Below are positions 1 through 35,666 of a stretch of 35,666 bases of DNA, piece by piece (within the stretch, counting starts at the first letter, position 1; every line of letters begins with the position of its first letter). The position numbers were made by a program, and so were the translations under genes. The notes below the pieces were generated by a model, which was not told where the DNA came from, ran no database searches, and worked only from the letters and a program-made list of their open reading frames with translations. Source of the DNA: Paracoccaceae bacterium (GTDB taxonomy: Bacteria; Pseudomonadota; Alphaproteobacteria; Rhodobacterales; Rhodobacteraceae). The stretch covers positions 1 through 35,666 of the forward strand of contig REDZ01000084.1 of assembly GCA_007695345.1 (NCBI GenBank), in the 5' to 3' direction.

Positions 1-862
1 ACACGATGAACAGCGTGTAGCCCTGATCGACGATCCATTTGATCAGGCTGTTCTGCGGCTTGAGATCCATGATGTAGAACTTGTTGATCCAGGGCGGAAA
101 GATCACAAGCGGCGTGCGATAGACCTGTTCGGTGGTCGGTGCATACTGGATCAGTTCGAACATGCGGTTGCGAAACACCACCTTGCCGGGGGTGGTGGCC
201 AGATTCTCGCCCACCGTAAAGGCGTCCTTGTCCGCGAGCGAGACCAGCAGATCGCCCTTGTTGGCCTCTATATCCCGCACGAGGTTTTCCAGCCCGCGCA
301 CAAGGCTTTCGCCCTCGGTCTCGACCGCTTTCATCAGCGCATCGGGGTTGGTGGCCAGAAAATTGGTGGGCGCCATCATGTCCACCATCTGCTGCGTGAA
401 ATACTGCAGACGGCGCTTTTCGCGCGGTTCGATCGTCTCGAGCGACTGGACCGCGTCATGCATCGCCTCGGACGCGATCAGGTATTGTTGCTTGAGATAG
501 TTGAAATAGGGATGCGATTTCCACAGGGGGTTGGAAAAGCGCCGGTCGCTGGGGGTGTGATCCTCAGGGGCCTGCAGCTTGCCATGGCTGAGAACTTCCT
601 GCGCCTCGACATGGTGCCTGAGCGCCTTGCCCCAGTAATCAAGCTGCAATTCCAGTGCTTTGGACGGGTTCTTGACCATCTCTGTCCAATAGGCCGTGGC
701 GGCATGCAGGAACAGATCGGAATCGGGCGCCTGCAGGCTGGGGCGCGTCATTTCGCGTTTTGCAAGCGCATCGGTCAGACGGTGTGACAGCTCCTCGATG
801 CGTGCCATATTTGCTTTCATGCGCTCGGCTTTTTGATCGTCATCATATTCCGAAGTTGTCAT
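1..862 (-). CDS. phaC: Class I poly(3-hydroxyalkanoate) synthase PhaC, N-terminal part (runs off the window)
   Basis: The reverse strand is open from an ATG at 862 to the window edge, giving about 287 residues of an N-terminal region typical of class I PHA synthases. These polymerise 3-hydroxyacyl-CoA on the surface of PHB granules. Recognisable pieces are NPSKALELQLDYWG (about residues 65-78), FSNPLWKSHPYFNYLKQQY (about 109-127), the block with MVDMMAPTNFLATNPDAL (about 159-176), and TPLVIFPPWINKFYIMDL leading into the alpha/beta-hydrolase core. The catalytic Cys/Asp/His lie beyond the window, so completeness cannot be judged. The gene is divergent from phaZ across a 129-bp gap containing a TGC-rich sequence, which suggests shared control of granule synthesis and breakdown. 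Family assignment is secure from the motifs; regulation is inferred. Confidence 0.93.
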   Translation of the reverse strand, partial: MTTSEYDDDQKAERMKANMARIEELSHRLTDALAKREMTRPSLQAPDSDLFLHAATAYWTEMVKNPSKALELQLDYWGKALRHHVEAQEVLSHGKLQAPEDHTPSDRRFSNPLWKSHPYFNYLKQQYLIASEAMHDAVQSLETIEPREKRRLQYFTQQMVDMMAPTNFLATNPDALMKAVETEGESLVRGLENLVRDIEANKGDLLVSLADKDAFTVGENLATTPGKVVFRNRMFELIQYAPTTEQVYRTPLVIFPPWINKFYIMDLKPQNSLIKWIVDQGYTLFIV

Positions 863-885
863 GCAAGGATTTCCCCCCTATTCTT

Positions 886-912
886 TGCATGTGCAGCATT
901 GCAGTGCAGCAA
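886..912. promoter_or_regulatory. TGC-rich repeat, candidate PhaR operator between phaC and phaZ
   Basis: The phaC-phaZ gap holds a run with five GCA triplets (TGCATGTGCAGCATTGCAG followed by TGCAGCAA). PhaR, the PHB-sensing repressor of Paracoccus and Rhodobacter, is known to bind TGC-rich sites upstream of pha genes, and this is the only such cluster in the gap. Binding is inferred, not shown. Confidence 0.45.
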
Positions 913-991
913 GGCGATGTTAACGCCGCGGAGCCACAATTTAAAGCAGCGATTGGCCAGGCCATCCCGCTGCGGAACATCGAGGGTGAAC

Positions 992-2272
992 ATGAAGGGC
1001 ATGGCGACCTACGACCTGATGGAATCAATCCGCAACACGAATGAGTGGATGGGTGCCTCTGCGCGAGCCTTTGCGTCTTATCCACTCTGGGGCATGGTGC
1101 CGAACCCGATGTTCAAGGTCATGTCCGCCTGGGGCCGCGTGACCGAACGCAGTTTCGCGCGCATGGTGATAAAGCCCGACTGGGGCATCACATCGGTGGT
1201 GGGCGAGGACGTGCGCGATCACATCGTCGAAGAGGTGGTCGAGGTGTCGCGCCCCTTTGGCGATCTGGTGCGCTTTCGCGTGCATGGCCGGCCCGAGAAA
1301 CAGCGCCGGGTCCTGCTGTGCGCACCGATGTCAGGCCATTACGCGACGCTCCTGCGCTCCACTGTCGCGAGCCTCTTGCCCGATTGCGAGGTCTGGGTGA
1401 CCGACTGGCACAATGCGCGTGACATACCGGTATCCGAGGGCAAGTTCGATATCGAGGATTACACGCTGTATGTGGCGGATTTCATGCGCCATCTTGGCCC
1501 GGATACGCATGTGATCGCCGTGTGCCAGCCGGTGCCGCTGGCGCTTGCCGCCACGGCCTATCTGGCCGAACAGGACCCTGATGCCCAGCCCCTGACCCTG
1601 ACCCTGATCGGCGGCCCGGTGGACCCCGATGCCGCACCCACCGAGGTGACGGATTTCGGACGCCGTGTGACGATGGGGCAGCTTGAGCATCTGGCGATCC
1701 AGCGCGTGGGGTTCAAATACAAGGGCGTGGGGCGGCTGGTCTATCCGGGACTGTTGCAGCTGGGTGGCTTCATCTCGATGAATCTGGAACGCCATGCGCA
1801 GGCATTCTCCGACAAGATCGCGGCCGAGGCGCGGGGCGACGCGGGCGAGCGCGACAAGCATTACCGCTTCTATGACGAGTATCTCGCCGTGATGGACATG
1901 ACGGCGGAGTTCTACCTCTCGACGGTCGAGCGGATTTTCAAGGATCGCGAGATTGCGCGCAACGAATTTGTGGTCGATGGGCACAAGGTCGATTTCGCAG
2001 CGATCACCAAGGTCGCCGTCAAGGTGGTCGAGGGTGAGAAGGATGATATCAGCGCACCGGGCCAGTGCCTTGCGGCACTGGACCTGCTGACCGGGCTGGA
2101 GGCATCGCAGAAGGCCGCGCATCTGGAACCGGGCGCTGGGCATTACGGCATCTTTGCCGGGAAATCCTGGCGCAACAATATCCGCCCGCTGGTGATGGAC
2201 TTCATGGACACGCATTCGGGCGGCGGCGGACAGGGCGCGCGTCGGCTGAAAGTGGCGGCGTCGAACGGCTGA
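992..2272 (+). CDS. phaZ: Intracellular PHB depolymerase PhaZ
   Basis: The product is 426 aa and hydrolyses intracellular PHB granules to release 3-hydroxybutyrate units. It matches the Ralstonia PhaZa1-type intracellular depolymerases, which use a cysteine nucleophile instead of a lipase-box serine. The nucleophile motif is AVCQPVP with Cys178. The acid is Asp351 or Asp352 in EGEKDDIS and the His is His384 in PGAGHYGIFAGKSWR, close to the C183/D355/H388 numbering I recall for PhaZa1. A longer reading frame exists upstream, but the ATG at 992 follows GAGGGTG at good spacing and gives the usual family length. It is divergent from phaC and is followed by a strong intrinsic terminator. Cytoplasmic; no signal peptide. 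Confidence 0.93.
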   Translation: MKGMATYDLMESIRNTNEWMGASARAFASYPLWGMVPNPMFKVMSAWGRVTERSFARMVIKPDWGITSVVGEDVRDHIVEEVVEVSRPFGDLVRFRVHGRPEKQRRVLLCAPMSGHYATLLRSTVASLLPDCEVWVTDWHNARDIPVSEGKFDIEDYTLYVADFMRHLGPDTHVIAVCQPVPLALAATAYLAEQDPDAQPLTLTLIGGPVDPDAAPTEVTDFGRRVTMGQLEHLAIQRVGFKYKGVGRLVYPGLLQLGGFISMNLERHAQAFSDKIAAEARGDAGERDKHYRFYDEYLAVMDMTAEFYLSTVERIFKDREIARNEFVVDGHKVDFAAITKVAVKVVEGEKDDISAPGQCLAALDLLTGLEASQKAAHLEPGAGHYGIFAGKSWRNNIRPLVMDFMDTHSGGGGQGARRLKVAASNG

Positions 2273-2302
2273 GCGTGTCAGGTTTTTTGCAGGTTTTTCG
2301 GG

Positions 2303-2330
2303 GGCCGGACGCTGGCGCGTCCGGCCTTTT
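2303..2330 (+). terminator. Rho-independent terminator after phaZ
   Basis: A perfect 10-bp stem (GGCCGGACGC / GCGTCCGGCC) with a TGGC loop is followed directly by TTTT, 30 bp after the phaZ stop. It may also serve the opposite strand, where a decayed exporter gene ends at 2336. Confidence 0.85.
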
Positions 2331-2335
2331 GCATG

Positions 2336-2910
2336 TCACCATGCGCCGTGCGCCAGCATCCATGATGCGACGGCGGCCAGAGGCAGGGCACAGCCGCGAT
2401 TGATCACCCGTGCAGACCGGGGCGCGCGGACGCGGCGCAGCAGGATGTCACCTGCCAGCGCCCAGACGGTAAAGGTCATGCGAGTGTTCCGCGCGAGAAT
2501 GGTCGTGATCCGGAGACCCAGCGCCGGGTCAGGCCGGTCCGGCGGCATGAACCGGGCGAACATGACCGCGATGATGGCATGAGCCTTGGGGGTGAGGCGC
2601 AGCATCATGGCGTGGTGTCCCCGGCCCCTATTGTGCCCGCATACCAGACCCCCAGTCCAACCAGAGCGCTCGGCCGCTGCCTGCGACGACTGGCCCCTGA
2701 AACAGCGCAGGGGCGGTTTCTGAAAGAGCGGCAAAGCCCGGACCCGTAGCGGCTGTCACGAACCAGGTTGCCAGATGATATCCGGGGCGCGCCCGCGCGC
2801 CCGCTTGCCGCAAGCCCGCCCTGCGCACCAAGAACAGAAAAGAGCAGATCGCCCGGTCCGGGGCTTCCGGCAAGCGGCAGAAGAAAGGGGATCAGCGCGG
2901 GTTTGAGCAT
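2336..2910 (-). pseudogene. Decayed LysE/RhtB-family amino-acid exporter
   Basis: Three reading frames in succession carry pieces of one LysE-type exporter. Frame 1 (from 2910) has the N-terminal signature LLPLAGSPGPGDLLFSVLGA. Frame 2 (about 2820-2628) continues with LATWFVTAATGPGF, then SETAPALFQ and ALWLDWGSGM, resembling the family's 'APALF..lk..GAaYLLWLGW' stretch. Frame 3 (about 2612-2336) has LTPKAHAIIAVMFARFMPP, FTVWALAGDILLRR and VINRGCALPLA, matching the C-terminal half with its N-P-K-A landmark (here T-P-K-A). At least two frameshifts are needed. The loop between the third helix and the NPKA segment appears shortened, so no functional exporter can be made. No single frame is plausible as a full gene. 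Family match is from memory of conserved motifs. Confidence 0.7.
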
Positions 2911-2996
2911 GCGCTCGTCTGGCAGGAATGCGTCGGGACACGCGACCCGGAAGACGCGCCTTGCCGTGCGGCGTGCCCGCGTCCGTGACGGGGGAC

Positions 2997-3103
2997 GGGG
3001 GGCTGCCGCCCCCCGGTTGGCCTGCGGCCAGTCCCCCCCGCTTCAAGGGGGATACATCCCCCTTGAAAATCCCCGTGGATATTTTTGCAAAGATGAAAGC
3101 AGG
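2997..3103 (+). repeat. Intergenic mosaic repeat, copy 1 (hairpins plus ATATTTTTGCAAAGATGAA tail)
   Basis: Three hairpins stand in a row. The first is GGGGGGC-TGCC-GCCCCCC (2997-3014), the second TGGCC-TGC-GGCCA (3018-3030) and the third TTCAAGGGGG-ATACAT-CCCCCTTGAA (3042-3067). The tail ATATTTTTGCAAAGATGAA follows within 3077-3103. The 27-nt stretch at 3077-3103 is identical to 17658-17684, and related copies lie at 9098 and 15241. The element fills most of the gap upstream of pmbA. Confidence 0.8.
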
Positions 3104-3201
3104 TGGCAGGCGTGCGGGCAAAAACGGCTATGGGGCATTTCAATCCGGCGCGGGGCAGACTAGATCGTGAGCGAAGAGGCATGACAGGGCAGGAGTGAGC
3201 A

Positions 3202-4563
3202 ATGGATGAGGCGCATCTGACAGCGACACTGGAGCCGGTGGCCGACGCCCTGCTGCAGGCGGCGAAGGCCGCCGGGGCCGAGGCGGCGGATGTGATCGTG
3301 ACCGAGGGGCGCTCGGTCTCGGTCGATATGCGCAAGGGGGCGCTGGAGCAGGCCGAGCGGTCCGAGGGGTTGGATCTGGGCTTGCGGGTGCTGATCGGGC
3401 AGCGGCAGGCTTGCATTTCATCTTCGGATACCCGGCCCGAAACGCTGGAGGCGATGGCGCGGCGCGCGGTTGCCATGGCGTATGAGGCGCCCGAGGATGC
3501 CCATGCCGGGCTGGCCGATCCGGCGCAACTGGCGATCACGCGCGATGCGGGCGGGCTGGAACTGTTCGACCCCTCTGCCGAGCCGACCCCGGAGGCGTTG
3601 CAGGCGGATGCGCGCCGTGCCGAGGCGGCTGCACTGGCAGTGGCCGGCGTGCGGCAGGTGCAGGCGGCATCGGCGGCCTATGGGTCGCAGGCGATCTGGC
3701 TTGCGGCGAGCAACGGGTTTCGCGGCGGCTATGCGCGCACATCGCGCCACGTTTCATGTGTTGCGATCAGTGGTGAGGGCACCGGGATGGAGCGGGACTG
3801 GTGCGCCGAGGGGCGTATCTTTCAGGCCGATCTGCCCGCGCCAGAGGAGGTGGGCAAGCTGGCGGGTGAGCGCGCGGCCGCGCGGCACGGCGCGCGCAGG
3901 CCGAAGACAGGGTCTTTTCCGGTGCTTTATGACGAGCGTATCGCGTCCAGCCTGATCGGGCATCTGCTGTCGGCGATCAATGGCAGTGCGATTGCGCGCG
4001 GGTCAAGCTGGCTGCGCGATGCCATGGGCGAACAGGTTCTGCCCGGTGGGATCAGCCTGCGCGAGGATCCGTTGCGCGCGCGGCGCTCGGGCTCGCGCCC
4101 GTTCGATGCCGAGGGGCTGGCCTGCACACCGCGCGATCTGGTCGCGGATGGTGTGTTGCAGGGCTGGGTGCTGGATCTGGCGACCGCCCGCAAACTGGGG
4201 CTGCAGAGCAGCGGCAATGCCATGCGCGCAACATCGGCGCCGCCCTCGCCCTCGACCTCGAATGTGGTGCTGAGCGAGGGCGCGCAGTCGCGTGCGGAAC
4301 TGATGGCGGATATGGGTTCAGGGCTGTTGGTCACATCGCTTCTGGGGTCCACGATCAACCCCAATACGGGTGATTATTCGCGCGGGGCCAGCGGGTTCTG
4401 GATTGAAGGGGGCGAGATCGCCTATCCGGTCAATGAATGCACGATCGCGGGCAATCTGCGCGAGATGCTGGGCCGGATCATCCCGGCCAATGATGCGCGC
4501 CCGCATCTGTCGAGCGTCGTGCCCTCGCTGCTGGTTGACGGGATGACGGTTGCCGGTGAGTGA
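3202..4563 (+). CDS. pmbA: TldD/PmbA-family protein, PmbA (TldE) type
   Basis: The product is 453 aa, the size of PmbA/TldE. TldE forms a heterodimeric protease with TldD, involved in microcin and antitoxin processing; TldD carries the metal site and TldE does not. Supporting landmarks are the N-terminal A-D-V-I-V-T-E-G-R-S-V-S-V strand with K-G-A-L-E, the middle FPVLYDERIASSLIGHLL, the ARRSGSRPFDAEGL block, the LGLQSSGNAMRA stretch and the C-terminal NPNTGDYSRGASGFWIEGG. No HExxxH motif is present, as expected for the E subunit. The ATG has AGGAG six bases upstream. The stop overlaps the next gene by 8 bp, so translation is probably coupled. No tldD is in the window; it is normally elsewhere in this group. 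Confidence 0.9.
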   Translation: MDEAHLTATLEPVADALLQAAKAAGAEAADVIVTEGRSVSVDMRKGALEQAERSEGLDLGLRVLIGQRQACISSSDTRPETLEAMARRAVAMAYEAPEDAHAGLADPAQLAITRDAGGLELFDPSAEPTPEALQADARRAEAAALAVAGVRQVQAASAAYGSQAIWLAASNGFRGGYARTSRHVSCVAISGEGTGMERDWCAEGRIFQADLPAPEEVGKLAGERAAARHGARRPKTGSFPVLYDERIASSLIGHLLSAINGSAIARGSSWLRDAMGEQVLPGGISLREDPLRARRSGSRPFDAEGLACTPRDLVADGVLQGWVLDLATARKLGLQSSGNAMRATSAPPSPSTSNVVLSEGAQSRAELMADMGSGLLVTSLLGSTINPNTGDYSRGASGFWIEGGEIAYPVNECTIAGNLREMLGRIIPANDARPHLSSVVPSLLVDGMTVAGE

Positions 4564-5326
4564 CGATCTGCCCCTGCTGATCGAGGCGGCGCAGGCAGCG
4601 GGCCGGATCGCGAAACGCCATTTCGGGGCCGCGCCGCAGGTCTGGGACAAGGGGCAGGGGCAGGGCCCTGTCAGCGCCGCTGATCTGGAAATTGACGCCA
4701 TGCTGCGCGACCGGCTGCGCGGGGCGCGCCCCGATTATGGCTGGCTGTCAGAGGAAAGCGCGCAGGTCGCCGCAAGCAGTGCGCGCCATTTCGTGATCGA
4801 CCCGATTGACGGCACCCGCGCATTTCTGAAGGGCGAGCCGGGCTTTTCCCATGCGCTGGCGGTGATCGAACAGGGTGCGCCGGTGGCGGCGGTCGTGTTC
4901 CTGCCAATGCTCGATCTGTGCTATACGGCGCTGGTCGGCCAGGGCGCGGCCTGCAACGGCACGCCGCTGGCTGTGCGGGAGCGGCGCTCAGTCACCGGGG
5001 CGGATGTGCTTGTGGCCCGGCCTCAGCTTGATGCGGGCTTGTGGCCGGGGGGTGTGCCGCAGGTCACGCGGCATTTCCGCCCCTCGCTGGCCTGGCGGCT
5101 GGCCCTGGTGGCTGAGGGGCGGTTTGATGCGATGCTGACCCTGCGCCCGACCTGGCACTGGGATATCGCGGCAGGTGCGCTGCTGGTGCAGGAAGCAGGC
5201 GGGCGTGTCACGGATGGGACGGGTGCGGCGCTGGATTTCGCCACGCCCGAGCCGCAGGCGCACGGGATCATCGCGGCGGGACCAGAATTGCAGACGGCAC
5301 TGGTGGCGCTGCGCAAGGGAAAGTGA
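4556..5326 (+). CDS. Inositol-monophosphatase-family phosphatase, CysQ-like
   Basis: The product is 256 aa if started at the GTG at 4556, which overlaps the pmbA stop; a TTG at 4550 would add two residues. This Mg-dependent phosphatase superfamily includes SuhB, CysQ and HisN-like enzymes. Metal-site motifs are visible: SEES (about 65-68), the core IDPIDGTRAFLKG (about 81-93), and WHWDIAAGALLVQEAGG near residue 200 (usual form DWDxAAgxLxxxEAGG). The RAFLKG continuation after DGT resembles CysQ (3'(2'),5'-bisphosphate nucleotidase) more than SuhB, which usually has NF. The exact substrate remains open. It is co-transcribed with pmbA and lies 128 bp ahead of the Kdo-transferase-like gene, an order I recognise from Rhodobacterales. 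Confidence 0.8.
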   Translation: MSDDLPLLIEAAQAAGRIAKRHFGAAPQVWDKGQGQGPVSAADLEIDAMLRDRLRGARPDYGWLSEESAQVAASSARHFVIDPIDGTRAFLKGEPGFSHALAVIEQGAPVAAVVFLPMLDLCYTALVGQGAACNGTPLAVRERRSVTGADVLVARPQLDAGLWPGGVPQVTRHFRPSLAWRLALVAEGRFDAMLTLRPTWHWDIAAGALLVQEAGGRVTDGTGAALDFATPEPQAHGIIAAGPELQTALVALRKGK

Positions 5327-5454
5327 GGCACTGGCGGCGGGCGCGAAAATCCCCTGCACCTGCCCGCCGATATGCGCTAACAGGGCCGCGCGGCAACAGG
5401 AGCGGAGGCGCAAGTGGCACAGCGCGAGAGCACAGGACGCGAGGGGCCAGGTTG

Positions 5455-6654
5455 ATGGCGGGCGGCTTCTTCGGGCGTCTGTCGCCCCGTGGCTGGGCGC
5501 CGCGACCCGAGCACAGCCGGGAACTGACCGCGCTTTGCCCGCCGCTCATATGGCTGCACAGCGATGACCGGCGGCGCGTGCGCAGGCTCGAGGCGCTGTC
5601 GGAACTGGTCTTGCGCGACGCAGTGGCGCGTTCGGTGTTGTTGACCCATCCTGACGGGACCGGGCCGCTGACGGACTTGCACGGGCGCGTGGCGCTGCCG
5701 CTTGGCCCCGATGATGCGGGCTTTGCGAAAGCGCTGTTGGCGCGCTGCGCGCCTGCGGTGTTCCTGTCCACATCCCGGCAGATCCCCACGGGGATCATTG
5801 CTGCGCTGCGGGGCAGGGGAACGCGCATCTGCCTGGCCGAGAACGCTGTTCCGCGCTTTGTCACCGGCTGGCGTGGTCTGCCCGGTCTGTCGCGCCAGAC
5901 CCTGAGCCATGTGGACAGGGTCTTTGTGCCGCGTGACGAGGATCGGGCAGGCTGGTGGGGCGTGGGGCTGGGCAAGGAGGCGCTGGTCACCAGCGGGCGC
6001 CTCTCGGCCATACCCGTGGCCCCGGCGTGCAATGAGGGCGAGCGCGATCTGCTGGCCGATGCCTTTCGCAACCGCACATTGTGGTGCGCCATCCATCTTC
6101 CCGAGCGCGAGGAAGAGGCCGTCCTGGCCGCGCATCGCGAGGCATTGCGCGACTCGCATCGTCTGGCGCTGATCCTGCACCCGGCTGATCCGCAGCGCGG
6201 GGCCGCACTGAAGGACGCGCTGGAGTCGCGGTTTAACACGGCGCTGCGCTCTGCCGATGATCCGGTGACACCAGAGACGCAGGTCTATATCGCCGATACC
6301 GAGGGCGAGCGCGGGCTGTGGTATCGGCTGGCCTCGGCCTGCTATGTGGGTGGCTCACTGAGCGGCGAGGGGGCGCAACGTAATCCGATGGAGGCGGCGG
6401 CGCTGGGCTGCGCGGTGGTGCATGGCCGCATGTTCGGGCAGTTTGCCGAAACATTCGATCTGCTGCGCCTGACGCGGGCGACGCGGATGGTGCAGAGCGC
6501 TGATGCGCTGGGGCCTGCCATCGGCAATGCGCTCCGTCCCGAACAGGCCGCAGATATGGCCCATCGCGGCTGGCAGGTAATCGCCGAAGCGGCCGAGGCG
6601 ACCGAGATCGTCATGGCCGAACTGCGCGCGGGTTGCGCAACCGGGGGCGGCTGA
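5455..6654 (+). CDS. Kdo-transferase-like glycosyltransferase (WaaA family, atypical N-terminus)
   Basis: The product is 399 aa. The C-terminal GT-B half clearly matches WaaA, which adds Kdo to lipid [40 protein letters not shown] (about residues 277-325) and [14 protein letters not shown]. The middle [20 protein letters not shown] also fits. At the N-terminus the family motif with the catalytic Glu (WLH.ASVGE) is replaced by [18 protein letters not shown] (31-48), so the general base appears to be missing. The length is also slightly short. The start was set at the ATG at 5455, with GAGGGG 8 nt upstream; the open frame extends 44 codons further up without family likeness. Its stop overlaps lpxK by one base, so a lipid A/LPS role is likely, but Kdo-transferase activity is not assured. 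Confidence 0.75.
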
Positions 6655-7646
6655 TGCGCGCGCCCGGATTCTGGTTCACACCGCCTGACCGTCCGGGCTG
6701 GCAGGCGCGGGTGCTGGCACCGCTGGGGGCGCTCTATGCGCAGGCCACTGCGCGGCGCGTGGCACGCGCGCCCGAATGGCGCCCGCCGGTGCCGGTGATT
6801 TGCGTGGGCAATCTGAACGCAGGCGGGACGGGCAAGACGCCCGTCGTGATCGCACTGGTGCAGATGCTGCAGGAGATGGGGGCCGCGCCGCATGTGATCT
6901 CGCGCGGGTATGGTGGGCGGCTGGAAGGGCCTGTGCAGGTCGATCCGCGCAGCGATCATGCGGCGGATGTGGGCGATGAGCCGCTGCTGATCGCGGCCTT
7001 CGCGCCGGTCTGGGTGGCGCGGGACCGCGCCGCGGGCGCGCGTGCGGCCTGCGCGGCGGGGGCCGGGGTGCTGGTGCTGGATGACGGGTTCCAGAACCCG
7101 GCGCTGCCGAAGGATCTGGGGATTGTCGTCGTTGATGCGGGCGTTGGGTTTGGCAATGGGCGCTGCCTGCCCGCCGGGCCGCTGCGCGAGCCGGTGGCGC
7201 GGGGACTGGCGCGCGCGGATATGGTGGTCAGTGTGGGGCCGCCCGCGCAGCGTGTCGCGTTCCGGGCGGAGTGGCCGCAGGTGGCGACGCGGCTGGCCGA
7301 GGCTGAACTGCGCCCCCTGGCGATGGGCATGTCGTGGCGCGGCTTGCGGGTGCTGGCCTTTGCCGGGATCGGGCGGCCCGAGAAGTTTTTCGCGAGCCTG
7401 CGCGCCGAAGGGGTGAATTTGTTGCGCGCCGAGGCACTGAGCGATCACCAGCCGCTGACCGATGCGCTGATGGCGCGACTGGAATTCGAGGCCAAGGCAC
7501 TGGGTGCGCAGCTTGTCACGACGGAAAAAGACGCCGTGCGCCTGCCTGCGCGGTTTCGCGCGCAGGTGCTGGCCTTTCCGGTGCGGCTGGAGTTCCACGA
7601 CCCGCAGGCCCTGCGCGCGACGCTGGCCGCCGTGCTGAAGCGCTGA
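6654..7646 (+). CDS. lpxK: Tetraacyldisaccharide 4'-kinase LpxK
   Basis: The product is 330 aa and phosphorylates the 4' position of the tetraacyldisaccharide-1-phosphate lipid A precursor at the inner membrane. The N-terminal [16 protein letters not shown] is typical of the family. The P-loop is [13 protein letters not shown] (51-63), followed by ISRGYGG (82-88), VGDEP (106-110) and the catalytic LVLDDGFQN (140-148). The C-terminal HQPLTD and [12 protein letters not shown] segments are also LpxK hallmarks. The ATG at 6654 overlaps the preceding stop (TGATG); a longer in-frame start at 6633 would lie inside the upstream gene and is less likely. Last gene of the pmbA-lpxK string. Confidence 0.93.
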
Positions 7647-7652
7647 GGGGGT

Positions 7653-7706
7653 GCGCCCCTCGGGGGCATCGAACCCCCTCGGGCCGCGTCGGGGCGGGCC
7701 CTCCGG
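7653..7706 (+). repeat. 54-bp direct repeat, copy 1
   Basis: This 54-bp sequence, starting GCGCCCCTCGGGGGCATCG and ending GGGCGGGCCCTCCGG, is repeated exactly at 7743-7796. The unit contains an internal CCCCTCGGGGGC / CGAACCCCCTCGGG palindromic pattern. It starts 7 bp after the lpxK stop. Confidence 0.9.
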
Positions 7707-7742
7707 CATCGGCGCGGGCGGAATGCGGCTCTGATCTGTGGA

Positions 7743-7796
7743 GCGCCCCTCGGGGGCATCGAACCCCCTCGGGCCGCGTCGGGGCGGGCCCTCCGG
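7743..7796 (+). repeat. 54-bp direct repeat, copy 2
   Basis: Exact second copy of 7653-7706; the copy starts are 90 bp apart. The rest of the 254-bp gap between lpxK and the CoA-transferase end (7647-7900) holds no gene that I can support. Confidence 0.9.
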
Positions 7797-7900
7797 TGAC
7801 GCGGCAAGCGAAGCGCGGTGCTTGCCAGGGGCATCGTTTCGGCGCACCGGCCTGTTGCCGGGTAGGTTATTGAAATGGGCGCGGGCGCGGGCGAGGGGCT

Positions 7901-9028
7901 TCATCCATGGGGCGGGGGATCATCCTGCCCGAGGGCGGGAGCCGGGCGGGCGGCCTGCGCATAGGGTTCGGAGAAGGTGAAGGGGCCGCGCACGCCCTTG
8001 AGCCCGTTCATGTCAAGCGCGAGGCCACGGGCGATGACCTGCGGGTCGGCAAAGACCTCGGCCATGTCATTGATCGGCCCGGCGGGCACGCCATGCGCCT
8101 CGCAGGCGGCCAGCAGCGCGGCTTTCTGCCAGCGCGCGGTCGCGTCGCAGATGAGATCCGAAAGCGCCGCGCGGTGGCTGACGCGGGCGGCATTGGTGGC
8201 GTAATCGGGATGCTCGGCCAGATCCCCCCGCTCCAGCAGCGCGCATAGCCGCTGGTACTGTGCGTCATTGCCGGTGGCGATGATGATATGGCCATCCGCG
8301 CAGGGCACGACCTGATAGGGGGCAAGATTGGGATGGAAATTGCCCAGCCGGCCCGGTGCCTGCCCGGTGGCGAGGTAATTCATTGCCTGATTGGCCATGA
8401 CGGCGACGGCGCAATCCATCAGGGCCATGTCGATATGCTGCCCGCGCCCGGTGACATGGCGCGCCTGCAGGGCGGCAAGGATGGCGGTGCTGGCATAGAT
8501 GCCGGTAAAGATATCGGTGACGGCAACGCCCACCTTGTGCGGCATCCCCTCCGCAGGCCCGGTGACCGACATCAGCCCTGACATGCCCTGAATGATATAG
8601 TCATAGCCCGCGCGATGCGCATAAGGCCCGGTCTGCCCGAAGCCGGTGATCGAGCAATAGACAAGGCCGGGATGGTCGGGCGCGAGGCTGGCGTAATCCA
8701 GCCCGTATTTCGCCAGGCCCCCCACCTTGAAATTCTCGATCACCACATCGGCCCCGGCGATCAGCGCACGGGTTTTCGCAAGCCCCTCGGGCGTGCGGAA
8801 ATCTGCCGTGACCGAGGATTTGCCACGATTGGTGGCGTGGAAATATGCGGCCTCGGGTGCACCGTCGCGGTCGATGAAGGGCGGACCCCATCGGCGGGTG
8901 TCATCGCCTTCGGGCGCCTCGACCTTGATCACTTCGGCGCCCAGGTCGGCCAGTGTCTGGCCTGCCCATGGCCCGGCCAGGATGCGCGCAAGTTCGATCA
9001 CGCGCAGGCCGTCAAGGGGGCCCTTCAT
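7901..9028 (-). CDS. Class III CoA-transferase (CaiB/BaiF family)
   Basis: The product is 375 aa and transfers CoA between acyl groups through an aspartyl-CoA thioester intermediate; the substrate cannot be told from sequence. The N-terminus GLRVIELARILAGPWAGQ with LADLGAEVIKVEAPEGDDTR is diagnostic. The family blocks FHATNRGKSSVTADF, VVIENFKVGGLAKYGLDY, YCSITGFGQTGPYAHRAGYD and QGMSGLMSVTG follow, then HIDMALMDCAVAVMAN carrying the catalytic Asp position (D-x-A/S-L). The C-terminus has the usual GVPAGPINDMAEVFADPQV. The start ATG follows an AGGGA. It is a single gene between repeats, with no partner dehydrogenase or ligase beside it. Acyl-CoA or dicarboxylate CoA transfer is inferred only at family level. 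Confidence 0.9.
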   Translation of the reverse strand: MKGPLDGLRVIELARILAGPWAGQTLADLGAEVIKVEAPEGDDTRRWGPPFIDRDGAPEAAYFHATNRGKSSVTADFRTPEGLAKTRALIAGADVVIENFKVGGLAKYGLDYASLAPDHPGLVYCSITGFGQTGPYAHRAGYDYIIQGMSGLMSVTGPAEGMPHKVGVAVTDIFTGIYASTAILAALQARHVTGRGQHIDMALMDCAVAVMANQAMNYLATGQAPGRLGNFHPNLAPYQVVPCADGHIIIATGNDAQYQRLCALLERGDLAEHPDYATNAARVSHRAALSDLICDATARWQKAALLAACEAHGVPAGPINDMAEVFADPQVIARGLALDMNGLKGVRGPFTFSEPYAQAARPAPALGQDDPPPHG

Positions 9029-9097
9029 TGCGGTCCCTGATCGGTCAGGCGGCGGACGGGGCCGTGACAGTCACGCATGGGGTCTGCCGGAACAGGT

Positions 9098-9146
9098 GAG
9101 TATTTCTGGCAAGATGAAGCCGGGTAGCCGGCCCGCCGGGGGCCGG
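9098..9146 (+). repeat. Intergenic mosaic repeat, divergent copy
   Basis: The tail motif GAGTATTTCTGGCAAGATGA (9098-9117) is a variant of the ATATTTTTGCAAAGATGAA motif. It is followed by the hairpin CCGGCCC-GCCGG-GGGCCGG (9128-9146). Here the hairpin lies on the other side of the motif compared with the other copies. Confidence 0.6.
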
Positions 9147-9171
9147 TATGAAGGCTGTGGGGCATGGTCGT

Positions 9172-9828
9172 TCAGCTGCCCAGCTTGTCGTTGAGCAGGC
9201 TCTCGAAATCCGAATAGGACATGTTCGAGTGCAATTCGCCATTGATGACGAAGCTGGGGGTCGAGCGGATGCCGTCGCGCTCGGCGTTTTCCTGATAGAA
9301 TTCGGTCAGCTCCAGCGCCTTGTCCGAATCCTCGAGGCAGGCATTCAGTTCGTCATTGCTCATCCCCGCCTGACGGCCCAGACGGCGCAGGTTTTCGGCG
9401 ACTGCAGCGGGATCGCTGCTGCTTGCCCAGTCCGATTGCGTCTCATAGATCAGCTCGAGCATGCCGTGATACCGCTCTTCCCCGCCGCAGCGTGCGACCA
9501 TCGCGGCCCAGAGGCCATAACGGTCGAAATAGACTTCGCGCTTGACGTAGAGGATATCCCCCGTCTCGATGAAATTCGCTTCGATCTGCGGCATCACATT
9601 GCGGCTGAACGTGGCGCAATGCGGGCAGGTCAGAGACGAATATTCCACCACGACCAGCGACGCATCAGGGTTGCCCAAGGCCTTGTCGAGCGGGTGCAGT
9701 TCAAAGGATGTATCGGCCGCTGTCGCGGCGCTGACGACCTCGGGGGTGCCGGACTGGTTGGTGTACCACCAGCCCCCGGCAATCACGGCGGCAGAGACAG
9801 CGAGAGCGGGCACGAGCATCTTTTTCAT
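9172..9828 (-). CDS. Periplasmic DsbA-family thiol oxidoreductase
   Basis: The product is 218 aa. An N-terminal membrane or signal segment (MLVPALAVSAAVIAGGWWY) is followed by a thioredoxin-fold DsbA domain. The active site is C68-P-H-C71 within YSSLTCPHCATFS, and the cis-proline region is GIRSTPSFVINGEL. The middle contains an inserted helical domain (YHGMLELIYETQSDWA and later). This organisation matches the DsbA/BdbD-like 'thioredoxin domain' proteins of Rhodobacterales, thought to oxidise or reduce cysteines of exported proteins. The start overlaps the end of the dciA gene (ATGA), so the two are probably translated together. The precise partner (DsbB, or ScsB-like reductant) is not in the window. 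Confidence 0.88.
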   Translation of the reverse strand: MKKMLVPALAVSAAVIAGGWWYTNQSGTPEVVSAATAADTSFELHPLDKALGNPDASLVVVEYSSLTCPHCATFSRNVMPQIEANFIETGDILYVKREVYFDRYGLWAAMVARCGGEERYHGMLELIYETQSDWASSSDPAAVAENLRRLGRQAGMSNDELNACLEDSDKALELTEFYQENAERDGIRSTPSFVINGELHSNMSYSDFESLLNDKLGS

Positions 9829-10370
9829 TGACGGTTTCCTCCGGGTTGGCGGGCCTTCGATAGGACATTCGTGGCCAGGGATTCAAGGGCAGCGCGCAGG
9901 TCGTCATCCTGAACGTCATGAGCAACGCGCGTTGCGCGCTGGCGGATTTCGGGCGCCGGACGCGCGGGTTTCGTTACCGGCGAGGGTGAAAATTGCGCCT
10001 GTCCTTCGGAAAACCCCGTGGGCGCAGTTTGCGTGAGTGTAATGCGCGCTATTGCATTATACCCGTAACAGGCGTTCACTTTTTCGCGCAAGGCGGAGAG
10101 TTGCATCTGCAACATGGGCGCCGCGGCCCCTGTGGTCAGCAAGGTCAGGTTCGCGCCCAGCCCGCCCTTGCCATAGCTGATCCGCACGGGTCGGCAAAGT
10201 GCGGCGATGTCAGTCCCCGCGATCTCTGCCCAATGGGTGAGCAGGCGCGCGACGGCAAAGCCCCGCGCCTCGCCCGCCTTGCGGATATGCCCTGACACAA
10301 GGCTTGCCGCCCCTTCGAACCCGCGCATGCGGCGCGATTGCGGGGCGGATGCGGGTGATTTGCGGGCCAT
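9825..10370 (-). CDS. dciA: DciA-family (DUF721) protein, putative replicative helicase loader
   Basis: The product is 181 aa from the ATG at 10370. The open frame runs further upstream to 10499, but this would cross the start of mutY and lacks family likeness. The N-terminal half has the DUF721 pattern: FEGAASLVSGHIRKAGEARG, LLTHWAEIAGTDIAALCRPV, LTLLTTGAAAPMLQMQ and IARITLTQT. DUF721 proteins are now recognised as DciA, the ancestral loader of DnaB. The C-terminal 70 residues are low-complexity and proline-rich with little conservation. It is divergent from mutY across 118 bp and overlaps the DsbA-like gene by 4 bp. Assignment is from the domain pattern; the role in replication follows from family knowledge. 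Confidence 0.8.
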   Translation of the reverse strand: MARKSPASAPQSRRMRGFEGAASLVSGHIRKAGEARGFAVARLLTHWAEIAGTDIAALCRPVRISYGKGGLGANLTLLTTGAAAPMLQMQLSALREKVNACYGYNAIARITLTQTAPTGFSEGQAQFSPSPVTKPARPAPEIRQRATRVAHDVQDDDLRAALESLATNVLSKARQPGGNRQ

Positions 10371-10488
10371 GGGGCAGTCCGGACATCTTGCAGTTTCGGC
10401 ATGTGCGATTACCCTCTCACATATGACAGGGGATAGACCAGAGCCGAGTTGCAGGCTGCGGCACGAAAACACGGGCAGGGGATAAATC

Positions 10489-11544
10489 ATGCGTGACATT
10501 GCTGCCCCCGAGATCGCGCCGCTGCTGCTGGCCTGGTATGACAGCCATGCGCGCGATCTGCCCTGGCGGGTGCCGCCGGGCAGCGACGCGCGCGCCGACC
10601 CCTACCGCGTCTGGCTGTCCGAGGTAATGCTGCAACAGACCACTGTGGCCGCAGTTCAAGGATATTTCGCGCGCTTCACGGCACGTTGGCCGCGCATCGA
10701 GGACCTGGCCGCCGCCGAGGATGGCGATGTCATGGCCGAATGGGCGGGGCTGGGCTACTACGCCCGCGCGCGCAACCTGCTGGCCTGTGCGCGGGTGCTG
10801 GCCGAGAACGGGGGCTTTCCGCGCGACCGGGAAGGGCTGCTGGCGTTGCCGGGGGTGGGGCCGTACACGGCAGCAGCGATTGCCGCGATTGCATTTGACC
10901 AGCCCGAAACCGTGGTCGATGGCAATGTCGAGCGGGTGATGGCGCGGCTGTTCGATGTACACACCCCGCTGCCCGCTGCAAAGCCTGAGCTGACAGCCCA
11001 TGCCGCGCGGCTGACCCCCCGCACACGTCCGGGCGATTATGCGCAGGCCGTGATGGATCTGGGCGCCACCATCTGCACCCCGCGCAGCCCCGCCTGCGGG
11101 ATCTGCCCGCTGATGGCGCAGTGCGCCGCGCGACAGGCCGGGACCGCTGGCAGTCTGCCGCGCAAGACGCGCAAACCCACCAAGCCCATCCGACTGGGCA
11201 TCGCCTATATCGGCCAGCGCGCGGACGGCGCATGGCTGTTGGAGCGCAGGCCCGCGCGCGGGCTGCTGGGGGGGATGCTGGGCTGGCCCGGCACGGACTG
11301 GGCCGAACAGACGCCGCCTGATGCCCCGCCCCTGCATGCCGACTGGCACAGCGTACCGGGCGAGGTGCGCCACACCTTCACCCATTTTCACCTACGGCTG
11401 GGCCTGCGCGTGGCCCGCCTGCCGATGGACGCGCCGGGCGCGTTCATCCCCGCAGACCAGTTCAACCCCGCCGATCTGCCCACTTTGATGCGCAAGGCGC
11501 ATCATCTGGGCGCGGCCTATCTGAACCGATTGGAGCCATCATGA
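10489..11544 (+). CDS. mutY: A/G-specific adenine DNA glycosylase MutY
   Basis: The product is 351 aa and removes adenine mispaired with 8-oxoguanine. Visible parts are the catalytic Glu45 in WLSEVMLQQTTV, the helix-hairpin-helix LPGVGPYTA (120-128), the catalytic Asp144 in VVDGNVERV, and the 4Fe-4S ligands Cys196, Cys203, Cys206 and Cys212 (C-x6-C-x2-C-x5-C). A C-terminal NUDIX-like 8-oxoG recognition domain follows, with RPARGLLGGMLGWPG and HTFTHFHLRL. All key residues are present and the length is normal. The stop overlaps the start of gloA (ATGA). Confidence 0.95.
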   Translation: MRDIAAPEIAPLLLAWYDSHARDLPWRVPPGSDARADPYRVWLSEVMLQQTTVAAVQGYFARFTARWPRIEDLAAAEDGDVMAEWAGLGYYARARNLLACARVLAENGGFPRDREGLLALPGVGPYTAAAIAAIAFDQPETVVDGNVERVMARLFDVHTPLPAAKPELTAHAARLTPRTRPGDYAQAVMDLGATICTPRSPACGICPLMAQCAARQAGTAGSLPRKTRKPTKPIRLGIAYIGQRADGAWLLERRPARGLLGGMLGWPGTDWAEQTPPDAPPLHADWHSVPGEVRHTFTHFHLRLGLRVARLPMDAPGAFIPADQFNPADLPTLMRKAHHLGAAYLNRLEPS

Positions 11545-12041
11545 CCGACGATCTGTCCGCGACCGACCAGTATGTCCTGAGCCATACGATGCTGCGCATC
11601 AAGGACCCTGCGCGCGCGCTCGAATTCTACGAACAGGTGCTTGGCTTTCGCCTGATCACAAGGCTGGATTTCGAAGAAGCGCGCTTTTCACTCTATTTCC
11701 TGCAGCCGCGCGGGCATAGCGACTGTGCCGATGGCACTGTCGCGCAGACCTTCAGCCGCATGGGCCTGCTGGAGCTGACCCATAACTGGGGCACCGAGGA
11801 CGATGACACCTCCATGCATTCGGGCAATTCCGACCCCAAGGGCTTCGGCCATATCTGCGTCGCGGTCCCCGATATCGCGTCGGCCTGCGCCCGGTTCGAG
11901 GCGATGGGCGTGCGCTTTCAGAAACGACTGGGCGAGGGCGGCATGAAAGAGATCGCCTTTATCCTCGACCCCGATGGCTACTGGATCGAGATTGTCCAGC
12001 CCTCGCTGATGGAAGGGCTGGTGGGCCAGAACAAGGTGTAA
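11541..12041 (+). CDS. gloA: Lactoylglutathione lyase (glyoxalase I)
   Basis: The product is 166 aa, about the size of eukaryote-type and alphaproteobacterial glyoxalase I. It isomerises the methylglyoxal-glutathione hemithioacetal to S-lactoylglutathione. Diagnostic stretches are LSHTMLRIKDPARALEFYEQ (metal His in SHTMLR), FSLYFLQ, LLELTHNWGTE (metal Glu), GFGHICVAVPD (metal His) and AFILDPDGYWIEIVQP (metal Glu). All four metal ligands are in place. The ATG overlaps the mutY stop, which implies coupled translation. alkB lies 77 bp downstream and may or may not be co-transcribed, since a hairpin intervenes. Confidence 0.93.
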   Translation: MTDDLSATDQYVLSHTMLRIKDPARALEFYEQVLGFRLITRLDFEEARFSLYFLQPRGHSDCADGTVAQTFSRMGLLELTHNWGTEDDDTSMHSGNSDPKGFGHICVAVPDIASACARFEAMGVRFQKRLGEGGMKEIAFILDPDGYWIEIVQPSLMEGLVGQNKV

Positions 12042-12050
12042 ACTGTCGCA

Positions 12051-12071
12051 GGGCGCGGGGCTGTCGCGCCC
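12051..12071 (+). terminator. GC hairpin between gloA and alkB
   Basis: GGGCGCG and CGCGCCC form a 7-bp stem around a 7-nt loop, 10 bp after the gloA stop. No T-run follows, so it is at most a weak terminator or transcript-end stabiliser. A possible -10 element TATACT lies at 12085-12090 ahead of alkB, without a convincing -35. Confidence 0.4.
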
Positions 12072-12118
12072 CCCATGCCCGCGCTATACTCTTGCGCCAG
12101 ACCTGACAGGACCGCGCC

Positions 12119-13255
12119 ATGACGCCCGAGCAGCTTCGCAAATTCTCATCGGCCGTGCCCTTCTGGGTGTCGCTGGGCTTCGTGCCGCTGGTGTGGATAT
12201 CGGCGCTCTGGGGGGGGTGGTGGTTCCTGCTGCCGGTGGCCTATGGCTGGTGGGCCTTTACGCTGATCGATTTCATCACCGGGCTGGACACGGGCAACCC
12301 CGACACCGATGCGCCGATGCGCGAACTGTTCTGGTACCGCGCCATCACGCTGATCTGGTTTCCGGTGCAGGCCGTGACGATCTTCGGCGTGATCTGGGTG
12401 CTGGCGCGGGCCGGGCACCCGTGGTGGGAAGACCTTGGCGCGGCGTTCGGGCTGGGGGTGATGACGGGCGTCATCGGCATCGTCTATGCGCATGAACTGA
12501 TGCATCAGAAACCACGCGCTGAGCGCTGGCTGGCCGATCTGCTTCTGGCCTCGGTGCTCTATTCCCATTTCCGCTCGGAACATCTGCAGGTGCATCACCG
12601 TTATGTCGGCACCCCGCGCGACCCGGTCACCGCGCGCTACAATGAAGGGTTCATCCATTACTTCTTCCGTGTGCTGCGTGACTGCCCGCCCTCGGCCTTC
12701 CGCGCAGAAGTGGCGATGCTGGCGCGCAAGGGGCTGCCCTGGTGGCACCGCTCCAACCCGTTCTGGCGCTACGGGGCGCTGCAACTGGCCGCGCTGGCGC
12801 TGGCGCTGGCTATCGGCGGCTGGTGGGGGCTGTTGCTGTTCGTGTGGCAGGCGGCAGTGGCCTTCTGGCATCTGGAACTGACCAACTATATCGAACATTA
12901 CGGGCTGACGCGGCGCTATCTGGGCGATGGCAGATATGAACCCGTGCGCCCGCATCATAGCTGGAACGCGTCGCATCAGGCGTCGAACTGGCTGATGATC
13001 AACCTTCAGCGCCATTCCGACCATCATTACAAACCCGACCGGCGCTTTCCGCTGTTGCAGACCTATGATGCCTCCAAGGCCCCGCAACTGCCCTTTGGTT
13101 ACCCGGCGCTGACCACGCTGGCCATGTGCCCGCCCTTGTTCCGGCGCTACATGAACCCGCGGGTCAAGGCATGGCGGCGACAGTTCTACCCCGATATCGA
13201 GGATTGGACCGACTACACCAATCACGCCACGCCGCTTCCACGTGGCGCGTCGTGA
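12119..13255 (+). CDS. alkB: AlkB-type alkane 1-monooxygenase
   Basis: The product is 378 aa, an integral-membrane di-iron hydroxylase that oxidises the terminal carbon of alkanes using electrons from rubredoxin. All signature motifs are present: HELMHQK (125-131), EHLQVHH (154-160), the alkane-hydroxylase NYIEHYGL (256-263) and LQRHSDHH (296-303). About six hydrophobic helices are distributed at 15-50, 74-97, 108-125, 138-150, 218-242 and 245-253. The ATG follows CAGGA. No rubredoxin, rubredoxin reductase or alkS-like regulator is nearby, so electron donors must be encoded elsewhere. The gene ends 9 bp from the convergent barrel gene. The motif set makes the family certain; chain-length preference cannot be seen. 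Confidence 0.93.
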   Translation: MTPEQLRKFSSAVPFWVSLGFVPLVWISALWGGWWFLLPVAYGWWAFTLIDFITGLDTGNPDTDAPMRELFWYRAITLIWFPVQAVTIFGVIWVLARAGHPWWEDLGAAFGLGVMTGVIGIVYAHELMHQKPRAERWLADLLLASVLYSHFRSEHLQVHHRYVGTPRDPVTARYNEGFIHYFFRVLRDCPPSAFRAEVAMLARKGLPWWHRSNPFWRYGALQLAALALALAIGGWWGLLLFVWQAAVAFWHLELTNYIEHYGLTRRYLGDGRYEPVRPHHSWNASHQASNWLMINLQRHSDHHYKPDRRFPLLQTYDASKAPQLPFGYPALTTLAMCPPLFRRYMNPRVKAWRRQFYPDIEDWTDYTNHATPLPRGAS

Positions 13256-13264
13256 CGCGGCGTT

Positions 13265-14719
13265 TCAGCGCGTGGTGAAGGGGATCTTTATCCCGAGTGT
13301 GGCGAAATTCGTCGACATGCCCGAGCGGCGCAGGGTCCGCAACTGCCCCAGCCCCAGGGAGAGGGCGAAATTCTCGGTCAGGCGGTAATCCAGTACGCTG
13401 CGCACACTGCCGACAACGCCGCCTGCCGCATTCACACCCCCGCCACCTGCGGCACCGAAGCGCCCTTCCAGCCCGACGGTCCAACGTGGCGACAGATCAA
13501 ACTGATAGCCCATGCCCAGCAGCCCCACGGCATAGCCTGCAGCCCCGCCATGAAGCGTGGTCTGCCCGATCCCGCTGACATACAGGGACTCGCCGATGAA
13601 ATAATCAATCGCGCTCTCCTGCATCACGACATGGCGTGCAGTGTTGTTGTTCACGAAATACCCTGGCCCTGTCCGCTGGATGGTGAGGCCCCCGCTATAG
13701 GCCCATCGGGCGGCTTGCTCCTGTCCGGCCTCGGCGCGCGCCTGGCGCGTGCGCGCGAAATTCCGCATCACCCCGACCGAGATTGCCGCGCCCCGGAAGC
13801 TGCCCGTGGGTGCGATGGCCCCGCTCAGGCTGAGTTCGGCATCGACTGCGCGCGTGACGGGCAGTCGCAGCCCTGCAGCCGCCTCGAAGCGCGGGCCTGC
13901 GCCCGTGTCGATATGCCCGCCACCGCCGAAACCCGCATTGCCGTCGATGAACAGTCCTGCATTGCCAAGCGCGAAATCGCGACGCATCCCGCCCATGACC
14001 TGCATGTAGCCCTCTGCGCCGGACCCGGCGCCTGCAGCGCTCAGACTGAGCTGCGTTTGCGCGCCCAGATCGAACAGAGCCCGTGCACCGACCATAACAA
14101 CATCCGCTTGCGGCCTGTCATTGCGGTCGCGCACACCCGACGGGCTGGTCTGCGCCGTGGCGAAAACGCCCGCTGCATCCAGCTTGGTCGCCCAAGCCCC
14201 CGGTGTTCCTGCATCGATCTGGCGCCGCAGGCCAAACCCGAATGCCGGACCGTCGATCGGGGCCCCCGCGATGCGCAGCCAGGCCCCGGACATCTGCACC
14301 GCCCAGGCATCCGCCAACTGATACTCCAGCGCCAGACCCGCGCGCAGCATGGTGCCGTCCCCGATCACCTGCAACGCACCACCTCCGCCGCCGACAAAAC
14401 CCGACGCCGAAAGCGACAGCCCCTGCGACAGCGGCAGGCGCGCACCACCCTCAAACCCCCAGAAAAAGGCGCCCCCCGCATTGCCGATCCCGGCAGAATA
14501 GATCGATTGCCCGAAACTCAGATGCGGGGTGGCCTGATAGCCGATATAGAACCGGTGCAACCCTTTGATGGTCGTGTTCGGGGATTGCAGGCGTTCGAGT
14601 CCGGTCTCGAATGTCAGGGTCCGGGCCAGGGTGGGATGCGCATTGCACAGGATCAGACAGCTCAGGACAAGGATCGCGGTGCTGCAGCCTGGAAAGGGCC
14701 TGAAATTGCGAAATGACAT
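13265..14719 (-). CDS. Outer-membrane beta-barrel protein with three internal repeats (function unknown)
   Basis: The product is 484 aa from the ATG at 14719, with AGGAG seven bases upstream; the open frame continues 40 codons upstream without a signal sequence. Residues 1-32 form a signal peptide (STAILVLSCLILCNAHPTLA). The rest alternates polar and hydrophobic residues, as in an outer-membrane barrel. Three homologous modules are visible at about 35-168, 205-322 and 343-484. Each has a Gly-rich turn (VGGGGG 109-114, FGGGGH 264-269, AGGGG 424-428) spaced about 155-160 residues apart, followed by paired strands such as AGLALEYQLADAWAVQMSG, AAAGLRLPVTRAVDAELSLS and VRSVLDYRLTENFALSLG. I do not recognise a characterised family. 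It converges on alkB with a 9-bp gap. Confidence 0.75.
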   Translation of the reverse strand: MSFRNFRPFPGCSTAILVLSCLILCNAHPTLARTLTFETGLERLQSPNTTIKGLHRFYIGYQATPHLSFGQSIYSAGIGNAGGAFFWGFEGGARLPLSQGLSLSASGFVGGGGGALQVIGDGTMLRAGLALEYQLADAWAVQMSGAWLRIAGAPIDGPAFGFGLRRQIDAGTPGAWATKLDAAGVFATAQTSPSGVRDRNDRPQADVVMVGARALFDLGAQTQLSLSAAGAGSGAEGYMQVMGGMRRDFALGNAGLFIDGNAGFGGGGHIDTGAGPRFEAAAGLRLPVTRAVDAELSLSGAIAPTGSFRGAAISVGVMRNFARTRQARAEAGQEQAARWAYSGGLTIQRTGPGYFVNNNTARHVVMQESAIDYFIGESLYVSGIGQTTLHGGAAGYAVGLLGMGYQFDLSPRWTVGLEGRFGAAGGGGVNAAGGVVGSVRSVLDYRLTENFALSLGLGQLRTLRRSGMSTNFATLGIKIPFTTR

Positions 14720-14865
14720 GCACGCTCCTGATATTCGGCGCCTGAAAACGCGTACCATAGTGGGCAACCCTGCAAACGCAATCCTGGGCCCTGCGCATAT
14801 CCGGGGCTGTGGAATCCACGCCATACCCATTTGCATCATGCGGTTTGCGGACTAGCTCTCTGCTC

Positions 14866-15234
14866 ATGGACAGGACCGAAATTCTCTATAATGGCCATTG
14901 CCCGATCTGTTCGGCAGAGATTGCCCAGTATCGCAAACAGGCCGAAAACGCAGACGCGCCGCTTGTGTTCACCGACCTTCACCAGACCGATCTGTCGGGC
15001 TGGCAGCTTACCCCCGAGCAGGCCACGCGCCGCTTGCATGCCCGCCATCAGGGGCAGATCATTTCGGGTTTTCCGGCGTTTCTGATCATCTGGCGCGCGC
15101 TGCCACGGATGCGCTGGCTCGCGCGCCTGCTCGACCGCCCCGTGCTGCGCCAGATCGCCGATCTGGGATACAATTTCCTCGCCGCCCCCGCCCTCTATCA
15201 GCTGCATCGCTGGCGCGAGGCGCGCAGACCCTGA
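14866..15234 (+). CDS. DCC-family (DUF393) thiol-disulfide oxidoreductase-like protein
   Basis: The product is 122 aa. The N-terminal YNGHCPICSAEIAQYRKQA carries the DCC-family thioredoxin-like motif, with Cys-x-x-Cys and Gly in place of the usual D-G-x-C. The SGFPAFLIIWRALPRMRWLA region and the following hydrophobic C-terminus also fit DUF393. The family is predicted to act in thiol-disulfide chemistry, but no substrate is established. The ATG at 14866 was chosen because the extra upstream 19 codons show no family likeness. It stands alone between a barrel gene (divergent) and a repeat element. Family call is firm; role is unknown. Confidence 0.82.
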   Translation: MDRTEILYNGHCPICSAEIAQYRKQAENADAPLVFTDLHQTDLSGWQLTPEQATRRLHARHQGQIISGFPAFLIIWRALPRMRWLARLLDRPVLRQIADLGYNFLAAPALYQLHRWREARRP

Positions 15235-15240
15235 TCGCGC

Positions 15241-15312
15241 TTTCATCTTTGTCAAAATATCCTCGGGGGGAGGCCGGCCCGCAGGGCCGGACCGGGGGGC
15301 AGACAGCCCCCC
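15241..15312 (-). repeat. Intergenic mosaic repeat, copy in reverse orientation
   Basis: Read on the reverse strand, GGGGGGC-TGTCT-GCCCCCC (15312-15294) comes first, then CCGGCCC-TGC-GGGCCGG (15290-15274), then GAGGATATTTTGACAAAGAT and GAAA (to 15241). The order of hairpin A, hairpin B and AT-rich tail is the same as in the 2997 and 17609 copies. It fills the 93-bp gap between the convergent DCC and nadK genes. Confidence 0.8.
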
Positions 15313-15327
15313 ACGCCACGGATCGGG

Positions 15328-16083
15328 TCAGACGAACTGCTCGCGCAGAAGCCGCTCTTCCAGCCCGTGACCGGGATCGAACATCAGCTTATGCGCGATC
15401 CCCTGCACGGATGAAATCTCGACCTGCACGACATTGCGGACAGAACGGCTGTCGGCATCTGCCATCACGGGCCGCCGCTTGGGCGAGATCACATCGATCC
15501 GCACGCTGGAGGATTTTGGCAGAAGCGCGCCGCGCCAGCGGCGCGGGCGAAAGGCCGCGACCGGGGTCAGCGCCAGCACATCGGAATTGATCGGCAGGAT
15601 GGGGCCATGCGCGGAATAATTATACGCAGTGGACCCGGCGGGCGTGCTGACCATTGCCCCGTCGCAGACCAGCTCGCCCAGCCGTTCCTTGCCATCGACG
15701 ACGATCCGCAGCTTGGCCGCCTGCGCGCCCTGGCGCAGCACCGACACTTCATTGATCGCCAGCGCTTCGACCATGGAACCGTCGGCGCGCGTGGCGCGCA
15801 TGCGCAGCGGGTTCAGCACTGCCAGTTCCGCCGCGCGCAGCCGCGCCATCAGCCCCTCGAGAGCATAGGCATTCATCAGGAATCCCATGGTGCCCCGGTT
15901 CATCCCGTAAACCGGCGCGTCCAGATGCTGGGTTGCGTGCAGGGTCTGCAGCATGAACCCGTCGCCCCCCAATGCGATGATCACATCGGCATCCTCCAGC
16001 GCGACCGCGTCATGGCTTGCACGCAGTTCCGCCAGCGCGGATTGCGCAAGGGGCGCGTCACTGGCGACAAAGGCTAGTTTCAT
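15328..16083 (-). CDS. nadK: NAD kinase
   Basis: The product is 251 aa, the usual alphaproteobacterial length, and makes NADP from NAD. The ATP/NAD site motif [10 protein letters not shown] (37-46) is followed by [21 protein letters not shown] and [17 protein letters not shown]. The D-x-x-S-V-R-N-V block near the C-terminus also fits. A longer frame upstream to 16296 was rejected because the ATG at 16083 begins the typical MKLAFVASD sequence. It is divergent from glyA across 212 bp, in which I see no clear riboswitch or RNA gene. All catalytic motifs are intact. Confidence 0.94.
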
Positions 16084-16295
16084 TGATATGGCCGGTCCCG
16101 CTGTTGCACCCGCCCGACTGTCGCGCGCAACGCCCGCGGTTTCAAGCGCCTTCCGCAGCGCTGATGCGCCCGGCGCAATGCGCCCGTTTGCCGTGCAATG
16201 TCGCCCCACACCCCGGATGCGACGGAAAGAAGCCTTTGCGCGCGCGCAGGGATGGGTTACATGAGCGCCGAACCCTCGCGATGATGGAGCCCCCA

Positions 16296-17591
16296 ATGGA
16301 TACGACCGCCCGCGATACCGGCTTTTTCACCGAAACCGTGCAGGACCGCGACCCGGAGCTTTTTGCCGCGATGGCAGGCGAGCTGGGTCGCCAGCGTGAC
16401 GAGATCGAACTGATCGCGTCCGAGAATATCGTCAGCCGCGCCGTGATGGAGGTGCAGGGCTCTGTCCTGACCAACAAATACGCCGAAGGCTATCCCGGTC
16501 GGCGCTACTATGGCGGCTGTCAATATGTCGATATCGCCGAGAACCTCGCCATCGCGCGCGCTTGCGAGCTGTTCGGCTGCGGCTTTGCCAATGTGCAGCC
16601 CAATTCCGGCAGCCAGGCCAATCAGGGCGTGTTCACCGCACTTCTGAAACCCGGCGACACGATACTGGGCATGAGCCTTGATGCCGGTGGCCACCTGACC
16701 CATGGTGCGAAACCCAACCAGTCGGGCAAATGGTTCAATGCCGTGCAATACGGGGTGCGGCGCGACACGCTGGATGTGGATTACGACCAGATTGCCGCGC
16801 TGGCGGCCGAGCACAGCCCGAAAATGATCATCGCGGGCGGCTCTGCCATTCCCCGGATCATCGATTTCGCCCGCATGCGCGAGATTGCCGACAGCGTGGG
16901 GGCGTATCTGCTGGTCGACATGGCCCATTTCGCGGGGCTGGTCGCGGCGGGCCATTACCCTTCGCCCTTCCCGCATGCGCATGTGGCGACGACCACCACC
17001 CACAAGACCCTGCGCGGGCCACGTGGCGGCATGATCCTGACCGATGACGAAGCGATCGCGAAAAAGGCCAATTCGGCAATCTTTCCGGGCATTCAGGGTG
17101 GACCGCTGATGCATGTCATCGCCGCCAAGGCCGTCGCCTTTGCCGAAGCGCTGCGCCCCGGCTTCCGTGACTATCAGCGGCAGGTCATCGCCAATGCACA
17201 AGCCATGGCCGACCAGTTGGAAAAGGGCGGGCTGGCCACGGTCACGGGCGGGACCGACACGCATCTGCTGCTGGTTGACCTGCGGCCCAAGGGGGTCAAG
17301 GGCAATGCGACAGAGAAGGCGCTGGGCCGGGCGCATATCACCTGCAACAAGAATGGTATCCCCTTCGACACGGAAAGCCCGATGGTCACCAGCGGCATCC
17401 GGCTGGGCACGCCCGCAGGTACGACCCGGGGCTTTGCCGAGCCCGAATTCCGCCTGATCGCCGACTGGATCACCCGCGTGGTGGACGGGCTGGCCGCGCA
17501 TGGCGAGGATGGTAATGGTGACGTGGAAGCGGCCGTCAAGGCCGAGGTGGCGGAGTTATGCGCCCGTTTCCCGATCTATCCGGGACTCTGA
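16296..17591 (+). CDS. glyA: Serine hydroxymethyltransferase
   Basis: The product is 431 aa. It is PLP-dependent and interconverts serine plus tetrahydrofolate with glycine plus methylene-tetrahydrofolate. Recognisable motifs are [19 protein letters not shown] (38-56), [17 protein letters not shown] (60-76), PNSGSQANQ (102-110) and [14 protein letters not shown] (206-219). The PLP-binding lysine is K237 in [14 protein letters not shown]. The start at 16296 has GGAG six bases upstream; in-frame ATGs at 16281 and 16284 lack one. Hairpins of the following repeat element (17609-17626, with TCTT after) may end the transcript. Confidence 0.95.
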
Positions 17592-17608
17592 GTCGCGGGC
17601 GGGGTCAA

Positions 17609-17684
17609 GGGGGCGCTCGCGCCCCCTCTTGGGCCTGCGGCCCAATTCACCCCCTGAGGATATTTTTGCAAAGATGAAAGCAGG
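17609..17684 (+). repeat. Intergenic mosaic repeat, copy downstream of glyA
   Basis: GGGGGCGC-TC-GCGCCCCC (17609-17626) is followed by TGGGCC-TGC-GGCCCA (17630-17644) and by a 27-nt tail (17658-17684) identical to 3077-3103. The element fills the gap between glyA and the hydrolase and ends at the first possible ATG of the latter. The first hairpin may double as the glyA terminator. Confidence 0.8.
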
Positions 17685-17696
17685 ATGGGCGGGCAG

Positions 17697-18464
17697 ATGC
17701 TGAACCTTCTGCGTCACGGAGAACCGCGGGATGCGCGCGCGCTGCTGATCGTGCACGGGCTGTTCGGGTCGGCGCGCAACTGGGGGGCGATTGCCAGGCG
17801 TCTGTCGGATCGCGGCACAGTGATCTGCGTCGATATGCGCAATCATGGCGAGAGTTTCTGGTCGGATCAGCACAGCTATGCTGATCTGGCCGCTGATCTG
17901 GCACAGGTGATCGAGGCCGAGGGCGCGCCAATGGATGTGCTGGGCCATTCCATGGGGGGCAAGGCGGCGATGATGCTGGCACTCACGCGGCCCGACCTGG
18001 TGGGGCGGCTGTTGGTCGCTGATATCGCACCTGTGGCTTACACCCACAGCCAGGCGCATCTGATCGCGGCCATGCGCGCCCTGCCGCTGGATGCGCTTGA
18101 GAGCCGGGGCGCGGCGGACGCGGCGCTGTCCGCGCAAATTGATGATCCCGGTGTGCGGGCCTTTCTGCTGCAATCGCTGGATCTGCGCAGTGATCCGCCC
18201 CGCTGGCGGCTGAATCTGGACACGCTGGAGGCCGAGATGCCGCGCATCATCGGCTGGCCAGAGGTGTCACTTAGCCATGACGGGCCCACCCTGTTTCTGA
18301 GCGGGGGGCGGTCCGATTACGTTCTGCCCGATCATCGCGCCAAGATCCGTGCGCTGTTTCCCCAGGCCCGGCTGGCCAAACTGCCCGGTGCCGGGCACTG
18401 GCTGCATGCCGAAGCCCCGCGCCCGTTCGAGGCGAGCGCGCGGATGTGGTTCGACGCAGGCTGA
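17697..18464 (+). CDS. Alpha/beta-hydrolase, YbfF-like esterase
   Basis: The product is 255 aa from the ATG at 17697; an ATG at 17685 directly abuts the repeat and would add four residues. The fold landmarks are the oxyanion HGLFGSARNWG (20-30), VDMRNHGES (45-53), the nucleophile elbow VLGHSMGGKAAMM with Ser85 (81-93), the acid region LSGGRSDYV and the catalytic His in PGAGHWLHAEAP. The HGLFGS..NW and RNHGxS patterns are those of YbfF/FSH-type acyl esterases. The natural substrate is unknown. It stands as a single gene; the following two genes are on the other strand. Confidence 0.85.
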   Translation: MLNLLRHGEPRDARALLIVHGLFGSARNWGAIARRLSDRGTVICVDMRNHGESFWSDQHSYADLAADLAQVIEAEGAPMDVLGHSMGGKAAMMLALTRPDLVGRLLVADIAPVAYTHSQAHLIAAMRALPLDALESRGAADAALSAQIDDPGVRAFLLQSLDLRSDPPRWRLNLDTLEAEMPRIIGWPEVSLSHDGPTLFLSGGRSDYVLPDHRAKIRALFPQARLAKLPGAGHWLHAEAPRPFEASARMWFDAG

Positions 18465-18471
18465 CCTTGTG

Positions 18472-18654
18472 TCATGCGCTGAGCAGGCGGCGTGCGATAA
18501 GCCAGCTTGGCACAACGCCAATCATCGCCCCCGCAGCCGCACCGACCAAGATGGGCTGCAATGTATCATGCCCTGTGCTGAGTGCTGCGACCACACCGAT
18601 TCCGGCGCAGGTGACGCCGACAATCGAATACATCAGGGGAAAAAGCCGGGACAT
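18472..18654 (-). CDS. Small two-helix membrane protein, function unknown
   Basis: The product is 60 aa from the ATG at 18654, which has GGAGG at good spacing. Two hydrophobic segments (about 5-23 and 30-52) are separated by a short polar turn (STGHDT), and the end is basic (LIARRLLSA). I have the impression that similar short proteins are common in Rhodobacterales, but I know of no tested function. The strong ribosome-binding site and clean membrane pattern support a real gene. Confidence 0.65.
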   Translation of the reverse strand: MSRLFPLMYSIVGVTCAGIGVVAALSTGHDTLQPILVGAAAGAMIGVVPSWLIARRLLSA

Positions 18655-18728
18655 GTTGAACCTCCGTGATTGCGTGCGCCGGTAAACTGGCATGGGGCAG
18701 GGGGCGTTGCCTTGATCTGGCGCAAATC

Positions 18729-19037
18729 CTACGCGGCATCGGGCTGGCTGCAGTCCAGCCGCGCGCGCAACACGCCGGTATCGCCCTCGATGCTGTCGGG
18801 GCGCAGGTGGCAGCCCGTGGTCTGCTGCGCGGCCTGAACCATCATTGCGCGCAGCTGCGGCTGATCGGCGCGCCGGGCCATGCCGTGGCGAATGATCTCG
18901 ACCTGCTCTGCCTGTTGCCAGACAGTGATGCGATAGTCGCCGATCTCGGTCTCATGGTGGGTGGCCCCTTGCATCATGGGCGAGGGCGAATCGCAGGCGG
19001 CCAGGATCAGGCACAGGGCGGGGGCAAGGCGGAACAT
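18729..19037 (-). CDS. Putative lipoprotein, function unknown
   Basis: The product is 102 aa. The N-terminus MFRLAPALCLILAACDSPSP is a lipoprotein signal with lipobox LAAC; Asp after the Cys would favour retention at the inner membrane if the E. coli +2 rule applies. The mature part has ETEIGDYRITVWQQAEQVEI and an ARRADQPQLRAMM stretch, with one further Cys pair (C in TTGCHLRP and DCSQ) that could form a disulfide. No domain was recognised. A short gap (18655-18728) separates it from the membrane protein on the same strand. Confidence 0.65.
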   Translation of the reverse strand: MFRLAPALCLILAACDSPSPMMQGATHHETEIGDYRITVWQQAEQVEIIRHGMARRADQPQLRAMMVQAAQQTTGCHLRPDSIEGDTGVLRARLDCSQPDAA

Positions 19038-19221
19038 CCGCGCATTCTGCCCGGTCCGGGGTTAAGGCCGCGTTAACCACGATAGCGTGTGGATGGCGGC
19101 TTGATCCGCCCGAGATATCCGACTAAAGGCATACACAGCGGCGATTGGATCCGTTGGCAGCGTGCTTCCTTCGCGCGGATGTGCGTTGCTTATGTAAGAT
19201 TTTGTTTGTAAACAGTCTTTC

Positions 19222-19250
19222 TTGACGATCAGGGTCAGTGAACCTAGAGA
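19222..19250 (+). promoter_or_regulatory. Sigma-70-type promoter of tRNA-Val
   Basis: The -35 TTGACG (19222-19227) is followed after 17 bp by the -10 TAGAGA (19245-19250). The tRNA begins 9 bp after the -10, as expected for a stable RNA gene. Confidence 0.7.
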
Positions 19251-19259
19251 AGAGCAGTG

Positions 19260-19335
19260 GGGCCGGTAGCTCAGTTGGTAGAGCGTTCCGTTTACACCGG
19301 AATTGTCGGGGGTTCGAGTCCCTCCCGGCCCACCA
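19260..19335 (+). tRNA. tRNA-Val(UAC)
   Basis: The 76-nt cloverleaf has acceptor stem GGGCCGG/CCGGCCC, discriminator A and an encoded CCA. The D-arm is AGCTCAGTTGGTAGAGC. The anticodon arm TTCCG-TTTACAC-CGGAA has anticodon TAC. The T-arm contains GGTTCGAGTCC. It reads GUA and other valine codons. Confidence 0.96.
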
Positions 19336-19678
19336 TCTTCTTCAGGAGCGATCTGTGCATCCGTGACGTCGGGCGCAACTGCCCTTTGAGTAGCGCACGA
19401 TGTCCAAACAAGTTGATCCCATAGGACGATGGACGGTTCGATATTTGTCACATTTCAAGGCATGAAAGTGGCGAAGCCGAGTGCCGTGGCGCTGAGCAGG
19501 AAATAAGCAAGCCCGAGACGTTGGCTTATTTCAGTGGCAGTTCAGACGATGCCTGCGGTTGAAACTGTCCGGTCAACCAGAAACATCTGCAACGAGTCTG
19601 CAATCGGGTGCAGGGTTTCCCTGTCTCCTGAACGCCAGACAGCACGGCATCGGCCTTGTGCGGAAAGATCCTGTATCG
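19336..19678. other. Gap without a supported gene between tRNA-Val and the LysR gene
   Basis: About 340 bp. The open frames here are translations across the tRNA or upstream extensions of the LysR gene and have no family likeness. No repeat of the tRNA 3' end and no integrase trace was seen. It may include the promoter of the LysR gene. Confidence 0.6.
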
Positions 19679-20617
19679 ATGATCCAGCGACAGCTTACCG
19701 CGCTGAACGAGATCGACATGCGGAACATGCGCATGTTTCGCAGGATTGTCGACGCAGGTGGGATTTCGCTTGCGGCGAATTCCTTCGGTGCCGAGAAATC
19801 CACGTTCAGTCGCGCGCTGAAGGCGCTTGAAGAACGGCTCAGCGCTGAATTATGCGTCCGCGGACCACGAGGTTTTGCGCTGACCGAATACGGGCGCGTC
19901 GTCTACGAAACCTCTGTTTTTCTGGATGAGTCCATCAGTGTGGCGCGCGCCAGGCTCAACGGCACACGGCACAGCATCGCCGGGAAGCTGACGCTCGGGA
20001 TCTCGGACAATCTGATCAGCAACATGGATGCGAAGCTGTCGGATTCACTGGAAGTGCTGTTCAGTGTCGCGCCGGACGTGCAGGTGACGGTGTCGATCCT
20101 GCCGCCTGACCAGCTTGCAGAGGAACTGGATGCCGGTGCCGTGGATATCGCGATCATAGCTGAGCAACACCTCGATTCCGGCTTTCACATGAGCCCGCTG
20201 TTCTATGAGCATTATCGCCTGTTCGGCGCTGTGCCCGATGGACATGCGACGCCTGTCCCCTATGAAAAGCTGACCAGTGAAAAGGTCGGCGTGATCCAGC
20301 GTACCTTTACACGCCCCGGTGTCAGCGCGGAATCGCTCAGGCTCGTTGGGGCATGGACAGTCAAGGCAAGTGGTCTGGAAGCTGTGGCAACGCTGATCAA
20401 TACAGGCCGTTGCGTCGGCTTTCTGCCGACACATTATATCCGGACTATCCCGATGCGACGGCCGATCAGGGAAGTGCCCGGCGCGGAAAACCTGCGTCAT
20501 GCGCTGCTGTCCGGTGCTGCCACCAAGCGTTCCGCGCCGCGCAGCCTGCAAGTGCAGATGCTGGTCGATATTCTGAAATCCAAGATGCCACCTGCTTTGT
20601 TGCAAGCTGCGGAATAA
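19679..20617 (+). CDS. LysR-family transcriptional regulator (module 1)
   Basis: The product is 312 aa from the ATG at 19679; an ATG at 19718 (MRNMRMF) fits family starts equally well. The N-terminal winged helix-turn-helix is FRRIVDAGGISLAANSFGAE followed by KSTFSRALKALEERLSAEL. The effector domain follows (GKLTLGISDNL, VTVSILPPDQLAEELDAGAV, DIAIIAEQHLD, ATLINTGRCVGFLPTHY). It is encoded just ahead of, and on the same strand as, the ureohydrolase/ABC transporter operon, from which it is separated by 225 bp (20618-20842). Local control of that operon is the likely role; the inducer is unknown. No clear palindromic operator could be picked out of the gap. Confidence 0.85.
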   Translation: MIQRQLTALNEIDMRNMRMFRRIVDAGGISLAANSFGAEKSTFSRALKALEERLSAELCVRGPRGFALTEYGRVVYETSVFLDESISVARARLNGTRHSIAGKLTLGISDNLISNMDAKLSDSLEVLFSVAPDVQVTVSILPPDQLAEELDAGAVDIAIIAEQHLDSGFHMSPLFYEHYRLFGAVPDGHATPVPYEKLTSEKVGVIQRTFTRPGVSAESLRLVGAWTVKASGLEAVATLINTGRCVGFLPTHYIRTIPMRRPIREVPGAENLRHALLSGAATKRSAPRSLQVQMLVDILKSKMPPALLQAAE

Positions 20618-20842
20618 GGTTACGAGATCAGAACACTGGTCCCCTGCACACACGCAATCGCAGTTCGGCTTGGGTGCGTGTTGAACAACCTTGGCAGCTT
20701 GATGGTTGCATTCGGCGCAACCTTGATTGCCGACCCCGCGCTTCGTCTGTCCCACTGGTTAACGATACTCTCGACTCATCGAAGACCATTGACCGACGCC
20801 CTTCACCACCCTGGTGCGGTCTTGAAACAAGCTGGAGCCATG

Positions 20843-21847
20843 ATGCCCGAGATCCCTCTGAACGAGATGCAGCGCCTGACAGTGCCTGCGCGCCAATCCG
20901 CCGGTAGTTTCCTGTTTTCCGAAGTTGTCACCGAAACGGATGATCTGCAGGCCGATATCGTATTTCTGGGTATTCCCCATGGCAGCGCCTACACACCCGA
21001 TGCCATTGCCAATGACCAGATTCACGCCCCCGACACGATCCGCCAGGTGACCACGCGTGTCAGCCGCTCGCTCGAGCGGCATGATTTTGATGTTGGCGGG
21101 CCAATCTATGATGGCCGCCCGATCCGCGCGGTGGATCTGGGCAATGTGCCTTATGATATCGCTGTTCCCGGCGGCGATCATTACCGCAAGGCAGAAGCGG
21201 TCTTGCGCCAGGTCTATGATGCAGGCGCCATGTCAATTGTTTTTGGCGGCGATCATGGTATCCCGATCCCCATTCTGCGCGCACTCGAGGTCGCGGCCAG
21301 CCCCGAGGACCCGATCGTGCTGATCCAGATAGACGCACATATCGACTGGCGCGACGATGTGAATGGCGTCTCCGACGGGTTGTCGAGTCCGATCCGCCGG
21401 GCGTCGGAGATGGCGCATATCGCCGAAATCTTCCAGATCGGAATTCGCGCGCAGGGCAGCGGACGCCCTGAGGAATACGCCGCTGCGATGGATTATGGTG
21501 CGCAGATCGTCCCTGCGTTCGAGGTGCATGATGGCGGGGTCGAGGCCGTTCTGGCCCGTATCCCCGACAATCGCCGCTACTACATCACGATCGATGCAGA
21601 CGGGATCGACCCGTCCGAAGCCCCGGCTGTCGAAGGGCCTGCGCCGGGTGGCCTGACCTTTCACCAGTGCCGCAAGCTGATCCACGGACTGGTGGGCAAG
21701 GGGCGGGTCCTGGGTATGGATATCGTCGAAATCACACCGTCGCGCGACGTCAATGACATCACCTCGATCCTGGCAGGCCGCCTGGCCGTCAATCTGATCG
21801 GGGCCGCTGTCCGTGCCGATTACTTCACCCCGAATGACGCGACATGA
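20843..21847 (+). CDS. Divergent ureohydrolase (arginase/agmatinase family) A
   Basis: The product is 334 aa. Members of this binuclear-metal superfamily hydrolyse guanidino or related C-N groups. All metal ligands are present: His138 (FGGDHG), Asp164/His166/Asp168 (DAHID) and Asp251/Asp253 (TIDADGID); the E296 of MDIVEITP also matches. Two family landmarks differ. The substrate-side S-H-G-(T)-P motif reads G-L-S-S-P-I-R-R (179-186), so the usual His is absent. The RPGAR-GP stretch is replaced by YTPDAIANDQIHAPDTIR (50-67). It may therefore act on an unusual substrate or need a partner subunit. The start at 20843 has GGAG five bases upstream. It heads the module 1 transport operon. Confidence 0.88.
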   Translation: MPEIPLNEMQRLTVPARQSAGSFLFSEVVTETDDLQADIVFLGIPHGSAYTPDAIANDQIHAPDTIRQVTTRVSRSLERHDFDVGGPIYDGRPIRAVDLGNVPYDIAVPGGDHYRKAEAVLRQVYDAGAMSIVFGGDHGIPIPILRALEVAASPEDPIVLIQIDAHIDWRDDVNGVSDGLSSPIRRASEMAHIAEIFQIGIRAQGSGRPEEYAAAMDYGAQIVPAFEVHDGGVEAVLARIPDNRRYYITIDADGIDPSEAPAVEGPAPGGLTFHQCRKLIHGLVGKGRVLGMDIVEITPSRDVNDITSILAGRLAVNLIGAAVRADYFTPNDAT

Positions 21848-21878
21848 GGCTCGCGTCTTCACCTGTACAGGAGCACTT

Positions 21879-22736
21879 ATGATGACTGATTCACTTCGCC
21901 AGACACGATCGCTGCCCGCGCTGGCCCTTGGCTTGGCCGCACTGGCCCTGCCTGCCACGGCAAGCACAACGCTGGAGCGTATTCTGGAATCCGGGGTCGC
22001 CACAATTGGCACCGAGGCCGCATTTCCGCCATTCGAATTCGTGGATGATGACGGCGAGATCGTTGGCTACGGCAAGGACATTCTGAATGTGGTGATCGAG
22101 GAAATGGGGGTAGAACTCAACCAGCTTGACCTTCCATGGCAAGGGATCCTGCCGGGTCTGCTGGCAGAGAATTTCGATTTCGTTGCCACCACCGTTGCGA
22201 TCAACGAGGAACGCGCCCGGCGCTATGCCTTCACCCTGCCGATTGCCAATGGCCAGCCGCATATCATGACGCGTGAGGGTGAGGCTGTGGACAGTGAGGA
22301 CGATCTGTCAGGCATGATCGTGGGCACACAGCTTGCGTCATCGACCGAGCCGATTGCACGCGCTCTGGATGAACGCCTGCAAGAGGATCTGGGCGAGGGG
22401 TTTGGGGAACTCAAGCTTTATACGGCCTTCACCGACACCTATGTGGCGCTTGCCAGTGGCGAGATCGATGCCGTGATCCAGTCGCTTCCGAACCTGGCTG
22501 TGCTGGTGCAGGAACGCCCCGGCCTGTTCGAGATCGCAGCCCCGGTCGAAACCTCTGTTGAATGGACATATATGGGATGGGTTACCCGACCCGAGGACAC
22601 GGATCTGCGCGACTTCATCTCGGACGTGATCCGCGACATGCGCGATGACGGGCGCCTGTATGAACTGCAGGAAAAGTGGTTCGGCTTTGTCATGGAAATC
22701 CCTGATGAGGGCTATCTGCCGGATGACGCTCATTAA
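21879..22736 (+). CDS. Polar amino-acid ABC transporter, periplasmic binding protein
   Basis: The product is 285 aa. A signal peptide (about 1-29, ending ALPATAS) precedes a family-3 solute-binding domain. Landmarks are IGTEAAFPPFEFVDDDGEIV, GYGKDILNVVIEEMG, WQGILPGLLAENFDFVATTV, the INEERARRYAFT substrate-clamp region and YVALASGEIDAVIQSLP. These proteins bind polar amino acids and similar cations, which fits a guanidino compound or basic amino acid, though the ligand cannot be read off. The ATG at 21879 follows AGGAG. It lies 31 bp after ureohydrolase A and is separated from its permeases by hairpins. Confidence 0.92.
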   Translation: MMTDSLRQTRSLPALALGLAALALPATASTTLERILESGVATIGTEAAFPPFEFVDDDGEIVGYGKDILNVVIEEMGVELNQLDLPWQGILPGLLAENFDFVATTVAINEERARRYAFTLPIANGQPHIMTREGEAVDSEDDLSGMIVGTQLASSTEPIARALDERLQEDLGEGFGELKLYTAFTDTYVALASGEIDAVIQSLPNLAVLVQERPGLFEIAAPVETSVEWTYMGWVTRPEDTDLRDFISDVIRDMRDDGRLYELQEKWFGFVMEIPDEGYLPDDAH

Positions 22737-22762
22737 GTCCTGAAACCAAAATCAGACAGTAT

Positions 22763-22818
22763 CGGGCACGGTCGCGTGCCCGTTCATCTGCAGCCAGACA
22801 AACACCCGTCTTGGCTGC
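22763..22818 (+). other. Two intercistronic hairpins between binding protein and permease
   Basis: CGGGCACG-GTCG-CGTGCCCG (22763-22782) is a perfect 8-bp stem, followed by GCAGCCA...TGGCTGC (22790-22818), a 7-bp stem with longer loop. No T-run follows. Such stems after a binding-protein gene commonly protect its mRNA and lower downstream permease expression. Confidence 0.6.
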
Positions 22819-22848
22819 ACCCAACTCAGACAAGGCAGGACAAGGTCG

Positions 22849-23508
22849 GTGGGTTTCGAGATTGATGCCGTCTGGGGCGCGATGCCCCGTCTGATGAACG
22901 CCGTCGGCGTGAATTTCAGGATCGCCATGATCTCGATCCTTCTGGCGCTTCTGGGCGGCACGCTGCTGACGATTCTGCGGTCATTCAAGATCCGGATCGT
23001 CAATGCAGTGATCGCCGTATTCATGAGCTTTGTCCGCGGCACCCCGCTGCTTATCCAGATATTCCTGGCCTATTACGGACTCCCGGCCCTGGGTCTGCGG
23101 TTAAGTCCGCAGGCTGCGGGGATCCTCGCACTCTCGCTCAATTCGGCATTCTTCGTGTCAGAGATCCTGCGCGGCAGCCTGCCCAGCATAGAGGATGGCC
23201 AGATAGAGGCCGCGACCGCCCTCGGCCTGCGCCCGCGACCGATCTGGAGCAAGGTCGTGCTTCCGCAACTCTTTCGAAAGACCCTGCCCATGCTGATAAA
23301 CGAGGCGACCGTTGTCCTGAAGGGAACTGCATTGCTCGCGGTGATCACGGTGGTCGAAACACTGCGGGTTGCCCAGCAGATCGGGTCATCGACCTTCCGC
23401 CCGTTTGAACCGATTGTCGGCGCCGCGATCCTGTTTCTGGCGATGAACCTTGTGCTGGTCACCATCGGCTGGGTGTTCGAGCGTCGTTTTGCAAAAGAGC
23501 GTCGGTGA
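22849..23508 (+). CDS. Polar amino-acid ABC transporter permease 1
   Basis: The product is 219 aa from a GTG start. It is a HisM/GlnP-type permease with about five helices. The domain starts at FRIAMISILLALLGGTLLTI, then VRGTPLLIQIFLAYYGLPAL, a hallmark of this subfamily. The EAA loop is EAATALGLRPRPIWSKVVLP, which docks on the ATPase. It has the expected length. The stop overlaps the start of the second permease. The second permease is homologous, so the channel is probably a heterodimer in the inner membrane. Confidence 0.92.
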   Translation: MGFEIDAVWGAMPRLMNAVGVNFRIAMISILLALLGGTLLTILRSFKIRIVNAVIAVFMSFVRGTPLLIQIFLAYYGLPALGLRLSPQAAGILALSLNSAFFVSEILRGSLPSIEDGQIEAATALGLRPRPIWSKVVLPQLFRKTLPMLINEATVVLKGTALLAVITVVETLRVAQQIGSSTFRPFEPIVGAAILFLAMNLVLVTIGWVFERRFAKERR

Positions 23509-24236
23509 TTGCCATGACCCTCGATCCGACCGTTATAACCGATTACTGGCCGCTTTTCGTCCAAGGGGCTTTCCTGACGCTGCGGCTGGCCGCCATCGCT
23601 TTCGTGGGCGGCATGCTGATCGGTGCAGTCTGCGCAGCGCTCAGCCTGCTGAATATCGGGCCCGTGCGCGCGGTCATCACTGTGTATCTGGCGCTGATGC
23701 GTGGCATTCCCTTTATCGTCATCGTGTTTCTGGTGCATTTCGGACTGCCCGCGTTCGGCATGCGCACTCCGGCCATCGTAACGGGCACCGTCGCGCTTAC
23801 CCTTTTTGCGGGTGCGTATTATGTCGAGATCATTCGTGGCGCGGTCGAAGCCCTGCCAAAGGGCCAATGGGAATCTGCGCGCGCCATCGGCATGTCGCCT
23901 GTCGCTGCCGCGCGCCATGTGATCGTGCCGCAGATCATTTCGCCCAGCATTCCACCAATCGTGAATTGCACCATGACCATGATCAAGGAAAGCTCGGTGC
24001 TGTCGGCCATCACGGTATCGGAACTGACCTATCAGGGCCTGATCGTTCAGGGCAACACCTTTGCCCCGTTCGAGGTGTTCATCACGGTCGCGCTGATCTA
24101 TTGGGCCATCACCATGCTGTTTCACATGCTGGCGCAGGCCTATGATCGGCGCTTCGGGGCATCGACTGGGCGTTCCAGCCGCATGAGCCCGATTGCAGCG
24201 CGTTATCTCAGCATTGACGGAAAGTCGGGGACATGA
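23505..24236 (+). CDS. Polar amino-acid ABC transporter permease 2
   Basis: The product is 243 aa from the GTG at 23505, which overlaps the previous stop (GTGA). An ATG at 23514 is an alternative preceded by GGTGA. The permease pattern is FVQGAFLTLRLAAIAFVGGM, LALMRGIPFIVIVFLVHFGL and the EAA-loop WESARAIGMSPVAAARHVIV. ITVSELTYQGLIVQG follows, matching the 'vsELt..g' end of the family. It has a hydrophilic C-terminal tail of about 30 residues that is longer than usual. It pairs with permease 1. Confidence 0.92.
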   Translation: MIAMTLDPTVITDYWPLFVQGAFLTLRLAAIAFVGGMLIGAVCAALSLLNIGPVRAVITVYLALMRGIPFIVIVFLVHFGLPAFGMRTPAIVTGTVALTLFAGAYYVEIIRGAVEALPKGQWESARAIGMSPVAAARHVIVPQIISPSIPPIVNCTMTMIKESSVLSAITVSELTYQGLIVQGNTFAPFEVFITVALIYWAITMLFHMLAQAYDRRFGASTGRSSRMSPIAARYLSIDGKSGT

Positions 24237-25051
24237 CGGGGTTTGCCCTGCGCACAACCGGGCTTGTCCGGCGGTTCGGTGACCTGAGGGCGCTGGATGA
24301 GGTCTATCTCGACATTCCTTATGGCCAGGTGGTCAGCCTGGTCGGCCCCTCGGGCTGCGGGAAATCCACGCTTTTGCGCTGCCTGACCTATCTGGATCCG
24401 CCCGATGACGGGTTCATCGAGGTGGGCGGCGACTGGCTGGGGCGCGAGCGCCTGTCAAACGGCACCATACGCCGTCGGTCGCGCCGCGATATTGACAGGG
24501 TGCGCCGCAAGATCGGCATGGTGTTTCAGGCACTGAACCTGTGGCCGCACATGAGTGTGCTGGACAATCTGAGTGTTGCCCAGCGCGTTGCCCTCGGGCG
24601 GTCTGAGGCCGAAGCCGAGAGCCGCGCGCGGGCCTTGCTTGACAGGCTCCGCATATCCGAGATTGCAGATGCCTTTCCGGGCCAGATTTCGGGTGGTCAG
24701 CAACAGCGCGTGGCCATTGCGCGCGCCATGGCCATGGACCCGGAGATTCTGCTTTTTGACGAACCGACCTCGGCACTGGACCCCGAACTGGTGGGTGAAG
24801 TGCTGCGCCTGCTCAAGGAATTTGCGCAATCGGGCATGACCATGCTGGTCGTCACGCATGAACTCGCCTTTGCCCGCGATGTTGCCGACCGGTTACTGTT
24901 CATGGACAGGGGGCGCATTCTGGCAGACGGGCCGCCGCAACAGGTCATCACCCAGACCCGAGACCGCCGTGTGCGCGATTTTTTTGACAAGGTCACGGCG
25001 TTCCACCCGAAATTCATGCAAGCTGCGGCAGAAACGGAGGATGAGAGTTGA
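24233..25051 (+). CDS. Polar amino-acid ABC transporter ATP-binding protein
   Basis: The product is 272 aa of the GlnQ/HisP type. The Walker A is VGPSGCGKSTLLRC (37-50), the Q-loop GMVFQALNLWPHMSVLDNL, the signature ISGGQQQRVAIARAM, the Walker B ILLFDEPTSALDPE and the switch His in VTHEL. An insertion between Walker A and Q-loop (LSNGTIRRRSRRDIDRVRRK) is basic and a little longer than usual. Start and stop overlap both neighbours (ATGA and TTGA), giving tight coupling from permease to ureohydrolase B. Confidence 0.94.
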   Translation: MTGFALRTTGLVRRFGDLRALDEVYLDIPYGQVVSLVGPSGCGKSTLLRCLTYLDPPDDGFIEVGGDWLGRERLSNGTIRRRSRRDIDRVRRKIGMVFQALNLWPHMSVLDNLSVAQRVALGRSEAEAESRARALLDRLRISEIADAFPGQISGGQQQRVAIARAMAMDPEILLFDEPTSALDPELVGEVLRLLKEFAQSGMTMLVVTHELAFARDVADRLLFMDRGRILADGPPQQVITQTRDRRVRDFFDKVTAFHPKFMQAAAETEDES

Positions 25052-26016
25052 AAAGGATCAACAGAGGATATGTCGGGATACCCAGTTTTCTGCGTGCCCG
25101 TATCGCACCCGACCCGGACGACTACGGCGCAGCCCGGATCGGCGTGCTGGGAATACCGTTTGACGAAGGGTCGCCCTTTCTGCCTGGCAGCCGATTCGGC
25201 CCGCGCGGCATTCGCGAGCATTCGCTGCGTATTCCGGCGGATGAACCGCTATACGACCCCGATACAGGCGAAAGCTTTCTGGGGCGCGAACTGGCCGAGG
25301 GGCTGATCATCGATGTCGGCGATGTCGATGTGCGCCCCGCCAAGCCCGAACGCACATTCGAGATCATCACCGCCCGTGTGCGTGAGATGCTGGATGGAGG
25401 GTTGTTTCCGGTCATCCTGGGGGGCGATCACGCGATCACCTATCCGGTTTTTCAGGCGTTCGACACACCGATGCATGTGATCCAGTTCGATGCCCATCAG
25501 GATTATGCCGAAATCGATGCCGATCTGGACCGCACCAACAGTCATGCCTTCCGACATATCGGCGCCATGCCCACCTGTCTGTCCATGACCCAGATCGGTA
25601 TTCGTGGGCTGCGCACAACCCGCCGCCATGTCGAGGAAATGCGCGCGGCGGGCCATCGCGTTATCGGAATGACTGAAACCCGCAGGCTGGGTCCACGCGG
25701 CATCGCGGATTTGCTGCCCGAAGGGTCTGATGTCTATGTCACGATAGATGTGGATGCCCTGGATCTGTCCATCGTGCCCGGATGTGTGTCGGGTGAGCCG
25801 GACGGGATGGGCTTTCGCGACCTGATGGAAAGCCTGCGCGAAATTGCAAAGCGCCACCGCATTCGCGGGTTCGACTTTGTCGAAGTAAACCCCCCGCTGG
25901 ATATCGGCACTGGTGCCACATCCTATCTGGGGGCGCTGATCGTGACCGAATTTCTTGGCCATATCTGCAACCAGCCCTGGTGGTCCGAAACCCTGCAACA
26001 CGGAAAACAGACATGA
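25048..26016 (+). CDS. Agmatinase-like ureohydrolase B
   Basis: The product is 322 aa from a TTG start at 25048 overlapping the ATPase stop; GGAGG lies 8 bp upstream. The agmatinase pattern is clear: GIPFDEGSPFLPGSRFGPRG (35-54), His128 (LGGDHAIT), Asp148/His150/Asp152 (FDAHQDY), His166 in TNSHAFRHI, Asp234/Asp236 (TIDVDALD) and Glu279 (FVEVNPP). All metal ligands and the substrate-side His are in place, so it is expected to be active. It is clearly different from ureohydrolase A, sharing only the superfamily motifs. The name agmatinase should not be taken literally, since relatives act on guanidinobutyrate, guanidinopropionate and other guanidino compounds. Confidence 0.9.
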   Translation: MKRINRGYVGIPSFLRARIAPDPDDYGAARIGVLGIPFDEGSPFLPGSRFGPRGIREHSLRIPADEPLYDPDTGESFLGRELAEGLIIDVGDVDVRPAKPERTFEIITARVREMLDGGLFPVILGGDHAITYPVFQAFDTPMHVIQFDAHQDYAEIDADLDRTNSHAFRHIGAMPTCLSMTQIGIRGLRTTRRHVEEMRAAGHRVIGMTETRRLGPRGIADLLPEGSDVYVTIDVDALDLSIVPGCVSGEPDGMGFRDLMESLREIAKRHRIRGFDFVEVNPPLDIGTGATSYLGALIVTEFLGHICNQPWWSETLQHGKQT

Positions 26017-26609
26017 CACAGACCGAGCGCATTGAAATTCCCGCAGCCCATGGCCAGGCCATCCACCTACAGGCCGATGCCTGCATAACGATCTACAACA
26101 CATCCGGCACACAGGTTGTGGATACCTGGGCGCTCAGCGCTGACGATCCCGCGCATGCCATGTCCATGTCACATACCCGCGTCGAGACCGGGCGCATCAG
26201 TCCCGTGCCCGGCGATGTGCTGGTCACCAACCGGCGCGAACCGATCCTGCGACTTGAAGAGGACAGTTCCAGCGGGGTTCATGATACGTTGATGGCCGCC
26301 TGTGATGCGCAGCGCTATGCCAATCTGGGCGCACAGGGGTATCATCGAAGCTGCGCCGACAATTTCCATGAAGCGCTTGGGCGCCTGGGCCTCTCTGCAT
26401 CAGAGGTGCCGCAGCCGCTCAATCTGTTCATGAATATCCCGATCAATCCTGATGGAACTCTGACTCAGGGCGATCCTCCGGCGCAGCCCGGTGATCATGT
26501 CAAGTTGCGCGCCCTGCGCGACTGCGTGATTGTGCTGTCCGCCTGTCCTCAGGACATGACGCCCATCAACGGCGCAGGATGCACTGCAGTTCACTATGCG
26601 CTGTCATGA
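26013..26609 (+). CDS. DUF1989 (urea-carboxylase-associated) family protein
   Basis: The product is 198 aa. The fold markers are QVVDTWALSADDPAHAMSMS (34-53), PGDVLVTNRREPIL, EDSSSGVHDTLMAACDAQRY (His90, Cys97), YHRSCADNFHEAL (Cys114) and the C-terminal LSACPQDMTPINGAGCTAVH (Cys178, Cys190). Family relatives include the two carboxyguanidine deiminase subunits CgdA/CgdB of guanidine breakdown and urea-carboxylase-associated proteins, which act on guanidine-derived nitrogen. Here only one such gene is present, without urea carboxylase. The ATG overlaps the stop of ureohydrolase B, tying it to guanidino metabolism. It is the last gene of module 1 and converges on the RraA-like gene 87 bp away. 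Confidence 0.85.
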   Translation: MTQTERIEIPAAHGQAIHLQADACITIYNTSGTQVVDTWALSADDPAHAMSMSHTRVETGRISPVPGDVLVTNRREPILRLEEDSSSGVHDTLMAACDAQRYANLGAQGYHRSCADNFHEALGRLGLSASEVPQPLNLFMNIPINPDGTLTQGDPPAQPGDHVKLRALRDCVIVLSACPQDMTPINGAGCTAVHYALS

Positions 26610-26696
26610 GCTTCGGTCGCAAACTCTTTTGCAATGGGCAAGGCGCCGGGGGCTGCGCTGACCAACGCTTGCTGGATCAGCGCTGCTTCAGTTGGG

Positions 26697-27368
26697 TCAG
26701 CTGTCGGTCATCGCGGCGCGGATGCGCGCCGAGGCGCCGGACAGATCGCCGATGCGCACATCTCCCGCGCGGATCTGGCGTTGCCGACCAGCACCCCGCT
26801 CCTGGCGTCCGATGGCCTCCGACGCGGTTGACGCGACCTCTTCGGGGCGCAGCACGACGATGCCGCTTTCATCCGCAAGGATCGCATCGCCCGGCAGGAC
26901 AACCGCGCCGCCACAGGATATCGGGATGTTCAGCGCGCCGCCGATCTGGGTCATACGGGTCGTGATGGGTGAGACACCCCGCGCCCAGACAGGCAGGCCG
27001 GCCTCGAGGATCTCGGATACATCCGTGCAGGGACCATCGATGATCACCCCGGCCACACCCGCCGCCACTGCTGCCAGTGCGACCCCGCCGCCCAGACAGG
27101 CGAAGCGGCGGTCCTGCAATCTGTCGATCACCAGAATGTCCCCGCGCCGGGTTTCCGACAGGGCGTGATGCAACATCGAACTGTCGATCGAGGGCAGCGC
27201 CAGCGTCACCGCCGTGCCGACCACTTTCTGATCGGGGCGCAACGGGCGCAACGCGATATCCATGAACCCGATCTGACGGAAATGACCGATGGTCGCCGTT
27301 TCGGCCTGCGCCAAAAGTTCCAGATCGTCTGACGCGATCTGCGCAGGCATGGGCTTGGCGGTATACAT
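26697..27368 (-). CDS. RraA-like protein (HMG/CHA aldolase superfamily)
   Basis: The product is 223 aa from an ATG at 27368 preceded by a strong GGAAGGAGG. The fold is visible in RRGDILVIDRLQDRRFACLG, AGVAGVIIDGPCTDVSEILE, GLPVWARGVSP, NIPISCGGAVVLPGDAILAD and SGIVVLRPEE. Relatives are class II pyruvate aldolases (4-hydroxy-4-methyl-2-oxoglutarate or carboxyhydroxyoxoadipate aldolase), oxaloacetate decarboxylases and the RNase E regulator RraA. In those, D-G-x-x-R-D binds substrate and Mg; here it reads D-G-P-C-T-D (111-116), so the substrate-binding Arg is Thr115. The metal Asp116 is retained. Aldolase activity is therefore uncertain. It follows dppC by 56 bp and probably belongs to the module 2 operon. 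Confidence 0.82.
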   Translation of the reverse strand: MYTAKPMPAQIASDDLELLAQAETATIGHFRQIGFMDIALRPLRPDQKVVGTAVTLALPSIDSSMLHHALSETRRGDILVIDRLQDRRFACLGGGVALAAVAAGVAGVIIDGPCTDVSEILEAGLPVWARGVSPITTRMTQIGGALNIPISCGGAVVLPGDAILADESGIVVLRPEEVASTASEAIGRQERGAGRQRQIRAGDVRIGDLSGASARIRAAMTDS

Positions 27369-27403
27369 GGCTCCTCCTTCCACGATAAATGATACTGTCA
27401 CAC

Positions 27404-27429
27404 CCTGAGCAGGGTATCCTGCCCTCAGG
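27404..27429 (-). other. Intercistronic hairpin between dppC-like and RraA-like genes
   Basis: CCTGAGCAGG-GTAT-CCTGCCCTCAGG can pair over 10 bp with a 2-nt bulge; it includes the stop of the upstream permease gene. There is no T-run. It could limit or process the transcript before the RraA-like gene. Confidence 0.5.
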
Positions 27430-28288
27430 TCATCCGGCGGCCGCGCAAGGTGGGGTCCAGCCGGTCGCGCAGCCAGTCCCCGACCAGCGAGATCGACAAG
27501 GCCAGCAGAAAGATCAGCATCCCGGGGAACAGGGTCAGCCACCAGGCATTCAGAAGCCTGTCACGCCCCTCGCTCATGATCTGACCCAGACTGGTCATCG
27601 GCGGCTGCACACCCAGCCCCAGAAAGCTCAAGGCGGTTTCCAGCAGGATGGTCAGCGGCATGTTCACGGTGAACTGCACAAGGATGACATTGAACACATT
27701 CGGCAGGATATGCCGCAGGTATATTCTCAGCGCCGATGCCCCCAGCACCCGCTGCGCCGTGACGTAGCCCTGATTACGCGCCGAAAGCGTGGCGGCGCGC
27801 ACCAGCCGCGCATAGGCTTCCCAACCGGTCAGGCCGATCAGGAACAACAAGAGCATGAAGGAGCTGTCAAACATTGCCAGCACGAACAGCGCCACGATAA
27901 TGATGGGCAGCGAAAGCTGCACATCGACGCCGGTCATGATCGCGGCTTCGGTGTAGCCGCGCCGCGCGGCCGCGATCAGCCCCAGAGCAGACCCGATTAC
28001 CGCCCCGATCAATGTGCCCGCGACGGCAACCAGCAGCGTGACCTGCGCCCCGACCGCCAGCCGGGCGACCAGATCGCGACCGCGCGCATCCGTGCCCAGC
28101 GGATATTCCGAGCCGCTGCCGAACAGGCCAGGCGCTTCAAGCCGGTGCATCAGCGCCGTCTGGCGGTAGCCATAGGGTGTCAGATACGTGCCGAACAGGG
28201 CGAACAGCACGAACAGGACCAGAAAAATGAGCGAGAGTTTCACGACCAGCGGCATGGCGCCGTGGTCCAGTCGACCGGTATCAGCCAT
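27425..28288 (-). CDS. Peptide/nickel-type ABC transporter permease, DppC family
   Basis: The product is 287 aa from the ATG at 28288, which follows GGGGGG. The N-terminal helix LSLIFLVLFVLFALFGTYL is followed by SEYPLGTDARGRDLVARLAV, the classic DppC/OppC 'G.D..GRD...R...G' motif. The permease core (TLIGAVIGSALGLIAAARRG) and the EAA loop GASALRIYLRHILPNVFNVI follow, then LSFLGLGVQPP. Length and topology (about six helices) are normal. The start overlaps the end of the DppB gene. It partners DppB in the module 2 importer. Confidence 0.93.
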   Translation of the reverse strand: MADTGRLDHGAMPLVVKLSLIFLVLFVLFALFGTYLTPYGYRQTALMHRLEAPGLFGSGSEYPLGTDARGRDLVARLAVGAQVTLLVAVAGTLIGAVIGSALGLIAAARRGYTEAAIMTGVDVQLSLPIIIVALFVLAMFDSSFMLLLFLIGLTGWEAYARLVRAATLSARNQGYVTAQRVLGASALRIYLRHILPNVFNVILVQFTVNMPLTILLETALSFLGLGVQPPMTSLGQIMSEGRDRLLNAWWLTLFPGMLIFLLALSISLVGDWLRDRLDPTLRGRRMT

Positions 28289-29213
28289 TCTGCCCCCCAC
28301 GCATTCTGGGGTCGAGGATCACATAGACCAGATCGACCAGCAGGTTGGTCACGGTCATGGTCAGGGCCACCATCAGCACGATGAATTGCAGCACGGCGAT
28401 GTCGCGGGTCTCGACCGAACGGATCAACAGCCGCCCTATGCCCGGCCAGCTGAAGACCTGCTCGGTCACCACGGCGCCCGCGACAATTCCGCCAAGGCTG
28501 AGGCCGAGCATCGTCACGACCGGGATGGCCGCGTTCGGTATGGCATGGCGCAAGAGCCTGCGCCGTGGTGGCACTCCGCGCACGGCGAGTGCAGTCATGA
28601 ACGGCTTGTTCAGGGTTTCCAGCAGCGATGAGCGGGTGAACCGCGCGAAAGACCCCATCGCAGCCAACCCCAGCGTGGCCGCCGGTGCCAGCAATTGCCC
28701 GAAGCTCCGTGTCGCCCCCGACCCGCCGAAAAAGACCCCGAAGAACAGCGCCCCGCTCAGCACCACCAGCAGGCCGAAAAAGAAATTGGGCATAGCGAAC
28801 GCGAAGACCGAAAAGCCCATCACGAAGCGATCAATGATCGAATTGTGCCGCAGCGCCGCAATCAGCCCCAGCGTCACCCCTAGCCCCAGCGCGATGGCAA
28901 GTGCTGTCAGGCCCAGCAGCAATGTCGCGGGCAGCCGTTCGAAAAACAGTGATTGTGCGCTGCGCCCAGTATGGATCGAGTAGCCGAAATCGCCCTGAAA
29001 CATGCCACCGATGTATCGCAGATACTGCGTCAGTAGTGGCTGATCGAGCCCCAGTCGCGTGCGATACTCCTCGACAACGGCAGGCGGGGCGTCTGGCGGG
29101 GCCAGTGCCAGTGCCGGATCGCCCGACAGACGTATGAAGAAAAAGACCAGCGAGACAGCAATCAGCAATGTGATCACCGCGCGCAGGATCTTCAACGTGA
29201 CGATGCGTGCCAT
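28281..29213 (-). CDS. Peptide/nickel-type ABC transporter permease, DppB family
   Basis: The product is 310 aa. The N-terminal helix LRAVITLLIAVSLVFFFIRL is followed by SGDPALALAP and YIGGMFQGDFGYSIHTGR, both typical of DppB. The EAA-type loop is VRGVPPRRRLLRHAIPNAAI, followed by the VEQVFSWPGIGRLL-like stretch (here TEQVFSWPGIGRLLIRSVET). VNLVVDLVY is represented by TNLLVDLVYVILDPRMR at the end. Six helices can be counted. The start overlaps the fused ATPase stop by one base (TGATG). Confidence 0.93.
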   Translation of the reverse strand: MARIVTLKILRAVITLLIAVSLVFFFIRLSGDPALALAPPDAPPAVVEEYRTRLGLDQPLLTQYLRYIGGMFQGDFGYSIHTGRSAQSLFFERLPATLLLGLTALAIALGLGVTLGLIAALRHNSIIDRFVMGFSVFAFAMPNFFFGLLVVLSGALFFGVFFGGSGATRSFGQLLAPAATLGLAAMGSFARFTRSSLLETLNKPFMTALAVRGVPPRRRLLRHAIPNAAIPVVTMLGLSLGGIVAGAVVTEQVFSWPGIGRLLIRSVETRDIAVLQFIVLMVALTMTVTNLLVDLVYVILDPRMRGGQNG

Positions 29214-30829
29214 CAGCCCTCTCCCGATGCAGCAGGGAAATTGCCGGCACGCCCTGCCTTGTCCGGGACCGCGTCCAGCAAGGCGCGTGTATAGGGGTCG
29301 CGCGGCGCATCGAATATCTGGTCCATGGGGCCTTGTTCGACCACCTGGCCCGCGCGCAAGACTGTGATGTCATCACAGATCGCACTGGCGACGCGCAGAT
29401 CATGGGTGACGAACAGCATTGCGAAGCCAAGCCGCTCCTGCAATTCGCGGAACAAGGCGAGGATCTGCGCCTGGATCGAGACATCCAGCGCCGACACCGC
29501 CTCATCGGCGATCAGGATTTCCGGCTCTGTCGCCAGAGCGCGGGCGATACAGATGCGCTGACGTTGCCCGCCAGAGAATTCATGCGGGAAGCGCGTGTAG
29601 GACTGTGCGCTCAGCCCCACGCGTTCCAGAAGGGTCCGTGCACGGTCGCGGGCCTGATCTGCGCTGGCGCCATGAATGCGCGCTGCTTCGGCCACGGCAT
29701 CGCCGATGCGCTGGCGCGGGTTGAGCGCGGTGTAGGGGTCTTGCAGAACGATCTGCAGGCGCTGGCGAATCGAACGCGGCAGGCCGGTGCCCCAGTCTGT
29801 GGTGTCCTGGCCCATGATGCGGATCCGTCCGGACTTGCGTTGCTCAAGATGCAGCAGGCAGCGCACAAGCGAGGATTTGCCCGACCCGCTTTCCCCGACA
29901 ATGCCATGCGTCTCGCCCCGCCGGAGGGTCAGCGAGACATCCTGCACGGCCGCGATCTCGGTCCGGCGAAACAGCCCTGTCGTTCCACGATAGGTCAGAC
30001 TGACGCCCTCGGCTTCCAGCACCGGATCAGGGCGCAGGCTCGGGGGCGGTTGGGCAGCCCGCCTACGCGGAAGAGCCGCCACAAGTTTGCGTGTATAGGG
30101 ATGCGCGGGCGCGGACAGGACCCTCTCGACCGGCCCCTCTTCGACCGCGTTGCCGTGCTGCATCACGACCACGTGGTCGGCGATATCCGCGACCACACCC
30201 AGATCATGCGTAATGAACAACAACCCCGATCCGCGCGCGGTCTGCAACTCGCGCAGCAAGCGCAGGATTTCGGCCTGCGTGGTCACGTCCAGTGCCGTGG
30301 TTGGTTCGTCCGCAATCAGCAGCATCGGATCGAAGGCCAACGCCATCGCGATCACCACGCGTTGTGCCTGCCCGCCCGATACCTCATGCGGATAGGCACG
30401 ATGGATGCGTTCGGGTTCGGGCAGTTTCACGGCGTCGAGCAATTCCAGCGCCCGCGCCCGCCGGGCGCGACGGCCACGCACCCCGTGCACCATCAGCACT
30501 TCTTCAAGCTGGTCGCCGATGCGCATGATGGGGTCGAGGCTGGCGGTCGGCTCCTGAAAGATGGTGCCGATCTCGCGACCGCGCTGCCGTGTATCAAGGG
30601 GCGCACCGCGAAAGGCAATGCTGCCCGAGGTCTGACGCAATGCTGGTGGCAGCACCCCCAGCACCGCTTGTCCTGTCACCGACTTTCCCGATCCGCTTTC
30701 GCCCACCAGGCACAGACATTGGCCTGGTGCGATGCGCAATGAAAGATTGCGCACCGCATGGGTCCGGTCGCTCCCGGTGGGCAGGCTGATCGACACATCG
30801 CTCAGCCGCAGGATCGGGGTATCGGACAT
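29213..30829 (-). CDS. Fused peptide-type ABC ATPase (DppD-DppF in one chain)
   Basis: The product is 538 aa with two complete nucleotide-binding domains. NBD1 has VGESGSGKSVTGQAVLG, VSGGQAQRVVIAMALAFDP and LLIADEPTTALDVT. NBD2 has VGESGSGKSSLVRCLLHLE, FSGGQRQRICIARALATEP and LIADEAVSALDVSI (Ala in place of Pro after DE). The linker around residue 255-280 is Arg/Pro-rich (ALPRRRAAQPPPSLRP). Such fused forms are common for peptide, glutathione and opine importers in alphaproteobacteria. It supplies both ATPase sites for the DppB/DppC channel. It follows the binding-protein gene after 7 bp. Confidence 0.93.
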   Translation of the reverse strand: MSDTPILRLSDVSISLPTGSDRTHAVRNLSLRIAPGQCLCLVGESGSGKSVTGQAVLGVLPPALRQTSGSIAFRGAPLDTRQRGREIGTIFQEPTASLDPIMRIGDQLEEVLMVHGVRGRRARRARALELLDAVKLPEPERIHRAYPHEVSGGQAQRVVIAMALAFDPMLLIADEPTTALDVTTQAEILRLLRELQTARGSGLLFITHDLGVVADIADHVVVMQHGNAVEEGPVERVLSAPAHPYTRKLVAALPRRRAAQPPPSLRPDPVLEAEGVSLTYRGTTGLFRRTEIAAVQDVSLTLRRGETHGIVGESGSGKSSLVRCLLHLEQRKSGRIRIMGQDTTDWGTGLPRSIRQRLQIVLQDPYTALNPRQRIGDAVAEAARIHGASADQARDRARTLLERVGLSAQSYTRFPHEFSGGQRQRICIARALATEPEILIADEAVSALDVSIQAQILALFRELQERLGFAMLFVTHDLRVASAICDDITVLRAGQVVEQGPMDQIFDAPRDPYTRALLDAVPDKAGRAGNFPAASGEG

Positions 30830-30836
30830 GGACCGA

Positions 30837-32414
30837 TCAGTCGTGCAGGGTCACGTAGCGGTCGTCAAAGACAGTGACCTGCGTGCTGCCCGGATCGAAG
30901 CTGATCCCGTCGCGCATGGCGAAGCTCTGGACGTTGCGCCACAGATAAAGCGCGGGCGTCACATCTTCCCAGGCGGCCAGCAACTCGCGATAGGCGGCGT
31001 AGCGGTCCTCGAACTCCTGCGCGCGGGCAAAGCGCTGCCCGGCCTCAAGGAAATCTTCTGTCGGCACCCAGGTGCGGTGACTTGCCTCGACCCGGTTCGA
31101 GCCCGGCCCCCAGTCCAGCCACAGCGGGCGATACGGGTCGCCCGTGAATTCCGATGACATCGACATGTTCAGCAGGTGGAAGGGACGCTCATAGGCGAGT
31201 GCGAAATTGTCCATGATGCGGATCTCGACATCGATGCCCATCTCGGCCCATTCCTCGACCATGAACTCCGCCGCGGTTTCATAATTCGGAAAGAAGCCGC
31301 GCACGACGTGCCAGCGCAATGTTTCGCCATCATAGCCGGATTGTTCCAGATATTCGGCAGCGCGCTCTGGGTCGTAGCCATAGGTCGCTTCGCGGTCCGG
31401 GTCGTGGTAATCCCCGTATTCAGGGAAGTTGAAGGGGGTTGGCGTGTAGGTCAGATCATCCCACAACGCGCGCGCGATCCCGTCCATGTCGATGGCCATG
31501 ACCATCGCCTTGCGCAGATCGGCATCCATGATCGGGTTGTCGTCCATCCCGTCGATGTCCAGCGTGTTGAAGGCAAACATCGGATAATTGCCGACCTGCC
31601 CGACCAGCAGATCGATATCGTCGGTCTGCTCGACCACATCGAACTGGTCAACGGGGATGCTGACGATCATGTCGAACTCGCCCGAAACCAGCCCCGCGTA
31701 GCGCGTCGAGTATTCGCTTACCACGCTCCATGTGATGCTGTCGAACAAGGGGTCGCTGCCCCAGTAATTGTCGTAGGCCTCTGCGACCAGCCGGGTTGAG
31801 GGGTCGAATTCCACAACCTGATACTGGCCTGTGCCAATAGGGTTTTGGCCGAATTCTTCGGTGCCGACCTCTTCATAGTAATCGCGTGGCAGGACAAACC
31901 CGATGGGTGTGGTCAGGCGCGCAATGAAACTCGCGTCGGGGAATTCGGTCTCAAGCTCGACTGTGTAGTCATCGATTGCCTCGACACGGACCAGACCGGC
32001 GGCGAAACTGGCACCGCGCGGCGCGATCGGATCTTCGCCCCAAAGCCGCTCGGCCGAGAGCGAGAACGCCACGTCATGCGCGGTCATCGGATCGCCATTG
32101 TGAAACTCGACACCCTCGCGGATGGTCAATGTCCAGACCGTCTCAGAGGTCCGCTCCCAGTCAGTCGCAAGACCGGGGATCAGGGTGTTGCCATCCGGGT
32201 CCTCGAAATAGTTGCGCTGGATCAGCGTCTCGAACACGTTGGAATGCACCCGCCCGCCAGTGGTCGAAATGCCGATAACCGGGTCCATGTTCGGCCAGAG
32301 GTTATCCACGGCGAAATTGAAGTCGGATCGCTCTTGCGCCGCTACCATGGAGGGCAGGCTCACGCCGAGGGCGAGAGCGATGGCCACGCCTGATCGGGTC
32401 GGTGTCATTGTCAT
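30837..32414 (-). CDS. Peptide-type (family 5) ABC transporter substrate-binding protein
   Basis: The product is 525 aa. A signal peptide (about 1-27, ending SMVAAQ) precedes a family-5 solute-binding domain: NVFETLIQRNYFEDPDGNTL, PGLATDWERTSETVWTLTIR, REGVEFHNGDPMTAHDVAFS, and NPIGTGQYQVVEFDPSTRLV. All are DppA/OppA landmarks. The mature protein is strongly acidic. Ligands of this family range from peptides to opines, glutathione, nickel and sugars, so the ligand is open. The ATG overlaps the amidase stop (ATGA), and AAGAAGGAG lies upstream. That coupling suggests amidase and importer serve the same substrate. Confidence 0.92.
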   Translation of the reverse strand: MTMTPTRSGVAIALALGVSLPSMVAAQERSDFNFAVDNLWPNMDPVIGISTTGGRVHSNVFETLIQRNYFEDPDGNTLIPGLATDWERTSETVWTLTIREGVEFHNGDPMTAHDVAFSLSAERLWGEDPIAPRGASFAAGLVRVEAIDDYTVELETEFPDASFIARLTTPIGFVLPRDYYEEVGTEEFGQNPIGTGQYQVVEFDPSTRLVAEAYDNYWGSDPLFDSITWSVVSEYSTRYAGLVSGEFDMIVSIPVDQFDVVEQTDDIDLLVGQVGNYPMFAFNTLDIDGMDDNPIMDADLRKAMVMAIDMDGIARALWDDLTYTPTPFNFPEYGDYHDPDREATYGYDPERAAEYLEQSGYDGETLRWHVVRGFFPNYETAAEFMVEEWAEMGIDVEIRIMDNFALAYERPFHLLNMSMSSEFTGDPYRPLWLDWGPGSNRVEASHRTWVPTEDFLEAGQRFARAQEFEDRYAAYRELLAAWEDVTPALYLWRNVQSFAMRDGISFDPGSTQVTVFDDRYVTLHD

Positions 32415-33319
32415 GCTCCTTCTTTCAGGGATCTCTGGGGGTTGATCGAATGCGCTGGCAGTCTGGCCGGCATGTAGTCACGTTCATTGCGCAGGGACGG
32501 GACGGCGTTGCGCGCTTTGCTCACGGACGCCATGTCGAGGTCCAGAACCGCAAGGCCGGTGCGCTGTTCCATATCGCACAGCACCTTGCCCCAGGGATCG
32601 ATGATCAGCGAATGCCCCCAAGTCTTGCGTCCGTCATCATGCTGGCCTGTCTGGGCCGCAGCAATCACGAAGCAGCCATTCTCGATTGCGCGACTGCGCA
32701 GCAACACTTCCCAATGCGCCGCGCCGGTCGCCAGTGCGAACGCTGATGGCACGAACAGCATCGTGGCCCCAAGCTTCGCATAGTCGCGATAGAGATGCGG
32801 AAACCGCAGGTCGTAGCAGATCGACAGCCCGACTGGTCCCCAGGGTGTATCCGCGACCTCTGCGCGTTCACCCGGCACATACCGGTCGGATTCGCGCCGC
32901 GGTGTCTCGCCGGGCAAGTCCACGTCGAACAGATGAATCTTGTCATACCGCGCAACAATCTTGCCCGACGGATCAATCAGATGCCCGCGATTGCGAAACC
33001 GGCCATCGGTTTCTTCGAGCACCGGGGTCGACCCTGTCTGCACCCACATCCTGTGCCCGCTTGCCACGTTGCGGCAGGCTGCGATGAATGGGTCCGCGTC
33101 TTCGGGCAGGACGGCCCGGCGTGCGCTCTCCAGATCGCGGTTCATCAGGCCTGCGGCCTCTGGCAATGCCAGCATCTGCGCACCCTTGTCCGCAGCCTCG
33201 TGCGCGATCTGCTGCAATGCGGCAATATTCGTGTCATGGCGATTGCTGGACGTCATCTGCGCCATGGCGAGGCGCAAGACCGTCTGCGCCGGATGTGTCG
33301 CGGATTCGGGGGCAGTCAT
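32411..33319 (-). CDS. Nitrilase-superfamily amidase, Nit1/Nit2-like
   Basis: The product is 302 aa. The C-N hydrolase triad is present: Glu54 (ALPEAAGLM), Lys127 (YDKIHLFDVDLP) and Cys168 (LSICYDLRFPHLYRDYAKLG). The KIHLFDVDLPGETPRRESDR context and the FALATGAAHWEVLLRSRAIE stretch are typical of the Nit branch, which includes deaminated-glutathione amidase, omega-amidase and related carboxamide hydrolases. No signal peptide, so it is cytoplasmic. The start at 33319 has CAGGAGG eight bases upstream; the longer frame to 33379 would enter the divergent promoter. As the first gene of the module 2 operon it probably releases ammonia from an imported amide. The substrate is unknown. Confidence 0.88.
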   Translation of the reverse strand: MTAPESATHPAQTVLRLAMAQMTSSNRHDTNIAALQQIAHEAADKGAQMLALPEAAGLMNRDLESARRAVLPEDADPFIAACRNVASGHRMWVQTGSTPVLEETDGRFRNRGHLIDPSGKIVARYDKIHLFDVDLPGETPRRESDRYVPGERAEVADTPWGPVGLSICYDLRFPHLYRDYAKLGATMLFVPSAFALATGAAHWEVLLRSRAIENGCFVIAAAQTGQHDDGRKTWGHSLIIDPWGKVLCDMEQRTGLAVLDLDMASVSKARNAVPSLRNERDYMPARLPAHSINPQRSLKEGA

Positions 33320-33387
33320 GGCAGTCCTCCTGTAACGCAAATTCATAGTGGCGTGCCTTGGATTGAAAAAAAAGTTCATTATCTGCC

Positions 33388-33400
33388 AATTATCGTAATT
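33388..33400. promoter_or_regulatory. Candidate operator in the amidase-LysR divergent region
   Basis: AATTA-TCG-TAATT is a perfect 5-bp inverted repeat in the AT-rich 99-bp gap (33320-33418) between the amidase operon and the divergent LysR gene. Spacing and T...A ends fit a LysR-type binding half-site pair. No binding evidence. Confidence 0.45.
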
Positions 33401-33418
33401 TTTCTTGGATGTTTGCGG

Positions 33419-34378
33419 ATGACCAATCGCCTGCCCTCATTGCGCGCTCTGCGCGTGCTCGAAGCTGTCTGGAAAGAGGGCTCGATTGCCGCCGCTGCAG
33501 AGCATCTCAATGTATCGCAATCGGCCGTCGGCCATCAGCTGCGACAGATCGAAGTGCTGTCAGGTGTCCGGTTGCTGCAGCGCGAAGGGCGACGCATCCA
33601 CCTGACCGAGGCTGGTGAAAGCCTTGCCGTGGTCGCGCATCGTGGTTTCAGTGCGATCAGACATGAAGTGGATCGGCTGACGATGCGCGAGCGGCTTCCG
33701 ATCACACTCGCCGCGATGCCGATGGTCATGACGAACTGGATTCTGCCAAACCTTGCTGATTTCCAACGCCGCTATCCCGATGTGGCCCTGCATCTGTCCA
33801 CGATCCAGTCCGACCAGGTCGTGACGCCCGAACCGGAAGTCGCGATCCTGTTCTCACTCAGCGGTGACCTGCCGCCCAATGCACGCCCGTTGATCCATGG
33901 TCGCGCCGTGCCGGTCTGCGCGCCGTCATATCTGGCGGAACACCCGGTCAAATCGGATGCGGATATCCTGCGGGGAAAGCTGCTTCATGACGAGGATTCG
34001 CGCATGTGGCGTGCCTGGGCGCAGCGCGCTGGGCTGCCGCCGGCCGAGGCGCGCGACATGATCTATCTGGCCGGGTCCAACATGCTGTTCGATGCGGCAA
34101 TTCTCGGGCAGGGGATCGCACTGTGCCGCGAGGCGCTGATCGCGCGCAGTCTGGCGGCAGGGCATCTGCAGGTGGTGTCTGATGTGCGGATAGACCGGAC
34201 AGCGTGCTACTACACCATCGTTTCGAATGACGGGCGACGCCGTGGGGGCGTGAGTGCCGTGCTGCGGTGGCTGACAGAACTGGCCCGTGTTGGGAAAATC
34301 GCCCCAAATCCGCTACGCTCTTCCGACGGTTCCAAGCTGTCACTGAACGAAGCGCACCTGCCCAGGACGCAGGAATAG
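33419..34378 (+). CDS. LysR-family transcriptional regulator (module 2), GcvA-like
   Basis: The product is 319 aa from the ATG at 33419; the open frame extends far upstream over the amidase antisense and is not real there. The HTH is LPSLRALRVLEAVWKEGSIA followed by AAAEHLNVSQSAVGHQLRQI. The effector domain follows with LTLAAMPMVMTNWILPNLAD-like spacing (ITLAAMPMVMTNWILPNLA) and WRAWAQRAGL, GIALCREALIA. S-AVGHQLR-LE and the W.aWf..ag pattern are GcvA-like. It is divergent from the nitrilase/ABC operon, the usual LysR arrangement for its target. The last 25 residues are polar and unconserved. Confidence 0.88.
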   Translation: MTNRLPSLRALRVLEAVWKEGSIAAAAEHLNVSQSAVGHQLRQIEVLSGVRLLQREGRRIHLTEAGESLAVVAHRGFSAIRHEVDRLTMRERLPITLAAMPMVMTNWILPNLADFQRRYPDVALHLSTIQSDQVVTPEPEVAILFSLSGDLPPNARPLIHGRAVPVCAPSYLAEHPVKSDADILRGKLLHDEDSRMWRAWAQRAGLPPAEARDMIYLAGSNMLFDAAILGQGIALCREALIARSLAAGHLQVVSDVRIDRTACYYTIVSNDGRRRGGVSAVLRWLTELARVGKIAPNPLRSSDGSKLSLNEAHLPRTQE

Positions 34379-35003
34379 CATCACCGAGCCTGTATCAACC
34401 GTCGCTTATCAGTTGCAGGCACCGCGCCGGCAAAGGAACTTCGCGGAAACGCAATGCGGACCCGATCAGGACATTGCCAGTGTTGACAGAACCGCTGCAG
34501 AATGATCGGCGAGGTCCGCCGCAGGGTCGCGGATCAGCTTGCGCAGTGTTGCGCGCGAAGATGCAGGTGCTGGGTCGCCGGCCCGCTGTTTCACCAGGTG
34601 TCAATCGCCTCGAACTTCGGCGCGCCTTCTAGCTCGTCCCGCGTGAAGGGGAACCGAACACGGTCCCCCTGGCCGCTGTCCCAACCGGCGTAATCCCATC
34701 CCGACATCCCGTTTTCGGCGCCAGTTGACACTCCAGAAGCAAGGCGATGCTATGCTGGCGGTCGTTCAGCTTCCACGCGGCCCGGAAGGCGACGGGCGTT
34801 TCATTGGGGCCATCGGGAGTGTTGCGGTAATTTGGCGTCGGCTCTATCGCCAGTGCCATGTCACGTGCTTGCAGGGCTGCTTCAGCGCTCCTTTCCGGGT
34901 CGGGATTTCGGGCGATTGCGGTTTCAACACAAAGCTTCTTCATGTGTCCATGGCGCGCGAACATCATCCAGCGCTGGCAGCTTTTCATCTGCGCGTGCAG
35001 TTC
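34379..35003 (-). other. Region with broken coding traces, no intact gene
   Basis: About 625 bp without a supportable gene. On the reverse strand three short stretches read like protein in different frames. One from 34988 contains RNPDPERSAEAALQARDMAL and AFRAAWKLNDRQHSIALLLE. A second (34707-34591) contains GWDYAGWDSGQGDRVRFPFT and RDELEGAPKFEA, loosely like the end of a PRC-barrel domain. A third (34594-34466) contains SSRATLRKLIRDPAADLADH. None has full-length family support. They may be remnants of one or more frameshifted genes. Confidence 0.35.
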
Positions 35004-35666
35004 CTACCTGGCTGCGGCCCTGTTCAGCAGCGTCAGTGCCCTTTTCAGGCTGTCAGCAAGCGACCCGGTTGTGGAAATGCGCTGCCACTCCGTGATGGTC
35101 GGCGCGCGCGCAAGTTGGTTGGCCAGGATATCAGCGTTGGCGTCTGACGCGCCGGGATCGCGCGTTTTCAGTCGCAGATGCAGTTGGTCAGGATCGGCCT
35201 GCAGCCAGAGCCCGGTGAATGGTACGCGGGCCGGGTTTGCCGCAGCGGCGATCCGGGCGCGATCCTCGGCGCGGTCATGCACGGCGTCAGCAATCACGCT
35301 GACCCCATCAGCAAGAAGCCCTTGCGCGCGTTTTGCCATGTCTGCATACACCTGCGCCGAGACATCGGGGCTGTAAGCCTTGACCGGCAGTGCCTGATCG
35401 GGGGCGGTGTTGAACATGGCCTTGCGTGTGCGGTCGCTGCTGATTACCCTTGCGCCCGGAGCAACACCAAGATGGGGCGCAAGCGCTTCGGCAAGGGTTG
35501 ACTTGCCGGACCCGCTCAGGCCCCCGACAGCCACCAGCCGTGCCGCTTGCGGCTTGAGCATGTGCTCGGCCAGATCGAAATAGGCGCGGGCCTCCCTGGC
35601 CAGCGCGGCCTGATCGCCGATGGCGGACATGGTCTGGGTTGCAGTAACATGCGCGCGCACTGTGGC
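35004..35666 (-). CDS. P-loop kinase domain, C-terminal part of a larger gene (runs off the window)
   Basis: At least 220 residues are read from the window edge; the frame stays open upstream of the first possible GTG at 35660, so the true start is probably outside. The P-loop is VAVGGLSGSGKSTLAEALAP and is followed by ISSDRTRKAMFN, YSPDVSAQVYADMAKRAQGL, VSVIADAVHDRAEDRARIAA and FTGLWLQADPDQLHLRLKTR, the pattern of gluconate-kinase-like P-loop domains. I associate this pattern, preceded by a R-x-H-V segment, with the C-terminal half of 'bifunctional aminoglycoside phosphotransferase/ATP-binding' proteins of about 500 aa. If so, the N-terminal kinase-like domain lies beyond the window. The substrate is unknown. 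Confidence 0.78.
   Translation of the reverse strand, partial: ATVRAHVTATQTMSAIGDQAALAREARAYFDLAEHMLKPQAARLVAVGGLSGSGKSTLAEALAPHLGVAPGARVISSDRTRKAMFNTAPDQALPVKAYSPDVSAQVYADMAKRAQGLLADGVSVIADAVHDRAEDRARIAAAANPARVPFTGLWLQADPDQLHLRLKTRDPGASDANADILANQLARAPTITEWQRISTTGSLADSLKRALTLLNRAAAR

Follow-up and report, generated by a model that had tools for sequence, protein, structure and literature searches.

A recurrent LysR-linked operon with two unlike ureohydrolases, an ABC importer and a DUF1989 protein: a candidate nitrogen-scavenging pathway for amidine-type acids

A 35,666 nucleotide stretch of DNA from a Paracoccaceae bacterium (contig REDZ01000084.1 of assembly GCA_007695345.1; 'the window') carries a gene set, common to many soil, plant-associated and marine bacteria, that encodes a LysR-family regulator, two unlike ureohydrolases (A and B), a complete ABC importer and a protein of the DUF1989 family. 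We estimate at roughly 50% the probability that this set is a LysR-controlled nitrogen-scavenging pathway, in which the importer would take up an amidine-type acid, A and B would hydrolyze its C-N bonds, and the DUF1989 protein would free ammonia without a carboxylase. The pathway seems to be real and undescribed; no paper on this gene set was found in the searches made.

Layout and recurrence of the operon

The layout originally noted, with seven genes on one strand and mostly overlapping, was found to be correct. Ureohydrolase A (positions 20843–21847; PF00491, 181 bits), a periplasmic binding protein of the SBP_bac_3 type (21879–22736; PF00497), ABC permease 1 (22849–23508; PF00528), ABC permease 2 (23505–24236; PF00528), an ABC ATPase (24233–25051; PF00005), ureohydrolase B (25048–26016; PF00491, 203 bits) and the DUF1989 protein (26013–26609; PF09347, 163 bits against a cut-off of 27) are all encoded on the + strand. 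Adjacent genes overlap by 4 bases at four of the six junctions (permease 1/permease 2, permease 2/ATPase, ATPase/B and B/DUF1989); gaps of 31 and 112 bases separate A from the binding protein and the binding protein from permease 1. The binding protein, two permeases and ATPase constitute a complete gene set for a polar amino acid ABC importer. To these genes we add the LysR-family regulator (19676–20617, + strand; PF03466 and PF00126; start codon uncertain), which is part of the unit since a LysR protein of 34–49% identity adjoins A in 26 related loci. The regulator gene is divergent from A in those loci and co-directed with it in the window.

Conservation was surveyed in the best 80 A-family loci from genome contigs. 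B is present in 27 of these, and in 26 of the 27 the genes follow the order LysR, A, binding protein, permease 1, permease 2, ATPase, B, with the divergent regulator beside A. Of these 27 loci, 18 have between one and four DUF1989 genes close to B; none was found near B in the other nine, which makes DUF1989 dispensable to the core. In 53 of the 80 loci, 13 of them shorter than 16.5 kb, A was found with no B next to it. The operon clade marked in the tree of A comprises 33 rows, 29 of them with B, and the same gene order, together with DUF1989, is found on plasmids of Salipiger and Chelatococcus. This recurrence is beyond chance. The proposal of a dedicated uptake-and-hydrolysis unit is supported by the order recurring in 26 of the 80 loci, with DUF1989 in 18 of 27, and the survey of A, B and DUF1989 co-occurrence indicated that A and B are co-conserved and, as far as sequence can tell, are not plain agmatinases.

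Within the window's own family (198 genomes), A is found at 50% identity or more in three genomes besides that of the window, and B is matched at 46% at best; in the stretches of these genomes that the ortholog survey covered, A and B never formed a single unit. The family survey was therefore unhelpful, and the informative material came from plasmids and the wider set of genome contigs. Only two of the 18 DUF1989 loci read in the family have a ureohydrolase nearby. More distant, agmatinase-like relatives of A in the family (36–44% identity) have fabF, fabD and other housekeeping frames next to them in several loci, as judged by eye, and were uninformative.

Active sites of the ureohydrolases and the predicted ligand

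The metal ligands of A (H138, D164, H166, D168, D251 and D253) are intact and, together with W169, R170, S181 and S182 (a D-W-R and an S-S motif), are invariant in 42 aligned sequences. Those of B (H128, D148, H150, D152, D234 and D236) are likewise intact, without variation across 28 aligned sequences. Neither protein has the customary catalytic histidine, a non-ligand residue; its column holds Leu (or Tyr) in the alignments of A and Asn (N164) in that of B. Loss of this histidine is combined with a D-x-R motif in A and occurs alone in B; an agmatine-ureohydrolase chain from T. volcanium has D-x-R and keeps the histidine.

Phylogenetic analysis placed A and B in separate, non-sister clades, both outside the clades of SpeB, GbuA, GpuA, GdmH and arginase; the clade that unites SpeB, GbuA, GpuA and GdmH (98/95) excludes both. 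The same genome encodes another enzyme, placed with SpeB in the tree (100/99), as well as an arginase-like one. Both proteins score below the cut-offs of the agmatinase models TIGR01230 (A 131 and B 134 against 174 bits) and NF002564 (A 134 and B 132 against 302) and of the HutG model TIGR01227 (A 85 and B 111 against 229 bits), and A lies below all the NCBIfam cut-offs listed. The structures predicted for A (pLDDT 88.8) and B (pLDDT 77.4) match ureohydrolases and pick out no single substrate class. Among solved structures, the agmatinase-fold enzyme 1WOG of D. radiodurans, which also is without the catalytic histidine, is the best match to A (111 bits) and to B (175 bits; 36–38% identity). 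B groups with the 1WOG-matching D. radiodurans enzyme in the tree (94/90); because the A3 profile includes the D. radiodurans protein, the profile search with A3 is circular for 1WOG, and the relation of B to 1WOG is based on the separate 175-bit match. Like the enzymes proposed here, human GDAH/AGMAT and P. aeruginosa GbuA/GpuA are ureohydrolases whose guanidino substrates bear a carboxylate or sulfonate, but GbuA and GpuA, which the comparison covered, keep the histidine and belong to another clade. It counts against our reading that no substrate assignment exists for enzymes of exactly the A and B kind.

The binding protein keeps R112, in the column that we take to be the carboxylate-binding Arg, and has Ser in the column presumably corresponding to the Asp that contacts the alpha-amino group. 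In the five PDB matches listed (four of which look like versions of one protein), Asp is present at that column and the Arg is kept. With L139 set aside, the remaining 26 B-bearing loci have S, P or N at the alpha-amino column, except that L121 gave no reading. The best reading of this pattern, from alignment to a few solved relatives and general knowledge of the site, is that the ligand may be a carboxylate bearing an amidino or formimidoyl group and having no free alpha-ammonium group.

The DUF1989 protein and the fate of nitrogen

In the DUF1989 protein, C97, C114 and C178 (a putative complete zinc site) are invariant in 19 aligned sequences, as are H111 and D181. The available portion of PMC12560246 names zinc cysteines, a His and an Asp for Tdm, and the residues matching them are all conserved here. 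The protein matches structure 3ORU at 190 bits over nearly its whole length, with the zinc cysteines conserved; 3ORU/3SIY is listed only as a DUF1989 family protein. By score and by its three cysteines, the window's protein is a member of the zinc protein family PF09347.

The carboxyguanidine deiminase CgdAB (UAAP1/UAAP2) belongs to the same family and, according to the part of PMC11271267 consulted, is a pair of one active and one inactive DUF1989 protein. The window differs in having a single DUF1989 gene, which scores 106 bits with the UAAP2 model (cut-off 285) and 59 in the second CgdAB comparison (cut-off 206), and in that urea carboxylase was not found in its genome. Three relatives (L125, L128 and L129) have four DUF1989 genes each, among them an intact copy followed by one without the zinc cysteines, an arrangement that we liken to CgdAB in genomes without urea carboxylase; the copies of L125, this pair included, fall below both the UAAP1 and UAAP2 cut-offs. 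DUF1989 genes also lie beside or near other ureohydrolases in Mesorhizobium, Caballeronia and two genomes denoted G051 and G077, and behind an M20 protein in Pantoea and in Klebsiella, where that protein belongs to the hydantoinase/carbamoylase family (369 bits, cut-off 204).

Urease is encoded in all 25 B-operon genomes examined, in 18 of 24 examined genomes with A and without B, and in 53 of 190 genomes of the class, counts that are confounded by relatedness and genome size. Urea carboxylase (TIGR02712) was missing in 24 of the 25 B-operon genomes and found in one; it was also not found in the window's genome, which is 91% complete. Neither enzyme was detected in two A-bearing genomes (L192 and L196). 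Gene content therefore supports the prediction of a DUF1989 step operating without urea carboxylase.

These features are consistent with the following sequence of steps. The importer would take up a small carboxylic acid that has a cationic group of the amidine type but lacks a free alpha-ammonium; an N-amidino (guanidino) amino acid is the most likely candidate. With one two-metal site apiece, A and B would hydrolyze C-N bonds in this compound or in its first product, giving an amino acid or amine plus urea, and the urea would pass to the urease encoded elsewhere in the genome. The DUF1989 protein, as a zinc protein of the carboxyguanidine-deiminase family, would remove a further nitrogen as ammonia with no need for a carboxylase.

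Alternative readings and significance

The neighbors of A relatives that are without B bear on the choice of substrate. A lies between RidA and HutF (formimidoylglutamate deiminase) in A. ramasamyi, and in Pseudorhodobacter a hut operon adjoins an ABC-A-aspartase set. When NCBIfam was applied to such neighbors, models for HutF, ArgE and aspartase scored over a cut-off, and the RidA and MmgE/PrpD copies near A relatives gave no NCBIfam match at the limit used. Since a few of these relatives lie beside histidine-degradation genes and the active-site histidine is missing, a formimidoyl substrate has to be considered as well. The compound would then be an N-formimidoyl amino acid from histidine or imidazole degradation, with A and B as HutG-like enzymes releasing formamide and DUF1989 as a formimidoyl deiminase or an enzyme acting on formamide. 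Canonical HutG proteins also are without the catalytic histidine (Ser, by eye) and have D-x-R, as does A, and the D. radiodurans enzyme closest to B is encoded in a histidine-degradation operon, between hutU and hutI-hutH, and the part of that region displayed contains neither an importer nor DUF1989. We nevertheless regard this reading as possible but rather doubtful: the HutG cut-off lies far above the scores of A and B, a search for HutF around A found nothing in the 27 B-bearing loci, and the urease present in all 25 examined carriers is not needed for formamide. The guanidino substrate first proposed is plausible: urease in all of these carriers fits the release of urea, but the catalytic histidines are missing and a few relatives have formimidoyl-related neighbors.

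It had also been suggested that A and B together form one hetero-oligomeric enzyme. Metformin/dimethylguanidine hydrolase (MetCaCb, MefH, DmgH) is likewise encoded by two unlike ureohydrolase genes in one operon, and its MetCa subunit has, according to the sections of PMC11271267 available, an Asn (N199) at the place of the catalytic histidine, as has B; the same sections leave open the function of arginase pairs in which both metal sites are intact, and B stands beside A in most of the operon clade. The suggestion is unlikely to hold, however. In metformin hydrolase one subunit has lost the ligands for metal, and neighboring genes encode nickel chaperones (PMC11399263, as far as available), whereas here both ligand sets are intact, with all six of B kept in 28 sequences, four genes stand between A and B, their clades are not sisters, B was not found beside A in 53 of 80 loci, and the annotations of the relatives inspected, the Salipiger and Chelatococcus plasmid copies among them, include no nickel chaperone gene. 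Less probable again is ordinary catabolism of agmatine, 4-guanidinobutyrate or 3-guanidinopropionate by two redundant ureohydrolases; the fold, the complete importer and the urease gene would all suit it, but A and B lie outside the SpeB/GbuA/GpuA/GdmH clade and under the agmatinase cut-offs, do not have the histidine that those enzymes keep, and share the genome with a separate SpeB-like enzyme and an arginase-like one. Assimilation of free guanidine, with DUF1989 as a carboxyguanidine deiminase, is highly improbable. CgdAB is a DUF1989 family member (PMC11271267, in the part seen) and three relatives have the intact and zinc-cysteine-less copies described above, but neither the window nor any of 14 related loci has a guanidine riboswitch at the gathering score, urea carboxylase was not found in 24 of 25 carriers (L125, L128 and L129 included), and the importer looks built for a carboxylate.

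Within the preferred reading of an amidine-acid scavenging pathway, we put forward a more specific proposal only tentatively, and consider it more doubtful than probable. A may be a ureohydrolase, the first of its kind, that acts on alpha-N-amidino amino acids such as guanidinosuccinate or guanidinoacetate, and with B and a carboxylase-free DUF1989 deiminase (an active/inactive pair in some relatives) it might form a widespread pathway, spread by horizontal transfer, that recovers all the nitrogen of the compound; elsewhere the same A would feed modules of aspartase and asparaginase, of RidA and MmgE/PrpD, or of the ArgE type. Human guanidino acid hydrolase, in the available text of PMC9772407, does not hydrolyze guanidinosuccinate, guanidinoacetate or creatine, and our search for formiminoaspartate or guanidinosuccinate hydrolases returned, by title and abstract, only metabolomics work.

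DUF1989 is named in few papers of the literature searched, and the consulted part of PMC11271267 leaves open what arginase-family pairs do when both of their metal sites are intact. Both questions can be approached together in this operon, which is compact and widely conserved and whose dedicated binding protein gives access to the ligand. The names speB and agmatinase given to relatives of A and B in public plasmid records may be wrong, and the same is suggested for the solved 'agmatinase' 1WOG.

Layout and conservation of the operon

In the operon, on the + strand, ureohydrolase A (20843-21847) is followed by a binding protein of the SBP_bac_3 family (21879-22736) and two permeases. Next come the ATPase and ureohydrolase B (25048-26016), and then the DUF1989 protein (26013-26609). 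Four of the six junctions are 4-base overlaps, in agreement with the single-strand, mostly overlapping run described in the original prediction. Beyond these copies, the window genome encodes three arginase-family genes and one divergent DUF1989 gene.

A scan of genome_contigs (84,980 species, one genome each) that used 14 aligned A proteins (A1) as query confirmed at least 433 A relatives. Among the best 80 of these loci (56-80% identity), B, called by tblastn at ≥44% identity and no more than 8 kb from A, was present in 27. The survey that had been proposed, for A, B and DUF1989 together, found co-occurrence in 18 of those 80, with B but no DUF1989 in nine, DUF1989 without B in two and neither in 51. 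The counts of B are lower bounds because some loci are short: among the 53 loci without B, 13 span less than 16.5 kb, as does one of the 27 B-bearing loci; L130, for example, stops short of B's expected place. The order LysR (divergent), A, binding protein, two permeases, ATPase, B is kept in all B-bearing loci except one (L139; 26/27). The window's own LysR gene, 5' of A (19676-20617, + strand), points in the same direction as the operon, unlike in those 26 relatives, as if inverted.

By record title, carriers include Actibacterium, Aureimonas, Methylobacterium, Jiella, Microvirga, Ancylobacter, Aurantimonas, Antarcticirhabdus, Bradyrhizobium, Bosea, Chelatococcus and an Azospirillaceae MAG. 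Among named plasmids, one of Salipiger sp. CCB-MM3 (identity 80% for A, 80% for B, 57% for DUF1989) and Chelatococcus pCO-6 (68%, 64% and 64%) carry the operon; Neorhizobium NCHU2750 has two plasmid copies of the operon, neither with an annotated DUF1989. A tree built from 85 A proteins, of which 83 differ, has one clade (support 99/95) of 33 rows, 21 with B and DUF1989, eight with B and four with neither (including the cut locus L130); these are not independent events, because several are near-copies.

A tRNA-Val(tac) lies at 19260-19335. In the two informative same-genus contigs, similarity reaches its end at base 19335 and then ceases; three others end at or before that point, and in a further three similarity is lost earlier. 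GC falls from ~65% to 57-61% just past the tRNA, and the operon may open a variable region next to this tRNA. The window contains no exact repeat of the tRNA's 3' end (16-30 bases), and the right edge of such a region would lie beyond it. A second unit on the - strand (26697-33379) includes an RraA-like protein; from its frames, inspected by eye, it also has a nitrilase-like hydrolase and a Dpp-type ABC importer whose double ATPase is fused. Dpp-type genes likewise flank the operon at several Bradyrhizobium loci.

Identity of the two ureohydrolases

Both A and B score under the curated cut-offs for agmatinase, formimidoylglutamase (HutG) and arginase. They form separate clades in a tree of 36 ureohydrolases that carries a long-branch attraction warning for HutG and arginase: A clusters with agmatinase-like genes from the window's own family (99/94), B with a Deinococcus radiodurans protein matching the solved 'agmatinase' structure 1WOG (94/90), and neither falls inside the SpeB/GbuA/GpuA/GdmH clade (98/95). 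The D. radiodurans gene (4977-5891 of its stretch, L109) sits between hutU and hutI-hutH, and its product, encoded within a hut operon, is probably a formimidoylglutamase. Structures predicted by AlphaFold2 for A and B both match ureohydrolases, 1WOG ranking first in each case.

None of the six metal ligands varies across the aligned sequences (42 of A, 28 of B). The column of the non-ligand catalytic His, which corresponds to N199 of MetCa (PMC11271267), aligns with Leu or Tyr in A, with Asn in B and the D. radiodurans protein, and (by eye) with Ser in canonical HutG; GbuA, GpuA, SpeB and GdmH retain the His. A has D-W-R at the place of HutG's D-x-R. One Thermoplasma volcanium agmatine-ureohydrolase chain has D-x-R like HutG, yet retains the catalytic His.

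Importer ligand site and DUF1989 proteins

A binding-protein column that is Asp in the five solved relatives displayed is Ser here, and a conserved Arg is retained; the comparison is thin, because four of the five resemble versions of one protein. The change is kept in B-bearing relatives wherever readable. In ArgT-type proteins we take this Asp to bind the alpha-ammonium and this Arg the carboxylate. Loss of the first with retention of the second suggests that the ligand would bear a carboxylate and no free alpha-ammonium.

In the DUF1989 protein, C97, C114, C178, H111 and D181 are invariant across 19 operon copies and correspond, by alignment and spacing, to the three zinc cysteines, H276 and D346 of Tdm described in PMC12560246. 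At least two DUF1989 genes occur in seven loci, three of which have four. Four consecutive DUF1989 genes lie 3' of B in L125 (14064-16579), L128 (14056-16592) and L129 (14068-16574). The third copy lacks all three cysteines and the others retain all five residues, an intact/degenerate pairing like that given for carboxyguanidine deiminase (CgdAB) in PMC11271267. No urea carboxylase turned up in any of the three genomes. Palleronia has a comparable pair with an importer; on its plasmid (L107, 4550-8663) three DUF1989 genes surround one amino-acid ABC importer, one lacks two zinc cysteines, and no ureohydrolase is annotated in the stretch.

Outside the operon, the same DUF1989 type adjoins a ureohydrolase in Mesorhizobium ciceri and lies two genes from one in Caballeronia. 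Within the window's family, one genome (G051) has DUF1989 with ABC genes and a ureohydrolase and another (G077) has it near an arginase-like gene; no ureohydrolase was seen near the other 16 of the 18 DUF1989 loci read. Plasmids of Klebsiella, Pantoea and Caballeronia carry the same importer kind and an M20 protein, then DUF1989. The Klebsiella M20 protein exceeds the cut-off for the hydantoinase/carbamoylase family, a neighbour that would fit conversion of an amidino to a ureido group by DUF1989.

Gene neighbours, nitrogen fate and a proposed pathway

Where B is missing, A keeps other company: across those 53 loci its partners are RidA (26), MmgE/PrpD (17), ArgE-like (10), asparaginase (9) and aspartase (6), versus one ArgE-like gene and none of the others in the 27 loci with B. 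Aminobacter and Paracoccus combine importer, A, an additional ATPase and asparaginase, with aspartase too in Aminobacter. A. ramasamyi has RidA, A, HutF (650 bits against a cut-off of 525) and ArgE. In Pseudorhodobacter, importer, A and aspartase adjoin a putative hut operon read from sequence, with HutF by match and HutI-, N-formylglutamate-amidohydrolase- and HutU-like genes by eye. From these neighbours, A's product in some B-lacking loci is plausibly an aspartate-family compound. Genes for RidA, and for MmgE/PrpD as identified by annotation or match, recur next to B-lacking A relatives in L101, L040 and L165; at the limit used, no NCBIfam model names the A. ramasamyi MmgE/PrpD and RidA copies. 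The A relative of Ancylobacter rudongensis (L197, 238-1191) has a stop within the matched range.

We examined 49 genomes: the window genome, 24 of the 27 with a B-bearing locus and 24 of the 53 with A but not B, a choice that was not random. Urease was present in 25/25 B-operon genomes and 18/24 others (baseline, 53/190 genomes of the class), and urea carboxylase in 1/25 versus 10/24, a contrast confounded by kinship and genome size. Neither urease nor urea carboxylase was found in L192 or L196. The window and the 14 loci searched gave no guanidine riboswitch at the gathering score.

The most likely pathway is one in which an amidino (guanidino) or formimidoyl acid would be imported and hydrolyzed by A and B, DUF1989 would perform an additional zinc-dependent C-N cleavage, and urea would pass to urease. 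The boldest reading makes the substrate an alpha-guanidino acid. According to PMC9772407, the human guanidino acid hydrolase is inactive on guanidinosuccinate, guanidinoacetate and creatine.

Our literature search, which reached few subscription papers, found no description of this gene set. Because of the human enzyme's inactivity on those compounds, an alpha-guanidino acid would be, to our knowledge, a substrate class new to the ureohydrolase family; the operon's enzymes and importer are themselves known kinds in a new variation and form no new category.
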